In this document: positions 1 to 64,000 of the stretch, in pieces
Layout of the letters: every line of letters begins with the position of its first letter
Position numbering within the stretch: the first letter of the stretch is position 1
Origin: Planctomycetota bacterium
Lineage (GTDB): Bacteria; Planctomycetota; UBA1135; GCA-002686595
Direction: 5' to 3'
Assembly: GCA_029259605.1 (NCBI GenBank)
Contig: JAJDEV010000097.1
Coordinates: 1-64,000 of the forward strand
Length of the DNA: 64,000 nucleotides
Notes under the pieces: model-generated
Seen by the model: only the letters and a program-made list of their open reading frames with translations
The model's database searches: none
Told to the model about the DNA's origin: nothing
Program-made: the position numbers and the translations under genes

Positions 1-136
1 TGCGCGCCATCTCAACGCTTCCCTTCCTCACCGGGTTCGACGACCCGTCCAGGTCGCCTCCACGCGCTTCGGTCGCGAAGCGCTGATCTGACGCACATCC
101 GCGTCGATCTCGGCAAAGCCTCATGAAGAACCCGGG
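1..136. mobile_element. CTAG-flanked palindromic element, family A1 (cut by window edge)
   Basis: Right-hand part of a palindromic repeat whose full copies are 175 bp (21496-21670, 30479-30653, 36952-37126). It ends in the inverted terminus of cccggatcattcatgag and is followed by CTAG at 137-140. That CTAG contains the TAG stop of the minus-strand gene 137-1816. Same orientation as the copies at 30479 and 46636. The left end lies outside the window. No coding capacity. Confidence 0.75.
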
Positions 137-1816
137 CTAGCGGACGGACTTCACCCGCGAAGCGTTCGCTGGTTCGAGGCTTGCCGACGCCGCCGACGAC
201 GGGCGGACGCTCGACGCCTGGATCTCGACGCGCAGCACGCGGGTCGCGGACCGGACAGTGGTGTTCGACTCTCCGTCGAGCACGAGCCATTGCAGGTGGA
301 ACGCGGCCCCCACGATAGAAGGGTCGTTCGGGAACGAGAGCTCGATCGTCGTGGCTCCTTCACCGGGGCGAACGGCACGCGTCTTGGCACCGATCACCGT
401 CGACGGTTCGACGCTGACCGCGCAGTACGGCGATACGGGACGGCCGAGGACGCTCGCCGCCTTGCCGATCACGAGCAACGCGGCGCGATCCGGTGCGACG
501 CGCGAGAGGTGCACCGGAAGGCTCCGGCCGGTTTCCGCGGAGCCGGTCACACCAATGCGAGGCGGCGTCTCGCCGGGCGGCGCGCAACCGGCCCCGAGCG
601 TGGAGACGCCGGCCGGCGCGCCGGACACGAGCGTCAATCCGGCCTGGACCCGAAACACGAGGAAGTCGGGGAAGTCGTCGTCGTTCCAGTCGATCCCGGC
701 CCGAGCCCGAGGAGCGTCGTAGCCTTCGAACGAGAAGAGCGCCTCGCGTGTGGCGCCATCGACGACCCACGTCACGCTCGGATAGCGGCCGACCAGCACG
801 TCGCCCGTTCCGTTGCCGTTGACGTCGCCGGCCGGCTCGACGAACTCCCCGAACCAGTATCCGTGGTCGTCGAAGGGTTCGCGCCGGCCGAGCGGCGCGC
901 CCGTCGCGCCGTCGAAGAAGTGCAGCGTGCCGTCGAACGAGATGCTCGACGCCGCCGCGGCTCCCGATCCACCGGAGAGCATCGTCGCCGGTTCCCGTAG
1001 CCCACCGGATGGCGCGCACGCGAAGCCTCCGTACTCCGATTCGCCCACGATGAGATCCGGTATCCCGTCGCCCGTGAAGTCGCCGGGCGAGGCGAACGTC
1101 TCCCCGAACGTCGAGTAGCGATGCGAGCCGTGAATCACGTAGAGGACGTCGCCGCTGACTCGGGACTCGACGACCAAGTGTCCGCTGCCGAAGTTGCTTC
1201 CGCAGCGGTAGCCGAAGGCGAGGTCGGCCGCCCCGTCGCCGTCGACGTCTCCGATGACCCGCGAGTAGTAGCGCGGCGCCGGGAACGGGACGAGCGTGAA
1301 GGACCCTCCGAGGAGCACCCCGTTGTGGGTGAGGGCGTCCGCGTATCCGTCCCCGTCGATGTCGCCCAGGGATTCCCAGTTGGCGCGCGTCGCCGCGGAG
1401 CTGAAGAGCACCGCCCCCGTGCGCCCGTCGAGCAGGATGCCCAGCGTGCGGTCGTACGTGCCGACGTCCGGAAAGCCGTCGCCATTCATGTCGCCCAGCG
1501 TCGCGACGTACCGGCCGCGGTCCTGGTCCCTGCGGACCCCGGTGTGCTGCCAGAGCGTTTGCTTCGTTCGACCGGAGAGGACGAAGACGCGCCCGACGTA
1601 CGTGAGCGAGGTTCCCGGCAGTGCCCAGCGATAGTCGCCGACGACGATCTCGCGGAAACCGTCCCCGTCGAGGTCCGGGAGCGAGTCGACCACGCTCGAT
1701 CCGGTGAGCCACGTCTCGAGCGTCTCCTGCGCGATCGACGCTCGACTCAGTCCACCGAGCGCCACGAGCACGATCACGAACCGGGGTCCACGGGTCTCGA
1801 GCATCCGAGCGTTCAT
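137..1816 (-). CDS. Secreted FG-GAP/VCBS repeat protein
   Basis: 559 residues. An N-terminal signal peptide (about residues 1-30, ending near ASIAQ) precedes at least six Asp-rich calcium-binding repeats of FG-GAP type, for example DLDGDGFREIVVGD, DMNGDGFPDV, DIDGDGYADA, DVDGDGAADL, DFTGDGIPDL and DVNGNGTGDV. Such repeats fold as an integrin-alpha-like propeller and usually serve extracellular binding. The last 110 residues form a separate beta-rich domain starting at GAGCAPPGETPP, resembling C-terminal domains common in secreted planctomycete proteins. The ATG at 1816 is chosen over the longer frame because it starts the signal peptide and has a GGGAGGGAAG ribosome site just upstream. The stop lies inside the CTAG border of a palindromic element. 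The ligand is unknown. Confidence 0.85.
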   Translation of the reverse strand: MNARMLETRGPRFVIVLVALGGLSRASIAQETLETWLTGSSVVDSLPDLDGDGFREIVVGDYRWALPGTSLTYVGRVFVLSGRTKQTLWQHTGVRRDQDRGRYVATLGDMNGDGFPDVGTYDRTLGILLDGRTGAVLFSSAATRANWESLGDIDGDGYADALTHNGVLLGGSFTLVPFPAPRYYSRVIGDVDGDGAADLAFGYRCGSNFGSGHLVVESRVSGDVLYVIHGSHRYSTFGETFASPGDFTGDGIPDLIVGESEYGGFACAPSGGLREPATMLSGGSGAAAASSISFDGTLHFFDGATGAPLGRREPFDDHGYWFGEFVEPAGDVNGNGTGDVLVGRYPSVTWVVDGATREALFSFEGYDAPRARAGIDWNDDDFPDFLVFRVQAGLTLVSGAPAGVSTLGAGCAPPGETPPRIGVTGSAETGRSLPVHLSRVAPDRAALLVIGKAASVLGRPVSPYCAVSVEPSTVIGAKTRAVRPGEGATTIELSFPNDPSIVGAAFHLQWLVLDGESNTTVRSATRVLRVEIQASSVRPSSAASASLEPANASRVKSVR

Positions 1817-1952
1817 CGCTTCCCTCCCTGAGTCGCGAGCAGGACGTCGTGCAGTTCGTTCCAATCTACATCCACCGAGGCGGCGCGGGGCGTCCCGGCG
1901 CGTCGATCCGGACTCGCACCCCCCTGGCGGCGTGCTAGGCTTCGCCTGAGCC

Positions 1953-3311
1953 ATGCCCGAAGCCTCCTCGCCGCGCCGACTGCTTGTTCCCACGCTGCTC
2001 CTCGTTGCGGGATTCTCCTACGGCTTCGTGGCGGCGAAGCGCGGGCTCTTTCCCAGCGCTTGGATTTCGGCGCTCGTCGCGGACGCGGATGCGACCTCGA
2101 AGCCGAAGAACGCGGGCCCCGTCGAGACCGTGCTCCCCACCGGCTGGTGGGTCGAGACGGGCGAGCGGCACTCCGAGGACGCGATCACGGAGAACCTCGG
2201 CGACCTCGGGTACGGGCAGAGCTACGGGGTCGGCGCCGACGAGTGGGGTGTCGTCGACTACGACGAGGCGCGCGCGAGCGACGGGTGGAACCTGATCGTC
2301 TCCGCGCACGAGCCGGCCGCGTTGCTCGCCGACATGCAGGGCGAGGTCGTGCACGAATGGACGTTCCCGTTCGACGACATCCCGAAGCCGGCGGGGTTCG
2401 AGCAGCGCGCCGCGTTCGGGACGCGCTACTTCCGGCGCGCGGCGCTCCTCGACGGCGGCGCGTTGCTCGCGCTCTACGACGGCGCGGCGCTCATCAAGCT
2501 CGACAAGGACTCGCGCCTCGAGTGGAGCCTGCTCGGCGGCTACCACCACGACCTCGACGTCGCGGCCGACGGCTCGATCTGGGTGCTGACGCACGAGGCG
2601 CACGTCGTGCCGCGGCTGCACGAAACGGCGAAGGTCAAGGAGGACTTCGTGACGCGCGTCAGCGCGGACGGCGAGGTGCTCGGCAAGTGGTCGCTGCTCG
2701 AGGCCTTCGAGAACTCGGCCTACGCGCCGCTCCTCACCTCGGTGAATCCCGAGCAGCGCAGCGGCGACATCTTCCACACCAACACGATCACGATGTTCGA
2801 CGGCAGCCTGGCGCACCACTCGCCGCTGTTCGCCGAGGGCAACGCACTGGTCTCGGTGTGGGGGCTCGACACGGTGGCGATCGTCGATCTCGGGGCGAAC
2901 GAGGTCGTCTGGGCGCTCACCGGTCTTTGGCACCGGCAGCACGAGCCGATCGTCCTCGAGAACGGCAACCTGCTCGTCTTCGACAACATGGGCGCGAACG
3001 AGCGCTCGAGCGTGATCGAGATCGAGCCGTTCACCCAGCGCATCGCGTGGAGCTTCGTCGGAGACGACGAGAACGACTTCTACTCCGCCCTCTGCGGCAC
3101 GAGCGCGCGCCTCGCCAACGGCAACACGCTGATCACCGAGTCGCTCTCCGGCCGCGCCTTCGAGGTCGCGCCCGACGGCGAGGTCGTGTGGCGCTATCTC
3201 AGTCCGTTCCGCGTGGAGCAGAACGGCAAGGACGGCGTCGCGGTGCTGATGGAGGTCGTGCGGCTGCCGCAGAGCCTGCCGCTCGACTGGCTCGACGCCG
3301 ACTCGCGCTAG
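1953..3311 (+). CDS. Arylsulfotransferase-like (ASST family) exported protein
   Basis: 452 residues. An N-terminal hydrophobic segment (about 9-27) suggests a signal anchor. The body has repeated propeller-blade phrases such as GEVVHEWTFPFDD, WSLLGGYHHDLDVAADG, GNLLVFDNMG and GNTLITESLSGRAFEV, as in the Arylsulfotran_2 family of PQQ/WD-like propellers. Family members are annotated as aryl-sulfate sulfotransferases, and HHDLDV and DIFHTNTI are plausible active-site histidine motifs. Whether this protein transfers sulfate is not shown. With a sulfotransferase fusion and a sulfatase-like gene nearby, a role in sulfated surface polymers is an inference. A -10-like TAGGCT lies 14 bp before the ATG. 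The stop TAG overlaps the stop of the convergent next gene inside one CTAG (3308-3311). Confidence 0.75.
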   Translation: MPEASSPRRLLVPTLLLVAGFSYGFVAAKRGLFPSAWISALVADADATSKPKNAGPVETVLPTGWWVETGERHSEDAITENLGDLGYGQSYGVGADEWGVVDYDEARASDGWNLIVSAHEPAALLADMQGEVVHEWTFPFDDIPKPAGFEQRAAFGTRYFRRAALLDGGALLALYDGAALIKLDKDSRLEWSLLGGYHHDLDVAADGSIWVLTHEAHVVPRLHETAKVKEDFVTRVSADGEVLGKWSLLEAFENSAYAPLLTSVNPEQRSGDIFHTNTITMFDGSLAHHSPLFAEGNALVSVWGLDTVAIVDLGANEVVWALTGLWHRQHEPIVLENGNLLVFDNMGANERSSVIEIEPFTQRIAWSFVGDDENDFYSALCGTSARLANGNTLITESLSGRAFEVAPDGEVVWRYLSPFRVEQNGKDGVAVLMEVVRLPQSLPLDWLDADSR

Positions 3312-4162
3312 CCGGCCCGGCCGGCGAAGCGCCTGAGCGTGCGCACCAGCTTGCCGAGGCGCGGCCCTGGCCGACCGCCGAGGTTGCGGTAGTTCTCGAC
3401 GAGCTCGGTGAGGAGGTGCACACGCTCCACCTCGACCGCTTCGAGCAAGGCCCGCGCGCTCCGCGAAACGTGGAGCAAGTCCTCGAGCTCGCGGCGCAGC
3501 CCTTGGTCCATGTGGTTCGGCGCGTGCAGAACGCCGAGTCCGTGGAACGTCGCGAACGTGGTGAGCGTCCAGTCGATGCTCGACCCTTCGACGAAGTCTT
3601 CGATCGCGGTCAGCACGCCGTTCCTCGGACCGCCCTCGGTGAGCGCGTTGTCGTGCTTGTGGTTGTACCCACCGTTCTCGACGAGCCCCGCGCAGCCGTA
3701 GCGGATCCCCATGCGCGCGTACGGCTGGCGGTACTCGGCCGGCACGCGATCGGCGGCGTAGTACATGTCGCGCCGCGCGTAGGGCCAGCCGACGTCGTGC
3801 GCGATGATGATCGGCATCGACTCCGCCCGTGGATCGAAGTTCGCCTCGATCAGGCGCATGTCGTGGTACACGGTGAACCAGTTGTGGTCGCCGTCGACGA
3901 TGTAGATCTCGGACTTGATGCCGGGCAGCGCCGCGTGACTCGTCGTCTCGTACACCGTGGCGACCGTGTCGATCAGGCGACGGATCTCGTCGTGGTTCCC
4001 GATCGGCTCGGGGTCGATGACGTGCGCGTGGGCGCCGACCCGTTGGCAGTACTCGAGGATGCTCTTCGTGTTGAGCCCGGCCGCGGCGCCGATCTCGGCG
4101 ATCGACTTCGGTTGGACCAGGTCGCAAATCGGCTCGATCAAGGTCGACCAGTATCGGTTCAT
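3308..4162 (-). CDS. Class I SAM-dependent methyltransferase
   Basis: 284 residues. The N-terminal half has SAM-binding motif I (IAEIGAAAGLNTKSILEY), an acidic motif II (AHVIDPEP) and IYIVDGDHNWFTVYHDMRLI, the DGDH signature of Methyltransf_24-type enzymes that often modify sugars or lipids. The C-terminal 100 residues are helical and lack a clear domain. It starts 22 bp after the stop of the upstream membrane glycosyltransferase on the same strand, so the two probably form an operon, suggesting methylation of a glycan or glycolipid. Its TAG stop overlaps the stop of the convergent arylsulfotransferase-like gene by four bases. The substrate is unknown. Confidence 0.8.
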   Translation of the reverse strand: MNRYWSTLIEPICDLVQPKSIAEIGAAAGLNTKSILEYCQRVGAHAHVIDPEPIGNHDEIRRLIDTVATVYETTSHAALPGIKSEIYIVDGDHNWFTVYHDMRLIEANFDPRAESMPIIIAHDVGWPYARRDMYYAADRVPAEYRQPYARMGIRYGCAGLVENGGYNHKHDNALTEGGPRNGVLTAIEDFVEGSSIDWTLTTFATFHGLGVLHAPNHMDQGLRRELEDLLHVSRSARALLEAVEVERVHLLTELVENYRNLGGRPGPRLGKLVRTLRRFAGRAG

Positions 4163-4184
4163 CGCGAATACGGGGGATAAACGC

Positions 4185-5810
4185 TCAGTCCGAAACGAGA
4201 CGGCTGTAGTCGAAACAGCGCGTCGGAAAGCCTCCTATATAGTAGTCGACCGTGGCGATCCGGCGCGCGATTTCCTCGCTCTCGGGGAACCCCCTGCGCA
4301 CGTAGTAATAGTGGGTCTTGTACGGTGAAACGCCGAACGCCGCCGCCAGGACGTAGTCGTTCTTCGCCACGTAGGCACGCAGGACGCGCGTCCCCGCGGC
4401 CCACGGGAGCTGGCTCTTCGACTCGCCCAGGACGGCCTCGTAGCGGTCGTCGAACTGCACCACCTCGGGCTTGTAGCGGTCGAGGAACGCCTCGCTCAAT
4501 CCGTCGTGCGCGATCGTCTGATCGTTGAGCCCCCACGCGTCGATCGCCTTCCAACCCGAGACGTAGGGCAGGTGGCCGGCGTTCGTCACCGCGATCGTGT
4601 AGTCGGTCGAGTAGTCGGCGAGGATCTGCGCGACGTTGTGCGTGCCCCAGAACTTGTGGCGCCCCGCGGGGAACGTGTCGACCTGGTACGCGATCGAGCC
4701 GACGCAGAAGAGCGCGGCGAGCACGGCCGCGAGCCTCGTGCGTTGCGCGCTCGGCGCCGCGTTCTCGTCGCCACGCCACAACTCGAGCACGCGCATCAGG
4801 AGCACGGGCCAGCCGATCAGAACGATCGGGAGCAAGCCGTACTGGAACCGGTGCAGGTAGTCCATCAACCCCTCGTGCAGGACACCGAGCACGGTGAAGA
4901 GCACGAGCGGTAGGAAGACGAAGACTTGGTCGCGCGAGAAGCGCCGCGCGACCGCGAGTTCCGCGAGCACGGCATAGACCAGCAGCGGCAAGAGCGGGAG
5001 CGCCAGCGCGACGATGTGCCGCACGCCGCCCATCAGGTGTCCCCAGTGGAGCGTGCCGCTGCCCTTGATGTAGTAGGTGTTCGGCAGCGGATAGCCGAAG
5101 TGCTTCCAGTGCCACACGAAGTACGCCGAGCCGAACACGCCGAAGATCGCGGCGAACCAGAGGAGCATCTTGCGGCTCGCCGCGAAGCCGCGCGTCGCGA
5201 CCAACGCGACGAGCATGAACGCCGCGAGGAACACGCCCTCGGGCCGCGTCAGGCCGAGCAGCAGCCCCGAACACGCGAAACCGATCGCGACGCGCGTCGA
5301 CTCGCCGCGCCAATACGCGCGGGTCGCGAGCACCCAGGCCATGGCGGAGAAGAGCGCGAAGTACGGCGTTCCGAAGTACGCCTCGACGTAGCGCACGCCC
5401 GCACCGAGGGCCAGGAACAGCGCGGACAGCACGGCCATCCAGCGCGGCGCGCCGCTGACGTTGCGCACGCCGACGTAGATGAGGGCGACGGTCAAGGCGT
5501 GCGAGGCGAAGCCGAGCACGTACGTCGCCATGTCGATCGTCATCCCGAGCTTGCCGAGCATGGCGAGCGTGAACATCAGGAAGAAGTCCGTCGCCCCGTC
5601 GACCGGCGCCTCGCCGATGTTCCACACGATCCCGTATCCGCGCGCCAGGTGATCCGAGTAGCGCATCAGGATCGCCGCGTCCTCGTACGGAACGAGCGTG
5701 AAGTCGAACGTGCGCACGACGTAGATCGCGAGCACGACGAGCACGAGCGCGATCGACAGAGCATCGCGAGCGTCGAACCTGGGCGCGGTCGGGCGGATCG
5801 TTGCGGACAT
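4185..5810 (-). CDS. Polytopic membrane glycosyltransferase (GT39/ArnT-like)
   Basis: 541 residues with about ten hydrophobic segments. An early periplasmic loop carries YEDAAILMRYSDHLARG, like the acidic first-loop motif of GT-C enzymes that use polyprenyl-phosphate sugars. A C-terminal soluble part of about 180 residues includes HNVAQILADYSTDYTIAVTN. This layout matches uncharacterised GT-C/mannosyltransferase-like proteins. The reaction would be sugar transfer at the outer face of the inner membrane; donor and acceptor are unknown. The ATG at 5810 is preferred to an upstream TTG at 5879 because it directly precedes the first membrane segment. No strong Shine-Dalgarno sequence is visible. 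Confidence 0.75.
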   Translation of the reverse strand: MSATIRPTAPRFDARDALSIALVLVVLAIYVVRTFDFTLVPYEDAAILMRYSDHLARGYGIVWNIGEAPVDGATDFFLMFTLAMLGKLGMTIDMATYVLGFASHALTVALIYVGVRNVSGAPRWMAVLSALFLALGAGVRYVEAYFGTPYFALFSAMAWVLATRAYWRGESTRVAIGFACSGLLLGLTRPEGVFLAAFMLVALVATRGFAASRKMLLWFAAIFGVFGSAYFVWHWKHFGYPLPNTYYIKGSGTLHWGHLMGGVRHIVALALPLLPLLVYAVLAELAVARRFSRDQVFVFLPLVLFTVLGVLHEGLMDYLHRFQYGLLPIVLIGWPVLLMRVLELWRGDENAAPSAQRTRLAAVLAALFCVGSIAYQVDTFPAGRHKFWGTHNVAQILADYSTDYTIAVTNAGHLPYVSGWKAIDAWGLNDQTIAHDGLSEAFLDRYKPEVVQFDDRYEAVLGESKSQLPWAAGTRVLRAYVAKNDYVLAAAFGVSPYKTHYYYVRRGFPESEEIARRIATVDYYIGGFPTRCFDYSRLVSD

Positions 5811-6130
5811 GGGGCGGCCGGGCTCGCGCACCGGCGCTTCCCGCGGCCGATCGATGCGGACCGACCGGGCAGCGGACAAGGCGGGAACACACCGAACCGG
5901 CGAGAGAGCCTAGCCGCACCCGGTCCGTCCGCAAGCGCTCCGTGCGCGGGGAGCGACGCGACCGGGAAAAGCGTTCGACGCGGCGCGGCCGGCGGGCCCG
6001 GTGGCGTCCCGTTCGTCGGGCGTCCGCAGGGGGCGACCGTGCCGCGCCGTGCGTCGACAGCGCGCCTTGTCAGCGCCGCGCGATCACCCTTCGAGGATGA
6101 CGTGAGTTTCACCACAGCCTGCTAGGATCC
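5811..6130. other. Divergent intergenic region with solo element end
   Basis: About 320 bp between the divergently read membrane glycosyltransferase and sulfatase-like genes. The only recognised structure is the solo inverted-repeat end at 6102-6121 with its CTAG at 6122-6125. No convincing ORF with a ribosome site was seen. Promoters for both genes must lie here, but no confident -35/-10 pair was found. Confidence 0.4.
6102..6121. repeat. Solo terminal inverted repeat of a CTAG element
   Basis: Twenty bases reading gtgagtttcaccacagcctg, followed by CTAG. They match the right end of the 70-bp element at 43443-43512 at 18 of 20 positions, and the last ten bases match the ends of the 158-bp elements. 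No matching left end is visible upstream, so this is a decayed or solo end. It sits just before the GTG at 6131, and its CTAG gives a TAGGAT hexamer that could act as a -10 box. Confidence 0.55.
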
Positions 6131-8455
6131 GTGCTCCCTGCCGTCTTCCATCACGACGCGCGACGTTCCTTGGACTTGCCCAACAAAACGCTTCCGGCCG
6201 CGCTGCGCGCGCTCGGCCTCGGACTGCTCGCCGGCGCGGCGTTCGGCACCGTCGAAGTCGCGCTGCGACTCGCGGGCAACGACGACCCGTCGGTCGCACG
6301 GCGTGGCCTCGCGCTGCTTCGCTATGGAGCGCTTTGGAACGCGCTGCTCGGCGCGTCGCTCGCCGTCTTCGCGGCGCTCCTCGGTCGCATCGCGGTGGGC
6401 AACGACTGGCGCAGCGCGCGCGAGGGTGGCGCCGCGGTCGTCATCGGGGCACTCGCGGCGTTCGTCACTCCGATCGTCGGCCTGCTCGCGCTCAGCGATC
6501 GTCTGACGCGGAGCTCGGCGATCATCCGCGTCTGCGTCCTCGTGATTCTGGCGCTGTGCGCGATCCTCGTCGGCTGGACCGTCGCGCGCCGGCTCTCCGC
6601 ACGGCCGGCGGGACCCGCGGCGAAGTGGGTTCTGGCTTCCGCGCACCCGCGCTGGATCGCGGTCGCGATGACGGTCGTCATCGCGCTCTCCACATGGCTC
6701 ACCCTGCGCTCGCAGAGCCGCGTCGTTCACGCCGGCGATCGGAGCGCCGCTCCGGCCCCGGTGCGCGCGGCGGCCGGCGCGGCGGCGCCCGACGTGCTCC
6801 TCATTCTCGTGGACACGCTGCGCGCGGACGCGCTCGCGTGCTACGGCGCCGAGGCCGACACACCGAACATCGACGCGCTCGCCGCGCGCGGTGCGTTGTT
6901 CGAGGACGTGTACGCGCCGGCATCGTGGACGCTGCCCTCGGTCGCGTCGCTGTTCACGTCGACGCTACCGTCCTCCCACGGCCTCTCGGACTTCGGCCAA
7001 TCGATCGCGGCCGACCAGGAGACGCTCGCCGAGCGCTTCGGGGCCTCCGGATACCGCTGCCGCGCGGTCGTCGGCAACCCGTTCGTGAACGCTCCCGCCG
7101 GCTTCGCGCGCGGCTTCGAGGTCTTCGACGTCTACTCGCAGGAGGTCGAGCGCACGCTGTTCGCCGCACGCCTCTTCGAACTCTCCCTCGAGCTCTCCGG
7201 CCTGTGGCGCGACCCCAAGCGCTCGATCGTCCCGTGGTTCGAGCCCCAGGCGTTCCCGTTCGTCGGCTCGCGTCTTTCCTTCTATGTCGAGGACCGCGAC
7301 ATCAACCGGCGCATGCGCGACTACGCCTGGCTTCCGAGCGATCGGCCGGCGTTCCTGTACGCGCACTACGTCGGACCGCACACGCCCTACCTCGAGCATC
7401 CGACGCGGCTCCTCAAGTCGCAGCCGAGCCTCGAGGAAGCGCACCTGACCGAGTTGCGCGCGCGGTACGCGTCCGAGGTGGAACAAACCGACGCCGCGAT
7501 CGGAGACCTGCTCGCCAGGATCGGCGCCGAGCGTGACCTGGACGACATGCTCGTCGTCGTCACGTCCGACCACGGCGAGGAGTTCCTCGAGCACGGGCAG
7601 TTCGAGCACGGGCACGGCGTGTACCAGGAGGTCGTTCACGTGCCGCTGATCGTCGCGGGCCCGGGCGTTCCGCGGGGTGCGCGCGTGGAAGGGATCGCCC
7701 AACTGCTCGACGTCGCGCCGACGCTGCTCGACCTCGCGGGCATCGAAACACCGGAAACGTTTGCCGGCCGCAGCCTCGCTCCGCTCTTCGCGGATTCCAC
7801 CGAATTCGCCGCGGGCGTCGCCCTGTGCGAAGCGACTGCGCGTACGCTGACGCCCGACGGGCCGAGCTTCGGGATCGTCTCACGCGGCTGGAAAGTGATC
7901 CGGCAGCGTGCGCGCGACGGAGAGCTACGGCATGAAGAGATCTACGACCTCGAGCACGATCCGGGTGAGGAACATCCGTTGACCGCCTCGTCGGACGGGC
8001 TGCCCCCCGAGATCGAGGAGCTGCGCGCGCAATTGGGCGCGCTCGAGCAGTCGGTGCGCATCCGCTCGACGTCCGTCGTGGTCGATGGCGAGGCGCTCGA
8101 CGCGATGGGGTACTCGGGCGAGGACGCGTTCGAGCCGGAGCGCGTCCCGACCGCCGAAGAGGTGCGCGTGTTCGCCGCGTGGACCGAGGCGCTGCCGCAG
8201 GACTACCGCCCGCTCGTCGTGCCCGTTCGCTTCGAGAACGGCAAGCTGACGGTCGCGATCGATCCGAAGGCGGGCGTCGAGATGTTCCGCGAGTTCTCGG
8301 GCGAGGTGCATCGGAAGCGGGCGAACGAGCAGCTGGGTGAGGAGACGATCCGGAGCCTCGACTTCGAGCCTTCGGAAGGAACCGGGATCGACGACTCCGT
8401 CCGTGAACAGCTGCGGAGCATCGCTCCTTCGGACGAAGGCGACTCGAGCGAATGA
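6131..8455 (+). CDS. Membrane-anchored sulfatase-like enzyme with Thr nucleophile
   Basis: 774 residues. Five hydrophobic segments fill residues 15-200, followed by an alkaline-phosphatase-superfamily domain starting at LLILVDTLRADALACYG (metal Asp). The nucleophile position reads WTLPSVASL, with Thr267 where classical sulfatases have the Cys that becomes formylglycine. SDHGEEFLEHGQ and GHGVYQEVVHVPLIV supply further metal-site residues. Thr nucleophiles are typical of phosphoglycerol and phosphoethanolamine transferases and related hydrolases, so sulfate-ester cleavage should not be assumed. The gene overlaps the flippase gene by four bases (ATGA), pointing to modification of the exported glycan or its lipid carrier. 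The start is uncertain: GTG at 6131, or TTG at 6170. Confidence 0.8.
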   Translation: MLPAVFHHDARRSLDLPNKTLPAALRALGLGLLAGAAFGTVEVALRLAGNDDPSVARRGLALLRYGALWNALLGASLAVFAALLGRIAVGNDWRSAREGGAAVVIGALAAFVTPIVGLLALSDRLTRSSAIIRVCVLVILALCAILVGWTVARRLSARPAGPAAKWVLASAHPRWIAVAMTVVIALSTWLTLRSQSRVVHAGDRSAAPAPVRAAAGAAAPDVLLILVDTLRADALACYGAEADTPNIDALAARGALFEDVYAPASWTLPSVASLFTSTLPSSHGLSDFGQSIAADQETLAERFGASGYRCRAVVGNPFVNAPAGFARGFEVFDVYSQEVERTLFAARLFELSLELSGLWRDPKRSIVPWFEPQAFPFVGSRLSFYVEDRDINRRMRDYAWLPSDRPAFLYAHYVGPHTPYLEHPTRLLKSQPSLEEAHLTELRARYASEVEQTDAAIGDLLARIGAERDLDDMLVVVTSDHGEEFLEHGQFEHGHGVYQEVVHVPLIVAGPGVPRGARVEGIAQLLDVAPTLLDLAGIETPETFAGRSLAPLFADSTEFAAGVALCEATARTLTPDGPSFGIVSRGWKVIRQRARDGELRHEEIYDLEHDPGEEHPLTASSDGLPPEIEELRAQLGALEQSVRIRSTSVVVDGEALDAMGYSGEDAFEPERVPTAEEVRVFAAWTEALPQDYRPLVVPVRFENGKLTVAIDPKAGVEMFREFSGEVHRKRANEQLGEETIRSLDFEPSEGTGIDDSVREQLRSIAPSDEGDSSE

Positions 8456-10011
8456 GCCCCGGAATCCTCATCAGCAAACGCCTCGTCGCGATCAACTCGG
8501 CGAGTTCCGTCATCCGCAGCATCCTCAACCTGACGGTGCTGATCTGGCTGCAGCAGTACTTCGTCGAGAAGATCCCCGAGGACGAATATGCGGTGCTCGC
8601 GCTGGTCTTCCCGCTGCTGCTGTTCGTCCCCCTGCTGACGAACGTGGTCGGCGGCGGCATCGGTCGCTACGTGATCGAGGCGTACGCGAAGGGCGACAAA
8701 CGGCGCGTCACGCAGATCACGTCGACGCTGTTCCCGCTGTGCGTGATCATCGCGACGTTCGTCGCGTCGATCGGCTCGCTGCTCGCCTGGAAGATCCAGG
8801 CCGTTCTGAACATCAACCCCGAGTACGTCGGCGACGCGCGGATCATGTTCATGATCCTCGTGACGAGCGCGACCGTGCGTACGCTGCTCATTCCGTTCCT
8901 CGTCGGCGTCGACGTGAAGCAGAAGTTCCTCTACCGGAACGTGCTCTCGCTCGGGCTCGAGGTGCTGCGCATCGCGATCATCTTCACGCTGCTGTTCGGC
9001 GTCAGTACGCGCGTGCTCTGGATGGTCGTCGGCATCGTGCCCGGGACGATCATCGAGATCGTGATCATGTTCCGGTACTCGCGGAAGCTGGTGCCCGAGC
9101 TGCGCTTCGACCGCCACGAGATCCGGCGCAAGCTCATCCGACCGATCACGTCGTTCGGCGGGTGGACCGCCGTTTCTCGCGCGGCCGGGATCGCGCGCGA
9201 GATGAGCGGGCCGATCATGCTCAGCCACTTCACCGGCTCGCTCGCGGTGTGGCAGTACCGCCTGGGCGGCTACGTCGAGTCGCGCTTCTTCCCCACCGTG
9301 CTCAGCCCGCTGCTCACGCTGCAGCCCGCGCTGACCGGCATGCACGCGCTCGGCCAGGAGGAGCGCATGCGGCGCACGTTCTTCCGCATGTCGCGCTACC
9401 TGCTGTGGGCGTTCCTGCTGTTCGCCATCCCCGGGATGATCTTCCACACGGAGATTTGGGAGGTCTGGCTCGATCCGCAGTACGCGGAGCGCATGCGTCC
9501 GGGCTCGATCGTCCTCGTGCTGCTCTTCGCGAAGTCCTTCTTCGTCTTCCCGCAGCCGATCATCGCGCAGATCGCGCTCGCGCGCGCGCGCATCGCACCG
9601 CTCACGAAGCGCACGATCACGATCGAGATCACGACCGTCGTCGTCGCGTTCTATCTGATCTACGTCCGCGACCTGGGAGCCATCGGCCTCGCCACGGCGG
9701 CGCTGGTCGTTCCCGCGGTGCTCACGCCGGCGCTGATCTGGACCTTCGCGCTGAAGCTGACCGAGTCGACGTTCGGCGAGTTCGCGAAGCGCACGATCGG
9801 ACCGGGGCTCCTGCCCGCGCTCCTCGCCACACCGGTCTGGGCCGGAGCCTGGATGTGGCTGCCGCAGACGACCTGGTGGCAGCTCTTCCTCAGCGGCGCC
9901 GGCGGCGCGGTGGTCTACGTGGTCGCGCTCGCGAAGCTCTGCATGACCCCGGGCGAACGCGCCGACTTCGGCAAGGTCTTCGCGCGCTTCCGCCGCGCAC
10001 CCGCGAACTAG
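8452..10011 (+). CDS. Wzx-type polysaccharide flippase (MOP superfamily)
   Basis: 519 residues with 12 or more predicted membrane helices spread over its length and few large loops, the profile of oligosaccharide flippases (Polysacc_synt/MATE-like). The N-terminus ISKRLVAINSASSVIRSILNLTVLIWL resembles typical Wzx starts, with an amphipathic stretch before helix 1. The family moves undecaprenyl-linked repeat units across the inner membrane in Wzx/Wzy systems. A four-base ATGA overlap with the sulfatase-like gene indicates translational coupling. The stop TAG shares CTAG (10008-10011) with the stop of the convergent gene downstream. The glycan carried is unknown. Confidence 0.85.
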   Translation: MSPGILISKRLVAINSASSVIRSILNLTVLIWLQQYFVEKIPEDEYAVLALVFPLLLFVPLLTNVVGGGIGRYVIEAYAKGDKRRVTQITSTLFPLCVIIATFVASIGSLLAWKIQAVLNINPEYVGDARIMFMILVTSATVRTLLIPFLVGVDVKQKFLYRNVLSLGLEVLRIAIIFTLLFGVSTRVLWMVVGIVPGTIIEIVIMFRYSRKLVPELRFDRHEIRRKLIRPITSFGGWTAVSRAAGIAREMSGPIMLSHFTGSLAVWQYRLGGYVESRFFPTVLSPLLTLQPALTGMHALGQEERMRRTFFRMSRYLLWAFLLFAIPGMIFHTEIWEVWLDPQYAERMRPGSIVLVLLFAKSFFVFPQPIIAQIALARARIAPLTKRTITIEITTVVVAFYLIYVRDLGAIGLATAALVVPAVLTPALIWTFALKLTESTFGEFAKRTIGPGLLPALLATPVWAGAWMWLPQTTWWQLFLSGAGGAVVYVVALAKLCMTPGERADFGKVFARFRRAPAN

Positions 10012-10904
10012 CGCGTGATGCGCGCCGAGGGGCGCAGCGAGCCGAGGATCGCCCGCGTCCAGCCGACGAGGCCGCGGGGTGCGCGGCGCCAGTAGGGGTG
10101 GAAGACGCGCGCTCCGTCCGAGCGGCGCAGGTTCGAGAGGATCGTCGTCGCGGAGATCTCGTCGGGGCGCGCGCGCAGCGTGTGCGCCTTCGAGAACGGC
10201 TCGACGGCGCCCCACCACGGTCGGAACGGGTGCTCCTCGCAGATCGGAACGCCGAACGCCTCGGCGTAGATCGGCAGCTTGTACTCGAGGAAGCCGAGCT
10301 CCGGCCGGTCGACTTCGGCGAAGCGCTCGAGGAAGACGCGCGGGAGACAAGTCACGACGGCGACGTAGCCGCGCGGCTCGCCGCCGAAGCCGTAGCGCTC
10401 GCGCGCGTGCGCGAGGAACGCCTCGTAGTTGGCGCGCTCGTGCGCGTTGCTGCGCGCGACCCAGTTCCAATCGTCCTCGACCTCGGCGATCGGTCGCAAG
10501 CCGGAGAAGAGCGCCTCGCCCTCGCCCAGGCACGCGAACACATCGTCGAGGCGTCCATAGACAAGCATGTCCCACTGCACGACGACGACCGTGTCCCACT
10601 CGAGCGCGCGGCCGCGATCGCGGAACCACGCCGCGATGAGCAGGTCGCCGTAGAGGTACTTCCAGTGCGTGCCGGAGCGGAACGTCGTGTCCGCGTCCCC
10701 GGCGCCCGCGGGGCGCGGGTCGTCGAACACGTAGAAGTCGTCGACGAGGTCGCCGAACTGCGCGCGAAACTCACCCGTTTGCGCGGGGTCGCCGCCGAAG
10801 AGCACGTAGATCGGCGACTCGGGATCGTGCTCGCGCAGGAGTCGCACGCGGTCCGCACAGATCGCCGGCTCCTTGTAGCACCAAAAGAGCGTCGCCAGCT
10901 TCAT
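10008..10904 (-). CDS. Putative GT-A-like glycosyltransferase, uncharacterised
   Basis: 298 residues, soluble, no signal peptide. The fold seems alpha/beta: MKLATLFWCYKEP opens as in sugar-nucleotide-binding GT-A proteins, and VVVVQWDMLVYGRLDDVF sits where GT-A enzymes place their acidic metal motif. I do not recognise a named family. It is the last gene of a three-gene minus-strand run (GT2-sulfotransferase, oxidoreductase, this gene) with gaps of 10 bp, supporting a role in the same polysaccharide pathway. The TAG stop is shared in one CTAG with the convergent flippase gene. Alternatively it is a sugar-modifying enzyme other than a transferase. Confidence 0.55.
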   Translation of the reverse strand: MKLATLFWCYKEPAICADRVRLLREHDPESPIYVLFGGDPAQTGEFRAQFGDLVDDFYVFDDPRPAGAGDADTTFRSGTHWKYLYGDLLIAAWFRDRGRALEWDTVVVVQWDMLVYGRLDDVFACLGEGEALFSGLRPIAEVEDDWNWVARSNAHERANYEAFLAHARERYGFGGEPRGYVAVVTCLPRVFLERFAEVDRPELGFLEYKLPIYAEAFGVPICEEHPFRPWWGAVEPFSKAHTLRARPDEISATTILSNLRRSDGARVFHPYWRRAPRGLVGWTRAILGSLRPSARITR

Positions 10905-10914
10905 CGGCGACGCG

Positions 10915-11913
10915 CTACTTCGACGCGAACGCTTCCCACGAACGCTCGATCGGCTTCGCGACGGCGCGGCAGGCTTCGATCAGCTCGACGCCGCGGCGAC
11001 CCTCCTCACCCGACAGGAGCGGCGGCTTGCCGGTTTGGATCGCGTTCTCGAAGTCGGCCCACTGCGCGTGGAAGCAATCGAACGGGTCCGCGGGCTCGTC
11101 GCCGCGCTTGAACCCGCCCGAAAGGTCGAGCGCCTCGCCGCGGATCGTCCAGCGGATGTCCGCATCGAAGGCGCGCGTCACTTCGAGCGTCCCGCGTTCG
11201 CCCTCGAGGATCCACGTGTTGCGCAGGTCGCGCGTGCGACTCAGCGTGACCGTGCCTTCGGCGCCGCGCGCCATCTTGAGGCGCAGCTCGCAGTCGGCTT
11301 CGACGCCGCCGGCCGCATCCTCGAAGTACTCGACCGACGCGTAGTCGCCGAGCCACCAGAGCAAGAGGTCGAGCACGTGCGCGCCCGTGTCGGCCAGCAC
11401 GCCGCCGCCCATCTCGCGCCGGAACATGAAGTCGCTCGCGACGGGCCAGCTGTAGATCATCCCCTCGCGGACGTCGAAGCGCTTGACGTTCCCGATCACG
11501 CCGCGGTCGAGCAGCTCCTTGACGTAGCGCGCGACGGCCATCCAGCGGCTGACGAGCCCGACGCACAGCGTCGCTCCGCCCTCTTTCGCGGCGGCGATCA
11601 TCGCGTCGCACTCGGCGGTGCTCATGCCCATCGGCTTCTCGACGAGCACGTGCACGCCCTTGCGCAGGAGATCGATCGACGCCGGCGCGTGCAGGTGGTG
11701 GGGGAGCGCGATGATCGCGGCGTCCGCCTGTCCGACGATCTCGTTGTAGTCCGCGATCGCGGTCGCGATGCCGTTCGCGTCCGCCATCTCGCGCGCGCGG
11801 TCGAGCGCGCGATCGACGAGCACCGTGACCTCGGAGTGCGCCGACTCGCCGACGACGGGAATGTGAGCGTTGGCGACGGCTCCGCAGCCGACGATGGCGA
11901 TCCGAATCTTCAT
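10915..11913 (-). CDS. Gfo/Idh/MocA family NAD(P)-dependent oxidoreductase
   Basis: 332 residues. The N-terminal Rossmann fold carries IAIVGCGAVANAHIP. The LVEKPMG motif supplies the conserved Lys of the EKP signature, and DTGAHVLDLLLWWLGDY matches the substrate-domain motif containing the catalytic His. Length is typical. These enzymes oxidise, reduce or epimerise sugars or sugar nucleotides. With 10-bp gaps to a glycosyltransferase-sulfotransferase gene upstream and a putative glycosyltransferase downstream, it probably makes or alters a precursor sugar for the polymer. The substrate cannot be read from the sequence. Confidence 0.88.
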   Translation of the reverse strand: MKIRIAIVGCGAVANAHIPVVGESAHSEVTVLVDRALDRAREMADANGIATAIADYNEIVGQADAAIIALPHHLHAPASIDLLRKGVHVLVEKPMGMSTAECDAMIAAAKEGGATLCVGLVSRWMAVARYVKELLDRGVIGNVKRFDVREGMIYSWPVASDFMFRREMGGGVLADTGAHVLDLLLWWLGDYASVEYFEDAAGGVEADCELRLKMARGAEGTVTLSRTRDLRNTWILEGERGTLEVTRAFDADIRWTIRGEALDLSGGFKRGDEPADPFDCFHAQWADFENAIQTGKPPLLSGEEGRRGVELIEACRAVAKPIERSWEAFASK

Positions 11914-11923
11914 GGGGCGTGCG

Positions 11924-13786
11924 CTAGCGGGGGTCTTCGGACGCGGGAACCGGGTCCGTAGCGGGAGGGTACCCGAGTTCGGCCAGGTCCGCGCCGATCA
12001 GACGCTGGAGTTCCTCGCGTTCCTGCGCGGAGAAGTTGCGCCGCCCCTTACCCGGAACACGCGGGTCGCCCGGATTGTGCGCGCGATCGAAGCGCCCCAC
12101 CGCCATCTCCGCCTCGAACTCGACGTCGAGGAACGCGCACACGCCGCGCAGCGTTCCCTCAGGGTTGGACGCGAGGTCCTCGTAGCGAACGTCGATCGAC
12201 TGCTCGCGGTGGCGCTCGGCGAAGCGACGCGTCTGGCGCTCGATGTGCAACCAACGCTTCGCCGCCTCGTCGACGCGTCCATAGAGCCCGCCGCGCAGAT
12301 GCGAATGCACGAGATCGCAGCCGTCGCGAACGACGTGGAGGAACTGCGCGTCCGGGAACGTGGCGAGCAAGCGCGAGAGCGTCTCCGGCGTGCCCGCGCC
12401 CACGACAGAGGGCTCGCGACCCGCCATGCTCGCGTCGTCGAGCGAGTTCATCGAGGTCTTGTCGCCCCAGCGCAGCGGCGTCTTGCCGTGCGCCTCCGCG
12501 TGATGGCGATAGAACGCGTCGAGCACGTGGGCGAGGTTGCGGTCCTTGTGTCCGATCCAACTCAAGCGGTGCGCGAGCGGTTGCAAGTCGACGTCGAAGG
12601 CGTGGAAACTCGGATGGAACTCGAACTGGGCGAGGAGCAGCGCGACGAGGTCGTGCCAGTTGAGCTTGCGGCCGTAGCGTTTGAACTTCCTGACGCACTG
12701 GCCGAGCACGTAGGTCTCGGGCGGTACGTGCAATCGTGAGTGCGCGTCGAGCGCGAGGCGCAGCTCCGATCCGCCGGAGTGACGCGCGCCGATGACGAAG
12801 AACGGACGGTGGCGCGCCTTTCCGCGCAGCGGATAGCCCGCGAACGGAACGCGGCGCCGGATCTCGCCCGCGCCGATCGCGTGGTTCACCGAGAACGGCA
12901 GCATCGTGCGCAACACGCCCTTCATCCGGCTGGCCGACGGTCGCATGCGCCAGGCGCGGAAGGCGAGCTGCGCCGCGCGCATGCGCATGCCTTGCTCGTA
13001 GTGCGCCATCGCCGCCTTGTCGGTCCAGAAGCACTTGAAGCCGATCGCCTCGCCCGCCTCGTCGAACAACGCCTTGTGCTTGGCGTAGATGTAGTCGGCG
13101 ATCACGTCGTCCTGCAGACGACAGCTGATGTTCATCGACGACGGCAAGATGCGGTACTCGTAGAGCGGCTGACGTACGCGCCCCGCCTTGCACCCGGTGT
13201 CGAACGCGCGGATCCAGAACTCGAAGTCCTCGCGGCCGCGGCGCAAGACCTCGCTCTCGTCGTAACCACCGAGCCGTTCCCAAAGCGCGCGCCGCATCAT
13301 CGTGCCGGCACCCGGAATCGTGTCCTCGGCGCGCAGCATCTTCTTGCCGGCCGGCGGTCCCGGGAACTCGAGCACACCGACCGTGCGCCCGAAGAGCCGC
13401 ACGTCGCCGTACGCGCAGTCGAGCTCGGGGTCCGCGTCGAACATGGAGACCAGCGCCTCGAGGCTGTTCGCCGCGATGCGGTCGTCCGCGTCGACGGGCA
13501 GAACGAGCTCGGTGCGCGCCTCGCGAATGCCCGTGTTGCGCGACCCGCCGAGCCCGAGGTTCGCCGTGTGCCGATGCAGTCGGATGCGCGCGTCGCCGAT
13601 GCGCGCGATGGCCTGCTCGATGTCCGCGCCGTCGGGGGACTCGTCGTCGACGACGATCGCCTCCCAATGCGGAAACGATTGCTCGACGAGGCTGGTGAGG
13701 CACTCCGACAGGTAGTGCGCCTGGTTGTAGCAGGGCACCACGACTGTGACGCGCGCGGTCGAGCGCGCGTCTCCGTCGCGCGTCAT
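11924..13786 (-). CDS. GT2 glycosyltransferase-sulfotransferase fusion protein
   Basis: 620 residues. Residues about 10-260 are a GT2 domain: VTVVVPCYNQAHYLSECL opening, VVDDESPDG, LPVDADDRI as the metal-binding DxD, and GGYDESEVLRRGREDFEFW as the acceptor-side ED motif. Residues about 340-620 are a PAPS-type sulfotransferase: RPFFVIGARHSGGSELR is the 5'-PSB-like loop (with a GARHSGGSE variant), FLHVVRDGCDLVHSH the 3'-PB region, and VRYEDLASNPEGTLRGVCAFL the typical C-terminal segment. One protein could thus add a sugar and sulfate it. The frame is open upstream to 14146; ATG 13786 just before the GT domain is taken as start, with GTG 13834 possible. It leads the run of genes down to 10008. 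Confidence 0.8.
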   Translation of the reverse strand: MTRDGDARSTARVTVVVPCYNQAHYLSECLTSLVEQSFPHWEAIVVDDESPDGADIEQAIARIGDARIRLHRHTANLGLGGSRNTGIREARTELVLPVDADDRIAANSLEALVSMFDADPELDCAYGDVRLFGRTVGVLEFPGPPAGKKMLRAEDTIPGAGTMMRRALWERLGGYDESEVLRRGREDFEFWIRAFDTGCKAGRVRQPLYEYRILPSSMNISCRLQDDVIADYIYAKHKALFDEAGEAIGFKCFWTDKAAMAHYEQGMRMRAAQLAFRAWRMRPSASRMKGVLRTMLPFSVNHAIGAGEIRRRVPFAGYPLRGKARHRPFFVIGARHSGGSELRLALDAHSRLHVPPETYVLGQCVRKFKRYGRKLNWHDLVALLLAQFEFHPSFHAFDVDLQPLAHRLSWIGHKDRNLAHVLDAFYRHHAEAHGKTPLRWGDKTSMNSLDDASMAGREPSVVGAGTPETLSRLLATFPDAQFLHVVRDGCDLVHSHLRGGLYGRVDEAAKRWLHIERQTRRFAERHREQSIDVRYEDLASNPEGTLRGVCAFLDVEFEAEMAVGRFDRAHNPGDPRVPGKGRRNFSAQEREELQRLIGADLAELGYPPATDPVPASEDPR

Positions 13787-14200
13787 CTCCTGCGCGGCGG
13801 ATGCGCCGGATCGAGTCTTGGGTTGAGTCTCCACGGTCAGGATGGACGGCTGCTGCGAGCTTGGAAAACGCTCGGGGTCGCGAGCTCCCGAATCCGGCGC
13901 CCCCTCCAACGCCGCCGAGGCCACCCATGCTATCCGGATCTGCCGATCGGAGGGAGCGGCGCCGATCTGCCTCCGCATCCACCCGTCAGCCGCGGCGAAG
14001 CGCGCCGTCACACCGCTCCCGGTCGATTCCTTCCGGTTTTGGCGCACGCGCGCGACGGACGCTTGGGCTCGCTGCGTCGAAACGTCGAAGAAACCGGCGA
14101 CCTCCGCTCCCCCACATCGCGCAGGCCCCGTAGGCGGCAATCGCATATACTGAGGGATCCGGAGGAGAGAAACGGTTCCGGCAGAACCGCAGCACGACCC
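13787..14200. other. Divergent regulatory region before the wzz-like gene
   Basis: About 410 bp between divergent genes, without a credible ORF. A -10-like TATACT is at 14146-14151. GGAGGAGA at 14161 is 30 or more bases before the ATG at 14201 and is separated from it by an inverted repeat (cggttc/gaaccg, 14173-14189). The leader could therefore fold and bring the ribosome site nearer, or control initiation. Confidence 0.35.
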
Positions 14201-15874
14201 ATGGCCAAGGCACCCATCGAAGAGAAGCAGGAACTCGGTCCGCCGATCGACATCATCGACACCGTCGTGCTCGGTATCGGGCGGTTCCGCTTCTGGATCA
14301 TCCCGTTCGCCGCGATCGGCCTGTGCGTCGGCCTGGCGATGGCGCTCATCAAGCCCAACCAGTACGCCTCGGGCGGCAAACTCAAGATCGAGTTCGGCCA
14401 GCGCGAGTCGCTCACCGTCGAACAGCTCATCACCGGATCGCGTCGTCCCGTGCCCTCAAACGGCAAGGGCGGCTTCGGCATGAACGACGAGCTCACCCTG
14501 CTGCGCACGCCCGAGTTCTACGAGCGCGTCGCGCGCGAAGTCGGCCCGGACCGGCTCACCGAGCGCATCGATCCGACGCGCTTCGACACGTCGGCGACGC
14601 CCAAATATCTGCGCTGGCAACACAAGCTGCAGGACTGGTGGTTCAACGGGCCCAAGTCGAACGACCCGGAGAAGCGCACGACGCTCAATCTGGACTCGCA
14701 GGCGGGGCTCGACGCCGCGCGCGCGATGATCACGCGCGGTCTACGGCTCAAGGCGTCGGGGTCGAACATCCTGTCCATCGGATTCAACGCACGCTCGCCG
14801 GAGCTGGCGCAGGACGTCGTCGCCGCGGCCATGAAGGTCGCGATCGAGTACCACCGCGAGAAGTTCACCGAGATCTTCCACACCGAGTTCGTTGTCGCAC
14901 GGATCGACGAAGCGGAATCGCGCGGCGCGGTCGCGAAGGACGAGTACACGAAGCACAAGAAGGACTGCGGCTTCTACGACATCAAGGCGCAGCGAGAGAC
15001 CGAGCTCAACAATCGCAACCGCATCGAGCTCGCGCTCGATGAGGGTGAGCGCATGCTCGGCGAGATCTCCAGCGAGAAGGAGCACTACGCGAAGCTGCTC
15101 GAAACGACCGAACCGACGATCATGCAGCCCTTCGCGGCCAAGATGGGGCCGAACGAGATCTGGGTGCAGATCAACCAGGACATTCGGAAGACGTCGCTGA
15201 AGCTCGACGGGCTCAAGCTCATGTTCAAGGAAGGCTCGGACTCGTACATCCGGACCAAGGAGAGCCTCGAGGCGAAGCTCGCGCACCTGCAGACGGAACT
15301 CGAGGGCGTCGACCGCAACGTCGAGGTCGTCGCCTCCCACGAGGCCGAAGTCCCGAACCAGCGCTACCTCGAGATCCAGGAGAAGCTCGGCAACCTCGAC
15401 CTGCGGAAGACCCAGATCCTCGACAACGAGGTGAGGTACAACGAGCGCCTGAAGGAGATTGACGCGAAGCTCGACGCGATCGCCGCGTGCGAGCCGGATC
15501 ACCAGACGATGCAGCAGCAGATCAACAGCGCGGCCCAGGAGATCGGCATCTTCCAGCAGACGATGCGGCAGCAGGAAGCGCTCGCGATCCTCGACGTGGA
15601 CGAGGCGCTCGGCAACATCCAGCCCATCGCCGACGCGCAGTACAAGCCGAACAAGGTCGGTCCGAAGCGCGGACAGGAGCTCCTGATGGGGCTCGGCGGC
15701 GGCATCGGCGCGGCGCTCGCCTTCGGGATTCTCCGCCAGCTGCTCGATCGGAAGTTGCGCTACCCGATGAGCGTGCAGAAGATGCTCGGCGTGCGCGTCC
15801 TCGGCGTGATTCCGGAGCAACGCAGTTGGCGCCGACTCGGTACGAAGCTTCGACGCCAAGCAGCAGGCGCCTGA
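14201..15874 (+). CDS. Wzz/GumC-type polysaccharide chain-length/copolymerase protein
   Basis: 557 residues. A membrane helix near residues 30-52 and a second near 500-522 bracket a large periplasmic region rich in heptad-like coiled coil (about 225-470), the layout of polysaccharide co-polymerases. The short cytoplasmic tail ends in RRQAAGA and lacks the kinase domain of Wzc, which follows as a separate ORF six bases later. The family controls chain length and couples polymerisation to export through Wza. ATG 14201 is chosen although the frame is open far upstream, because the N-terminal cytoplasmic stretch and first membrane helix begin here and the upstream translation is low-complexity. 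It probably works with the Wza-like lipoprotein at 25373-26098. Confidence 0.85.
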   Translation: MAKAPIEEKQELGPPIDIIDTVVLGIGRFRFWIIPFAAIGLCVGLAMALIKPNQYASGGKLKIEFGQRESLTVEQLITGSRRPVPSNGKGGFGMNDELTLLRTPEFYERVAREVGPDRLTERIDPTRFDTSATPKYLRWQHKLQDWWFNGPKSNDPEKRTTLNLDSQAGLDAARAMITRGLRLKASGSNILSIGFNARSPELAQDVVAAAMKVAIEYHREKFTEIFHTEFVVARIDEAESRGAVAKDEYTKHKKDCGFYDIKAQRETELNNRNRIELALDEGERMLGEISSEKEHYAKLLETTEPTIMQPFAAKMGPNEIWVQINQDIRKTSLKLDGLKLMFKEGSDSYIRTKESLEAKLAHLQTELEGVDRNVEVVASHEAEVPNQRYLEIQEKLGNLDLRKTQILDNEVRYNERLKEIDAKLDAIAACEPDHQTMQQQINSAAQEIGIFQQTMRQQEALAILDVDEALGNIQPIADAQYKPNKVGPKRGQELLMGLGGGIGAALAFGILRQLLDRKLRYPMSVQKMLGVRVLGVIPEQRSWRRLGTKLRRQAAGA

Positions 15875-15880
15875 TTCTCG

Positions 15881-16558
15881 ATGGGCAACGACACGGAACC
15901 GCTACCGCTGGAGGAAGGGCTCGGCGATCTCAATCGCCCGCTCGACATCCTCTGGTCGAACTTCGCCTCCGTCACCGGACGGAACGAGGAGCGCGTTCGT
16001 ATCCTGTTCACCAGCCCGCAGCACGGAGCGGGGACGACGACCATCGCGTGCGCCACGGCGCTCGGCCTCGCGCGCAACATGAACGAGAAGGTCGCGCTGG
16101 TCGAGACCAACCTCTACACGCCGGCGATGTCGACGTATCTCGGCCTGCCCCCGGCGCCGGGGTTGACCGACTGCCTCGACGGCAAGGTCGAAACGGCGGA
16201 GGCCATCCGCAACTCGCAGGTCGACGGGCTCTACGTCCTCTCCGGCGGATCGCCGCGCACGCCGCGGCCGGGCGAGCTGATCAGCAAGAAGGCGGGCGCC
16301 ATCTTCGCGGCTGCCGTCGAGGATCGCCGCTACGTCTTGATCGATGCGCCGCCCGTCGTCGATCACCCCGAGGCGAACATCCAGCTCGAGTTCGCCGACT
16401 ACGTCGTGCTCGTCATCCAGGCGCGCATGACGAAGAGCGGTGTCGCGCGACGCGCCATGCGCATGATCCACAGGTCGGGCACGCCGGTCCTCGGCGTGAT
16501 CGTCAACCGCTTCCAATCCGACCTGCCGTTCGGAATCGGGGCGGGCGAGTGGAACTAG
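15881..16558 (+). CDS. CpsD/CapB-like ATPase with degenerate P-loop
   Basis: 225 residues, matching the cytoplasmic ATPase part of BY-type tyrosine kinases. The expected Walker A reads SPQHGAGTTT (residues 45-54), with Thr where the essential Lys should be. Walker A' reads LVETNLYTP instead of the usual DAD pattern. Walker B (YVLIDAPPVVD) and the domain framework are kept. No C-terminal tyrosine cluster is present. The gene follows the Wzz-like gene by six bases, the normal partner order. The missing Lys and Asp suggest a structural or nucleotide-sensing partner rather than an active kinase. It could also bind ATP in another way. Confidence 0.8.
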   Translation: MGNDTEPLPLEEGLGDLNRPLDILWSNFASVTGRNEERVRILFTSPQHGAGTTTIACATALGLARNMNEKVALVETNLYTPAMSTYLGLPPAPGLTDCLDGKVETAEAIRNSQVDGLYVLSGGSPRTPRPGELISKKAGAIFAAAVEDRRYVLIDAPPVVDHPEANIQLEFADYVVLVIQARMTKSGVARRAMRMIHRSGTPVLGVIVNRFQSDLPFGIGAGEWN

Positions 16559-16614
16559 GACCGCGGATGCGCGCCCGGCCTCCGGTCGAGACCGAGCGCG
16601 GTTCCATCCGCTAG

Positions 16615-16812
16615 CAGCCCGGATCATTCATGACGCTGCACCGCACAAGCCACAACCGAGCAGCTTCGCTGCTCTCTCGGTTCCTGCCGGCACTTTGCGA
16701 ACGCCGGCGTCCTCGACGACCCAACCAGGGTCGCCCGCGGGGCCGGCGTCCGCTAAGCACCGCCAGGAACCGAGTTGAGGCTTCTGCAGCACAGCCTCAC
16801 GAATAGCCCGGG
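16615..16812. mobile_element. CTAG-flanked palindromic element, family A2
   Basis: About 195 bp between CTAG at 16611-16614 and CTAG at 16813-16816. Left end cagcccggatcattcatga (an extra cag precedes the usual terminus); right end is its inverse, tagcccggg. The interior, including gccggcactttgcgaacg and a cgtcctcgacgacc core, matches the copy at 43517-43710 in the same orientation. The right CTAG contains the TAG stop of the subtilase gene. No ORF; dyad symmetry may also stop transcription. Confidence 0.75.
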
Positions 16813-19254
16813 CTAGTAGTAGGCGGCCCCGGTGTCGGTCAGGTAGCCGTAGCGCGTGACGCTGGAGTCGGTCACGAGCTCGACGCGGACCTTCGATCCG
16901 GACACCACGACCCAGCCGTCCGTGCGACCGAACGCGCTGCCGGCTCCGCTGCTGATCAGGTTGCCGGACACGGTGTAGAGCAGCGTGTCATTCACGTCGT
17001 AGACGCGGAGGAAGTCGTAGTTCGCCTCCGTGTTCAACGTCGTGAAGTGCACCGCCACTTGCGATGCGCCCGGGTACTCGTACGTGAAGGTGTAGGTCGA
17101 GCTGTTGGAGTAGTTGTGCGGCGTCTGCTTCACCAGGCCGACGTAGTTCCACTCCGGCGTTCCCGACGACACCTCCCAGTTCGCGGTGATCGTGCCGGTC
17201 GGGTTGCCGCTGTAGCCGTGGATCAGCACGTTCCACGTGTCCGCGGCCGGGTTGGTGAAGTCCACCGACTCGGACGAGCCGCCGATGTACGGCGCCTTGA
17301 ACTCGGCCTCGTCGTGCTGCCCCTGATCGGCGGGCCAGTTGATCGACGCACGCTTGACGTACAGGTCTGCGTCCCCGCTCCCCGTCATCGAGACGTTGAG
17401 CGATGTCGCGTTGGCCGGCACCGGGATCGTGAACTCCGTGGTCGCGCCGGTCGCGACCGAGAAGCTCTCGCCGACACCGTCCGCCAATTCGGTCGGCCCT
17501 CCGCCGCCACTGGGCTCGGTCCACGTCGCCGAGATCGATCCCGAGGCCGCCGAGTATCCGTGGACGAGCACGTTCCACGTGTCGCCCGCGGGTGCGGGGA
17601 AGCTGGCCGATTCGCTCGAGCCGCCGATGTACGGCGCCTTGAACTCGGCCTCGTTGTGCTGCCCCTGGTCGGCCGGCCAGTTGATCGCGGCGCGCTTCAC
17701 GTAGAGGTCGGCGTCGCCCGAACCCGTGATGCTCACCACCAGATCGGTCGCGCCAGACGGAACGTCGATCGTGTAGCTCGTGGTCGCACCGGTCGCGACG
17801 GTGTAGGACTGCGAGACTCCGTTGAGGAGCTCACCCGGTCCCCCACCGCCTCCACCGATGGCTCCGGTCAAGTCGATGCGCCTCTTGCTCGAGTCGCCGG
17901 AGACGGTCGCGCCGGTGCTCTGGTAGAGGCTCACCACACCGCTCTTGTCGCCGATCAAGCCCGCGTCCGCCGTCAACAACTGCGCGGTCAGACCCGCAGC
18001 CGCCGGACAGGCCGAGGACGTTCCGCCGAGCGCGAACGTCCCGCCACCACACTGGGCGCAGATGACCTCCTCCGAGGGTGCATAGACGTCGAGGAACGGC
18101 GCCGTGTCGGAGTAGCACGCGCGCTCGTCGACCTGACGGCTGGAGTCGCTGCAGTACGCCGGCGGGAACGGCGAGTAGGCCGCGCCGGTCGCGTCCCACA
18201 CCGAGCCGACCGAGATCACGTTGTCGGAGCACGCGGGCGAACCCATCGAGTCGGACCAACCGTCGTTGCCGGAAGCGGCGAAGACCAGGATGCCGGCGCT
18301 GACCGCATCGCCCGCGGCGGTGTGGAGCGTCCCCGAGTTGCACTCGGAGTAGTAGCGTCCGCCGCCCAGCGACATGCTGATGACCCGAATGGGCGCGCCG
18401 CCGCCGGTGCCGTTCACGTTGGTGATGCACCAGTTGATCGCGTTCGCGATGACGCTGTCATAGGCGTTCGGGAACACCGTGTTGCAGTAGAGGTCGACGC
18501 CCGTCGCGTAGCGGCGAACGATCGAAGCCGTTCCCGTTCCGTGATAGCAGTCGTTGAAGTTCTGCGAGTGGATCGAGGTCCCGGGGTCGGAGAAGTTCTG
18601 CCCGCCGAAGATCACGCCGTTGGGCAGAGACGTCGATCCGCCGAGCTCGGAGTGCAACAGATCGAAGTGGCTGTCGATGACCGCGACGCCGATGCCCGTG
18701 CCGTCGTATCCGCTGGCCTCGGCAGCGTACGAGCCCGTTAGCGCGCGCCCCTGATTCGTGAAGTGCACGTTCAGGTGATCCTTGCGCACGAACTGCACGT
18801 CGTCGCGCGCGGCGAGCCGTTCGAGCGCCCACGGGCTGCCGACGTACGCGACGACCGAGTACTGCAGCGTGAGGAAGTCGATCACCTCGACCGCTCCCAC
18901 GGCATTCAGGCCCGGCGTGTTCGAGAGCGAGTCCACGAACACCGCCTGCCGCAGGGCCACCGCATCGGCGACTTCCTGCGCCGGCCTCGCGCTTCGCGCG
19001 GTCGCGATGCGCGGGTCTTGCGCGCGTTGCGCGAGCTCGATCACGACGCGGACGTTGGCGCTGCTTCCGCGCCGGGCCGCGGCGTCGAAGTCGCGCGTGA
19101 TCTCGGGGTCGATCTTGCGCGCGACAACTTCGGGTAGCGGATCGTCCCGCCGCTCATCGGCATGCCGCGACGCCTGCGAGGATGCGAAGCCTCCCAGACA
19201 GAGCGCGGCAGACAGAGCGACCAATGTCGTTCGGATGGGGGTGATTGACGACAT
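16813..19254 (-). CDS. Secreted subtilisin-like (S8) protease with two PPC domains
   Basis: 813 residues. Signal peptide about 1-27, a propeptide to about residue 165, then an S8 catalytic domain: Asp194 (VAVIDSHFD), His238 (CYHGTGTAS), oxyanion Asn330 (AASGN) and Ser413 (GGTSSACPAA, a variant of GTSMAAP). Many cysteines suggest disulfides. Two near-identical pre-peptidase C-terminal domains follow (about 480-590 and 600-700), sharing GSGDADLYVKRA and EAEFKAPYIGGSSES. A final CUB-like beta domain ends in GAAYY. ATG 19254 has AAGGAG seven bases upstream. The gene would act outside the cytoplasm; PPC domains in this family are often removed after export. Its stop lies in the border of a palindromic element. 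Confidence 0.9.
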   Translation of the reverse strand: MSSITPIRTTLVALSAALCLGGFASSQASRHADERRDDPLPEVVARKIDPEITRDFDAAARRGSSANVRVVIELAQRAQDPRIATARSARPAQEVADAVALRQAVFVDSLSNTPGLNAVGAVEVIDFLTLQYSVVAYVGSPWALERLAARDDVQFVRKDHLNVHFTNQGRALTGSYAAEASGYDGTGIGVAVIDSHFDLLHSELGGSTSLPNGVIFGGQNFSDPGTSIHSQNFNDCYHGTGTASIVRRYATGVDLYCNTVFPNAYDSVIANAINWCITNVNGTGGGAPIRVISMSLGGGRYYSECNSGTLHTAAGDAVSAGILVFAASGNDGWSDSMGSPACSDNVISVGSVWDATGAAYSPFPPAYCSDSSRQVDERACYSDTAPFLDVYAPSEEVICAQCGGGTFALGGTSSACPAAAGLTAQLLTADAGLIGDKSGVVSLYQSTGATVSGDSSKRRIDLTGAIGGGGGGPGELLNGVSQSYTVATGATTSYTIDVPSGATDLVVSITGSGDADLYVKRAAINWPADQGQHNEAEFKAPYIGGSSESASFPAPAGDTWNVLVHGYSAASGSISATWTEPSGGGGPTELADGVGESFSVATGATTEFTIPVPANATSLNVSMTGSGDADLYVKRASINWPADQGQHDEAEFKAPYIGGSSESVDFTNPAADTWNVLIHGYSGNPTGTITANWEVSSGTPEWNYVGLVKQTPHNYSNSSTYTFTYEYPGASQVAVHFTTLNTEANYDFLRVYDVNDTLLYTVSGNLISSGAGSAFGRTDGWVVVSGSKVRVELVTDSSVTRYGYLTDTGAAYY

Positions 19255-19720
19255 GCACTTCTCCTTGGGGTGATTCCTCCCGCGGAGGACGTAGCCCTCC
19301 GTGCGAGGAGATGGGGTGAGTTGGAAAAGAGTCCCCAGTGCGAGGCGAGCGAAGACGAACGCCGAGGGGGGACCATGAGGCTGCCCCGATCGGCACTCGA
19401 ACTCAAATTGAATCTATCGTTCCTAGACGGCCCCGTACCGAGTCGCATTCGGGCAAGGGATGCCGCACTCACGCACGCGGTTTCGGAGCCGACACGACGC
19501 GGCGAGTCTCGGCGGTTTCGCTCGCGACGCGCTCCGCTCTGCCGTTGCCGCGCCGCTCGTCGAAGCCCCGAAGTCCGCTTCCAGGTCGAGCGCGCGGACG
19601 GTTCGGCGTGAAGTCGAGCGCTTTCGTTCCGACCTGCCGTCGGATTCGGGGCGGGAGAGTGGAAGTACCGCCGTTCGCGCGGATCATGTGTGCGTCGAGG
19701 GCCCACCTCGCGCCCTCCCC
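19255..19720. other. Non-coding gap between divergent genes
   Basis: About 465 bp between the divergent subtilase and ABC ATPase genes. Only the subtilase ribosome site (AAGGAG near 19261-19266, minus strand) is clear. The frame of the ABC ATPase is open back to 19460, but that translation is Arg-rich and has no domain, so it is treated as non-coding. No repeat or RNA gene was seen. Confidence 0.4.
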
Positions 19721-20683
19721 ATGCAAGGCATTCGCATTCGCGGTCTGGTCAAGCGCTATCCGAACACGACGGATTTGTTCGGACTGCTGCGCCATCCCTT
19801 CGCGGCGCGCGAGGGAACGACGGCGCTGCACGGCATCGACCTGACGCTCGAGCCGGGACGGATCTACGGGCTCGTCGGCCCGAACGGCGCGGGCAAGACC
19901 ACGCTGCTCAAGATCGTCGCCGGGCTCGTGCTCCCCGACGAAGGGACGATCGAGCTCGACGAAACGACGCTCGATTCGCGCTCGCGCCGGGCGCGCAACG
20001 CGATCGGCTACGTCGTCTCCGAGGAGCGCTCGTTCCACTGGCGCCTGACCGTGCGCGAAAACCTGCGCTTCTTCGGCGTGCTCGAACAGGTCGACGATCC
20101 CGAGAGTCGGGCGACGCTGTGCCTCGATCGCGTCGGCATGCTCGAACACGCCGATCGCTCGTTCCGCGAGCTGTCGACCGGGATGCGCCAACGCGTGGCC
20201 CTCGCGCGCGGTCTGCTCGGCGATCCGCGCGTGCTTCTGATGGACGAGGCGACGCGCTCGCTCGATCCGCTCGCCGCGGACGACCTGCGCGCCGTCCTGC
20301 GTGAGCTCTTCCCGGTCGGTTCGGAGCGCACGCTCGTCTACTCGACGCACAACCTGGCCGAGGTCGAGGTGCTCTGCACGGACCTCGTCGTGTTGCGCAA
20401 GGGGCGCGTCACGGCGCGGCGCGACCTGGTCGCCGGTGGCGGCGCGCTCGATTCGAGTTGCTACACCCTGCGCACGCGTCGTCCCATCCCGGGCGACGTC
20501 CTCGCGGCGATCGACGGCATCGAGCGTCTCGGCGAGCGCGAAGGCGCGGTGTCGGTGCGCGTGGCCACCGAGGCGACGCTCGACGGGCTCGTCGCGTGCG
20601 TCCACGCGGGCGAGTACGGCTTGCTCGAGCTGCGCAACGATCCGTGGATCGAGGACCTCCTCCGCGAGGAGCCCGTGCAATGA
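19721..20683 (+). CDS. ABC transporter ATP-binding protein (ABC-2 exporter type)
   Basis: 320 residues. Walker A GPNGAGKTT, Q-loop region near VVSEERSFHWRLTVREN, signature LSTGMRQRVALARGL, Walker B VLLMDEAT and H-loop STHN are all present. About 80 C-terminal residues follow the nucleotide-binding domain, as in DrrA/CcmA-like exporters. The ATG at 19721 begins the domain directly. The gene overlaps the permease by four bases (ATGA), so the two form an exporter for a lipid, glycan or peptide. It lies opposite the RiPP-like cluster, separated from it by a palindromic element, so a link to peptide export is only possible, not shown. Confidence 0.9.
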   Translation: MQGIRIRGLVKRYPNTTDLFGLLRHPFAAREGTTALHGIDLTLEPGRIYGLVGPNGAGKTTLLKIVAGLVLPDEGTIELDETTLDSRSRRARNAIGYVVSEERSFHWRLTVRENLRFFGVLEQVDDPESRATLCLDRVGMLEHADRSFRELSTGMRQRVALARGLLGDPRVLLMDEATRSLDPLAADDLRAVLRELFPVGSERTLVYSTHNLAEVEVLCTDLVVLRKGRVTARRDLVAGGGALDSSCYTLRTRRPIPGDVLAAIDGIERLGEREGAVSVRVATEATLDGLVACVHAGEYGLLELRNDPWIEDLLREEPVQ

Positions 20684-21495
20684 CGTTCCGCCGCACCGCC
20701 GCCGCGTTCATCCGCCGCGACTGGCTCATCGCGACGAGCTATCGCGTCAACTTCATCCTCAGCCTGGGGACGATGATCGCCGCGCTGTTCTTCATGGCGT
20801 TCATCTCCGAGTTCGTCGGCGACGTCGCGGCGGACATGCTCAAGGGCTACGACGGCAGCTACTTCGCCTTCCTCGTGCTCGGCGTCGGCGTGCTTTCGTT
20901 CCTCGACACGGCGCTGACGCAGGCGTCGCGCCGCATCCGTGAGGGTCAGGTGCTCGGCACGCTCGAGGCGCTGCTCGCGACGCGCACCGGACTTCCGACG
21001 ATCCTGATCTGCCTGCCGCTCTACGCGTTCCTCGAGACTTCGGTGCGCTTCGTGCTCTACCTCGTGCTCGGCATCGCGTTCTTCGAGATGAACGTGAGCT
21101 CCGGCAACGTGCCGGCGGCGCTGCTGCTCTTCGCCGCCGCCATCGTCGCGTTCGCGTCGCTCGGGCTCGTCGTCGCCGGACTGACGATCGCGTTCAAACG
21201 CGCGGAACCGATCGCCAACCTGATCAGCGGCGTGAGCCTCTTCCTCGGCGGCGTCTACTATCCGCTCGACGTGTTGCCCGGGTGGTTGCACACGCTTGCC
21301 TACCTGCTGCCGATCACTCCCGCGCTCGCCGGACTGCGCCTCGCGCTCCTCTCCGACACGGCGGGCTGGTCGGACATCCTGCCCGAGCTGCTCGCCTTGC
21401 TCGCCTACATCGCGGTGATGCTGCCGGTCGGCATCGCGTTCTTCCGCTGGTCGCTGCGCCGCGCGATGCGCGACGGCACGCTCACGCAGTACTAG
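20680..21495 (+). CDS. ABC-2 type transporter permease
   Basis: 271 residues with six predicted membrane helices in the ABC-2 arrangement. The segment GVSLFLGGVYYPLDVLPGWL is the hallmark loop before the fifth helix in DrrB/NodJ-type permeases. Its ATG overlaps the stop of the ATPase gene (ATGA), so the pair is co-translated. The last codon TAC is followed by a TAG stop that is part of the CTAG border of the palindromic element at 21496. The substrate is unknown; polysaccharide, lipid or the nearby peptides are all possible. Confidence 0.88.
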   Translation: MTFRRTAAAFIRRDWLIATSYRVNFILSLGTMIAALFFMAFISEFVGDVAADMLKGYDGSYFAFLVLGVGVLSFLDTALTQASRRIREGQVLGTLEALLATRTGLPTILICLPLYAFLETSVRFVLYLVLGIAFFEMNVSSGNVPAALLLFAAAIVAFASLGLVVAGLTIAFKRAEPIANLISGVSLFLGGVYYPLDVLPGWLHTLAYLLPITPALAGLRLALLSDTAGWSDILPELLALLAYIAVMLPVGIAFFRWSLRRAMRDGTLTQY

Positions 21496-21670
21496 CCCGG
21501 GTTATTCATGGGGCTTTGCCGAGATCGACGCAGATGTGCGTCAGATCAGCGCTTCGCGACCGAAGCGCGTGGAGGCGACCTTGACGGGTCGTCGAACCCG
21601 GTGAGGGAGGGAAGTGCTGAGATGGCGCGCAGCTGCGTCGATCTCGGTGAAGGCTCATGAATGATCCGGG
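21496..21670. mobile_element. CTAG-flanked palindromic element, family A1
   Basis: 175 bp between CTAG 21492-21495 and CTAG 21671-21674. Left end cccgggttattcatg, right end catgaatgatccggg. Inverted relative to the copies at 1 and 30479. It fills the space between convergent genes: the left CTAG holds the TAG stop of the ABC permease, and the right one lies four bases from the stop of the nucleotidyltransferase gene. About 50-bp imperfect inverted arms surround a small cgggt/acccg core hairpin. Confidence 0.8.
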
Positions 21671-21678
21671 CTAGCGCG

Positions 21679-22860
21679 TCAGAGCCGCTTGAACAGGGCG
21701 AGCCCGTGCGCGCGCAGCAAGCGGTACGGACGGTAGATCCAGTAGACGAACTCGAGCGGACGCGGGAGCGCGAGCGCCTGTCGATCGGTCCACTCGGGGC
21801 GCAGGATCGTCACGAGATAGCGGACGAGGCCGAGCGGCGCGCCGGGGTGCGTTCCGCGCCCGATCGCGGCCGCATCGAGCCGCGCGAGGTGCGTTCTCCA
21901 CTCCGAGTACTTCGGCAGTCCCGAGTCGAGGCGCGCCATGCGCTCCAGCGTGAGCGCGACCTCCGCGCGAATCGACGCGGTCTGCGCCGAGCGCACGACG
22001 CGCTCGGGGAGTGGCGCATCGAGCAGGACCCACGCGAGGTAGGCGCCGACGAGCACGGTGTGCTCGCGGCCGAGGCCCTCGGCGCGCTCGAGCACGACAC
22101 CCCAGTCGAGGTCCGGGTGCGCGACGAAGAGCCGCGCGATGTCCGCCGCCATTTGCAGGCGCACCCAGCGGTGCTTCTCGCCGCCGTGAATGCAGAGCAC
22201 GATGAACAGATCCTCGGGCCCGAGGACCTCGACCTCGGTGCCGAAGATCGAGAGCGGAACGAGCCGGTCCCAATACGAATCGATGTCGTAGCCCTTGCGG
22301 TGGCGCGCGGGGAGCAAATCCCAGTGCACCTCGACGAGCGTGCGGTCGCTCTTTCGCACGAAGTGCCATTCGCAGTCCGCGAGGTCGCGCGGCCCGCCGG
22401 ATTCGAAGCCGCGCGCGCGCATGACCTCCGCGACCGTGTCGAGCTCGCCCTCCTCGACGACGATGTCCAAGTCATAGAACTGCCGCTGCCCCAGATCGTC
22501 GTACAGCGCGAGCGCGAGCACCGGCCCCTTGTACGGTGAAGCGCGCAGCCCGCGCGCCGCGAGATCGGCGAGGATGCCCAGGAGCTCGCGCACGTGGGCG
22601 AGGTTCTCGCGCTGGCACCTCTTGAACTCCTCCTCGAACTCGTCGCGCCATGCGGCGGGAACGGACTCGAACTCGATGGACCGCAGCGTGTCGTACACCA
22701 TCGGGATGACGCGGTTCTTCTGCGACATCTGGAACGCGAGCTTCCAATCGACGACGGCGGCGGCAGCACGGCGCGTGCGTTCCGCGCGTGACCTGCTGCT
22801 CGTTGCGATACAGGTCGCCTCGATCAGGAGCGTGAGCTCGGACGCGAACGGCTCGCTCAT
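21679..22860 (-). CDS. Nucleotidyltransferase family protein (NTP_transf_5-like)
   Basis: 393 residues. The motif SPYKGPVLALALYDDLGQRQFYDLDIVV carries the GS-like entry and the catalytic Asp130-x-Asp132 pair of minimal nucleotidyltransferases, as in the uncharacterised nucleotidyltransferases found beside lasso-peptide and HPr-kinase-like genes. A conserved VEVHWDLLP and a helical C-terminal region follow. The expected reaction is transfer of a nucleotide to an unknown acceptor. Its ATG overlaps the stop of the HPr-kinase-like gene (ATGA), so the two are co-translated, and both lie downstream of the peptide genes. Possible acceptors include the peptide, its phosphate group, or a glycan precursor; none is demonstrated. 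Confidence 0.8.
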   Translation of the reverse strand: MSEPFASELTLLIEATCIATSSRSRAERTRRAAAAVVDWKLAFQMSQKNRVIPMVYDTLRSIEFESVPAAWRDEFEEEFKRCQRENLAHVRELLGILADLAARGLRASPYKGPVLALALYDDLGQRQFYDLDIVVEEGELDTVAEVMRARGFESGGPRDLADCEWHFVRKSDRTLVEVHWDLLPARHRKGYDIDSYWDRLVPLSIFGTEVEVLGPEDLFIVLCIHGGEKHRWVRLQMAADIARLFVAHPDLDWGVVLERAEGLGREHTVLVGAYLAWVLLDAPLPERVVRSAQTASIRAEVALTLERMARLDSGLPKYSEWRTHLARLDAAAIGRGTHPGAPLGLVRYLVTILRPEWTDRQALALPRPLEFVYWIYRPYRLLRAHGLALFKRL

Positions 22861-23810
22861 CGCCCCTGTGCGTGGGCTTCGATGCGCTCCACGAGCTCCT
22901 CGAGCCGTTCCAAACCGCGCGGCCTGCGAAGCCGGAAAAACGGCACGCCGTCGGCGATCACGCGTGCGCGCCGCATGACCTCGTCGGACCCGACGGTGCG
23001 ATGCTGCAACTTGGCGCGATGCCCATGCCCGATGGCGGCGAGCAGCGCTTCCTTCGTAGGCAAGGGCCCGATCAGCTCGGGTTCCCCGTCTTCGATCAGG
23101 TAGACGCGCGCGAGCGGGAGCGGCTCGGTACGCAGCGGCCCCGCGACGGCTCGCGCGCGCTTGTCCTCCTCGGGATTCACGAGCGGCATCGCGTTCCCAT
23201 CGTCGCCGCGGTGCGCAATGAGCTCGGCCGTCATCTTGATCTGCGGATAGGCGGGCACCGTGCGCAACGGGTCCGCTTCGACGTCGATCGCCATGACGTC
23301 GTCGGACAGGAATGCGTGCCCGCGCTCGTGGAGCGCGAGCGCGAGCGTCGACTTGCCCGTGCCCGAAACAGCCGCGAACGCGATCGCCGCGCCGTTCAGT
23401 TCGACGCCGCTCGCATGCAACGGATAGAGCCCGCGTTGGGTCAAGAGGACGCTGAACACCGGGCCGAGGAGCGCCGCGCGCAGCCCCGCGGGATCGACGC
23501 CCGCGCACGGCGCGATCTCGATCGAATGGCCACCGTCGATGCGCACACGCGCCACGTTGGGCCAGTCGAACCACGCGACGTCGCCGTCGGCACCGAACCA
23601 GTCGTCGCCGACGCGCTCGCCCCGCAAACGCGCGATCGCCTCCGACCACGGGTCGTCCGCGTCCAGCCCGTGCGCGCGGATCGAGAGGTGCACATCCCGC
23701 GCTCGCTCACCCGAGCGCGCAGGCAGCTCGGGGAACTCGAGTGCGGACTCGAGTCGCAGTCCAAAGAGACCGTAGGTCGTCACGTCAGGGGCGGCGTCGG
23801 CGCGTCGCAT
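22857..23810 (-). CDS. HPr kinase-like protein (lasso-peptide-kinase type)
   Basis: 317 residues. The C-terminal half is an HPr kinase/phosphorylase fold: PLHASGVELNG with His132, P-loop AVSGTGKST (Lys153) and FLSDDV with Asp170-Asp171. The N-terminal 110 residues are unlike true HprK and match the extra domain of HprK-related proteins in RiPP and polysaccharide loci. Characterised relatives in paeninodin-type lasso clusters phosphorylate the C-terminal Ser of the precursor; both candidate precursors upstream end in Ser. The gene follows the intrinsic terminator after the peptide genes and overlaps the nucleotidyltransferase gene by four bases. ATG 23810 is preferred to the open frame up to 23933. 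A role in regulation of glycan synthesis (HPr-rel-A-like system) is the alternative. Confidence 0.82.
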   Translation of the reverse strand: MRRADAAPDVTTYGLFGLRLESALEFPELPARSGERARDVHLSIRAHGLDADDPWSEAIARLRGERVGDDWFGADGDVAWFDWPNVARVRIDGGHSIEIAPCAGVDPAGLRAALLGPVFSVLLTQRGLYPLHASGVELNGAAIAFAAVSGTGKSTLALALHERGHAFLSDDVMAIDVEADPLRTVPAYPQIKMTAELIAHRGDDGNAMPLVNPEEDKRARAVAGPLRTEPLPLARVYLIEDGEPELIGPLPTKEALLAAIGHGHRAKLQHRTVGSDEVMRRARVIADGVPFFRLRRPRGLERLEELVERIEAHAQGR

Positions 23811-23930
23811 GGGGTGAGGCGGGCGCGGCGGCGGGGCAAGAGACTGCCCTCTCCGACCGCCTCTCACAACCCACCGCCGGGCGGCGTCGAACCCGAGTTC
23901 GCACGCGGAGAGGCGGACATCCGCGTCGGG

Positions 23931-23978
23931 CAAATAAACAACGAGCGCCGACCCGGGAAACGGAATCGGCGCTCGTTG
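23931..23978 (-). terminator. Intrinsic terminator after the peptide genes
   Basis: A perfect 13-bp inverted repeat (caacgagcgccga at 23939-23951 and its complement at 23966-23978) encloses a 14-base loop. Read on the minus strand it is followed by TTTATTTG. It lies 9 bases past the stop of the second peptide gene and 120 bases before the HPr-kinase-like gene. It would end most transcripts after the peptides and let a minority run on into the enzyme genes, a common way to make peptide in excess. Confidence 0.85.
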
Positions 23979-23987
23979 GTTGGGGGA

Positions 23988-24140
23988 CTAGCTGCGGAAC
24001 GGACGCTCTTCAGCGAGCGTCCGATGTCCGTCGAACTTCTGGATGTCAAAGGCGCTTTCTTGGCCAGTCAGGGCTTCGATCGTGCCGTGGGTCACGAGCT
24101 TCGGAACGACGTACGGCTTCTTGCCTTGGGGAGCGAGCGT
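23988..24140 (-). CDS. Lasso-leader-type precursor peptide 1 (possible ACG start)
   Basis: 50 residues counted from ACG at 24140. The leader APQGKKPYVVPKLVTHGTIE continues into ALTG, fitting the YxxPxLxxxGxxxxxT pattern (Tyr10, Pro13, Leu15, Gly19, Thr25) that PqqD-type RREs bind. The tail QESAFDIQKFDGHRTLAEER ends with PFRS. Aligned codon by codon with precursor 2, its ATG is replaced here by ACG, while AAGGAGG stands about ten bases upstream; no in-frame ATG, GTG or TTG has a comparable ribosome site. Either ACG is a weak start or the copy is losing its start. It shares EERPFxS with precursor 2. Thr25-Gly26 would place the core at Gln27, with no Asp/Glu at core positions 7-9, so a standard lasso ring is not expected. 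Confidence 0.72.
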   Translation of the reverse strand, partial: TLAPQGKKPYVVPKLVTHGTIEALTGQESAFDIQKFDGHRTLAEERPFRS

Positions 24141-24163
24141 CGGCGCTGCTCCTCCTTGGTTCC

Positions 24164-24190
24164 GCACGTCATTCGAGTCGAACGACGTGC
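24164..24190 (-). other. Stem-loop between the two peptide genes
   Basis: Inverted repeat gcacgtc...gacgtgc with further pairing of ttcga/tcgaa inside (one mismatch). It starts 6 bases after the stop of precursor 2 and ends just before the AAGGAGG site of precursor 1. No T-run follows on the minus strand, so it is not a classical terminator. It may protect the upstream message or hide the ribosome site of precursor 1. Confidence 0.5.
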
Positions 24191-24196
24191 AGCCGC

Positions 24197-24367
24197 TCAA
24201 CTTCCGAACGGACGCTCTTCCGTCGTCCCGGGACCCCCACCGAGGGGCCCTTTGGTGACCTTGCGAAGCCCGGTTCCGCTTTGACGCTGACCGGTGAGTT
24301 CCTCGATCGTGCCGTGCGTTTCGAGCTTCGGCGCGACGTACTGTTTCTTGCCTTGGGGGGCGATCAT
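24197..24367 (-). CDS. Lasso-leader-type precursor peptide 2
   Basis: 56 residues from ATG 24367, with AGGA nine bases upstream. Leader MIAPQGKKQYVAPKLETHG plus TIEELTG fits YxxPxLxxxGxxxxxT (Tyr10, Pro13, Leu15, Gly19, Thr25). The remaining QRQSGTGLRKVTKGPLGGG and PGTTEERPFGS are Gly-rich and end in Ser. Leader and last seven residues are conserved with precursor 1 while the middle differs, the usual pattern of paralogous RiPP precursors. Cores beginning at Gln27 or at Gly after VTK (McjA-like TK-G) lack an acidic residue at position 7-9. It is the first peptide gene after the B2-type protease gene. Predicted substrate of the RRE, protease and perhaps the HPr-kinase-like enzyme. Confidence 0.82.
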   Translation of the reverse strand: MIAPQGKKQYVAPKLETHGTIEELTGQRQSGTGLRKVTKGPLGGGPGTTEERPFGS

Positions 24368-24455
24368 TGATTGGGTTCCTGCTTGTAACCGCACACGGTT
24401 TCTCCTGACCGAACACGGGGTCGATCCAGCGATCGACCGGTTTCGTAGGTCGTGA

Positions 24456-24485
24456 AGAGTACCACGCTCTGCGAGAAACCGGCAA
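24456..24485 (-). promoter_or_regulatory. Weak candidate promoter for the peptide genes
   Basis: Read on the minus strand: TTGCCG (24485-24480), 18 bases, then TACTCT (24461-24456), about 90 bases before the ATG of precursor 2. Both boxes match the consensus only in part. The 262-bp space between the B2-type gene and precursor 2 (24368-24629) is otherwise without features. Confidence 0.22.
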
Positions 24486-24629
24486 GTGGAGCACGCGTCT
24501 CCGAACCCAAGAAACACCGCCATTACGGGCGATTCGGCGGAAAATAGTGCCCGGAAACGGGCTGGCGACGCCTGGGGCCCCGCGCGGAAGCTCGGTCCGC
24601 GGGCAAGGCGCGAGCACCGCCCCGGATTT

Positions 24630-25064
24630 CTAGGGACGAACGGAGGTCTCGAGCGGCGTGTAGCGACCCGTTTCGGCCTCCCCGAGCACGACGTGGCCCT
24701 CGCAAACGAGCCACGCGTGAGCGCGGATCGACACCCCTCCCGGGCCGGGCTCGACCCCGTAGCGGACTTCGGACGCGTAGCCCGCGCGCGCGAGCAGGAT
24801 CTGCCCCGCGAACGCGTCGGGAAGGCACGTGTCCTTGCCCGGCAGGTAGCGCTTCGCGCGCTCGATCGAGCGCATCGCGCGGGGCACTGTCGGACGCGGT
24901 GCGCGCGACTCTCGCACGCGCGCGAGGCGCGCCTGAATCGCCTTCATCCTGCGATATCCGACGATCCGCATGCCGCTGCGCACGAAACACAGCAAGACGA
25001 GAGCGCGCAGCGTCGCAGCGCGATTCGCGAAGCGCGTGGCTCCGCCGCTAGGCGGCCTGCCCAT
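24630..25064 (-). CDS. Lasso-peptide B2-type leader peptidase (transglutaminase-like)
   Basis: 144 residues. Cys80 in KDTCLPDAFAGQILLARAGY and His116 in IRAHAWLVCEG form the cysteine-histidine core of the Transglut_core3 family, with VRYGVEPGPGG between them as in lasso B2 proteins. These enzymes cut the leader after the conserved Thr-x when the RRE presents it. The N-terminal 60 residues are basic and helical, typical of B2. The start (ATG 25064, or GTG 25067) overlaps the PqqD-like gene by 17 bases. The TAG stop is in a CTAG with no element inserted. The third catalytic residue (usually Asp) is not obvious here. Confidence 0.85.
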   Translation of the reverse strand: MGRPPSGGATRFANRAATLRALVLLCFVRSGMRIVGYRRMKAIQARLARVRESRAPRPTVPRAMRSIERAKRYLPGKDTCLPDAFAGQILLARAGYASEVRYGVEPGPGGVSIRAHAWLVCEGHVVLGEAETGRYTPLETSVRP

Positions 25065-25359
25065 CACGCACCTCGATCAACTCGGCGGTGCGCATCGTTT
25101 CGAGCACCGACAAGAGATCGGACAGGCACGAGGCCGCGTCGACGTCGTACTCGGCGAGCAGCGCGTCGAGCAGTTCGGACACCGCCGTCGGACTCTGGAT
25201 CCGCTTCCAAACCGTCGAGCCGACGTCGTTCAAGCTGTGGTACTGGCCCGTTTCCAGGTGAAGGATCACCGCTTCGCCCTCCAGGTCGCACTGGGCGACG
25301 CCGGGGCGAACGACAACGGTGGAGGCCTTCGAGAGCGGCGCGATCTGGTCGTGACCCAT
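25048..25359 (-). CDS. PqqD-like RiPP recognition element (lasso B1 type)
   Basis: 103 residues. The winged-helix PqqD fold is readable: VVVRPGVAQCDLEGEAVILHL, then ETGQYHSLNDVGSTVWKRI, the turn-and-helix region typical of stand-alone RREs, then a helical C-terminus (LLDALLAEYDVDAASCLSDL). RREs bind the YxxPxL leader and deliver it to the protease. Order and overlap with the B2-type gene match the B1-B2 pair of lasso clusters. It lies 13 bases after the Wza-like gene, so it is probably co-transcribed with a polysaccharide export gene. HPr-rel-A-type PqqD proteins are the alternative grouping. Confidence 0.87.
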   Translation of the reverse strand: MGHDQIAPLSKASTVVVRPGVAQCDLEGEAVILHLETGQYHSLNDVGSTVWKRIQSPTAVSELLDALLAEYDVDAASCLSDLLSVLETMRTAELIEVRDGQAA

Positions 25360-25372
25360 GGCCGGGGATGCG

Positions 25373-26098
25373 TCAGTTGATGAGGAGGTTCGGGACCGGG
25401 AGGAGCTTGACGAGTTCGCGGACCCATTGGGTCGTGATCCGGAGCGGATGCGTCGGAATGTAGACGATGTCGCCGCCCTGGAGATGCAGGAGCTCCTCGT
25501 TGGCCCAGTACTTCGGGCTGGCGTCGATCACCCAGTGGCGACGCTTCTGCTCGTCCGGCATCCAGCGAATGAGCACCGTGTGCTCGATCAGCGAGAACGT
25601 GTCCTGGGGGATGTTCATCTCGGCGAACGCCTCGATCAGGTCGATCGTCATGCCGGGTCCGACCTGGATCTTCGCTCGATTGCTCACAGCCCCCAGGAAG
25701 TGGACGTGGCGCTCGGAGAGCCCACCCGCGCGCACGAGCGGCGGCGGCGCGACGATCTCCTTGTCGTAGAGCACGGTCAACTTCTCCTGAAGCTGACCGA
25801 TCGAGAGCCCCGCGACTTCGAGCTCGCCCAGCACGGCGAAATTCGCGCGGCCGTCCGGACGGATCTTCGTCATCTGGTTGAGAGACTGGGTCGTCGCCTC
25901 GGTGCCCGCCACATCGCTGAACTTGACCTCGATGCCGTCGCCGGGCTGCAGCAGGATCTCGTTCGGCTGCAGGGTCGCGTTGATCTCCGGCAGGATGTCG
26001 GGCAGCGGCGTCCCGGGAGGGAACGCCGCGCATCCGCTCGCGACGAGCGTGGCGAGCGCGACAAGTGTCGCTCTGAGGGCCGATCTCGAGTGATGCAT
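25373..26098 (-). CDS. Wza-like polysaccharide export lipoprotein
   Basis: 241 residues. Lipobox LVASGC after a short signal peptide. The Poly_export domain begins at LQPGDGIEVKFSDVAGTE and includes IRPDGRANFAVLGELEVAGL and an SLBB-like part (VHFLGAVSNRAKIQVGPGMT). Shorter than E. coli Wza and lacking its long C-terminal helix, as in many Gram-negative relatives of this group. It would form or gate the outer-membrane pore that works with the Wzz-like protein at 14201. GGAG lies near the ATG. It is the first gene of the minus-strand run that continues into the RiPP-like genes. Confidence 0.85.
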   Translation of the reverse strand: MHHSRSALRATLVALATLVASGCAAFPPGTPLPDILPEINATLQPNEILLQPGDGIEVKFSDVAGTEATTQSLNQMTKIRPDGRANFAVLGELEVAGLSIGQLQEKLTVLYDKEIVAPPPLVRAGGLSERHVHFLGAVSNRAKIQVGPGMTIDLIEAFAEMNIPQDTFSLIEHTVLIRWMPDEQKRRHWVIDASPKYWANEELLHLQGGDIVYIPTHPLRITTQWVRELVKLLPVPNLLIN

Positions 26099-26136
26099 GC
26101 TCCGGTCTCCGGTGATCCGCGGGGGGACGTGCGGCT

Positions 26137-26166
26137 ACAATAGGGAGCCAGCGTCCAGTAGGACAA
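26137..26166 (-). promoter_or_regulatory. Candidate promoter of the wza/RiPP-like operon
   Basis: Minus strand: TTGTCC (26166-26161), 18-base spacer, TATTGT (26142-26137), about 38 bases before the ATG at 26098. The overlapping plus-strand TACAAT (26136-26141) could serve as -10 for the divergent glycosyltransferase gene. The intergenic space is only 87 bp. Confidence 0.42.
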
Positions 26167-26185
26167 TACCCTCGCCGCTAAGGCG

Positions 26186-27199
26186 ATGCCGCGAAATCGA
26201 TTCGCGGAGCCAGGCCGAATGCCCGCAGAGCCCCACATCGACCTGACCGTCCTCATCGTCAGCTACGAGACGCGCGACCTGACGCTCGCGTGCCTCGAGG
26301 CGGCCGAGCGCGCGTGCGATCGAGCGCGGGATCGCGGGCTATCGTGCCGCATCCTCGTCGTCGACAACGCGTCGACCGACGGGTCGGCCGCGGCGATCCG
26401 CGAGCGCTTCCCCGAACTCCAACTGCTCGCGCTCGACGAGAACATCGGCTTCGCGCGGGCCAACAACCTCGCGGCGAAGGAGGCGGCGAAGACCAAGCGC
26501 GAGCGCTATCTCTTGCTCCTCAATCCGGACACGGTCGCCACGCGCACGGCGTTCGTCGAGCTCGTCACCTTCGCCGACGCACGTCCGGAGGCGGGAATCT
26601 TCGGCGGGCGCACCACGTTTCCCGACGGCAGCCTGAACCGCGCCTCGTGCTGGGGACGGCCGACGCCGTGGAGCACGTTCTGTCTCGGCTCCGGGCTCGC
26701 GGCGCTCTTCCGCGGTAGCTCGTTCTTCGATCCGGAGTCCCTCGGCGCCTGGGCGCGCAACACCGAGCGCCAGGTCGACATCGTCTCGGGTTGCCTGCTC
26801 CTGATCCGGCGCGAGCTCTGGGACACGCTCGGCGGGTTCGACGAGGAGTTTTTCATGTACGGCGAGGACGCGGACCTCTGCCTCCGCGCGGCGCTGCGCG
26901 GTGCACCGTGCCGCGTGACTCCGCTCGCCGAGATCGTGCACATCGGCGGCGCGTCCGAGGCTGTGCGCGCCAACAAGATGGTCAGCCTGTTCCGCGCGCG
27001 CGCGCGGCTCTATCGCAAGCACTGGAGCCCGCGGAGCGCGAACTTCGGCGTGCGCATGCTCGACCTCTGGGCCTTCACGCGCATGGCGGCGTTCGCCGTC
27101 TTGCGCGCGGTCCGCGCCAAGTGGCGCACGTCGTTCGAGGCGTGGTCCGAGGTCTGGCGCCGACGGGGCGAGTGGGGCGTGTCGGCGGAGGACGCGTGA
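26186..27199 (+). CDS. GT2 family glycosyltransferase (rhamnosyltransferase-like)
   Basis: 337 residues. Typical GT2 signatures: LTVLIVSYETRDLTLACLEA, VVDNASTDGS, NIGFARANNLA, LLLNPDTVATR as the DxD-like metal motif, and VDIVSGCLLLIRRELWDTLG followed by GGFDEEFFMYGEDADLCLRA. The pattern matches WbbL/RfbF-like rhamnosyltransferases acting on lipid-linked oligosaccharide at the cytoplasmic face. The start may be ATG 26186 or ATG 26219, the latter with GGAG upstream. It leads a plus-strand operon of five genes with four-base overlaps. Donor sugar is unproven. Confidence 0.87.
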   Translation: MPRNRFAEPGRMPAEPHIDLTVLIVSYETRDLTLACLEAAERACDRARDRGLSCRILVVDNASTDGSAAAIRERFPELQLLALDENIGFARANNLAAKEAAKTKRERYLLLLNPDTVATRTAFVELVTFADARPEAGIFGGRTTFPDGSLNRASCWGRPTPWSTFCLGSGLAALFRGSSFFDPESLGAWARNTERQVDIVSGCLLLIRRELWDTLGGFDEEFFMYGEDADLCLRAALRGAPCRVTPLAEIVHIGGASEAVRANKMVSLFRARARLYRKHWSPRSANFGVRMLDLWAFTRMAAFAVLRAVRAKWRTSFEAWSEVWRRRGEWGVSAEDA

Positions 27200-27654
27200 A
27201 GGACCCACGCAAGAAGGTCCTCGCGGTCTCGTCGGGTGGCGGTCATTGGGTCCAGCTCAAGCGCTGCCTGCCCGCGCTCGAGGGCGAGCGCCTGTGGGTC
27301 GCCACGGTCGAACCGGGCGCCGCGTCGTCCATCGACTGCGAGCGCTTCTTCGTCGTCAAGGACGCGTCGCGTTGGTCGAAGATCGCGCTGCTGCGGTGCG
27401 CGCTCGGCATGGCGTGGCTCTTGGTGCGCACGCGCCCCGACGTCGTGATCTCGACCGGCGCCGCGCCGGGATTGCTCGCGCTGATCTTCGGCAAGCTGGT
27501 CGGCGCGCGCACGATCTGGATCGACAGCATCGCCAACGCGGGCGAGCTTTCGCTGTCCGGCAGGAAGGCCGGACGCTTCGCCGACCTCTGGCTAACGCAA
27601 TGGCCGCACCTGCAAACGGCCGACGGGCCCGAGTATCGAGGGAGCGTGCTTTGA
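27196..27654 (+). CDS. pssD: Alg14/PssD-like glycosyltransferase subunit
   Basis: 152 residues from GTG 27196, overlapping the previous stop as GTGA. KVLAVSSGGGHWVQLKRCLPAL is the Gly-rich start of Alg14/PssD proteins; ARTIWIDSIANAGELSLSGRKAG continues the family pattern. In bacteria PssD anchors and supplies the acceptor half, and PssE the donor half, of one transferase. The partner follows at once in the TTGA overlap, so the split enzyme is complete here. Likely role: second-sugar transfer in polymer assembly. The symbol follows the family, not proven activity. Confidence 0.8.
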   Translation: MKDPRKKVLAVSSGGGHWVQLKRCLPALEGERLWVATVEPGAASSIDCERFFVVKDASRWSKIALLRCALGMAWLLVRTRPDVVISTGAAPGLLALIFGKLVGARTIWIDSIANAGELSLSGRKAGRFADLWLTQWPHLQTADGPEYRGSVL

Positions 27655-28127
27655 TCTTCGCGACGGTCGGTGGACAGCTCCCGTTCGATCGCATGATTCG
27701 CGTGGTCGACGAGTGGGCAGGCACGGCGGGGCGCGACGACGTGTTCTGCCAGATCCTCGACGGAACGTTCGAGCCGGAACACGCGGAATGGGCGCGTACC
27801 CTGCCCTTGGAAGCCTTTCACGAGCGCCTGCTCGGCGCGGACCTGATCATCGCGCACGCCGGAATGGGGACGATCCTCACGGCGCTCGAGGTCGGACGCC
27901 CGGTGCTCGTTCTCCCGCGACGCGCGTCGCTCGGCGAGCAGCGCAACGATCACCAGCTCGCGACGGCCGAGCGGTTCCGCAGCGGCGGGCAGGTGCACGT
28001 CGCGATGGACGAAAGCGAACTGCGCGAGCGACTCGCGAACGTCGACGAGTTGACCGCCGCACCGACGATCGGTCCGCGCGCGTCGGACGAGCTCCTCACC
28101 GCCATTCGTGAGTTCGTCCGACGATGA
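27651..28127 (+). CDS. pssE: Alg13/PssE-like glycosyltransferase subunit
   Basis: 158 residues. It starts at TTG 27651 inside TTGA with GGGAG six bases upstream, which decides the start. IFATVGGQLPFDRMIRVVDEW is the Alg13/PssE opening, and LIIAHAGMGTILTALEVGRP with VLPRRASLGEQRNDHQ is the nucleotide-sugar-binding signature of GT28 C-terminal domains. Together with the preceding subunit it would make a two-part glycosyltransferase. Four-base overlaps on both sides imply tight translational coupling. Confidence 0.84.
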   Translation: MIFATVGGQLPFDRMIRVVDEWAGTAGRDDVFCQILDGTFEPEHAEWARTLPLEAFHERLLGADLIIAHAGMGTILTALEVGRPVLVLPRRASLGEQRNDHQLATAERFRSGGQVHVAMDESELRERLANVDELTAAPTIGPRASDELLTAIREFVRR

Positions 28128-29299
28128 GCGAAGGGGGCGAGTTCGACGGCGTGATCTGCTTCGGCGGACTCGACTGGTGGTACCACAACCGCGGGCACTA
28201 CGACCTGCAGATGATGCGCGAGCTCTCCGCGCACATGCCGGTGCTCTACGTGAACTCGATGGCGATGCGCGTTCCGAAGGTCACCGAGGGACGCATGTTC
28301 GTCAAACGCGTGCTGCGCAAGCTGAAGAGCCTGAGGCGCGGCCTCGTGAAGGTGCGGCCGACGTTCGGCGTCTACTCGCCGGTCTCGATTCCCGGCAAGC
28401 TCGGCACGCGCCTCTCACGTCCGTTCGTTCCGCTTCAGGTGCGGCGGGCCGCGCGCGCCATGGGGATTCGTCGTCCGCTCGTGTGGGTCGCGCTCCCCAC
28501 CGCCGAACGCTTCGTCGACGCGCTCTCGCCCGTCGGGGTCGTCTATCAACGCACCGATCGCATGGAGGCCTTCGCCGGCATCGACAGCGACTTCGTCTCG
28601 GCCTGTAACGTGGCGCTGCGCGAGCGTGCGGCGGCGACGCTGTTCTGCTCACGGCTGCTCTTCGAAGAGGAGCGCGCATCGTGTGGGCACGCGGTCTTCC
28701 TCGACCACGGCGTCGACTTCGAGCCCTTCGAGCGCGCCGGCGCGGCGCCGAACGCGCTTCCGCAGGACGTCGCCGACGTTCCCACGCCGCGCGTCGCCTT
28801 CGTCGGCGGCATCGACGCACACACCTTCGACCCGCCGTTCTTCGTCGACGTCGCGCGCCGGATGCCGGACGTGCACTTCGTGCTCGTCGGCTCGTGCAGC
28901 TTGCCCGACGATTGGTGCCCGCTGCCGAACGTGCACCTCTTCGGCCAGCGTCCCTACGAGGACGTGCCCGGCTACATGGCCGCGGGCGACGTGCTGATCA
29001 TGCCGTGGAACAAGAGCCCGTGGGTCCACGCCTGCAATCCGGTCAAGCTGAAGGAGTACCTCGCGGTCGGCCGGCCGATCGTCTCGACCGACTTCCACGA
29101 GCTCGCGTCGTACACCGGGCTCGTGCGCGTGGCGACGACGCCCGAGGCGTTCGCGGCCGAGATTCGGGACGCGCTCGACACTCCCGACTCACCGGACGCC
29201 ATCGCCGCGCGTAGGGATCGCGTGCGCGGCGCGACCTGGACCCGACGCGGGCTCGACTTGCTGGACGAGCTGCGCCAATCCGGACTCACACCCGTATAG
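28124..29299 (+). CDS. GT4-like glycosyltransferase (GumK/WsaF-like)
   Basis: 391 residues with two Rossmann-like halves. The N-terminal half has GVICFGGLDWWYHNRGHYDLQMM and VVYQRTDRMEAFAG; the C-terminal half has VAFVGGIDAHTFDPPFFVDVA, HLFGQRPYEDVPGYMAAGDV and NPVKLKEYLAVGRPIVST, the E-x7-E-like donor-binding region of GT-B retaining enzymes. Length is normal. ATGA overlap with the Alg13-like gene. Probably adds a later sugar of the repeat unit; donor not predicted. Confidence 0.82.
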   Translation: MSEGGEFDGVICFGGLDWWYHNRGHYDLQMMRELSAHMPVLYVNSMAMRVPKVTEGRMFVKRVLRKLKSLRRGLVKVRPTFGVYSPVSIPGKLGTRLSRPFVPLQVRRAARAMGIRRPLVWVALPTAERFVDALSPVGVVYQRTDRMEAFAGIDSDFVSACNVALRERAAATLFCSRLLFEEERASCGHAVFLDHGVDFEPFERAGAAPNALPQDVADVPTPRVAFVGGIDAHTFDPPFFVDVARRMPDVHFVLVGSCSLPDDWCPLPNVHLFGQRPYEDVPGYMAAGDVLIMPWNKSPWVHACNPVKLKEYLAVGRPIVSTDFHELASYTGLVRVATTPEAFAAEIRDALDTPDSPDAIAARRDRVRGATWTRRGLDLLDELRQSGLTPV

Positions 29300-29331
29300 T
29301 CTCGACGCGACCCGCCCGAGACTCCCGTTCG

Positions 29332-30474
29332 ATGACCTCGACCCGACCGAAAGCGAAGAAGGACCTGCGCTACTGGCTCAAGCGGCTTGGTGTCCTGTTG
29401 GTCGCGTCGATCGTCGCGGGCCTCGTCGCCGAAGGCGCCGTACTGCTGATCTTCGGCGAGCAGGTCCGGTTCCCGCGCCACGTCGTCGGCACGGAGTTCG
29501 GCCTGCGCATCAACGAACCGAACGCGGTCTACCGCCACCGCTCGCCGGACGTGAACGTGCAGTTCCGCATCAACTCCCAGGGGATGCGCGCCGACGTCGA
29601 CTACGCCTACGAGAAGCCGGCGGGCAAGCTGCGCATCCTCTCGCTCGGCGACTCGTTCACGGCCGGGTACGAGGTCGAGGTCGAGGATTGCTTCTCGAGC
29701 GTGCTCGAACGCGAACTGATCGCGAAGGGATACGACGTCGAGGTGCTCAACGCGGGCGTGTCGGGGTACAGCACGGCCGAGGAATGCCTTTATCTCGAGC
29801 GCGAGCTCCTCAAGTACGACCCGGACGTCGTGCTGGTCTCCTACTACACGAACGATCCGCGCGACAACTTCCGCAGCGGCCTGTTCGAGCTCGGCGACGA
29901 CGACACGCTCGTGCAAGTGAAGGACGCGTACGTGCCGATGGGCAAGCTCGCCAACTTCCTCAACACGAACTTCCTCTTCTCGTTCCTGTCGGAGCACTCG
30001 AACGCCTTCGCGCTGCTCAAGGACACGGCGACGCAGAAGCTGAAGCAGCGCATGGTCGAGGAGACGGTCGAGAGCATCGACACCGACGAGGAGATCGACG
30101 CATCGAAGCTCCAGGGCCGGGTCCGCTCGGGACAGGGGATCAGCTACCCGTCGCGCCTCACCGCGGCGATCTACGAGCGGATCTACGCGAACCTGCGCGC
30201 GCGCGGGATCCCGCTCGTCATCCAAGCCATTCCGCACACGCGCACGGCCGAGGACGGCACGCTCGAGTTCGTCAACTCCTTCCCGATTCGCGCGTTCGAC
30301 ACCCAGCGCGAGGGCATCGTGCTCGTTCCGAGCTCCCACGCGTTGCGCACGTACCTCGGCGTCGAGCAGCTCTACTACCACCGCTCGAACAAGCACTGGA
30401 CGCCGCTCGCGCACAACGTGGCGGGCAAGGCGATCGCCGAACTGATCGACGCGAACGGGCTGCTGACGAAGTAG
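29332..30474 (+). CDS. SGNH/GDSL-fold protein, possible glycan O-acetyl enzyme
   Basis: 380 residues. One N-terminal membrane helix (about 17-40) then an SGNH domain: LSLGDSFTAGYE with nucleophile Ser108, the block II/III region NAGVSGYSTAEECLYL and VLVSYYTNDPRDNF, and His355 in NKHWTPLAHNVAGKAI. Relatives in exopolysaccharide loci (AlgJ/AlgX-like) acetylate or deacetylate polymer in the periplasm. A -10-like TATAGT at 29295-29300, overlapping the previous stop, suggests its own promoter. The last TAG is followed directly by the CTAG border of a palindromic element. Confidence 0.78.
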   Translation: MTSTRPKAKKDLRYWLKRLGVLLVASIVAGLVAEGAVLLIFGEQVRFPRHVVGTEFGLRINEPNAVYRHRSPDVNVQFRINSQGMRADVDYAYEKPAGKLRILSLGDSFTAGYEVEVEDCFSSVLERELIAKGYDVEVLNAGVSGYSTAEECLYLERELLKYDPDVVLVSYYTNDPRDNFRSGLFELGDDDTLVQVKDAYVPMGKLANFLNTNFLFSFLSEHSNAFALLKDTATQKLKQRMVEETVESIDTDEEIDASKLQGRVRSGQGISYPSRLTAAIYERIYANLRARGIPLVIQAIPHTRTAEDGTLEFVNSFPIRAFDTQREGIVLVPSSHALRTYLGVEQLYYHRSNKHWTPLAHNVAGKAIAELIDANGLLTK

Positions 30475-30478
30475 CTAG

Positions 30479-30653
30479 CCCGGATCATTCATGAGCCTTC
30501 ACCGAGATCGACGCAGCTGCGTGCCATATCAACGCTTCCCTTCCTCACCGGGTTCGACGACCCGTCAAGGTCGCCTGCACGCGCTTCGGTCGCGAAGCGC
30601 TGATCTGACGCACATCCGCGTCGATCTCGGCAAAGCCTCATGAAGAACCCGGG
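30479..30653. mobile_element. CTAG-flanked palindromic element, family A1
   Basis: 175 bp between CTAG 30475-30478 and CTAG 30654-30657. Left end cccggatcattcatgag, right end ctcatgaagaacccggg. It separates convergent genes: the left CTAG abuts the TAG stop of the SGNH gene, and the right CTAG contains the TAG stop of the minus-strand gene. Terminal arms of about 50 bases are imperfectly complementary, and the centre has cgggttcgacgacccg. Confidence 0.82.
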
Positions 30654-32777
30654 CTAGTACTGGTCGCGGTACGCGCGCCACATGTCGAAGTAGAACGGGC
30701 GCCACGAGTTCTGGTGTCCGGTGACACGGCGCTGTCGGTTCTCCTTCGCGTAGCGATCCTGGTAGTCGAACAGCGCGTCGTGCGCCCAGAGATCCTTCGC
30801 GCCGAGAATGCGCGCCGCCAGCACCTCGCCCCAGAACGTGTTGGCCGAGCAGCACAGCCGGTACTTCACGTTCTGCGTGCGTAGCTCGACCTGCGTCGCG
30901 CCGCGCGGGAAGGCCTCGTTGTCGAACCAGCGCGGATCGTCGAGGTCGGGATGCGTCGAGTGCGACGCGCCCCACTCCGCCAACCCGATGTGGGCTTCGG
31001 TGTAGCCGAGCTCGGGGCGCGCGGCGTCGACGTAGAACGTCTGGCCATCCTCGCTGAACACGGACGGCCCGTAGTTCTTCCCGATGCTCTGCATCCGCTC
31101 GTCACCGAGCATGAGTCCCGCGAACAGGATGGGCCACTTGCGACCGTTCAGGTGCCCGGCGGCGGGCGGCCACGTCTGTCCCTCCTCGAGCAGGCCGAAC
31201 AGATCGATGCCGAGCTGCACGTAGCGCACGAGCAGCGTCTCCTTCTCCGCCGGCGAGAAGTCGATGAGCAGCATCAGCGCACCCGTACTGACGTGGTCCG
31301 TGATCTCGCGCCCGTAGTCCGGCATGTTGCGCATCGGGTGGATGTAGCGCCCGATCCACATCGGCACGTGATCGATCCACGGCCGCTCGAACATGCGCTC
31401 GACCTCGGCCATCGACGGCGTCGAAGGAACGCGACGCAGCGACGTGAGCTTCGAACGATCGAGGTCACTCGTGTTGTAGCGGATGCGCTTGTCGCTTCCG
31501 GCGTACGGCGGCCGGAAGCTCCCGGCCGGCGCGGCGCGATCGAGCACGGTCAGCACGGCGGCGGTTCCCACCTGGGGCCGCGCATTCGACTTCGGAATGC
31601 TGACGGTCGACACGAGCGACGAGCCCGGCGCGAGGAACATCGGCCGGCGCGTCGAGATCCCGAGCGCGACGTTCAGGTCGGCGGCGTACGACGAGCGATC
31701 GCCGTACTTGCCGTACATCGCGCTGTCGTAGCCCTGCTGCATCCCGCCCTTCGGCGACGGATTGACCATCGAGCCGTTCATCGTGCGCCGCCCCGACGCC
31801 GACGACGGCGGGTTCACGTCGACGACGAGCACCGGCCCGACCACCCACCAGTCCCCGTTCGCGAAGCGTCCGGCCTCGACCTCCTGATCGAACGTCCAGG
31901 TGATCTCGAACTGCGAGATCGACGAGACGCGCGACGCGTCTGCGCCGCGCGCGATCGAATCGAGCCTCGCGCCGGACGCGGGGAGCTCGAGCGGAACCAT
32001 GCGCGTCCCCACGCCGTCGGTCGTGTTCACGAAGGCGACGCCGGTCCGCGTCGGAGCATCGCTCGCGGGACGGCGCTCTGAGTCGACCCGGACCGAGACC
32101 GAGAGGCCCGCGCCCGCCGCGAGTTCGCCGGTCCGCGGCTCGAGCGTGATCCATGGCGCCATCGGACGCGCGCGCCACTCGATCGGGTTGGCGCTCTCGT
32201 TCGTCAGCTCGAACCCGCCGTCCGCGCGCGACACGGCGAGCCCCTTGTCCCCGGCCAGGATCAGGACGACCTCGCGCGTCGTCGAGCCGACCCGGTTCGT
32301 GAGGTTGTCGAAGCGCACGGAGGCGCGATGGACGCCCGGCGCGAGGCGCGCGAGGTTCCCGGATTCGATCGCGACGATCAGGCGCACCCGCTCGCGCTTC
32401 TGGACCGTCCCGCCCGTCTTCTTGAGCACGAGCCAATCCGCGTCGCAGGTCGCCCGCCATTCGATCGCCCGCGCGGCGGCGTTGCCGATCAAGAACTCGC
32501 CGCGCAGCTCCTCCGTCGAACGCGTCGTCGCGCTGAACGTGAGCGCGTCGGGCGGTGCGACGCGGAGCCCTTCGGTTCCCTCCTGCGCGTCCTCCTGCGG
32601 ATCGCTCGGCGCCGACGCCGGGGGAAGCACGGTGTCTTCGATCTCGAACGGGGGGAGCGCGGGCAGCGGCGCGGGCTTGGACGCGCAGCCGAGCGCGAAG
32701 ACGAAGAGCAGCCACACCCGGCTGTTCCGTGCGCCGCGCGTGTGCGGCCGCCGCCGCGACAAGTGAGGGAGTGTCAC
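30654..32777 (-). CDS. Lipoprotein of unknown function, paralogue 1 (BACON-like + novel domain)
   Basis: About 707 residues. Lipobox FALGC near residue 32. Two Ig-like BACON-type repeats (EWRATCDADWLVLKKTGGTV and EWRARPMAPWITLEPRTGEL) precede a 440-residue C-terminal domain shared with the next two genes. Shared blocks include FANGDWWVVGPV, GSFRPPYAGSDKRIRYN, ERPWIDHVPMWIGRYIHP, NMPDYGREI, GRKWPILFAGLMLGDE, DGQTFYVD and LFDYQDRY. The many aromatic residues and helices suggest a carbohydrate-active enzyme, possibly an alpha/alpha-barrel lyase or hydrolase, but I recognise no named family. The start is probably GTG 32777, with TTG 32801 possible. The stop is in the element border. Confidence 0.7.
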   Translation of the reverse strand: MTLPHLSRRRPHTRGARNSRVWLLFVFALGCASKPAPLPALPPFEIEDTVLPPASAPSDPQEDAQEGTEGLRVAPPDALTFSATTRSTEELRGEFLIGNAAARAIEWRATCDADWLVLKKTGGTVQKRERVRLIVAIESGNLARLAPGVHRASVRFDNLTNRVGSTTREVVLILAGDKGLAVSRADGGFELTNESANPIEWRARPMAPWITLEPRTGELAAGAGLSVSVRVDSERRPASDAPTRTGVAFVNTTDGVGTRMVPLELPASGARLDSIARGADASRVSSISQFEITWTFDQEVEAGRFANGDWWVVGPVLVVDVNPPSSASGRRTMNGSMVNPSPKGGMQQGYDSAMYGKYGDRSSYAADLNVALGISTRRPMFLAPGSSLVSTVSIPKSNARPQVGTAAVLTVLDRAAPAGSFRPPYAGSDKRIRYNTSDLDRSKLTSLRRVPSTPSMAEVERMFERPWIDHVPMWIGRYIHPMRNMPDYGREITDHVSTGALMLLIDFSPAEKETLLVRYVQLGIDLFGLLEEGQTWPPAAGHLNGRKWPILFAGLMLGDERMQSIGKNYGPSVFSEDGQTFYVDAARPELGYTEAHIGLAEWGASHSTHPDLDDPRWFDNEAFPRGATQVELRTQNVKYRLCCSANTFWGEVLAARILGAKDLWAHDALFDYQDRYAKENRQRRVTGHQNSWRPFYFDMWRAYRDQY

Positions 32778-32850
32778 CGCTTCAAGACTAGCAAACGACA
32801 ACGCCCGTCGACGCGGTTTCGCGTCGAGCGGTCGTGGCGCGGGTTCTGGA

Positions 32851-34596
32851 TCAGTACTTCGAACGATGCGCTTTCCAGAGCGTCAGCAACTCGCCGCGCC
32901 ACGCGAGGCGCCAATCCGTGAGCTTGCGCGCGGTCATCTCGGTGAGATAGCGGTCTTGGTAGTCGAACAACGCCTGGTTGTTCCACAGCGTACGCGCGCC
33001 CATGACGTGCGCGGCGAGCAGCTGCCCCCACCACGAGTTCGCCGAGCAGCACTGGCGATACGGGTCGCCGTTCCAATCCGAGTCGTCCGACTCCGGCTTG
33101 AACGAGTGCGCGGTGCCCCACTCCGGCGTCCCGACGCTCGACGCGGTGTAGCCGCCGAAGCCGTAGTTGTAGACGCCGGGGCTCGTCTCCTCGACGTAGA
33201 ACGTCTGGCCGTCCTCGCCGAACTCCATGATCGGATCGAATCCGATGTTGCTCATGTTCGCGTCGCCGAGCATGAGGCCGGCGAACAGAATCGGCCACTT
33301 GCGTCCGCTCATGTGTCCCGCCGCCGCGCGCCAGTTGACGTGCCCGCCGTTCTGCGCGATGCCGTACAGGTCGATCCCGAGCTGGACGAAGCGAACGAGG
33401 AGCGTGCGCTTCTGCGCGTTGGAATAGTCCAGGTGCAGCATCATCGCGCCCACGCCGACGTGGTCCGCGATGTCGCGGCCGTAGTCCGGCATGTTGTCGG
33501 ACGGGTGCGTGTAACGACCGATCCACGCCGGCACGTGCTCGATCCACGGGCGTTCGAACATGCGCTCCGCCTCGGCGAGCGAGACGATCCCGCCACCGAT
33601 GGGGAGCTTCTCGAGCAGCGAGTAGCTGAGCTGCGACTCGTTGTAGCGGATGGTCTTGTCCGTGCCGGAGTACGCGGGACGGAAGCTGCCCGGCGCAGCC
33701 GCGGTCGGCAGGACCGTCAGCACCGCGCACGTCTTGATCTGCGGACGCACGTCGGGCGCCGACAGACTGATCGTCGAGAGCAGCGACGAGTGCGGCGCGA
33801 GAACGAGCGGGTTCGACGCGGACACGTTCAGCGCCGCGTTGACTTCCGAGTTGTAGCTCCCGGTGCCCTTGTACTGCGCGTACATCGACGAGTCGTAGCC
33901 CTGCGTCCAGCCGAGCGCCGGAGACGGGTTGATCATCGCGCCGTTCATCGTGCGCCCCGAGACCTTCTGCGACTTCGGCGTGATCGATGTGATCGTGACG
34001 GGCCCGACGACCCACCAGTCCCCGTTCGCGAACTGGCCGACTTCGTACGAGCGATCGAAGAACCACGTGATGCCGAACTGGGTCAGCGACGTCGATGTGT
34101 TCCCGGTGGGTGCGCTCGCGTTCACCTGCAAGCTGACCGGCCGCGTCTGCGTCGACGCGAGCCCGACGTCGACAACCGAGACCGTCGCGCCGTGCGTTCC
34201 GAGGCCGAGCGCCGCCGCCGCGGTCTGGTTGATCGAGACCGTCAGGTTCGTCTGCGCGCCGGCATCGAGCGTTCCGCCGGCGCTCGAGAGCGTGACCCAC
34301 GGCTGGTCGACGCTCGCCGTCCAATCGACCGGGTCCGTGCCACCGTTCGTGACCGTGTACACCATGCTCGCGGGCGAGAACGGTCCACCCTCGAAGCCCG
34401 AGCTGTTCAGCGCATTCGTAGGGGTCAGGACGAGGTCGCTCGTCTCCTCCTCGAACGGCGGCACGAACCCCGACCCGTCGCCGACGCCGACCGAACAGGA
34501 CGCGGTCCAAATCCCGAGCAAGGTGGCGATCGCCGTGCTCACCTTCCTCGTCTTCCCGCGCCGCCCTTTCGGGCAAGCCTCCGCTCTGATCATCAT
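32851..34596 (-). CDS. Lipoprotein of unknown function, paralogue 2
   Basis: 581 residues. Signal peptide with lipobox-like TASC, then one BACON-like repeat (VDWTASVDQPWVTLSSAGGTL), then the same 440-residue domain as its neighbours. FANGDWWVVGPV, GSFRPAYSGTDKTIRYNES, ERPWIEHVPAWIGRYTHP, NMPDYGRDIADHV, GRKWPILFAGLMLGD and the double-Cys CCSANSWWGQLLAAHVMGA are conserved. It has one BACON-like repeat, against two in the other copies. Seventy-odd bases separate it from paralogue 1, so co-transcription is likely. Function unknown; surface glycan binding or cleavage is a guess from domain style. Confidence 0.72.
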   Translation of the reverse strand: MMIRAEACPKGRRGKTRKVSTAIATLLGIWTASCSVGVGDGSGFVPPFEEETSDLVLTPTNALNSSGFEGGPFSPASMVYTVTNGGTDPVDWTASVDQPWVTLSSAGGTLDAGAQTNLTVSINQTAAAALGLGTHGATVSVVDVGLASTQTRPVSLQVNASAPTGNTSTSLTQFGITWFFDRSYEVGQFANGDWWVVGPVTITSITPKSQKVSGRTMNGAMINPSPALGWTQGYDSSMYAQYKGTGSYNSEVNAALNVSASNPLVLAPHSSLLSTISLSAPDVRPQIKTCAVLTVLPTAAAPGSFRPAYSGTDKTIRYNESQLSYSLLEKLPIGGGIVSLAEAERMFERPWIEHVPAWIGRYTHPSDNMPDYGRDIADHVGVGAMMLHLDYSNAQKRTLLVRFVQLGIDLYGIAQNGGHVNWRAAAGHMSGRKWPILFAGLMLGDANMSNIGFDPIMEFGEDGQTFYVEETSPGVYNYGFGGYTASSVGTPEWGTAHSFKPESDDSDWNGDPYRQCCSANSWWGQLLAAHVMGARTLWNNQALFDYQDRYLTEMTARKLTDWRLAWRGELLTLWKAHRSKY

Positions 34597-34832
34597 GCTC
34601 TGTTCCCCACGTGACCCGCTTCCCGACGGGTATGAGACGTTCCGTAAGTGCCCTCACTCGGCGCCCGGCGAGGCGCATCCGAAGCGGAAGTCTGTAAGGG
34701 AAGATCGCGTGACGCGGGCTGAACGCGGGGCGCGTGCGATCGCTACGCCAGGGGAAGCGTTTTCCGGTTCACGCGCCCTTCGACGCGCGAGGCGCACCAC
34801 ACGCGAGTGGTGCGACGTTCATCGCCCGGCGG
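34597..34832. other. Intergenic gap between paralogues 3 and 2
   Basis: 236 bp without a credible gene. No promoter, terminator or repeat stood out. Confidence 0.3.
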
Positions 34833-36947
34833 TCAGAACGCGGCGCGGTACGCGTTCCACATGTCCATCGGGAAACGCGACCACGTGAGGCGATAGTCGA
34901 GAATGCCGCGCGCGACGTTCTCGGCGAAGTAGCGGTCCTGGTAGTCGAACAGCTCGTCGTGGTTCCAGAGCGCTTGCGCACCCATGATCCGCGCTGACAG
35001 GACCTGCCCCCACCACGAGTTCGCGGTGCAGCACAAGCGGTAGGGATCGCCGTGCCACGTGGCGTCGTCGAGCGACGGGCGATGCGAGTGCGCCGTCCCC
35101 CAATCCGCCAGACCGACCTCGGCGGCGGTGTAGCCGCCGTTGCCGTTGTTGAAGACGCCGGGGCTCGTCTCCTCGACGTAGAACGTCTGGCCGTCCTCGC
35201 CGAACTGGATCGTCGTGTCGAAGCCGATGCCGCTCATCGCGGGATCGCCGAGCAGAATGCCGGCGAAGAGGATCGGCCACTTGCGTCCGCTCATGTGCCC
35301 CGCGGCGGCGGCCCAGTTGTTCGCACCGCCGTGTTGCGCGACTCCGTAGAAGTCGATGCCGAGCTGAACGAAGCTGACGAGCAGGTCGCGCTTCTGCTCA
35401 TCGGTGTAGTTGAGGTTGAGCATCAACGACGCGTTCCCGATCGTGTCGGCCATGTCGCGACCGTAGTCGGGCATGTTGCTCTGCGGGTGGATGTAGCGCC
35501 CGATCCACAGCGGCACGTGATCGATCCACGGGCGCCTCAGCGACTGCTCGGCCGACGCGACGCTCGGCGTCGACGGCAACCTCGGCAACTTGCCGAGCAG
35601 GTCGTAGTCGAGGTCGCTCTCGTTGAAGCGGATCTTCTTGTTCTCGCTCGAGTACGGCGGACGGAAGCTCCCCTCCGGTGCGGGCTGCGGCAGCACGGTG
35701 AGCACCGCCGCCGTCTGAATCTGCGGCCGCGTGTTCGCCAAGCTCTGGCTGACGGTCGAGACGACCGAGCTGTTCGGTTTGACGACGAGCGGGTTCGTCG
35801 GCGAGACGTCGAGCGCGACGTTGAGCAGCGCGGAGTAGTCGCCGGGCGACTTGTACTGCGCGTACATCGTCGAGTCGTACCCCTGCGCCATCCCGTCGAA
35901 CGACGTCGGGTTGATCATCGAGCCGTTCGTCGTACGCCCGTTGATGCGCGCCGACGGCGGGTCGAACTCGACGATCTGCACCGGACCGACGACCCACCAA
36001 TCGCCGTTGGCGAACTGCCCGACCTCGTACGGCTTGTCGAACGTCCACTCGATGCCGAACTGGGTCAGGCTGCTGGCCATCGTGCCGCCCGACGTAGGCG
36101 CCGTGACGTCGACGCTCATCGGACGCGTCGTCGAGCCGTTGCCGTTCGTGTGGTCGAGGATGAAGAGGATCGCCGAGTGCGAACCGAGCGGGAGCGTAGC
36201 CGCCGCCGCCTGGTCGATCGTGACGGTCAGGGTCGTGCTCGCGCCGGGAGCGAGCATGCCCCCCGACGTGCTCAGGGTGAGGCCTCCCCGGGAGAGCAGC
36301 GCGCTCCAGGTCAGGGTGTTCGAACCCGTGTTCGAGACCTCGTAGTCGAACGCCGCCGGGAAGAACGGGCCGAACCTCGGACCGATGGACGCGAAGCCGA
36401 CCTCCGGCTCGACGGTCAGACCCGACGGCTTGAGCACGTCGATGACGAGCCCGCGCGACGTCGTACCGCGCTGGTTCGTCTCGTTCACGAAGTCGAGCGA
36501 GCCCGTGTGCACGCCGGTGAGCAGAAGCGCCGCCTGACTCTGATCCAGCGACGCGATCACCTTGACGCTCGCGCCCGCGTCGAGCTGCCCGCCGGTGGTT
36601 GAGACGGTCGCCCACGGCTCGGTGCTCTCGACCGTCCACGTCAACGCGGTGCCGCCCACGTTCTCGACCGTGTACTCGACCGAAGTCGGAGCGAACGGCC
36701 CGCCCTGCACGCCCGTCGCCTGGAACGTGGCCTTGGGCGTGACGCGCATGTCGGGCTGCGTCTGCGAACCCGGGTTGCCGCCTCCTCCGCCGCCGCCGCC
36801 GCTGCCCGGCTTGGACGAACTGCCGCCGGTGGAGCACGCGAGCGTGAGCGCGGCCACGAGTCCGAGCGCCACTCCCACACATCGGGCCAGTCCTCGCAGC
36901 GCGAAGCTCGCCCTGCGGGGGCGCCGGATCGACACGGGGGCAGACAT
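34833..36947 (-). CDS. Lipoprotein of unknown function, paralogue 3
   Basis: 704 residues. Signal sequence ending in ALTLACS, a Gly-rich linker (GSGGGGGGGG), two BACON-like repeats (TWTVESTEPWATVSTTGG; TWSALLSRGGLTLSTSGG), then the family domain with FANGDWWVVGPV, GSFRPPYSSENKKIRFNES, RRPWIDHVPLWIGRYIHP, NMPDYGRDMAD, GRKWPILFAGILLGD and CCTANSWWGQVLSARIMGA. The ATG at 36947 lies one base from the CTAG border of a palindromic element, so the leader and any ribosome site must come from the element. Expression may therefore have been changed by the insertion. Function unknown. Confidence 0.72.
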   Translation of the reverse strand: MSAPVSIRRPRRASFALRGLARCVGVALGLVAALTLACSTGGSSSKPGSGGGGGGGGNPGSQTQPDMRVTPKATFQATGVQGGPFAPTSVEYTVENVGGTALTWTVESTEPWATVSTTGGQLDAGASVKVIASLDQSQAALLLTGVHTGSLDFVNETNQRGTTSRGLVIDVLKPSGLTVEPEVGFASIGPRFGPFFPAAFDYEVSNTGSNTLTWSALLSRGGLTLSTSGGMLAPGASTTLTVTIDQAAAATLPLGSHSAILFILDHTNGNGSTTRPMSVDVTAPTSGGTMASSLTQFGIEWTFDKPYEVGQFANGDWWVVGPVQIVEFDPPSARINGRTTNGSMINPTSFDGMAQGYDSTMYAQYKSPGDYSALLNVALDVSPTNPLVVKPNSSVVSTVSQSLANTRPQIQTAAVLTVLPQPAPEGSFRPPYSSENKKIRFNESDLDYDLLGKLPRLPSTPSVASAEQSLRRPWIDHVPLWIGRYIHPQSNMPDYGRDMADTIGNASLMLNLNYTDEQKRDLLVSFVQLGIDFYGVAQHGGANNWAAAAGHMSGRKWPILFAGILLGDPAMSGIGFDTTIQFGEDGQTFYVEETSPGVFNNGNGGYTAAEVGLADWGTAHSHRPSLDDATWHGDPYRLCCTANSWWGQVLSARIMGAQALWNHDELFDYQDRYFAENVARGILDYRLTWSRFPMDMWNAYRAAF

Positions 36948-36951
36948 CTAG

Positions 36952-37126
36952 CCCTGGTTCTTCATGAGGCTTTGCCGAGATCGACGCAGATGCGCGCCAG
37001 ATCAGCGCTTCGCGACCGAAGCGCGTGCAGGCGACCTGGACCGGTCGTCGAGCCCGGTGAGGGAGGGAAGTGCTGATATGGCGCGTAGCTGCGTCGATCT
37101 CGGTGAAGCGTCATGAATGATCCGGG
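36952..37126. mobile_element. CTAG-flanked palindromic element, family A1
   Basis: 175 bp between CTAG 36948-36951 and CTAG 37127-37130, inverted relative to the copy at 30479. Left end ccctggttcttcatgag, right end catgaatgatccggg. Unlike other copies it borders a start codon, that of paralogue 3, not a stop codon. Confidence 0.78.
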
Positions 37127-37199
37127 CTAGTGCTTCGGACGCGTCCGAGTCACCGAGCAATCGCCCGAACTGCCGGGGTCGCAGAGCGGCGGAGAGCCC

Positions 37200-37236
37200 G
37201 AATGAGCCGTGCGCGGCACCGGGGAGCCGCTCATTC
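37200..37236 (-). terminator. Possible hairpin after the DsbD-like gene
   Basis: Inverted repeat gaatgagc...gctcattc with a GC-rich interior, starting about 11 bases after the stop of the DsbD-like gene on the minus strand. No T-run follows, so it may be a weak or factor-assisted end signal. Confidence 0.32.
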
Positions 37237-37246
37237 TACCCGGGAT

Positions 37247-39646
37247 TCAGCGACGCGCGACGTTCTCGCGGCGCTCGACGCCCGAGAGCAGGAAGTCCCG
37301 GAATGCGTCCTCGCTGAACGTCGCCTGTTCCAGGACCGCGAGGTGCGCATCGTTCACCGGGTCGATCAGAATGTAATAGGGAGTGCCGGGGGCACCCTGC
37401 AATTCGTTTTGCCAGGCGAGCACGCGCTCGCGCGCCTCACCGTCAGGGGCGTCGACGTGAAGTCGCGCCTCGACGAAGTTCTTGGAGAGGACTCCGGCGA
37501 CCGCCGGGCTCGGGAAGATGTTCACTTCCATCAAGCGGCACGACTGTCAGGTGTGGCCCGTGAAGTTGACCATCACGAGCTTGTTGTCCGCACGCGCCTG
37601 CTCCATCGCCTTGTCGTAGTCGTCCTTGACGATGAGCCAGTCGCCGCCGAACTCGAAGAGCTCGGGGAAGAGGCGGCCGCCGGAATAGGGCGGCGCCATC
37701 GTGTTCATCACCTTGTCCATGCTGTTTCCCGCGAGGCCCCAGCCGCAGTACGCGGCGAAGGCGAGGAACAACACGGCGAACGAGCGTCGGATTCCGCCGA
37801 TCGCACCGGCGGGGCCTTTGATGCGGATGATGCCGAACAGGAAGAGCCCGGTGATCACGAAGATCACGACCCACGACGCGAGGAACATCTCGCGCGAGAT
37901 CACGTTCCAATCCCAACCGAGATCGGTGTTCGACAGGAACTTGATCGCCGCCGCGATCTCGACGAAGCCGAGCGTCATCTTCAGCGTGTTCATCCACTGA
38001 CCGCTCTTCGGAATCGATTGGATCTTCCCCGGCACGAGCGAGAGGATCACGAACGGGACCGCCATGGTCAGACCGAACGCTCCCATGCCCCACACCACGC
38101 GCTCCATTCCGCCGCCGGCGCCGCGGGCGAGCAGCGTGCCGACGAAGGGCGCCGTGCACGTGAACGACGTGACGACGAGCGTCGCACCCATCAGGAACAC
38201 ACCGACGAACCCGCCGCGCATCGACGCCTTGCCGGCGACGTTCAGCAGCGCGCGCGGTGGCTGCAGGTTCACGAAGCCGAGCAGCACGAGCGCGAAGTAG
38301 AAGAACATCGCCGCGATGATCAGGTTCGTCACCGGATGCGTCGCGAAGGCGACGATCACCGGCCCGACCGCCACGCCGATCAGAATGAAGATCAACACGA
38401 TCCCGGCGCCGTACGTCAGCGACAGCGGCAGAACGTTGCCCCCGCGCTGATCCGCCTGCTTCGTGAAGAAGCTGATCGTGATCGGGATCATCGGATAGGT
38501 GCACGGCATCAGGAGCGTGAACAGCCCCCAGCCGATCGCCTCGAGCAGGAAGAGCGCGAGCGAGCTCTCCTCCTCCTCCGAACCGCCCGCCGGGGGGGTC
38601 GATGACGAGAGCGAACCCGCGGCGCTGCCGGCCGTCTTGTCGTCGCCCGCATCGTCGCTACCCTCTTCCGCCTTCGGGAAGCCGGCCCAGATCGCGTCGG
38701 CGCCGGCGCCGTGGTTCGCGAGCGTCTCCTTGTAGGTGATGCACGACGCGTCGTCGCAGGTCTGGCCGCCGATCGTGGCCCACACGCCGTCCGTGCTGGC
38801 TTCGCCGCCCTCCACCGTGCCCTCGGCGTAGACCACGATCGTCCCCTCGTGCGCGTAGATGAAGACGCCGGGGCCGAACTCGGACTGGTCGAGCTCCTCG
38901 GGCGTCGGCCAGCGCAGCTTGCCCCAGGTGATCCCCTCTCCTTTTAACGAGAGCGTGGTCGGCAGGCCGATCGCGTCCTCGTGGCCGAGGGCCTCGTGGT
39001 AGAGGTGCCAGTCCGGCGTGATCTCGAGTTGCACCGCGACCTGCACGCGCCCGTCGACGACGCGGGAGTAGAGCGTGCCGTCGGCCTCACCGCTCACCAG
39101 GTCGTCGGTCTTCGGAACGGGCGGCTTCGGCTTCAGGTCGGAAGGGAAGGCGGCGAACAGCGCGTCGGGGCCGCGGCTCTTCGACTTCAGCGTCTCGCCG
39201 TACGGCATGCAGCCGAGGTCGTCGCACACGAGTCCCTCGACCTTGACCTGCAGCTTCTCGATCGCGGCCGGATCGACGACGCGACCGATGGCGTAGAGCA
39301 CGAGCTCGTCCTCGTGCGCGTTGATGAAGACGCCGGGGCCGAACTCGGACTGGTCGATCTCCTCGGGTTCGGGGAAGCGCACGTCGCTCCACTCGATGCC
39401 CCCGCCGAGGAACGTCGCGGTCGTCGGCTGCCCGACCGCGTCGACATGCCCGAGGTCCTTCTTGGTCGGGCCGTGATAAATGTGCGCGCCGAACTCGAGC
39501 TCGATCCGAATCGCGGCGCGGATCATCCCGTCGTCGGCGCGCGTGTACAGCGTGCCCGTCGCATCCTGTGCGGAGCTCGCGGCGGCGAGGGAGAGAAGGG
39601 CGAGGGGCGTGAGCCAGAATCGAAGCAAGGCGAGGAGTCGTGTCAT
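37247..39646 (-). CDS. dsbD: DsbD-family thiol:disulfide reductase, selenoprotein candidate (UGA at codon 700)
   Basis: 799 residues if the UGA at 37549-37547 is read through. Signal peptide 1-24; two repeated DsbD-alpha-like domains (about 25-190 and 200-340, both with DQSEFGPGVFI); an eight-helix region (about 385-670) with redox Cys in LLMPCTYPMIPI and TSFTCTAPFVG; then a thioredoxin domain, KLVMVNFTGHT-U-QSCRLMEVNIF. In relatives the U position is the first Cys of CxxC. Homology continues without frame change to NVARR at 37247, so a frameshift is not needed. The reading implies selenocysteine insertion; a recent Cys-to-stop mutation or sequencing error is the alternative. Role: carrying electrons from the cytoplasm to periplasmic thiol proteins. 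ATG 39646 starts the signal peptide. Confidence 0.78.
37509..37535 (-). promoter_or_regulatory. Candidate bacterial SECIS hairpin
   Basis: Minus-strand stem CUUG-(AU bulge)-GGAAG, loop UGAACAU, then CUUCC-CGAG. Twenty-two bases separate the UGA from the loop, inside the 16-37 range known for bacterial SECIS elements, and a G is the second loop base as their consensus asks. The hairpin is inside the coding sequence, as usual in bacteria. Confidence 0.55.
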
Positions 39647-39734
39647 CGTGTCGCGCGGTCCGCAGGAGAAAGAGCGCGGGTGGCGGGCCGGAAAGTCTAT
39701 CCCGAACGCGCCGCGATCGACGCCCACGGGCTGC

Positions 39735-40598
39735 TCACGCCGGATTGACGTGCACCGTCACCTCGCGTACGGGCACATGCCCCTCGATGACAGCGCTTTC
39801 GACGGAATGGGCGATCTCGTGACCCGCGACGACGGTCAGATCGCCGTCGACGCTCACCTCGAGATCGACACGCACCTGGTCGCCGAGCGGATGGACGCGC
39901 ACGCTTTGCACCGCTCTTACCCCTTCGACCCCCAGCGCGACGTCGGCGACGCGCGCGCGCAGCGTCGGATCCGCCCGGTCCATCAGCACGTTGAAGCCGT
40001 CGCGGACCGAGCGCCAGCCCATGCTGACGATCAGCGCCCCGATGACGACGGTCGCAACCGGCTCGGCCCACCACGCGCCGACGTGGCCCGCGCCGATCGC
40101 GAGCGCGACGAGCACGCTCGCGAGTGCGTCCGATCCGTTGTCGCGCGCGAGGGCGAGCAGGCCGGCGCTTCCCGACGCGCGCGCGCCGCGCAAGGCGACC
40201 GATGCGAGCGCGGCGTTCACGGCGATCGAGAGCAGCGCGACGACGAACGCGAGCCACACTCTCCATCCGGAGTCGAGGGTCGCGCTCGTCGTCCAGGCCG
40301 ACATCGCCACCAGCGTTCCCGCGACGAAGAGCGACAACCCGACGACGAGTCCCGAGAACGCCTCGAGCTTGCCGTGCCCGAAGTGATGATCTTCGTCCGG
40401 CGCGCGCACGGCGAAGCAGTGCGCGATCCACGCCGCCGAGTTCACGCCGACGTCGGACAGCGAGTGCCAGCCGTCCGCGATGAGCGACGCCGAGCCGGCG
40501 AACGCGCCCACACCCAGCTTGGCGATCGCCAAACCGGCGTTGCCGAGGAAGCCGATTCGAAACGCTCGGTGCGCGTTCTCTAGCTCCGGGCGTTTCAC
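39735..40598 (-). CDS. Cation diffusion facilitator (CDF) metal transporter
   Basis: 287 residues from GTG 40598. Six membrane helices: helix 2 has LIADGWHSLSDVGVN (metal site Asp/His), the loop has DHHFGHGKLEAF, and helix 5 has ARDNGSDALASV, completing the two DxxxD-like sites. The C-terminal cytoplasmic domain (VEGVRAVQSVRVHPLGDQV to the end) is the usual dimerising ferredoxin-like fold. It would export Zn, Fe, Mn or Co by proton exchange. It lies 88 bases upstream of the DsbD-like gene on the same strand. Metal choice is not predictable here. Confidence 0.88.
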   Translation of the reverse strand: MKRPELENAHRAFRIGFLGNAGLAIAKLGVGAFAGSASLIADGWHSLSDVGVNSAAWIAHCFAVRAPDEDHHFGHGKLEAFSGLVVGLSLFVAGTLVAMSAWTTSATLDSGWRVWLAFVVALLSIAVNAALASVALRGARASGSAGLLALARDNGSDALASVLVALAIGAGHVGAWWAEPVATVVIGALIVSMGWRSVRDGFNVLMDRADPTLRARVADVALGVEGVRAVQSVRVHPLGDQVRVDLEVSVDGDLTVVAGHEIAHSVESAVIEGHVPVREVTVHVNPA

Positions 40599-40688
40599 GC
40601 CGAAAACGTAGCGTACGGAGGGACGGAACCGAGCCAGAATCGTGGCATGCTGGTCCCCGCTTCTCCGCGTTCCTAGCCGGCGAGCCCC

Positions 40689-41285
40689 ATGCGCATCCAA
40701 CCGAAAGCCCTCTTCGCGGCCGCGTCCCTGTCCATCGCCCTCTCCTTCGGAGTTCAGGACTCGGGCAAGCAGGAGCAGGACGACGCATCGCTGTTCCCCG
40801 CCGACATCGCCGAGCGTGAGCTCGCGCGCCTGCACGACGAGATCGAGGGCGCGTGGTTGCTCATCTCGTACGAGACGTTCAGCGAGTACCTCGACGAGGA
40901 GCGCGTCCGCGGTTTCGCCACGTTCCACGACGGCTACGCGACGATGTTGTTCGGCGCGACCGAGACCTCCGACCGCTTGATCGGACGACGCTACCGCACG
41001 CTGGTCGACTCCGGCGCGTACCGCTATCGCGTCACGCCGGACTATCGCGTGCAGTTCGTTTCGATCATGAACCTGACGAACATGACCGAGAGTGGGTTCG
41101 TCGAGTACGACGCCGCGGGCCTGACGTCCGAGTACGAGTTGCGCCTCGGCGACGGTCGGCTCGAGCTCACGAACGACGCCGGCGACAAACGCATCTACCG
41201 CCGGCTCGAGCCCTCCGAGTTTCCGCAGAAGGCGATCGACGATCTGCAGGCCGAGAGCGGCGGCTGGGGCTTCGACGAGGATTGA
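40689..41285 (+). CDS. Secreted protein of unknown function
   Basis: 198 residues. A signal peptide (MRIQPKALFAAASLSIALS) is followed by an acidic stretch, then a beta-rich region (RGFATFHDGYATMLFGATET, YRYRVTPDYRVQFVSIMNLT, GLTSEYELRLGDGRLELTN) resembling a small lipocalin-like barrel. I do not recognise a family. The gene ends four to six bases before the sulfatase gene, so the pair is probably one transcription unit and the protein may assist or accompany the sulfatase outside the cell. Confidence 0.65.
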   Translation: MRIQPKALFAAASLSIALSFGVQDSGKQEQDDASLFPADIAERELARLHDEIEGAWLLISYETFSEYLDEERVRGFATFHDGYATMLFGATETSDRLIGRRYRTLVDSGAYRYRVTPDYRVQFVSIMNLTNMTESGFVEYDAAGLTSEYELRLGDGRLELTNDAGDKRIYRRLEPSEFPQKAIDDLQAESGGWGFDED

Positions 41286-41290
41286 GCGCC

Positions 41291-43222
41291 GTGCGGTTGC
41301 CTAACGGGGCGCGCCGCGTCCTCGAGCTCTTCCTGCTCGCCTCGCCCGGCCTCGTGGCGTGCGCGGTGGCCAGCGCGCCACGCGCGCCGCTCGCCGACTC
41401 GGTCGACGAGAGCGCGCGCCCGAACTTCGTCGTCTTCCTCGTCGACGACCTGCGCTTCGACATGCTCGGCTTCGCCGGCCATCCGTTCGTCGAGACGCCG
41501 CACATCGACCGTCTGGCGCGCGAGGGCACGCAGTTCACGAACGCCTTCGTCACGACGTCGCTCTGCTGTCCGAGCCGCGCCTCGCTGCTCACCGGACTCT
41601 ACGCGCACCAACACGGCGTGACGACGAACCTCGGGATCGAGCTCGGTCCCGAGCACACGACGTTTCCGATGCTGCTCTCCGGCGCCGGTTGGGACACGGC
41701 GTTCGTCGGCAAGTGGCACATGGGCGACGGCGCGGATCCCCGGCCCGGGTTCGACCACTGGGTGAGCTTCGACGGGCAGGGGCGCTACTTCGATCCCGTC
41801 ATCAACGAGAACGGCGACGAGACCGAGGTCGAGGGGTACGTCACCGACCTCCTGACCGATCGCGCGCTCGCGTGGCTCGACGCGCGCCGCGACGCGGGCG
41901 ACGCGGATCCGTTCTGTCTGTTCGTCAGCCACAAGGCGACGCACACGCCGATGGCGCCGGCCGCGCGCCACCGCGGCCGCTACGCGTCGGCGTCGATCGC
42001 GGCGCCTCCGTCCGCGGGCGACGACCTCGCCGGCAAGCCCGAGATCCTGCGCCGCGCCGCGTCGTTCGGATGGGAGACGGCCGACATCGAGGCGCACGCG
42101 AACGACCCGGTTCCGGAGAGCGTCCCCGCGCCGGCCTGGGACATTCGCAGCTACGTTCAGGCGTACCTGGAGACGACGTTGTCGGTCGACGACAGCGTCG
42201 GCCGCCTGATCGCGAAGCTCGAAGAGCAGGGCGTGATGAACGACACGGTCTTCCTCTTCGCGAGCGACAACGGCTACACGTTCGGCGAGCACCAAGCGCC
42301 GGACAAGCGCCTCGCGTGGGAGGAGTCGATCCACGTGCCGTTCATCGTCTACGCCCCCGGGCGTGTCGACGCGGGGGCAGTGCTCGACGACATCGTTCTG
42401 AACATCGACGTCGCGCCCTCGCTCCTCGACTGGGCCGGCATCGACGGCGCGGAGAGCATGGCGGGTCGCTCGTTCGTCCCGGTGCTCGCGGGAAACGCGC
42501 CGGATTGGCGCGACCACTTCTTCTACTCGTACTTCCGCGAGCACAACCTGCTCGGCATCCCGACGACGCTCGCGGTGCGCACGAAGGAGTGGAAGTACGT
42601 GCGCTATCCCGAGTCGCTCGAGCCGAACGAGGAGCTGTACCGCGTCGATCGCGATCCGTTCGAGCTGACGAACCTCGCCGCGGAGCCGGACGCGCGCGAG
42701 ACGCTCGACGAACTGCGCGCGATGCTCGCGGGCTCCATGCAGGAAACGGCGTACGCCGTGCCCGAGCACGCTCGCCCGCCGTCGTTCACGCCGATCGAAA
42801 ACGCCGCGCCGGTGACGATCGCGCTCGACGGCGACGAGCCCTTGCGCCTGCCCGCGAAGCTCCTCGCGGGTCGCGCGTTCACGTTCGGCCTCGAGCTCGC
42901 GGCGAGCGACGGCCTCGTCCTGCAAGCAGGACGCCCGCGGAACGGCCTCACGCTGAGCGTTGAGGACGGGCGTCCGGTGCTCGAGATCGTCGCGCGCGCA
43001 CGCACACGGCGCGTCGTCGGACCGCCGCTCGACGCCTCCGCTCCGACCACGCGCGTCGACGCGGGCCTGGACCTGACCGGGCGCGCGTTCGTGCGCGTCG
43101 GAAGCGAGGAGCTGCGGTCGCCGCTCTCGATGCCCGCGTTGACGGCCACCGGCAACGCGTTGGTCGTCGGAACGAACCAGCCGGAGCTGCACGGGGTCGA
43201 CTGGACGGTCGTCGGCGAGTAG
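41291..43222 (+). CDS. Type I sulfatase (formylglycine-dependent)
   Basis: 643 residues from GTG 41291 (TTG 41282 overlapping the previous stop is possible). Signal or lipoprotein-like N-terminus ending at LVAC. Metal motif VVFLVDDLRFDMLGFAG, active-site CCPSRASLLTG with Cys92 as the residue converted to formylglycine, GKWHMGDG and ASDNGYTFGEH complete the site. An extra C-terminal beta domain of about 130 residues follows (LRLPAKLLAGRAFTFGLELA onward), perhaps for binding. It would hydrolyse sulfate esters, probably on algal or host glycans. No anaerobic or FGE maturase gene is in the window. Confidence 0.88.
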   Translation: MRLPNGARRVLELFLLASPGLVACAVASAPRAPLADSVDESARPNFVVFLVDDLRFDMLGFAGHPFVETPHIDRLAREGTQFTNAFVTTSLCCPSRASLLTGLYAHQHGVTTNLGIELGPEHTTFPMLLSGAGWDTAFVGKWHMGDGADPRPGFDHWVSFDGQGRYFDPVINENGDETEVEGYVTDLLTDRALAWLDARRDAGDADPFCLFVSHKATHTPMAPAARHRGRYASASIAAPPSAGDDLAGKPEILRRAASFGWETADIEAHANDPVPESVPAPAWDIRSYVQAYLETTLSVDDSVGRLIAKLEEQGVMNDTVFLFASDNGYTFGEHQAPDKRLAWEESIHVPFIVYAPGRVDAGAVLDDIVLNIDVAPSLLDWAGIDGAESMAGRSFVPVLAGNAPDWRDHFFYSYFREHNLLGIPTTLAVRTKEWKYVRYPESLEPNEELYRVDRDPFELTNLAAEPDARETLDELRAMLAGSMQETAYAVPEHARPPSFTPIENAAPVTIALDGDEPLRLPAKLLAGRAFTFGLELAASDGLVLQAGRPRNGLTLSVEDGRPVLEIVARARTRRVVGPPLDASAPTTRVDAGLDLTGRAFVRVGSEELRSPLSMPALTATGNALVVGTNQPELHGVDWTVVGE

Positions 43223-43238
43223 CACGGCGCGACCGACC

Positions 43239-43262
43239 AGCGAACAACCGCGCCGGTTCGCT
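43239..43262 (+). terminator. Possible hairpin after the sulfatase gene
   Basis: Inverted repeat agcg...cgct with inner aaccg/cggtt, 17 bases after the sulfatase stop. No clear T-run follows. The next gene-free stretch to 43908 is filled by four palindromic elements. Confidence 0.3.
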
Positions 43263-43280
43263 TGTGAACGGACTGCCTAG

Positions 43281-43438
43281 CAGGCTGTGGCGAAAGTGCT
43301 TCGCCCGCAGAGCGTCGGCATCCGCTCCGGGTTGGTCTCCGGAAACGTAGGCGAAGCGGTGGATTCGGCGAGGCTTTCGGGGGCCAAGCCGGAGTGGAGG
43401 ACAGCGTTCTGCGGGTGAATGGCTTTTGCCACAGTCTG
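43281..43438. mobile_element. CTAG-flanked element, family B, copy 1
   Basis: 158 bp between CTAG 43277-43280 and CTAG 43439-43442. Ends caggctgtggcgaaagt and cttttgccacagtctg are inverted repeats. The whole sequence is the near-perfect reverse complement of the copy at 43715-43872. First member of a four-element array. Confidence 0.8.
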
Positions 43439-43442
43439 CTAG

Positions 43443-43512
43443 CAGCCCGTGGTGAAACTCACGCCACCCTCTACCGGCGCTCCGCCGAGGGCGTGAGTTT
43501 CACCACGGGCTG
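43443..43512. mobile_element. CTAG-flanked element, family C (70-bp hairpin)
   Basis: 70 bp between CTAG 43439-43442 and CTAG 43513-43516. The outer 23 bases (starting cagcccgtggtgaaactc) pair perfectly with the other end; the inner cggcg/cgccg can also pair. The whole is essentially one hairpin. Its end resembles the solo terminus at 6102-6121. Confidence 0.78.
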
Positions 43513-43516
43513 CTAG

Positions 43517-43710
43517 CCCGGATCATTCATGAGCATGCACGCCAAAAGCTGCAATCGACCGGCTACGCCGGTCTCTCGGCCCCTGCCGGCACTTTGCGAA
43601 CGTCGGCGTCCTCGACGACCTGACAAGGTCGCCTCCGGGGCCAACGTCCGCAAAGCACCGGCAGGAACCGAGTTGCAGCTACTGCCGCACATCCTCATGA
43701 ATCACCCGGG
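43517..43710. mobile_element. CTAG-flanked palindromic element, family A2
   Basis: 194 bp between CTAG 43513-43516 and CTAG 43711-43714. Same family and orientation as 16615-16812, sharing the cggcactttgcgaacg and cgtcctcgacgacc blocks, with full termini cccggatcattcatgag and ctcatgaatcacccggg. Third member of the array. Confidence 0.8.
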
Positions 43711-43714
43711 CTAG

Positions 43715-43872
43715 CAGGCTGTGGCGAAAGTCATTCACCCGCAGAACGCCGTCCTCCACTCCGGCTTGGCCCCCGCAAGCCTCGCCGAATCCACCGATTC
43801 GCCTACGTTCCCGGAGACCAACCCGGAGCGGATGCCGACGCTCTGCGGGCGAAGCACTTTCGCCACAGCCTG
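43715..43872. mobile_element. CTAG-flanked element, family B, copy 2 (inverted)
   Basis: 158 bp between CTAG 43711-43714 and CTAG 43873-43876. Reverse complement of copy 1 with only a few differences. Its right end lies about 36 bases before the kinase start, so it forms the upstream promoter region of that gene. Confidence 0.8.
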
Positions 43873-43893
43873 CTAGGTGCGGCTCGGTGCGGA

Positions 43894-43909
43894 TAGACTC
43901 TTCGCCCCA
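43894..43909 (+). promoter_or_regulatory. -10-like box next to kinase start (leaderless candidate)
   Basis: TAGACT at 43894-43899, nine bases before the ATG, and no Shine-Dalgarno sequence. The same TAGACT plus nine bases precedes the paralogous kinase at 47414. Transcription would start at or beside the start codon. The -35 zone falls on the element border. Confidence 0.4.
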
Positions 43910-46635
43910 TGTCCCTCACCACCGGTCAGTCGCTCTCCTTCTACACGATCCTCGGTCCCCTCGGCGCGGGTGCCATGGGCGAGGTCTACCGCGCGAAGGA
44001 CACGCGGCTCGATCGCGAGGTGGCGGTCAAGGTCCTGCCGGAGCACTTTGCGGAGGACCTCGATCGGCTCAAGCGTTTCGAGCGCGAGGCGAAGTCGCTC
44101 GCCAGTCTCAACCACCCGAACGTCGCGCAGATCTTCGGCGTCGATCAGGTGGAGGATACGTGCTTTCTCGTTCTCGAACTCGTGCCCGGCGAGACGCTCG
44201 AGGACCGCATCGCGCGCGGAGCGCTGCCGGTCGAGGAAGCGCTCGACGTGTGTCGCCAGATCGCCGAGGGGCTCGAGGCCGCGCACGACGCAGGCGTGAT
44301 CCACCGCGACCTGAAGCCGGCGAACGTGCGCGTCACGCCGGACGGCAAGGTCAAGGTGCTCGACTTCGGGCTGGCGAAGCCGAGCGGCATGGATCCGGAA
44401 CACGGATCGACCACCGACAGCGTGCTCGCGACCGAGGAGGGCCGGCTGCTCGGAACGCCGATCTACATGTCGCCCGAGCAAGCGCGGGGCAAGCCGATCG
44501 ATCGACGCGTCGACGTGTGGGCCTTCGGCTGCGTGCTGTTCGAGTGCTTGACCGGCAAGCGCGCGTTCGACGGCGAGTCGATGCCCGATGTCCTGGCGGC
44601 GGTGGTGCGCGAGGAGGCCGACCTCTCGCTCTTGCCGCCCTCCACGCCTCCGCACGTGCGCGACCTCCTCGCACGCTGCCTCGCGAAGGACGCGCGGCAA
44701 CGGCTGCGCGACGTGGGTGAGGCGCGCATCGCGCTCGAGCGCTCCGGATCCGCGCCGGGGACACGCCCCGCGTCGAGTCCGTTGCGCGGCCCGCTCGGAT
44801 GGACCGTGGGAGCCTTGGCGGGCGGGCTGCTCGTTTTCGGCGCGGTTCGAACCGGACCGGTCGAAGCGCCGGAGCCCGTCGTGGTCCGCGGGCTGACCTA
44901 CTCCGGCAGCGACAGCGCGCCGTCGGTCTCGCCGGACGGTCGCCTGATCGCGTTCCAATCCGAGCGCGGCGGACGCCTCCGCATCTGGCTCAAGCAACTC
45001 GACACCGGCGCGGAGCAGGTGTTGACCGACGGACCGGATCGCTTGCCACGCTTCGCGCCCGATGGAAACGGCGTCCTGTTCCTGCGCGCCGAAGGCGACC
45101 GTCTGCATGTGTTCCGTCAGGACCTCCTGGGAAGCGAGGCGCGCAAGATCGTCGACGACGTGGTGGCGGCCTGCTGGTCGCCGGATGGAACCGAGGTCGG
45201 AGTCGTGCGCGTGGTCCGTCAAACGGAGGACCTGCAGTTCGGCGTTCTGATCGTGGACGTCCGGACCGGCGAGGAGCGCGAGCTCTACCGGACCGAGTCC
45301 GGAGCGACGCTCTACTCGCTGCGCTGGTTCCCGGATGGAAGCTTCCTTTCCGCCGGGACGGCGAGCCAGTCGGGCCAGTCCGCCAACCAATCCGCGCTCC
45401 TCCTGTTCCCCGTAGACGGCGGAGAGCCGCAGCGCTTCGTGGTCCCCGGATCCGTGATGCATGCGCACGACTGGGTCGGTGGAGACGGGCGTCGCTTGGT
45501 GTATTCGCAGAGCTGGCAATCGGCCGGCGACCTGTCCGGTTCGCTCTCGCGCGTCACGCTCTGGGACGTCGACCAGGACGAGCGCCGCGACCTGTTCCAC
45601 GCCGAGTACCTGTGGGCCAACCTCGGCACGTCGTCCCTCAGCTTGACGGGTGCGGGGATCGCCGTGGTGAAGGACGAGACGCTCGTCTTCTCGTCGACCT
45701 TCGCGCGCCAGCTCCTCTGGGAGCAGGAGATCCGGGACGGCCGCGCGGTCGGACCCGGCCGCAACCTGCTCGAAGGTCTGGCGCGCGACCGGCAGCCGAA
45801 GTATTCGCCCGACGGAGCGCGCATCCGCTTCGCCTCGAACCGCACCGGCAACCTCGACCTGTGGGAGCTCGAACTCGAGAGCGGCAAGCTCAGCCAGCTG
45901 ACGGACGACCGCGCGCAGGACTGGGATCCCGCGTTCACCGCGGACGGCGAGGGGATCCTGTGGGCGTCGGATCGCGGGGGCTCGTTCGAAGTGTGGACCG
46001 CTGCGAGCGATGGCAGCAAGGCGCGCCAGCTGAGCGACGACGGGCTCGACGCCGAGAATCCCTGCATCGCCAGCGGCGGGGAATGGGTTGTCTACTGGAG
46101 CGCGAACCCCGAGAAGCTCGGCATCTGGCGCATGCGTCCGGACGGGACGGGGCACGAGCGGTTGCTCGCGGGCAACTACCTCCAGACCGAAGTCTCCGAC
46201 GATGGGCGCTGGGCGGGGTTCATCATCCAGCAGCCGCACAAGATGCGGAACGTGATGCACGTCGTCGAGGTCGAGACCGGTCGCCTGCTCCCGGTCAACA
46301 TTCCCGTGTCCGGGGACGCGAACCGCGAGGATTCCGTCACCGTCGGCCGCTTACGCTGGGTGTCGAACTGCGAACTGTCGCAGGAACCGGCCATCGCGTT
46401 CATCGGCATCGACGACGAGGGCCGCACGGGTGTGTACCTGCAGGACTTCGATCCCGAGCAAGACACGAGCGCGACGCGCCGGCCCCTCGCCGGCTTCGAC
46501 GACAACTACATCACGGAGTCGTTCGACATCGCGCCGGACGGATCGCGCATCACGCTGTCGCTCGTCGACGTCACGCGCAAGCTGATGCTGGCCGAAGGCG
46601 TGACGGGGATTCGGAAGCCGGTGCGAGCGAACTAG
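43909..46635 (+). CDS. Membrane Ser/Thr protein kinase with TolB-like propeller, copy 1
   Basis: 908 residues. Kinase domain 12-275: G-loop LGAGAMGEVYRAKD, Lys41, HRDLKPANV with Asp134, DFGLA with Asp152, activation loop GTPIYMSPEQARG. A single membrane helix is near 295-315. The outer part (about 325-890) has WD40/TolB-type blades such as SPDGRLIAFQSERGG, PDGNGVLFLRAEG, SPDGARIRFASNRTG and TADGEGILWASDRGG, so an external or periplasmic sensor is joined to a cytoplasmic Hanks kinase. The substrate is unknown. The gene is bracketed by palindromic elements: the array upstream and a partial copy whose CTAG holds its stop codon. Confidence 0.9.
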   Translation: MSLTTGQSLSFYTILGPLGAGAMGEVYRAKDTRLDREVAVKVLPEHFAEDLDRLKRFEREAKSLASLNHPNVAQIFGVDQVEDTCFLVLELVPGETLEDRIARGALPVEEALDVCRQIAEGLEAAHDAGVIHRDLKPANVRVTPDGKVKVLDFGLAKPSGMDPEHGSTTDSVLATEEGRLLGTPIYMSPEQARGKPIDRRVDVWAFGCVLFECLTGKRAFDGESMPDVLAAVVREEADLSLLPPSTPPHVRDLLARCLAKDARQRLRDVGEARIALERSGSAPGTRPASSPLRGPLGWTVGALAGGLLVFGAVRTGPVEAPEPVVVRGLTYSGSDSAPSVSPDGRLIAFQSERGGRLRIWLKQLDTGAEQVLTDGPDRLPRFAPDGNGVLFLRAEGDRLHVFRQDLLGSEARKIVDDVVAACWSPDGTEVGVVRVVRQTEDLQFGVLIVDVRTGEERELYRTESGATLYSLRWFPDGSFLSAGTASQSGQSANQSALLLFPVDGGEPQRFVVPGSVMHAHDWVGGDGRRLVYSQSWQSAGDLSGSLSRVTLWDVDQDERRDLFHAEYLWANLGTSSLSLTGAGIAVVKDETLVFSSTFARQLLWEQEIRDGRAVGPGRNLLEGLARDRQPKYSPDGARIRFASNRTGNLDLWELELESGKLSQLTDDRAQDWDPAFTADGEGILWASDRGGSFEVWTAASDGSKARQLSDDGLDAENPCIASGGEWVVYWSANPEKLGIWRMRPDGTGHERLLAGNYLQTEVSDDGRWAGFIIQQPHKMRNVMHVVEVETGRLLPVNIPVSGDANREDSVTVGRLRWVSNCELSQEPAIAFIGIDDEGRTGVYLQDFDPEQDTSATRRPLAGFDDNYITESFDIAPDGSRITLSLVDVTRKLMLAEGVTGIRKPVRAN

Positions 46636-46697
46636 CCCGGATCATTCGTGAGCCTTCACCGAGATCGACGCAGCTGCGCGCCATATCGACGCTTCCC
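46636..46697. mobile_element. Truncated family A1 element
   Basis: After CTAG 46632-46635 (containing the kinase stop) the sequence follows the A1 left arm, cccggatcattcgtgag through catatcgacgcttccc, then stops matching at about 46698. A filler of about 35 bases and a kinase remnant follow, so the element was cut by a deletion or rearrangement. Confidence 0.7.
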
Positions 46698-47300
46698 ACC
46701 TCGAGACCGAGCCGATGGTCGACTTCCTGATCGATCGCTACGAGCGTCGACGACCTCGCCGCGCGCCTGCTCGGGGCTCATGTACGCGATCGTCCCCATC
46801 GACGATCCCGGTTCGGTCAGGCTGACGTGCTCGTCCTTCGCCACGCCGAAGTCGAGCAGCTTCGCGGGACCGTCCGCGGTGATCATCACGTTGGCCGGCT
46901 TCACGTCGCGATGCACGATGCCCGCGGCGTGCGCCGCGCCGAGTGCGTCCGCGAGCTGGATCGCGTACTCGAGCGCCTGGTCGACGGAGAGCGCGCCGTC
47001 CGCGAGCACGTCGTGCAGCGTCCGGCCGTCGTAGAGCGCCATCGCGATGAAGAGTTGGCCGTCCTCAGCCTCGTCCACGTCGTAGATCGTGCAGATGTTC
47101 GGGTGGTCGAGCGCCGAAGCCGACCGCGCCTCGTGCATGAAGCGCTGCTTGATCTCCTCGTCGAGCGAGAGGTGCGGCGGCAGGAACTTGAGCGCGACGT
47201 CGCGCCCGAGCCGCGTGTCGCGCGCGCGATAGACGACCCCCATGCCGCCGACGCCGAGCTTCTCGCAGACCTCGTAGTGGGAGACAGACTTGCCGATCAC
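46656..47300 (-). pseudogene. Truncated Ser/Thr kinase remnant
   Basis: From GTG 47300 the frame encodes the N-lobe and part of the C-lobe of a Hanks kinase: LGVGGMGVVYRARD, VALKFL, HRDVKPANV, DFGVA and GTIAYMSPEQARG. Homology ends at GEVVDARSD (residue 189, about 46734); the remaining 25 residues are read from filler and element DNA. The rest of the C-lobe, membrane helix and sensor are missing. It differs in subfamily from the three intact kinases in the window (Val-Val in the G-loop, DVKPANV). Opposite strand to its neighbours. Most likely a dead fragment left by the rearrangement at 46698-46733. Confidence 0.82.
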
Positions 47301-47398
47301 TCGCGCAGCCTACGACGAGTGCGTGACCGAACCAGGTTCCGAGCAGCACACTTCCGCGGCGTTCCGGTGTGCGGCGGGGAACCTGGTTTCGTAGCGGC

Positions 47399-47414
47399 TA
47401 GACTCTGCGTCCCA
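47399..47414 (+). promoter_or_regulatory. -10-like box next to kinase start (leaderless candidate)
   Basis: TAGACT at 47399-47404, nine bases before the ATG, same arrangement as at 43894. No ribosome-binding sequence between the box and the start. Confidence 0.4.
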
Positions 47415-49963
47415 TGTCCCTCGCCGCCGGCCATTCCCTTTCCTTCTACGAAATCCTCGGTCCACTCGGCGCCGGCGCCATGGGCGAGGTCTACCGCGCG
47501 AAGGACACGCGGCTCGATCGCGAGGTGGCGATCAAAGTGTTGCCCGAGCACTTCGCGGAGGATGAGGAGCGCTTGCGGCGGTTCGAGCGCGAGGCGAAGT
47601 CGCTCGCCAGCCTGAACCATCCGAACGTCGCGCAGATCTTCGGCGTCGACCAGGTCGAGGAGACGTGCTTCCTCGTGCTCGAGCTCGTGCCGGGCGAGAC
47701 GCTCGAGGACCGCATCACGCGCGGCGCGCTGCCGATCGACGAAGCGATCGACGTGTGCCGCCAGATCGCGGAAGGGCTCGAGGCCGCGCACGAGGCCGGC
47801 GTGATTCATCGCGATCTGAAGCCGGCGAACGTGCGCATCACGCCCGATGGCAAGGTCAAGGTGCTCGACTTCGGGCTCGCGAAGCCGAGCGGCGCGGACG
47901 CGCATGGCGGCTCGACGACGGACAGCGTGCTCGCGACCGCAGAGGGGCGACTCCTCGGCACGCCGACGTACATGGCGCCCGAGCAGGCGCGCGGCAAGCC
48001 GATCGACAAGCGCGTCGACGTGTGGGCCTTCGGGTGCGTGCTCTTCGAGTGCTTGACCGGCAAGCGCGTGTTCGACGGCGAGACGATCGCGGACGGGATC
48101 GCGCGCGTGATCGACGAGACACCGGATTGGAGCGCGCTGCCCGCGCAGACGCCGGCGCACGTGCGCGAGCTCCTCGGGCGTTGCCTCGACAAGGATCCGC
48201 GCTCGCGACTGCGCGATGTGGGCGAGGCGCGCGTGCAGCTCGAGCGCGCGCCGACATCGAGCGCGTCGAGCGGCGCGGCGCCGGGGTCGCGCGGCGTGCG
48301 CGTGGGTACGGTGACGGCGCTCGTCGCGGTCGTCGTTGCGCTCCTCGCGTGGAGCCTGCGCTCCGGCGGCGACGTCGCGTCCGCCCCGCTGCGCAAAATC
48401 GAATTCGATTTGAGTCTCGAGTCGTTCGAGGAGGCCGTGCTCTCTCCCGATGGTCAGCGCATCGCGCTTCGCGCGGACGGAATGCTCTGGATCCGTGACC
48501 TGCGCGAACTCGTGGCGCGCGAGATTCCCGAGACCGAGCAGGCGCGCTTCGTCTTCTGGTCCCCCGACGGGAGCGAAATCGGCTACATCCAAGGCCATCG
48601 TCTGTGGCGCTCGAGTCTCGACGGATCCGTTCGCCGACGGATCACCGACGTCACCAAGGTCTGGGTCAACGGCGCCGGTGCGCATTGGACCGAGGAGGGC
48701 CGCATCGTCTTCGCGCGCGGGAACACGGACCTCTTCGAGGTGCCGGCTTCGGGCGGCGACGCGCAGGTGCTGCTCGAAACGTCGAACTCCGACACGGAGC
48801 ACTACCACGACCCGTGCGTGTTGCCGGGATCACGCGCGATCGTGTTCGCGACCCATGGCACCAGTGGCGTCGACACGCTCGAGCTCCTCGAGGACGGAGA
48901 GCGCCGCGTGCTGCTGCACTTCCCGGGCGAGACCGTCGACCACCCCATCTACTCACCGACCGGGCACCTGCTCTTCAGCCGCGGCCCCGAGCTCGGCGGG
49001 ACGTGGGCGCTGCCGTTCTCGCTCGAACGCCTCGAGGGAACGGGCGAGCCCTTCCTCGTCGCGCCCGGCGGTACCGACGCCAGCCTCGCGAACGACGGCA
49101 CACTGCTCTATCGCGGCGGACGCAATTCCGGCCTGCGCGGGCTCGTGTGGGCGGACCTCGACGGGAACGTCGTCGGCGAGATCGGTGAGATGCAGCGCGA
49201 CCCGCGCGCGCCCCGGCTCTCTCCGGATGGACGCTGGGTCGCGGTGTCGGCCCACGAGGCGGGACAGCGCAACCTCTGGCTCCACGACATCGTGCGCGGC
49301 ACGAAGCGCCAGCTCACGTCGGGCCCCGGCGTGGACATGGACCCGACGTGGCAGGACGAACGCTTCGTTCTCTTCACGCGCTCCGGTGAGGACGGAATGC
49401 ACGCCTGCCGCATCGCGATCGACGGTTCGACGGAGGTCGAGGTCCTGCCGGGGATGCGCGGCGGCGAGTCGACGCGCGACGGAAGCACACGTGTGTTCCA
49501 CGATCGCGACGGAATCTGGATCGTCGAAGACAGTGGCGAGCCGCGGCTGTTCCACTCCGCGCCGGATGGAACCGACCGCTGGCCGGTCATCTCTCCGCAG
49601 GAAGACTTCGTCGCGTTCGGTGCCGGCACGACCATGCCCGGCGCGATCTTCGTCAAGCGCTTCCCCTCCGGCGACGGCCAGTGGCAGGTGCACGCCGAGG
49701 GTGGCTCGTGGTCGCGCTGGGGTCCCGCCGGCGACGAACTCTTCTTCACGAACGAGGGCACCCTCTACGCCATGAAGATCGACGTCGGCGACGACGTCTC
49801 GTTCGATGCCCCGCGCAGGCTCTTCGGCGAGCTGGAATTGGGCCTGATCTGCGGCGTCGGCTTCGACTTGGGCCTCGAGGGCAAGCGCATCCTGTGCCTG
49901 CGTCCGGAGGAGGTCGAACGCCCGACGATGACGTTGGTGCAGAGCTGGTACGCGGAGTTCTGA
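47414..49963 (+). CDS. Membrane Ser/Thr protein kinase with TolB-like propeller, copy 2
   Basis: 849 residues. The kinase half is very close to copy 1: LGAGAMGEVYRAKD, VAIKVLPEHFAEDEE, HRDLKPANVRITPDG, DFGLAKPSG and MAPEQARGKPIDKRVDVWAFG. Membrane helix about 295-315 (TVTALVAVVVALLAWSL). The propeller half is much more diverged: LSPDGQRIALRADG, SPDGSEIGYIQGH, SPTGHLLFSRGPE, LSPDGRWVAVSAHEAG. Conserved signalling with different sensors suggests duplication followed by change in ligand. It follows a -10-like TAGACT and a remnant kinase in the opposite direction. Substrate unknown. Confidence 0.9.
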   Translation: MSLAAGHSLSFYEILGPLGAGAMGEVYRAKDTRLDREVAIKVLPEHFAEDEERLRRFEREAKSLASLNHPNVAQIFGVDQVEETCFLVLELVPGETLEDRITRGALPIDEAIDVCRQIAEGLEAAHEAGVIHRDLKPANVRITPDGKVKVLDFGLAKPSGADAHGGSTTDSVLATAEGRLLGTPTYMAPEQARGKPIDKRVDVWAFGCVLFECLTGKRVFDGETIADGIARVIDETPDWSALPAQTPAHVRELLGRCLDKDPRSRLRDVGEARVQLERAPTSSASSGAAPGSRGVRVGTVTALVAVVVALLAWSLRSGGDVASAPLRKIEFDLSLESFEEAVLSPDGQRIALRADGMLWIRDLRELVAREIPETEQARFVFWSPDGSEIGYIQGHRLWRSSLDGSVRRRITDVTKVWVNGAGAHWTEEGRIVFARGNTDLFEVPASGGDAQVLLETSNSDTEHYHDPCVLPGSRAIVFATHGTSGVDTLELLEDGERRVLLHFPGETVDHPIYSPTGHLLFSRGPELGGTWALPFSLERLEGTGEPFLVAPGGTDASLANDGTLLYRGGRNSGLRGLVWADLDGNVVGEIGEMQRDPRAPRLSPDGRWVAVSAHEAGQRNLWLHDIVRGTKRQLTSGPGVDMDPTWQDERFVLFTRSGEDGMHACRIAIDGSTEVEVLPGMRGGESTRDGSTRVFHDRDGIWIVEDSGEPRLFHSAPDGTDRWPVISPQEDFVAFGAGTTMPGAIFVKRFPSGDGQWQVHAEGGSWSRWGPAGDELFFTNEGTLYAMKIDVGDDVSFDAPRRLFGELELGLICGVGFDLGLEGKRILCLRPEEVERPTMTLVQSWYAEF

Positions 49964-50057
49964 CCGCGGGCGGCACCGGTTTGCACTCGGTTGCAACGCT
50001 GCGTCCGCCCGGCGCAAGGACCCGGCGAGACCCACCAGGCCACCGCAGGACAAACCC

Positions 50058-51269
50058 ATGAATTCCCCCGTCCTCGCTCGATTGCTCGCCGCTTTCCTGC
50101 TCCTCTCGAGCGCCGCCTCCGCTCAGAACGTCTTCGTCGTCGACGCTGCGGGGGGAGCGGGGTCGGACACCACGACGATATCGGCTGCGATCGCGCTCGC
50201 CGTGGACGGGGATGTCGTGCTCGTCCGCTCGGGCGACTACGACGAGACGGTGACGATCGTGAACCGGTCGCTCGTCCTGCAGGGCGATCCCGGTGCCGGC
50301 ACTCCGCCGACGATCGGCGAGCTCGTGATTCGGGACCTCGCGGCCGGCAAACGCGTCGTCGTGCGGCGCTTCGACTTCGATAGCGACGCGACGCCGGACC
50401 ACGCCATCCAGCTCGAGAACGACGCGGGCTCGGTGTGGCTCGAGGAGCTGCGGATGCTCAACGCCGCGTTGATCGTCGTGCAAGTGTCGCCGCTGCGCGC
50501 GAGCGACTGCGCGTCGGTCGTGGTCTCGCGTTGCACGATCGAGCCGCTCTTCTCGGTCGGCGACTCGGCTCCGGCGATGGACCTCGTGCGCTCGAACGTT
50601 CACGTCTTCGACTCGTATGCGGAAGCGACGTACGCCTTCTTCGGCACGAACCTCGGTGTGTCCGGCATTCGCGTCGAAGGGCCCGGCGCAACGCTCGGGC
50701 TGTGGGGGTCGAGTGTCGTCGGCGGGCTCGGCGAGCTCTACATCGGATCGCACGGAGCCTGCCTGAGCTACGAGGGCGGCCCCGCCGTTCTGCTCACGCA
50801 ACAGGCGGAGCTCGTGCTGCAGGAGGCCAACCTCCTCGGCGGTACGTCGACGTGCACCGGGGTCGTAGCCGCTTCCATCGCACCCGGAGACGGGACGGTG
50901 ACCGAGCTGACGAGCCTCGCGCGTTCGCACGTCGTCTCCTCGCCCGTGCGCGACGACGCGTCGGTGACGGTCACGCTCGAGGGCGTCGCCGGCGACCAGG
51001 TGTGGGTCTTCTTCGCGAGCGCGCCGCGGCCGCCGCTGTTCCGCAACATCATCGACGGACCGATCCTGCTCGCGGCGCCGGTCTTCGCGTTGCCGCTGGG
51101 CACGCTGCCCGCGTCGGGCATGTCGACCATGGTGTTGCCGATCGGAGACCTGGGACCGGGTGTGAGCGCGACCGTTCTGTTCACGCAGGCGCTGTTCCGC
51201 GGCGCCGGGGGGACGGAGCTCGTGGTGTCGGAGCCGACGGCGGTCACGCTGCTCGACGCGAGCTTCTGA
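50058..51269 (+). CDS. Secreted right-handed beta-helix protein
   Basis: 403 residues. A signal peptide ending in ASAQ, then FVVDAAGGAGSDTTTISAAI and VDGDVVLVRSGDYDETVTIVNRSLVLQG, the start of DUF1565/pectin-lyase-like beta-helices that often bind or cleave polysaccharide. Repeated short beta rungs continue to about residue 270. The C-terminal 110 residues form a beta domain with VTVTLEGVAGDQVWVFFASA, like the C-terminal domain of other exported proteins of this group. No catalytic residues can be named. It lies 95 bases after kinase copy 2 and may be independent. Confidence 0.72.
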   Translation: MNSPVLARLLAAFLLLSSAASAQNVFVVDAAGGAGSDTTTISAAIALAVDGDVVLVRSGDYDETVTIVNRSLVLQGDPGAGTPPTIGELVIRDLAAGKRVVVRRFDFDSDATPDHAIQLENDAGSVWLEELRMLNAALIVVQVSPLRASDCASVVVSRCTIEPLFSVGDSAPAMDLVRSNVHVFDSYAEATYAFFGTNLGVSGIRVEGPGATLGLWGSSVVGGLGELYIGSHGACLSYEGGPAVLLTQQAELVLQEANLLGGTSTCTGVVAASIAPGDGTVTELTSLARSHVVSSPVRDDASVTVTLEGVAGDQVWVFFASAPRPPLFRNIIDGPILLAAPVFALPLGTLPASGMSTMVLPIGDLGPGVSATVLFTQALFRGAGGTELVVSEPTAVTLLDASF

Positions 51270-51280
51270 CGGAGCCCGTC

Positions 51281-52963
51281 TCAGTCGCGCTCGAACCAGA
51301 GGTTGAGCACGCGGCCGCCGAACAGACGGAAGCCGGTGACGGTGCCGGCTTCGGAGCGCTCGAAGCGCACGGCACCCAGGCCGGCGCCCGCGAACCCATC
51401 GTCACTGGACGTGGCGTTCAAGAGCAGCGCACCCCTGCGCGCGTGGTGGGCGATCAAGAACCCGTCGTCGTCGCGCAGGTCGTAGTAGGTGCCGACTTCC
51501 TCGCTGAAGTAGCGGCCGACGTAAGGCGCGAGGTCGCGACCCGCGGGTTGGATGCGGTTGCCCGAAGCGCTCGACATCGCCGTACGCACGGTCAGCGCGT
51601 CGGCGGGAGCGTCGTCCGCGCGGCGAAACTCGAACGTGGTCGAGCCGGCTCGAAAGCGCGTCGGCGAAAGCGGCGACAGGATCGTGGCGGTCTCGCCCAT
51701 TCTGCCGGCCAGGAGCTGGTCGCCCGCGATACGGACCTCCATGACCCCGCCGCGCAAGTTGTAGAGCCCCGCGACCGCGGCGCGTGTGGCCGCATCGATC
51801 GCGATCGGCTCCGTCGAGAAGGTCGTCGCCACGTCGTCGCTGCTCGACGCCGCCTGGCGCCGCAGCGGTTCGACGTCGTAGCCGAGGTAGAGGTCGAGCA
51901 CCTGACGCGTCAGCGTCCTCGGATCGAACTCCGCCAGGTTGCTGGCAACGGCGACGCCGATGCCGACCGAGGGCAAGAAGAGCACGTCGCTGCGAAACCC
52001 CGCGTCGGCGCCACCGTGGCCGAACGCTTCGAACGAGCGGTGCGTTTCGAGCGCCACGCCGAGTCCGTAGGGGAGCGCGCTGCCGTCGCCCAGTTGTCCG
52101 GGTTCGAGCATTCGGAACGCGAGGTCACCGGTCCCGAGCTCGCTCGCCGCCAGGCCCCACATCCATCGGACGAGATCCTCGGCCGTCGTGAACAGACTCG
52201 TCGCGCCGACGTTCGCGAAGCTGAGCACCGATTTCTCGATGCCGTCCGGACCCGCGGTGTACGAGTAGGCGCGGTCAGGGACGAGCTCTTGATGGTTGTC
52301 GTGGAAGTGTGTGCGCGTCATTCCGAGCGGCGCGAAGATGCGTTGCTCGCAGAGATCGCGGAAGGGCATGCCCGACGCGCGTGACGCGGCCTCGGCCAAG
52401 AGCGTGAACCCGGTGTTGCAGTAGAGGTATCGTTCGCCGGTCGGGAAGTTGAGCTCGCGCTGGCGCGCGACGAGATCGAGGATGTGGCTTGTGCTGATCA
52501 CGTCGTCGTCGCGCACGCCGCCGATCGAGAGCATCTCCCACTGATCCCGCAGCCCACTCGTGTGCGTGAGGAGATGGCGCAACGTGATCGGTGCGTCGAA
52601 GTCCGGCACGCTGGGAACGAAGCGTTGGATCGGATCGTCGAGCTCCAACACGCCGTCCTCAGCGAGGAGGCAAAGAGCCGCGGCGGTGAACTGCTTCGAG
52701 ACGGACGCGACGTGGAAGACCGTGTGCGGCGTGATCGGAATGCCGTACTCGAGCTGCGCGCATCCGAAGCCCTTCGAATAGACGATCTCGCCATCGCGGA
52801 TCACGGCCACCGCGGCGCCGGGCGAGTCCGACGCGGACCACGGAGCGAACAGCGCGTCGAGCGCCGCGTCCGGAACGGAGTCGCGCGCTTCTTGCGCGGC
52901 GGCACCCGGCGTGAGGAAGGCGACGAGGACGAGCGGCGTGGCGCGAAGAAGGAGCGGGTTCAT
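51281..52963 (-). CDS. Serine hydrolase, beta-lactamase class C/esterase fold
   Basis: 560 residues. Signal peptide to about AAAQ. Active-site motifs ASVSKQF (Ser87, Lys90), a Tyr-Cys-Asn (YCN) triad element in YLYCNTGFTLL, and GHGGADAG as the third (HxG). A C-terminal domain of about 180 residues (AGLYNLRGGVMEVRI, YVGRYFSEEVGTYYDL) is like those of D-aminopeptidase/esterase relatives. Possible reactions: peptidoglycan peptide, ester or D-amino-acid hydrolysis in the periplasm. True beta-lactamase activity is not implied. ATG 52963 starts the signal peptide; ATG 52990 is possible. Confidence 0.87.
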   Translation of the reverse strand: MNPLLLRATPLVLVAFLTPGAAAQEARDSVPDAALDALFAPWSASDSPGAAVAVIRDGEIVYSKGFGCAQLEYGIPITPHTVFHVASVSKQFTAAALCLLAEDGVLELDDPIQRFVPSVPDFDAPITLRHLLTHTSGLRDQWEMLSIGGVRDDDVISTSHILDLVARQRELNFPTGERYLYCNTGFTLLAEAASRASGMPFRDLCEQRIFAPLGMTRTHFHDNHQELVPDRAYSYTAGPDGIEKSVLSFANVGATSLFTTAEDLVRWMWGLAASELGTGDLAFRMLEPGQLGDGSALPYGLGVALETHRSFEAFGHGGADAGFRSDVLFLPSVGIGVAVASNLAEFDPRTLTRQVLDLYLGYDVEPLRRQAASSSDDVATTFSTEPIAIDAATRAAVAGLYNLRGGVMEVRIAGDQLLAGRMGETATILSPLSPTRFRAGSTTFEFRRADDAPADALTVRTAMSSASGNRIQPAGRDLAPYVGRYFSEEVGTYYDLRDDDGFLIAHHARRGALLLNATSSDDGFAGAGLGAVRFERSEAGTVTGFRLFGGRVLNLWFERD

Positions 52964-53083
52964 GGGCGGCGTTGCGTCGAATGAGCGCATCGAAGCGCGT
53001 CGCTTACCTTCCTTGTGCGCGGCAGGATGGAGTCGCGTCAATCGACGCGAGGAAAGCGGCGGTGATGGGTGCGACTCCGTATC

Positions 53084-54724
53084 ATGTCGCGCGCGCCCAT
53101 GCCGTCCCAACCTGCTTCCCAAGGAAGCCCCGCGCCGCCGCGTGGCTGGATCGCGCGACTGCTCGGTGTGGTCGAGTGGCTCGGCAACCTGCTGCCGCAT
53201 CCGGTCACGCTCTTCGCGCTCATCTGCATCGGGGTCCTGATCCTGTCGGGCGTCGCAGGCTTGCTCGAGTGGCAGGTGCCCGATCCGCGGCCCGAGGGGG
53301 CGAACGGACGCTCGCCCGACGGCGTGATCCGCGCCGTCAGCCTCATGAACGCCGAGGGACTACGGCGCATTTCGATGGGGCTGGTGACGAACTTCACGTC
53401 GTTCGCGCCGCTCGGCACGGTGCTCGTCGCGATCCTCGGTGTCGGTGTGGCGGAGCGTTCGGGGTTGCTCGGCGCGGGCATTCGCGCGCTCGTGCTCGGG
53501 ACGCCGAAGGCGTTGCTCACGATGGTGATCGTGTTCGCCGGCGTGGTTTCGAACACGGCGTCCGAGATGGGCTACGTCGTGTTGATCCCGCTCGCGGCGG
53601 TCGTGTTCCACGCGGTCGGGCGCAACCCGCTCGTCGGATTGGCGGCGGCGTTCGCCGGCGTGTCCGGTGGCTACTCGGCCAACATCCTGATCGGGACGGT
53701 CGACCCGCTGCTCTCCGGGATCACGACCGAGGCCGCGCGCATGATCGATCCGTCGTTCGCGCCCGGCGGGCCGAACGAAGTGCTGCCCACCGCGAACTAC
53801 TACTTCATGGTGGCGAGCACGTTCCTGATCACGCTCGTCGGCACGCTCGTCACGACGAAGATCGTCGAGCCGCGGCTCGGGGCCTACGACCCGAGTCGCG
53901 CCGAGGAGGGGATCGAGGACAAGACGCGCGACATGGGCGCGCTTTCCGCGGTCGAGAAGCGCGGCTTGAAGCTCGCGCTCGTGACGATCGGACTCCTGAC
54001 GCTCGGCCTGCTCGCGCTCGCGCTGCCCGAGAACGGCTGGTTCCGCGATCCGGGCGAGAACGAGACGCTGGTTCAGGATCTGAAGCCGATGCTGAAGAGC
54101 GTCGTCGCGCTGATCTTCGTCTTCTTCATCGTGCCCGCGATCGTCTACGGGCGCGTCACGGGGTCGATGAAGAACGACCGCGACGTGATCGAGGGCATGT
54201 CGAAGGCGATGGAGTCGATGGGGCTCTACCTCGTGCTCGTCTTCTTCGCGTCGCAGTTCGTCGCGTTCTTCAACTGGACGAACCTGGGCACGATCACCGC
54301 GGTCGTCGGCGCCGACCTGCTGCACGATTGGAACCTGACCGGCCCGGTCGTGTTCTTGCCGTTCATCCTGATGTGCTGCTGTGTCAACCTGATGCTCGGC
54401 AGCGCGTCGGCGCAATGGGCGGTCACCGCGCCGATCTTCGTGCCGATGCTGATGAGCGTCGGGTACAGCCCGCAGGTGATCCAGGCCGCGTACCGCATCG
54501 GCGATTCGACGACGAACATCATCACACCGATGATGAGCTACTTCGGTTTGATCCTCGCGTTCGCGATGCGGTACGACAAGAAGCTCGGCATCGGCACGCT
54601 CATCGCGACCATGGTGCCGTACTCGATCGCGTACCTGATCGGGTGGATCATCCTGTTCTACGGGTGGGTGTTCCTGTTCGACCTGCCGGTCGGGCCGGGG
54701 ACGCCGACGTACTACACGCCGTAG
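53084..54724 (+). CDS. AbgT family transporter
   Basis: 546 residues. About 11-13 membrane helices with AbgT features: NLLPHPVTLFALICIGVLIL near the start, GVVSNTASEMGYVVLIPLAA, GGYSANILIGTVDPLLSG and SAQWAVTAPIFVPMLMSVGY, followed by RIGDSTTNIITPMMSYF, the conserved helix-hairpin regions of AbgT/MtrF proteins. Members import p-aminobenzoyl-glutamate or export folate-pathway and sulfonamide compounds. ATG 53084 is preferred; GTG 53069 is the alternative. It ends 15 bases before kinase copy 3. Confidence 0.9.
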   Translation: MSRAPMPSQPASQGSPAPPRGWIARLLGVVEWLGNLLPHPVTLFALICIGVLILSGVAGLLEWQVPDPRPEGANGRSPDGVIRAVSLMNAEGLRRISMGLVTNFTSFAPLGTVLVAILGVGVAERSGLLGAGIRALVLGTPKALLTMVIVFAGVVSNTASEMGYVVLIPLAAVVFHAVGRNPLVGLAAAFAGVSGGYSANILIGTVDPLLSGITTEAARMIDPSFAPGGPNEVLPTANYYFMVASTFLITLVGTLVTTKIVEPRLGAYDPSRAEEGIEDKTRDMGALSAVEKRGLKLALVTIGLLTLGLLALALPENGWFRDPGENETLVQDLKPMLKSVVALIFVFFIVPAIVYGRVTGSMKNDRDVIEGMSKAMESMGLYLVLVFFASQFVAFFNWTNLGTITAVVGADLLHDWNLTGPVVFLPFILMCCCVNLMLGSASAQWAVTAPIFVPMLMSVGYSPQVIQAAYRIGDSTTNIITPMMSYFGLILAFAMRYDKKLGIGTLIATMVPYSIAYLIGWIILFYGWVFLFDLPVGPGTPTYYTP

Positions 54725-54739
54725 GCCCGGACGCTACGA

Positions 54740-57415
54740 ATGACTCTCTCCGCCGGCCAGTCGCTCTCACACTATGAGATCCTCGGTTCCCTCGGAGTCG
54801 GCGGCATGGGCGAGGTGTACCGGGCGAAGGACACGCGGCTCGGGCGCGAGGTCGCGATCAAGGTGCTGCCCGAGGAACTCGCCGACGACGAAGAACGCTT
54901 GCGTCGCTTCGAGCGCGAGGCGCAGACGCTCGCGTCGCTCAACCATCCGAACGTCGCCGGCATCCACGGTGTCGACCAGGAAGACGACATCTGCTTCCTC
55001 GCGCTCGAACTCGTGCCGGGGGAGGATCTGGCCGAACGGATTGCTCGCGGTGCGTTGCCGGTGGAGGAGGCCGTCGGCGTGTGCCGTCAGATCGCGGAAG
55101 GTCTCGAAGCGGCGCACGACGCGGGCATCGTGCACCGGGACCTGAAACCCGCCAACGTGCGCGTCACACCCGAGGGCATCGTCAAGCTGCTCGACTTCGG
55201 GCTCGCGAAGCCGACGCACGCGGCGGCGACGAGCGACGTGCTCACGACCGAGGCCGGTCGAATCCTCGGCACGCCCGCGTACATGAGCCCAGAGCAAGTC
55301 CGCGGCAAGCCCGTGGATCGACGGGCCGACATCTGGGCCTTCGGGTGCATTCTCTTCGAGAGCCTGACGGGACGACGCGCGTTCGAAGGCGAGGCGTTCG
55401 CCGAGCTGATGGTCGCGATCTCCGAGAGAGAGCCGGAGTGGAGCGAACTGCCGATCGAGACGCCGGCCGGTATCCGTCGACTGCTCGAGCGCTGTCTCAC
55501 GAAGGACGTGCGCTCGCGCCTGCAAGCCATCGGCGAAGCACGCATCCTGCTCGAGGGTCCCGGTCGGGCCGCACCGGTCTCCGATGTCGAGCCAGCGAAG
55601 TCTGCCACCCGCAGCATCCTCCTCGCGTCCGGCGTGGTCCTCGCGGCGGTTCTCGGCTACGCGCTCGCGAGTCGAGGCCGGGGGGACGCTCCCCTCGCGA
55701 CGCTACGCCTCGGCGTCGAGTTGCCTGCCGGACTGCGACTCGACCTCCCGAATCCGCGCAGCGGAGGATTGAGCGGCATCGCACCGCCGCTCGCGATCAG
55801 CGCCGACGGGAGCTCGGTCGTCTATCTGGCGAAGGAGGACGAGGGCGCGTCCAAGCTCTATCTCAGGCCGCTCGACAGCTACGAGACGCGCGCACTCGAA
55901 GGCACGGAGAATGCCGAAGCACCCTTCTTCTCACCGGATGGTCGGTGGGTCGGGTTCTTCGGAGTGGACGGGATCTACAAGGTCGCGGTCGGCGGCGGCT
56001 CGACTCCCGTTCCCATCTGTTCGCTCCCGCTGATCGACCGACCGAGCGCCTCGTGGGCGCAGGACGAAACGATCTACTTCTCGCGCGGCATCAACGCCGA
56101 GGGACGTATCGAGCGCGTGCCCGCGGCGGGCGGCGAGCCAACCGGGCTGACCGTGCCTGACTTCGCGGAGGGCGATTCTTGGCACGGGATGCCGCAGCTG
56201 CTCGCGGGCGGGAAGTCGCTGCTCTTCACCATCGCTTCGCGGGCCGGCAGCGGAACGCGGGCCGCGCTGCTCGACCTCGAGACGCGCGAGTACCGCGTCG
56301 TCGAGGGCACGGGTGAGGCCGCGGGCGCGCGCTTCTTCGGCGACGCCGAGTCGAAGCTCGGGCTCTTGCTCTTCGCACAGGCGGGCCGACTGCTCGCCGC
56401 GAGGTTCGACCCGCGCTCCGGCAGCGTCACCGGTGTGCCCTGGCCCGTCGTCGACCAAGTCAGCAGTTCGGCGCTCGGCGTCGGCCACTGGGCATGCTCG
56501 GAGAACGGCGCGCTCATCTACATCTCGGGCAACGTCCCCGAGACGGATCTAGTGCTGGTCGACCGCAAGGGGGAGACGCTCTGGCAGTCCCCGGAAGTTG
56601 GCGTCTACCAACACCCGCGGATCTCACCGGACGGCGGGCAGCTGCTCTTCGATTGGATCAAGTCCGGTGGGCGCGACATCTGGGTGTACGACCTCGACCG
56701 CAGCGTGCCGCGCCGGCTGACGTCCGAGTACCAGAACATGGATCCGCTCTGGGCTCCCGACGGGAAGCGCGTGGTGTTCAGTCGCTTCGTCGCGAACGTG
56801 CGGACGCTCCACGTTCTCGATGCAGGCCAGGTGGGGCAAGCGCCGACGAGACTGCTCGAGGGGGCCGGCAACCAGATTGCCGGAACATGGTCTCCCGACG
56901 GCCAGCTGCTCTTCACCGTGTTCGGCCAGGAGAAAGAGGACCTCTGGCTCTTGCCGAGCCTCGAGGCACGCGAGGCGCATCCCGTTCTGCAGGGCCCCGG
57001 GCGACAAGGGTTCGGGTCGCTCCATCCCCGCGACGGACATTTGCTCGCCTACACGTCGGACAAGTCCGGCGTGCTCGACGTCTACGTTTGCACCTATCCC
57101 GAGCTCGCGAACGAACAACAGGTCACCTTCGGAGGCGGCAGCGAACCGCTGTGGTCCTGGGACGGTACGGAGCTGTTCTTCCGCAAGGGGCTGGACCACA
57201 CCGAGTTGTTCTCGGTGCCGGTCTCGATGGCGGAAGAGCGCGTCACCGTCGGAGACCCGACCCGACTCTTCGGCGGCGCGTTCGATCGCAGCCCCAGCGG
57301 ACACCAGCACTACGACGTGTCGCGAGACGGACAGCACTTCGCCTTCGTGCAGACGCTCGAAAACGAGGTGCGGAGCGAGCTGCGCGTGATGCTCAACTGG
57401 CAGACACCACGCTGA
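54740..57415 (+). CDS. Membrane Ser/Thr protein kinase with TolB-like propeller, copy 3
   Basis: 891 residues. Kinase domain: LGVGGMGEVYRAKD, VAIKVLPEELADDEERLRRF, HRDLKPANVRVTPEG, DFGLAKPTHA and GTPAYMSPEQVRGKPVDRR. Membrane helix near 288-310 (SILLASGVVLAAVLGYAL). The propeller half has ISADGSSVVYLAKEDEG, SPDGRWVGFFGVDG, SPDGGQLLFDWIKSGG and APDGKRVVFSRFVANV. More distant from copies 1 and 2 than they are from each other. Fifteen bases after the AbgT gene, so probably co-transcribed with it; it may sense a small molecule related to that transporter, which is only a guess. Confidence 0.9.
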   Translation: MTLSAGQSLSHYEILGSLGVGGMGEVYRAKDTRLGREVAIKVLPEELADDEERLRRFEREAQTLASLNHPNVAGIHGVDQEDDICFLALELVPGEDLAERIARGALPVEEAVGVCRQIAEGLEAAHDAGIVHRDLKPANVRVTPEGIVKLLDFGLAKPTHAAATSDVLTTEAGRILGTPAYMSPEQVRGKPVDRRADIWAFGCILFESLTGRRAFEGEAFAELMVAISEREPEWSELPIETPAGIRRLLERCLTKDVRSRLQAIGEARILLEGPGRAAPVSDVEPAKSATRSILLASGVVLAAVLGYALASRGRGDAPLATLRLGVELPAGLRLDLPNPRSGGLSGIAPPLAISADGSSVVYLAKEDEGASKLYLRPLDSYETRALEGTENAEAPFFSPDGRWVGFFGVDGIYKVAVGGGSTPVPICSLPLIDRPSASWAQDETIYFSRGINAEGRIERVPAAGGEPTGLTVPDFAEGDSWHGMPQLLAGGKSLLFTIASRAGSGTRAALLDLETREYRVVEGTGEAAGARFFGDAESKLGLLLFAQAGRLLAARFDPRSGSVTGVPWPVVDQVSSSALGVGHWACSENGALIYISGNVPETDLVLVDRKGETLWQSPEVGVYQHPRISPDGGQLLFDWIKSGGRDIWVYDLDRSVPRRLTSEYQNMDPLWAPDGKRVVFSRFVANVRTLHVLDAGQVGQAPTRLLEGAGNQIAGTWSPDGQLLFTVFGQEKEDLWLLPSLEAREAHPVLQGPGRQGFGSLHPRDGHLLAYTSDKSGVLDVYVCTYPELANEQQVTFGGGSEPLWSWDGTELFFRKGLDHTELFSVPVSMAEERVTVGDPTRLFGGAFDRSPSGHQHYDVSRDGQHFAFVQTLENEVRSELRVMLNWQTPR

Positions 57416-57471
57416 CGAGCGCAAGAAACGGACGCGTTCGACCGCCGCGAGCGTCGGGCGCGGACACGCGC

Positions 57472-57945
57472 TCATTCCACGCGCCGAACCTCCCACGGTC
57501 CGATGCCCGTGATCTGGATCTCGACCGGCGCGTCGGTCCACACGCGGTGCACGAGGCCCGGCGCATTCACGTAGTAGTCGCCCGTCGTGAACGCCTCGCC
57601 GCCGTGCTCCGTGGCCGCCGTGCCGAGGCCGACGTGGATGCTGCCGGAGAGCACGGTGACGCGTTCGGCGCGCGGGTGCGTGTGGGGCGGCATGGTCCAG
57701 GGCTCGGTCGTGCGCACGCGGATCGTGAAGAGGCCGGCGCTGTTCGGGTCGCCCTCGAGCACGGCCATTTCGCAGTCGAACGGGACGGACGCCGGGCCGG
57801 GTCCCCACGGGATCTCGCGCCGGCGGTGAACGATCTGTTCCTCGCCCGGTGCGAAGCTGTTCGCGTCGGGTGCGGGGGGCGTCGCCGTGCAGCTCGCGCA
57901 GGCGGCGATGCAGAAAACAACCGTGAGCGCTCGGACCGTGCTCAT
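57472..57945 (-). CDS. Cupin-domain lipoprotein
   Basis: 157 residues. A short signal peptide with ACASC as possible lipobox, then a single cupin: PHTHPRAERVTVLSGSIHVG is motif 1 (His, His, Glu-type metal ligands) and GDYYVNAPGLVHRVW is motif 2 with His. Small exported cupins of this kind bind metal and may act on small molecules or sense sugars. Overlaps the upstream SRPBCC gene by four bases (ATGA). Function not assignable more closely. Confidence 0.8.
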   Translation of the reverse strand: MSTVRALTVVFCIAACASCTATPPAPDANSFAPGEEQIVHRRREIPWGPGPASVPFDCEMAVLEGDPNSAGLFTIRVRTTEPWTMPPHTHPRAERVTVLSGSIHVGLGTAATEHGGEAFTTGDYYVNAPGLVHRVWTDAPVEIQITGIGPWEVRRVE

Positions 57946-58394
57946 TCCGGGCGCTCGCACACGTCGCGCAACGCCTCGAGGTCGCGTCGCATGCACTTCT
58001 TCATCGTGCCGTTCATGAGCAAGCCGAGGAGCGGCGACATGATCTTCGCTCCCAGCGAAATGGGCTTCCCGGTGAACGCCCAACTCACGTTTGTCCCGTC
58101 GGCGTCGGGCTCGAACGAGAAGAGTGTCGAGTAGCGCATGCCGTGCGACTCGGCCCGGACCGCGTAGCTCTTCGGCGGGTCGAAGCCCGTGACCCACATC
58201 TCCTCGGTCGCCTCCTTCCCGAACATGACGCGCGTTTCGCGCCAGCGCGTCCCTTCGCCGAACGGCCCTTCCGACAGGACTTCGAGCGACGTGATGTCGG
58301 GGATGCGTTCGGCGGCCTGGTCGATCTGGGTGAAGACCTCGAAGGCGCGTTCGAGCGGAGCGGGGACGTGCGTGCTGACGGTGATCGTGCCCAT
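57942..58394 (-). CDS. SRPBCC/START-like family protein
   Basis: 150 residues. The pattern ITVSTHVPAPLERAFEVFTQIDQAAERIP, an internal WRETRVMFGKEATEEMWVTGF strand region and a long C-terminal helix (LLGLLMNGTMKKCMRRDLEALRDV) fit the polyketide_cyc2/SRPBCC helix-grip fold, which binds hydrophobic ligands. Cytoplasmic. Four-base overlap with the cupin gene and 13 bases after the SnoaL-like gene, so a three-gene operon of small ligand-binding proteins is likely. Ligand unknown. Confidence 0.83.
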   Translation of the reverse strand: MGTITVSTHVPAPLERAFEVFTQIDQAAERIPDITSLEVLSEGPFGEGTRWRETRVMFGKEATEEMWVTGFDPPKSYAVRAESHGMRYSTLFSFEPDADGTNVSWAFTGKPISLGAKIMSPLLGLLMNGTMKKCMRRDLEALRDVCERPE

Positions 58395-58407
58395 TGAACT
58401 GGATTGG

Positions 58408-58806
58408 CTAGGCGTTCATGGCGCGCTGCAATCGCGCCGTGTCGACGTACTGCTGAAAGCTCGTGACCTTCCCGCCGCCGAAGCTCCACACGTGGCAGAA
58501 CTGCGCGTCGAGGTCGCTGCCCGTGGCGATGCACTTGCCCGTGTAGCGACCCTCGACGACGACGCTGTCGCCCGCGTCGTGAAACCTTGCCGCGTGCACG
58601 GTGAAGGCTTCCCATTCGCCGCCGAGTTTCATGAAGAGGTTCTCGAGCACGGCTTCGGGGCCGACCCACGCTTCGCCGGTCGGCATGTACGGGTTGCCCT
58701 CGGCTTCGCGCCACGCGATCTGGGCGTCGAAGAGCGCGAGCACGGCGGGAATGTCGCCGGCGCCGAAGGCTGCGTAGAGGTCGTGGACGAGTTTGGCGTT
58801 GCTCAT
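58408..58806 (-). CDS. SnoaL-like (NTF2-fold) protein
   Basis: 132 residues from ATG 58806. LVHDLYAAFGAGDIPAVLALF and DAQIAWREAEGNPYMPTGEAW are the usual opening of SnoaL/NTF2-like proteins, followed by strands ending in KVTSFQQYVDTARLQRAMN. These small cone-shaped folds bind or convert hydrophobic molecules. First gene of the three-gene minus-strand group with the SRPBCC and cupin genes. The TAG stop lies in an empty CTAG. Activity unknown. Confidence 0.83.
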   Translation of the reverse strand: MSNAKLVHDLYAAFGAGDIPAVLALFDAQIAWREAEGNPYMPTGEAWVGPEAVLENLFMKLGGEWEAFTVHAARFHDAGDSVVVEGRYTGKCIATGSDLDAQFCHVWSFGGGKVTSFQQYVDTARLQRAMNA

Positions 58807-58913
58807 GGGGGAGTCGAGTCGGGGGAGCTGGGGAGTGAGGGAGGGGAGTTTAGCAACCCGCGCCGCGACTCTGCCCGGCGCGATTCGCGCCGGCACGCGC
58901 TATCCTCGCGCCC

Positions 58914-59294
58914 ATGCTCGGTCGCTACCACATCGTCCGCGGCAAGCGTCCCCCCGGCGACCCGCTGCCCGAAGGCGTGCGCCAGGACACGCGCAAGCAC
59001 ACGCGCCACGTGCTGCGACCGGAGACGAAGGACGTGGAGCGTTACCTCGACGCGCCCAGTGACGCGGCGTGGGAGGCGTTCACCGCTTCGTACCGGACGG
59101 TGCTGACGCGACGCTTCGCCGACGAGGGGGCGTCGTTCGACGAGCTCGCGCAGCTCGCGCGCGAAGGCGACCTGTGGCTGGGCTGCAACTGCCCGACGGC
59201 GCGCAACCCCGACGTGCGCCGCTGCCACACCTTCCTCGCGCTCGAGTTCCTCGCGCAGCGCTACCCGGACGTCGCCGTGGCCTGGCCGGCCTGA
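58914..59294 (+). CDS. Small Cys-motif protein, DUF4326/DUF488-like
   Basis: 126 residues. The C-terminal half has LAREGDLWLGCNCPTARNPD and RRCHTFLALEFLAQRYPDV, a CxCP...CH arrangement like that of DUF4326/DUF488 proteins, whose function is unknown; a metal or nucleic-acid-binding role is possible. The N-terminus is basic. A TATCCT box ends seven bases before the ATG with no ribosome site, suggesting a leaderless message. It is divergent from the SnoaL-like gene. Confidence 0.6.
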   Translation: MLGRYHIVRGKRPPGDPLPEGVRQDTRKHTRHVLRPETKDVERYLDAPSDAAWEAFTASYRTVLTRRFADEGASFDELAQLAREGDLWLGCNCPTARNPDVRRCHTFLALEFLAQRYPDVAVAWPA

Positions 59295-59324
59295 TACGGA
59301 GCAGGTCGCCGGCGCCGGTGACGG

Positions 59325-59354
59325 TTGGAGTCTGCGGCGCGTCGCGCGTAAAGT
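59325..59354 (+). promoter_or_regulatory. Promoter for a leaderless monooxygenase gene
   Basis: TTGGAG (59325-59330), 18-base spacer, TAAAGT (59349-59354). Only six bases then separate the -10 box from the ATG at 59361, placing the expected transcript start on the start codon. No Shine-Dalgarno sequence is present. Confidence 0.5.
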
Positions 59355-59360
59355 GCGCGG

Positions 59361-59651
59361 ATGTCCCAACTCACCATCGTTGCCAACATCCACGCCGAGC
59401 CCGACGCGATCGACCGCGTGCGCGCCGAGCTCGAGAAGCTGATCCCGATCACGCGCGCCGAGCAGGGCTGCATCCAATACGACCTGCACCAGGACAACGA
59501 GGACCCCGCGCACTTCATGTTCGTCGAGAGCTGGGCGTCGCGCGACCTGTGGCAGGTGCACATGAGCGCGCCGCACCTGGCCGCCTATCGGGAAGCGGTC
59601 GACGGCGCGCTGACGAAGTTCTCGCTCTTCGAGATGACCCCGATCGGCTGA
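59361..59651 (+). CDS. Antibiotic biosynthesis monooxygenase (ABM)/quinol monooxygenase-like
   Basis: 96 residues, full family length. LTIVANIHAEPDAIDRVRAEL, ITRAEQGCIQYDLHQDNEDP and FMFVESWASRDLWQVHMSAPHL are the standard ABM/YgiN pattern of a dimeric ferredoxin-like fold. Members oxidise quinols or similar aromatic compounds without cofactor, or act as heme- or flavin-free monooxygenases. Cytoplasmic. The start is fixed by the promoter box six bases upstream. Substrate unknown. Confidence 0.88.
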   Translation: MSQLTIVANIHAEPDAIDRVRAELEKLIPITRAEQGCIQYDLHQDNEDPAHFMFVESWASRDLWQVHMSAPHLAAYREAVDGALTKFSLFEMTPIG

Positions 59652-59662
59652 TCCGGCCGCGC

Positions 59663-59668
59663 TACAAT
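59663..59668 (+). promoter_or_regulatory. -10 box for leaderless alkylation-repair gene
   Basis: TACAAT, six bases before the ATG at 59675, the same spacing as at 59349. No good -35 box and no ribosome site were found. Confidence 0.42.
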
Positions 59669-59674
59669 CCGCCG

Positions 59675-60340
59675 ATGAAGCTCGAGCAAGCCCTGAAGCG
59701 ACTCGAAGCCCTTGGCGACGAGAAGGTCCGCAAGCGCAACGCCAAGAACGGCGCCGGCGACAATCAGTTCGGCGTCAAGCTCGGCGACGTCCGCAAGCTC
59801 GCGAAGGAGATCAAGAGGGACCGAGAGCTGGGCATGGCGCTCTGGGACACCGGCAACGTCGACGCGCGGCTCCTCGCGTTGCTCATCATTGAGCCGAAGA
59901 CGCTGAGCGCGGACGACGTCGATCGGATGGTGCGCTCGGTCACGCTCGATCAGGTCGCGGACTGGATCAACGCGTACATCGTCAAGCAGCATCCCGACAA
60001 GGAAGCGTTGCGCGAGAAGTGGATGACCGACGCCGACCCGATGGCGGGACGCGCGGGTTGGAACCTGACCGCGGAACGCGTCGCGCGCCGCCCCGAGGGG
60101 CTCGATCTTGTCGCGCTACTCGATCGCATCGAGGCCGAGATGCCCGACGCCGATCCGCGTGTGCAATGGACGATGAACTCCACGCTCGCGGGCATTGGCA
60201 TCCACTTCGCGAAGCACCGCGAGCGCGCCCTGGCGATCGGCGAGAAGCTCGGCGTCTTCCGCGACTACCCGACGTCGAAGGGCTGCACTTCGCCGTTCGC
60301 TCCGATCTGGATTCACGAGATGGTCAGCCGACAGGGCTGA
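59675..60340 (+). CDS. DNA alkylation repair protein (AlkD-like HEAT repeats)
   Basis: 221 residues. Helical repeats with KNGAGDNQFGVKLGDVRKLA, the N-terminal signature of AlkD-like proteins, ARLLALLIIEPKTLSADDVD, VADWINAYIVKQHPD, and WTMNSTLAGIGIHFAKHRERA. The family excises N3- and N7-alkylated bases by non-flipping DNA glycosylase action, but many members in this branch have no tested activity. Cytoplasmic. ATG 59675 is set by the TACAAT box six bases upstream; the longer open frame upstream overlaps two real genes. Confidence 0.85.
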   Translation: MKLEQALKRLEALGDEKVRKRNAKNGAGDNQFGVKLGDVRKLAKEIKRDRELGMALWDTGNVDARLLALLIIEPKTLSADDVDRMVRSVTLDQVADWINAYIVKQHPDKEALREKWMTDADPMAGRAGWNLTAERVARRPEGLDLVALLDRIEAEMPDADPRVQWTMNSTLAGIGIHFAKHRERALAIGEKLGVFRDYPTSKGCTSPFAPIWIHEMVSRQG

Positions 60341-60348
60341 GGCGACCA

Positions 60349-60705
60349 GTGGCCGAATCGATCGAACAGCAGTTGGCGCTTGGGCGTGACGAGCTTCTTC
60401 AGAGGCTCGGCAAGCACCTCACTCCGGTGTCCGTGCTGCCGCGTTCGCCGAGCGAGTTGAGAGCGATCGCGCTGCGCTGGATCGAGGAGCGTCGGGCGCA
60501 GTTGCAGGCGGCCGTCTGCGGCTCGGAAGAGATCCGAGCGCTCTCCAAGTCGGCGCAGGCGAACGAACGGCGCGTGATCCTCGCGACGATGATCGCGGAC
60601 ACGATCGCGGCGAGTATCGTCGGAGTGCCCGCGATCACGCTGGCGGTCTTGATCGTCCAGGAGGGCGTGGAGACGCTTTGCGGCAGCGATTGGCTCTTGC
60701 CGTGA
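60349..60705 (+). CDS. Small membrane protein of unknown function
   Basis: 118 residues from GTG 60349 with GAGG seven bases upstream. The N-terminal 75 residues are helical and charged (IEQQLALGRDELLQRLGKHL), and the C-terminal part has one hydrophobic helix (MIADTIAASIVGVPAITLAV). No family recognised. It overlaps the HExxH protease gene by four bases (GTGA) and begins eight bases after the AlkD-like stop. The coupling suggests that it is a partner, regulator or substrate of the protease. Confidence 0.6.
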   Translation: MAESIEQQLALGRDELLQRLGKHLTPVSVLPRSPSELRAIALRWIEERRAQLQAAVCGSEEIRALSKSAQANERRVILATMIADTIAASIVGVPAITLAVLIVQEGVETLCGSDWLLP

Positions 60706-61847
60706 AGAACCTGCTGCCCGTCGAGCGCTACAACGAAACAGCGATTCTGAGCCTCCCCGAAGCGGAGCAACACTTTCGCAGCGGTCTCGGCCCGCCCGTC
60801 CCCAGAGTCCGTGGCGGGAGCGAGACTCTCGCCGAGATCGCCCGGCGCCGCTACGGGTACTTCATCCGCATGGCGCGGGACAATTCCGCGTGCCCCGGGC
60901 ATCAGGCGGTCGTGAGGAAGGCCTACTTCGACGTGGTTCGGGACTCGACGCTGAACGCGTGCGCGACGACGAAGGAAGGCTACAACCTGGTGGGGATGAA
61001 CGAAGGCGCGATCGTCAACCTGCACGTCTTCTTCTATGTCCTCATGTCGCATCCCGAGGTGCTCCCCGACTACGGCTTCCCCCACAAGGAAGCGGCTCGA
61101 GTCGCGTCGATGTTCGACTGTGATTGGCGTGCGCCGCTGTCGGTCGTCCAGAGCCGAGTCGCGCTGAGCCAGGGCGCGACACAGCTCCCTCAACCGCGAG
61201 ATCCGTTCCGTCAATCGATCGCGGACACGCTCGCGACGATGGCCCTCGACTTCGTGTACTTCCACGAACTCACGCACCTGCGGCGTGGGCACCTGCACTA
61301 TCTGAAGACCGAGACCGGCGCCGGCAAGGTCGATGAGTCGTGGCTGGGAAGCGCGGCGAGCGAGTCTGCGGCGAAGCAGGCCTTCGAGCTCGATGCGGAC
61401 GGGGGCGCGATGGAGATCGCGCTGGGACCTTGGTTGCGGAACAAGAGCGCGCTCGGCTTCCAATCGAACGAGGGCGGGCCGGACGAAGCGGTCGAACTCT
61501 GGCTCTTCGCTGTTGCCTTCGTCTTCTTGCTGTTCGACCCGTCCACGGCCGCGGTCGCCGCGTACCGCAACCAAGACCACCCGCACCCGATCGTCCGCTT
61601 GATGCACCTCTACGTGCAGGGGAGTCACGTCGCCGAGCAACATCGACCGGGCTCGAGGAAGCGCTTCGAAGACGCGTGGTGGAAGGCGCTCGAGCTGGCG
61701 GGCAACGCGGCCATTCTCTTCGAGCTCCCGTCCGCGGCCATGTTCGCGATCAATCGCGAGTCGATGGTCGAGATCATCGGCGAGCGCAACCGGATCGCGC
61801 TCCACCTACAGCAGCTCGTGGCGACCCACGCTTCCCTGAAGCTCTGA
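60702..61847 (+). CDS. Zinc metallopeptidase with HExxH and ExDAD motifs
   Basis: 381 residues from GTG 60702 in a GTGA overlap (TTG 60678 possible). VYFHELTHLRRGHLHYL gives His188, Glu189 and His192; FELDADGGAMEIAL with Glu229 supplies the third ligand in an ExxAD-like motif as in gluzincins. Two hydrophobic stretches lie later (LWLFAVAFVFLLFDPSTAAV). The layout recalls peptidase U49/Lit-like and M48-like proteins, but the family is not certain. The role could be quality control, regulated cleavage or defence. The small membrane protein gene before it is translationally coupled. Confidence 0.72.
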   Translation: MKNLLPVERYNETAILSLPEAEQHFRSGLGPPVPRVRGGSETLAEIARRRYGYFIRMARDNSACPGHQAVVRKAYFDVVRDSTLNACATTKEGYNLVGMNEGAIVNLHVFFYVLMSHPEVLPDYGFPHKEAARVASMFDCDWRAPLSVVQSRVALSQGATQLPQPRDPFRQSIADTLATMALDFVYFHELTHLRRGHLHYLKTETGAGKVDESWLGSAASESAAKQAFELDADGGAMEIALGPWLRNKSALGFQSNEGGPDEAVELWLFAVAFVFLLFDPSTAAVAAYRNQDHPHPIVRLMHLYVQGSHVAEQHRPGSRKRFEDAWWKALELAGNAAILFELPSAAMFAINRESMVEIIGERNRIALHLQQLVATHASLKL

Positions 61848-61878
61848 AGCAGCGCGAGTCCGACGGTCGGGCTGAGCG

Positions 61879-63024
61879 CTAGCGCTCCGCGTCGAGCGGT
61901 TGCAGTTCGGCGAGCAGCGCTTCGAGCGCGGCGAACAGCCGACCCGCGGTCTCCGCGTCGCAGCGGTTCGTGACAATGGAGATCCCGAGTTCGCGCTCGG
62001 GGATCAGCAGCAGGACGTTCTGCGCGCCGAACGCGCCGCCGTGGTAGATGAAGCGCGGGCTGTCGTTCGCGCGCCGTTCGACGTGCCAGAAGCACGCGAG
62101 GGACTGCGAGGCGTCCGCGAAGAGCGTCTCGCGCGACCGCTCGATCGCGGGCGAGGGATCCTCGAGCTGCAGGCGGAGGAAGCGCATCAGGTCGGCGGGC
62201 GTCGACTTGAGTCCGTCCGCGGCGCCCCACAGCTTGACGATCGTGTCGGGGACGGGTGCGCCGCCCTCGCCGAAGCCCGGCGCCTTGCGCGTGACCTGAT
62301 CGGCGTCGAGCTCCCACGTGGTGTCCGTCATGCCCGCCGGCGCGAGGATCTTCTCGCGGACGAGGTCGCGGAACTCGGCTTCGTAGACGTGCTCGAGCAC
62401 GGACGCCGCGAGGTTCGCGCTCACGTTGGAGTAGGCGCTGTTCGTTCCGGGCGCCGCGGTCAAGACGACCGAGTGCAGGTCCGCCCAGAAGTGTTCCTCG
62501 TCATAGTCAGGCGCGACCGCGTTCAACCTGGCCGGTAGGTCGGGCCCCCAGGTCTCCCGCTCGCGCGCGTCCGCCGCGTCCAGTTGGAACGGCAGGCCGG
62601 CCGTGTGCGTCAGCAGGTGTCGCACGCGGACCGGCGCTCCCCCGAAGGCCAGGTTGTCGTAGGCCTCCGGAAGGAGCGGCGCGACTTCTTGGTCGAGCGT
62701 TAGCTTCCCTTCGACGAGCGCGTGGCTGACGAGCAGGCCGGTGAAGAGCTTCGTGATCGACGCGATCTCGTACACCGTGGTGGCGGTCGGCGCGTTTCCA
62801 AGCGCCGGGTCGAGCTCCCCGTAGTGCGCCAACCGGGACCGGCCCGCGTGGAAGACACCGATCGACGCGGAGGTGATCGCTTCGCCATCGACGAACCCGT
62901 TGGCGCACGCGTCCATCGCTCGCTGCAGGCGCGCCGGGGCGGCTTCTTGCGCGCGCGCGGGTGTGTGCAGTGCGAGGACGACGAGGAGCGCGAGGCCTGT
63001 GTTTGTTCCGAGTCGATCACACAT
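61879..63024 (-). CDS. Serine hydrolase, beta-lactamase class C fold
   Basis: 381 residues. Signal peptide ending in ARAQ. ASITKLFTG (Ser89, Lys92), NSAYSNVSAN with the Tyr-Ser-Asn element, and YHGGAFGAQNV as the His-Gly-Gly motif mark the penicillin-binding fold; VRHLLTHTAGLPF is the usual connecting motif. Shorter than the protein at 51281 because it lacks its C-terminal domain. Probable D,D-peptidase or esterase in the periplasm. ATG 63024 is chosen because it begins the signal peptide. The TAG stop lies in an empty CTAG. Confidence 0.87.
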   Translation of the reverse strand: MCDRLGTNTGLALLVVLALHTPARAQEAAPARLQRAMDACANGFVDGEAITSASIGVFHAGRSRLAHYGELDPALGNAPTATTVYEIASITKLFTGLLVSHALVEGKLTLDQEVAPLLPEAYDNLAFGGAPVRVRHLLTHTAGLPFQLDAADARERETWGPDLPARLNAVAPDYDEEHFWADLHSVVLTAAPGTNSAYSNVSANLAASVLEHVYEAEFRDLVREKILAPAGMTDTTWELDADQVTRKAPGFGEGGAPVPDTIVKLWGAADGLKSTPADLMRFLRLQLEDPSPAIERSRETLFADASQSLACFWHVERRANDSPRFIYHGGAFGAQNVLLLIPERELGISIVTNRCDAETAGRLFAALEALLAELQPLDAER

Positions 63025-63215
63025 GGGGTCGGTGGGGCGGCGAGGTTGCCCGGCGCCGTGGATCCATCGCGAACCGAAGCGCGGCGCGAGTGTAGCAAGC
63101 ACGAACGGAACCGGCGGCAAATGCGTTTCGCGACGAAGAGCGGCTTTGAAGCGGACGCGACGACGCGGCAGGATACGCTCCGCCCGATCCTTCCCCAGCC
63201 TTCGCAACTCCCCGA

Positions 63216-64000
63216 GTGCCCCACCGACACGAATCGACCGAGCGTCCGTTCCGCGTCGCCGCGGCGCTCCGAGAGGCCTTCGCCGAGGGCTACTCAGCGC
63301 GCAACCTGCGCGCGGACGTGTCGGCGGGAATCGTCGTCGGGATCGTCGCTCTGCCCCTGGCGATGGCGCTCGCGATCGCCTCGGGCGTTCCGCCGCAACA
63401 CGGCCTCTACACCTCCATTGTCGCGGGCACGGTGGTCGCGATGCTGGGGGGATCCCGCACGAGCGTCTCCGGCCCCACGGCGGCCTTCGTCGTGCTCCTC
63501 GCGCCGGTCTCGCATCGCTTCGGCCCCGGCGGGTTGATGCTCGCGACGATGATGGCGGGGCTCCTGCTCGTCGTGATGGGGGCGGCGCGCATGGGGAAGC
63601 TGATCCAGTACGTGCCGCATCCGGTGACCACGGGGTTCACGGCGGGGATCGGCGTCGTCCTCGGCGTCCTTCAGCTGAGTGACTTCCTCGGCCTGCAGGT
63701 CGCGGTGATGCCGGAGCACTTCCCCGAGCGGGTTGTCGCGCTCGCGAAGTCACTCCCCACGGCGCACGTTCCCGACTTGGTGATCGGTGTGTTCACGCTG
63801 TTCGTGCTCGTGACGTGGCCCAAGATCACGCGTCGAGTTCCGAGTCCGCTCGTCGCGATGGTGCTCGGCGCCGGCCTCGCGTGGACGCTCTCGCTCTTCG
63901 TGGACGGCTTCGATGTCGACACGATCGCGAGCCGCTTCAGCTACACGTCCGGGGGCGAGACGCTGCAGGGCATCCCGCGCACTCCGCTGCACTTCCAATG
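63216..64000 (+). CDS. SulP family anion transporter (partial, runs off the window)
   Basis: At least 261 residues from GTG 63216; no stop in the window. ARNLRADVSAGIVVGIVALP, LAMALAIASGVPPQHGLYTS and GSRTSVSGPTAAFVVLL are the opening helices and the SLC26/SulP signature; HPVTTGFTAGIGVVLGVLQL follows. SulP proteins carry sulfate, bicarbonate or other anions with Na+ or H+. The STAS domain, if present, is beyond the edge. Sulfate supply would suit the sulfotransferase and sulfatase genes of this window, but that link is inference. Confidence 0.88.
   Translation, partial: MPHRHESTERPFRVAAALREAFAEGYSARNLRADVSAGIVVGIVALPLAMALAIASGVPPQHGLYTSIVAGTVVAMLGGSRTSVSGPTAAFVVLLAPVSHRFGPGGLMLATMMAGLLLVVMGAARMGKLIQYVPHPVTTGFTAGIGVVLGVLQLSDFLGLQVAVMPEHFPERVVALAKSLPTAHVPDLVIGVFTLFVLVTWPKITRRVPSPLVAMVLGAGLAWTLSLFVDGFDVDTIASRFSYTSGGETLQGIPRTPLHFQ

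Follow-up and report, generated by a model that had tools for sequence, protein, structure and literature searches.

We describe a minus-strand gene cluster (25359-21679) of a planctomycete, sited among polysaccharide-export genes, in which the enzymes that process lasso peptides are present in full, the cyclase excepted. This cluster has probably lost the macrolactam cyclase as well as the residue at which its precursors would close a ring, and its present products are probably linear peptides phosphorylated at the C terminus. Straight phosphorylated products are probable because the cyclase is absent and the ring-forming residue has been lost from the precursors. An earlier, sequence-only reading of the window (the whole 64-kb stretch of DNA analyzed) had placed in this cluster an RRE, a B2 peptidase, two peptides, an HPr-kinase-like protein, and a nucleotidyltransferase; each proved to be real and to lie where it had been placed. 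The features that bear on the argument are as follows:

14201-15874, plus strand: putative Wzz/PCP-like chain-length protein of the flanking export module (long charged middle part between two terminal hydrophobic segments in the translation)
15881-16558, plus strand: CpsD-like ATPase of the export module (PF10609)
19736-20683, plus strand: ABC transporter ATPase, probable peptide exporter (PF00005, E=3e-34)
20680-21495, plus strand: ABC-2 permease, partner of the ATPase (PF01061, E=1e-12)
21679-22860, minus strand: NTP_transf_5 nucleotidyltransferase-fold protein, PsmN/LppN-type, 393 aa (PF14907, E=4e-53)
22857-23810, minus strand: HprK-like peptide kinase, 317 aa (weak TIGR04352/04355 and PF07475 matches; model)
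23988-24167, minus strand: precursor 2, ..TLAPQGKKPYVVPKLVTHGTIEALTG / QESAFDIQKFDGHRTLAEERPFRS (start uncertain)
24197-24367, minus strand: precursor 1, MIAPQGKKQYVAPKLETHGTIEELTG / QRQSGTGLRKVTKGPLGGGPGTTEERPFGS (ATG start; lasso leader models)
24630-25067, minus strand: B2-type Cys leader peptidase, 145 aa (NF033537, 78.8 bits, cut-off 33; PF13471, E=2e-23)
25048-25359, minus strand: PqqD-type RRE (B1), 103 aa (PF05402, E=2e-19; NF033536, 67.7 bits)
25373-26098, minus strand: Wza-like polysaccharide export protein, directly upstream of the RRE gene (PF02563, E=5e-10)

The lasso-type pair of a discrete PqqD RRE (B1) and a B2 peptidase is thus present, encoded by genes that overlap by 20 nt. 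Against the lasso PqqD model NF033536, the RRE score lies under the strict cut-off of 80 bits; its closest solved structures are PbaB1 (9x90, E=2e-13) and TbiB1 (5v1u, E=2e-12), and phmmer gives E=0.86 for LppB (9x8z), far behind the lasso RRE PbaB1. In the B2 peptidase, the sole PF13471 protein of its genome, C81 and H117 are invariant in a four-way alignment. The kinase is divergent (PF07475 E=9e-6, under the Pfam cut-off), and an HprK/PEPCK fold is predicted for it from an AlphaFold model (pLDDT 87.8) that Foldseek matches to HprK/P and PEPCK at E~1e-6. It keeps H132, K153, D170, D171, and K217, and the combination of this H-K-D-D motif with a C-terminal precursor Ser is that of paeninodin-type clusters. 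Assignment to an HPr-rel-A system was rejected, with the scores for both its kinase A model, TIGR04352 (38.3 versus 200 bits), and its PqqD model, TIGR04353 (19 versus 35 bits), below cut-off. In the NTP_transf_5 protein, KG, R126, D130, D132, and H179 are invariant, and the folds closest to its model (pLDDT 90.8) are MenT1, LnuA, ANT(2'')-Ia, and FKRP. The only tested relative, PsmN of the pseudomycoidin cluster, has been linked to hexose addition on phospho-Ser (PMC9266682); nucleotidylation of the peptide is one option for this protein.

The leaders of the two precursors read YxxPKLxTxGxxExLTG, with the YxxPxL motif and the Thr at -2 of paeninodin-type leaders. They score 18-23 bits against lasso leader models, just under cut-offs of 19-33, and the assignment gains weight from the homology of four precursors in two genomes, that of the window and its sister HyVt-455. 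Precursor 1 is 55-60% identical to the HyVt-455 precursors. The LTGQ of the cleavage site and the C-terminal RP[FY]xS are kept in all four precursors, whose cores are conserved at both ends and variable in the middle. By analogy with paeninodin, the kinase is predicted to act on the Ser of RP[FY]xS, although Ser3 is the target of other such kinases (BsfK, LppK). Counted after Thr-Gly, the cores hold no Asp or Glu at positions 7-9, in agreement with what the sequence-only reading had claimed. Precursor 2 has a D at position 6 of its core, which becomes position 7 only if cleavage falls one residue earlier. A precursor-profile search for further members returned strong full-length matches in the window and HyVt-455 only; the weaker matches were lasso-type precursors or chance and were set aside.

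The sister genome HyVt-455 has the same cyclase-free gene order, with proteins about 45-50% identical to those of the window. The genomes are MAGs (completeness 91.5% for the genome of the window, ~91%, and 94%). Neither the family search nor the tree yielded a lasso cyclase in the 64-kb window or elsewhere in the 91.5%-complete genome, so that the earlier statement that no cyclase occurs in the window holds as to lasso cyclases. The genome has three Asn synthases. All start with MCG and keep Cys2, score above the AsnB cut-off and far under the lasso-cyclase cut-offs, and pair in the tree, each with its own HyVt-455 orthologue. In that tree, a single clade (100/99) unites the 14 cluster cyclases, and outside it lie all Asn synthases that could be placed from this genome, from HyVt-455, and from G129, whose locus is also cyclase-free; in HyVt-455, too, a lasso-type cyclase was not found. 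The contig does encode an amidotransferase of the ordinary Asn-synthase type, 1.7 kb beyond the end of the window and at a distance of 41 kb from the cluster.

Two explanations would keep the ring. That the cluster is of the ordinary lasso type, its cyclase gene having merely escaped incomplete assemblies, is unlikely: the genome is indeed in 305 contigs and 91.5% complete, and the genome G218 illustrates that a cyclase can lie apart from the B2 gene, but HyVt-455 is likewise without one, the cluster in the window is contiguous and gap-free, and the acceptor is absent from five precursors in three genomes. Closure of the ring in trans by the AsnB/XrtA-type amidotransferase of the polysaccharide locus (C302:65693-67657) is highly improbable. 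This enzyme is on the same contig, belongs to the same superfamily, and has an orthologue in HyVt-455, but its glutaminase Cys is retained, its place in the tree is among ordinary Asn synthases, and the cores offer it no acceptor.

The loss of the enzyme and the loss of the acceptor go together. An acceptor D/E at core positions 7-9 was found in 14/14 loci with a lasso cyclase and in 0/3 loci without (Fisher p=0.0015, for 17 related loci of which few are independent, with cores set by the leader Thr at -2); across these loci the acceptor tracks the cyclase exactly. Only three loci of this type proved to be cyclase-free, that of G129 being cut by a contig start. Several other candidates at first seemed to have no cyclase but were not counted as cyclase-free: L070 has a lasso-type cyclase elsewhere in its genome; the genome of L069 (G189) has, on another contig, an Asn-synthase-family gene that adjoins a lasso-leader match; and L020, L078, and L081 are cut by contig ends. 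In G218, the precursors carry the acceptor, no cyclase lies on the cluster contig, and a Cys2-less cyclase-like gene is found elsewhere in the genome. In the kinase tree, the window and HyVt-455 group with G001, a cyclase-bearing genome of the same family, and G129 groups with cyclase-bearing Thiococcus, which suggests two separate cyclase losses, at supports (92/91 and 93/83) that fall under the tree tool's strict threshold.

A decaying remnant, in which the cyclase was lost and the remainder is drifting, is quite unlikely. Precursor 2 does lack an ATG, with ACG at the place of precursor 1's ATG behind AAGGAGG and the closest ordinary start a GTG at 24167 (gene end 23988), and B2 clusters are rare among relatives (3/61 related genomes, this one counted). 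Set against this, the enzyme genes are all intact and retain their catalytic residues in two genomes that share ~50% identity; between the window and HyVt-455, every cluster gene varies most at third codon positions, as genes under selection do; and the four cores keep both ends.

The linear, phosphorylated product proposed in the earlier reading is well supported by the genome search, the Asn-synthase tree, the syntenic relative, and the match of cyclase and acceptor, but its supposition that such a product class was not known finds no support in that form. The Linear Polyphosphorylated Peptides (LPP) of Bacillota (PMC13381572, Nat Commun 2026) have no ring, receive their phosphates from an HprK kinase, are associated with an NTP transferase, are often encoded in capsule loci, and are described as confined to Bacillota; for the Paenibacillus alginolyticus lpp cluster, a linear phosphorylated intermediate was found by mass spectrometry (PMC13381572). 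The linear-phosphopeptide class is therefore not wholly new, having been described recently from Bacillota with a different processing enzyme. As in LPP clusters, an RRE (discrete in both), an HprK-like kinase, and an NTP transferase occur here without a cyclase, with a YxxP leader motif and, for LPP, frequent siting inside capsular polysaccharide loci. In contrast, (i) the LPP peptidase is a SipW-like signal peptidase, and no SipW-like signal peptidase I is among the annotated genes around this cluster, which has a B2 Cys peptidase; (ii) the LPP exporter is MsbA-like, whereas this cluster has a separate ATPase and ABC-2 permease; (iii) the LPP leader, YxxPxVLxHQxIxFETxxS, is not matched by the window precursors; and (iv) LPP is phosphorylated at Ser3, whereas the conserved Ser here is C-terminal.

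With the paeninodin-type lasso peptides, including pseudomycoidin (PadeK, PsmK, PsmN), the cluster shares the RRE, B2, HprK-like kinase, and nucleotidyltransferase, as well as the YxxPxL...T(-2) leader and C-terminal Ser; it differs in having neither the cyclase nor the D/E at core 7-9, and its core begins with Gln. The BsfK-type cluster of Bradymonas sediminis (PMC10368454) is similar in that the kinase acts on the precursor, aided by the RRE, and B2 removes the leader, but there Ser3 is phosphorylated, Ile is at -2, and the cluster was reported as a lasso peptide cluster. Loci L086 and L087 also combine B2, PqqD, HprK, and NTP genes with no cyclase and no acceptor, but they have a radical SAM gene within the set, cores ending in GFFSAFVP or GFFGSFTP, and kinases of a separate lineage in the kinase tree. 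Because of the radical SAM enzyme, they were kept outside the 17-locus test, although cyclase-free. The product is best read as a lasso-derived, B2-processed linear phosphopeptide, which the nucleotidyltransferase probably changes further.

The surroundings of the cluster recur in its relatives. Homologues of the ABC ATPase adjoin PqqD/B2 in L014, L019, and L069 and occur in the G001 region, and in HyVt-455 an ABC-2 permease of 73% identity borders the end of a contig, oriented convergently to the flank that is missing from that cluster. HyVt-455 also has the Wza-like neighbor (50% identity), as does G001, where it stands two genes further off. A protein 66% identical to the CpsD-like ATPase directly precedes the ABC pair in HyVt-455, and one 45% identical directly precedes PqqD in G001. 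In three genomes of the family, the RiPP genes are within a Wza-Wzz-CpsD export module, and this gene position, the only ground for it, suggests a role of the peptide in polysaccharide export. It is improbable that the peptide is a carrier or cap joined covalently to the exported polysaccharide via its modified C-terminal Ser: the shared module speaks for it, as do the connection of PsmN-type enzymes with hexose on phospho-Ser (PMC9266682) and the resemblance of the NTP model to FKRP, a CDP-ribitol-dependent transferase, but the reading is drawn from position, and the FKRP match is weak (E~1e-3, TM 0.27) and common to antibiotic adenylyltransferases. A broader proposal, in which the linear peptide is a component dedicated to polysaccharide export, is speculative and doubtful: once its C-terminal Ser had been phosphorylated and afterwards glycosylated, it would prime, cap, or regulate the polysaccharide exported by Wza/Wzz/CpsD; on the same reading, ring loss would have been favored because a free chain is needed for such a role.

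For the linear phosphopeptide that we prefer, the pathway might run as follows. The YxxPKL motif of the leader would be bound by the RRE, as judged from homology to solved RRE-leader complexes, and the invariant C-terminal Ser of RP[FY]xS would be phosphorylated on the precursor by the kinase, perhaps repeatedly, as with PadeK/PsmK. The NTP_transf_5 protein, following PsmN, could then put a nucleotide or sugar on the Ser phosphate. B2 would cleave after Thr-Gly to release a core of 24-30 residues, whose N-terminal Gln may turn into pyroglutamate. Ring formation would not take place, consistent with the absence of both cyclase and acceptor, and the peptide would leave via the ABC-2 pair and may, judging by position, act on or with the Wza/Wzz/CpsD export system.

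The cluster indicates that lasso clusters can change over to the production of linear phosphopeptides, with the enzyme and the ring acceptor gone together and apparently on more than one occasion, and that this conversion also occurs beyond Bacillota, with B2, the usual lasso peptidase, in place. Since the cyclase-bearing, lasso-type G001 belongs to the same family, the pair forms a natural experiment on how the kinase and nucleotidyltransferase act when there is no ring, and on why such peptides recur in polysaccharide loci, a question left open by the LPP authors.

The lasso-related genes form a compact minus-strand set running from 25359 to 21679 of the window, between a Wza gene and further export genes:

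Directly upstream of the RRE gene: Wza gene
25048-25359, minus strand: PqqD-type RRE, 67.7 bits to the lasso PqqD model
24630-25067, minus strand: B2 Cys leader peptidase, overlapping the RRE gene, 78.8 bits to the B2 model
24197-24367, minus strand: precursor 1
Ending at 23988, minus strand: precursor 2, start uncertain
22857-23810, minus strand: HprK-like kinase, a divergent HprK relative
21679-22860, minus strand: NTP_transf_5 (NTP) protein
19736-21495, other side of the cluster from Wza: ABC ATPase-permease pair
14201-15874, same side as the ABC pair: Wzz/PCP-like gene
Same side: CpsD-like gene

Both the RRE (below the strict cut-off of 80) and the B2 peptidase (above its cut-off of 33) matched lasso families. 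The start of precursor 2 is uncertain because ACG, behind a good AAGGAGG, takes the position of precursor 1's ATG. Between the ABC permease and NTP genes lies a palindromic repeat of ~175 bp (21496-21670; fold -140.9 kcal/mol, z -14.9) with ends CCCGGATCATTCATG, and further such ends occur at 16618, 30479, 37112 (minus strand), 43517-43710, and 46636. The end motif has 264 copies in the genome, often at contig ends, versus 0 for the reversed control; the repeat is an abundant miniature palindromic element. Separately, 43909-57415 holds three long, similar Ser/Thr kinase-like ORFs (43909, 47414, and 54740) starting LG.LG.G.MGEVYRAKDTRL, and a shorter one at 46656 is encoded on the minus strand.

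A PF00733 search of the whole genome returned three proteins, all of which start MCG, pass the AsnB cut-off, and fall far short of the lasso-cyclase cut-offs. In an Asn-synthase tree, 14 cyclases from related clusters formed one clade (100/99) with all three proteins outside it, and the sister genome HyVt-455 has an orthologue of each. The one on the window's contig, beginning 1.7 kb beyond the window end, looks like a polysaccharide-locus amidotransferase. By search, cut-offs, and tree, no lasso cyclase was found in the 91.5%-complete genome, in line with its absence from the window in the sequence-only reading.

B2 is carried by two same-family genomes among the 60 relatives searched, and a third B2 genome, from another family of the order, was found at class level. 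HyVt-455, in whose genome no lasso-type cyclase was found, carries Wza, RRE, B2, two precursors, kinase, and NTP genes in the window's order, with cluster proteins 45-50% identical. No lasso-type cyclase was found in the genome of G129 either, where RRE, B2, an ABC pair, precursor, kinase, and NTP genes form a cluster cut by the contig start. In the same-family genome G001, the order is Wza, Wzz-like, CpsD, RRE, B2, and then a Cys2-less cyclase, and the precursor carries the acceptor Asp. Two other loci (L086, 7002-11926; L087, 6278-11513) combine PqqD, B2, HprK, NTP, and radical SAM genes without a cyclase; in their precursors, the EPKLT leader is repeated and the cores, which end GFFSAFVP or GFFGSFTP, are very short, and the single-contig genome with L086 (100% completeness) has no convincing Asn synthase. 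The window's own genome also holds an unlinked, second RiPP-like locus (C15:8388-11588), with a radical SAM/SPASM protein bearing a PqqD-like C-terminal part, then an HprK-like frame.

With the leader Thr set as position -2, Asp or Glu at core position 7, 8, or 9 occurred in 18/18 precursors where a cyclase is present (14 loci or genomes) and in 0/5 where it is absent (three), with Fisher p=0.0015 counted on loci. A start one residue upstream would put the acceptor at 10 in several cyclase-bearing precursors, which supports this register. Ring enzyme and acceptor thus go together among the tested loci, and the acceptor-less cores noted from sequence hold up in this co-occurrence test. Locus L070 usefully tests this pairing: it combines acceptor-bearing precursors with a cluster contig that lacks a cyclase, and a Cys2-less cyclase-like gene lies elsewhere in the genome (G218). 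The tail GWGGGYNPWKTPGDS of the G129 precursor (L014, 3063-3248) resembles the tail GTNTGYNPWDGDGPWAVTGS of a precursor at locus L121 that has Glu at core position 8.

The kinase tree pairs the window with HyVt-455 (100/98), joined next by G001 (92/91), and groups G129 with Thiococcus (93/83). Since G001 and Thiococcus are both cyclase-bearing, two separate cyclase losses are suggested, with moderate support. Third codon positions were the least conserved between the window and HyVt-455 in all cluster genes and precursor pairs, as would be expected for selection, not decay. The four precursors of these two genomes have common APxQGKKxY..PKL.T.G..E.LTGQ-type leaders, RP[FY]xS ends, and a variable middle, the C-terminal Ser being the sole Ser common to all four cores. 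All four have Gln at core position 1, a residue missing there from every cyclase-bearing core tabulated; it may form pyroglutamate. The window kinase retains the H-K-D-D residues that are reported to be essential in lasso kinases (PMC9266682), and its AlphaFold model (pLDDT 87.8) matches HprK/P and PEPCK structures. The NTP protein, with KG, R126, and D130-x-D132 retained, has a predicted model (pLDDT 90.8) similar to small nucleotidyltransferases, with a weak resemblance to FKRP. The paeninodin kinase phosphorylates the precursor at its C-terminal Ser, and in pseudomycoidin, hexose on the C-terminal Ser phosphate requires the NTP homologue PsmN (PMC9266682). Phosphorylation, its site, the added group, cleavage, export, and role are what we infer here from sequence, trees, and predicted folds.

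The product class is less novel than the sequence-only reading supposed. Linear Polyphosphorylated Peptides (LPP) of Bacillota, which Popov et al. 2026 describe as the linear counterparts of phosphorylated lasso peptides and which often occur in capsule loci, are encoded with an RRE, HprK-like kinase, NTP transferase, MsbA-like exporter, and SipW-like peptidase, and no cyclase (PMC13381572). The window cluster follows the same logic, with another peptidase, leader, exporter, and probable phosphorylation site, and in another phylum. As it departs from LPP in the first three of these features and from lasso peptides in two defining ones, cyclase and acceptor, we file it with the linear, phosphorylated, lasso-related RiPPs, outside both classes. 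No earlier description of B2-type cyclase-free clusters was found in the open literature, an absence that is not proof.

The flanking locus encodes an arylsulfotransferase (1953-3311), a sulfatase (6131-8455), and a glycosyltransferase-sulfotransferase fusion (11924-14146), which suggests a sulfated polysaccharide. The CpsD gene and ABC pair of HyVt-455 are found at the edge of a contig, oriented as expected for the missing flank, and ABC homologues adjoin RRE/B2 genes in L014, L019, and L069. The position beside export genes is therefore conserved in the family, and from this placement the peptide may have a function in export.
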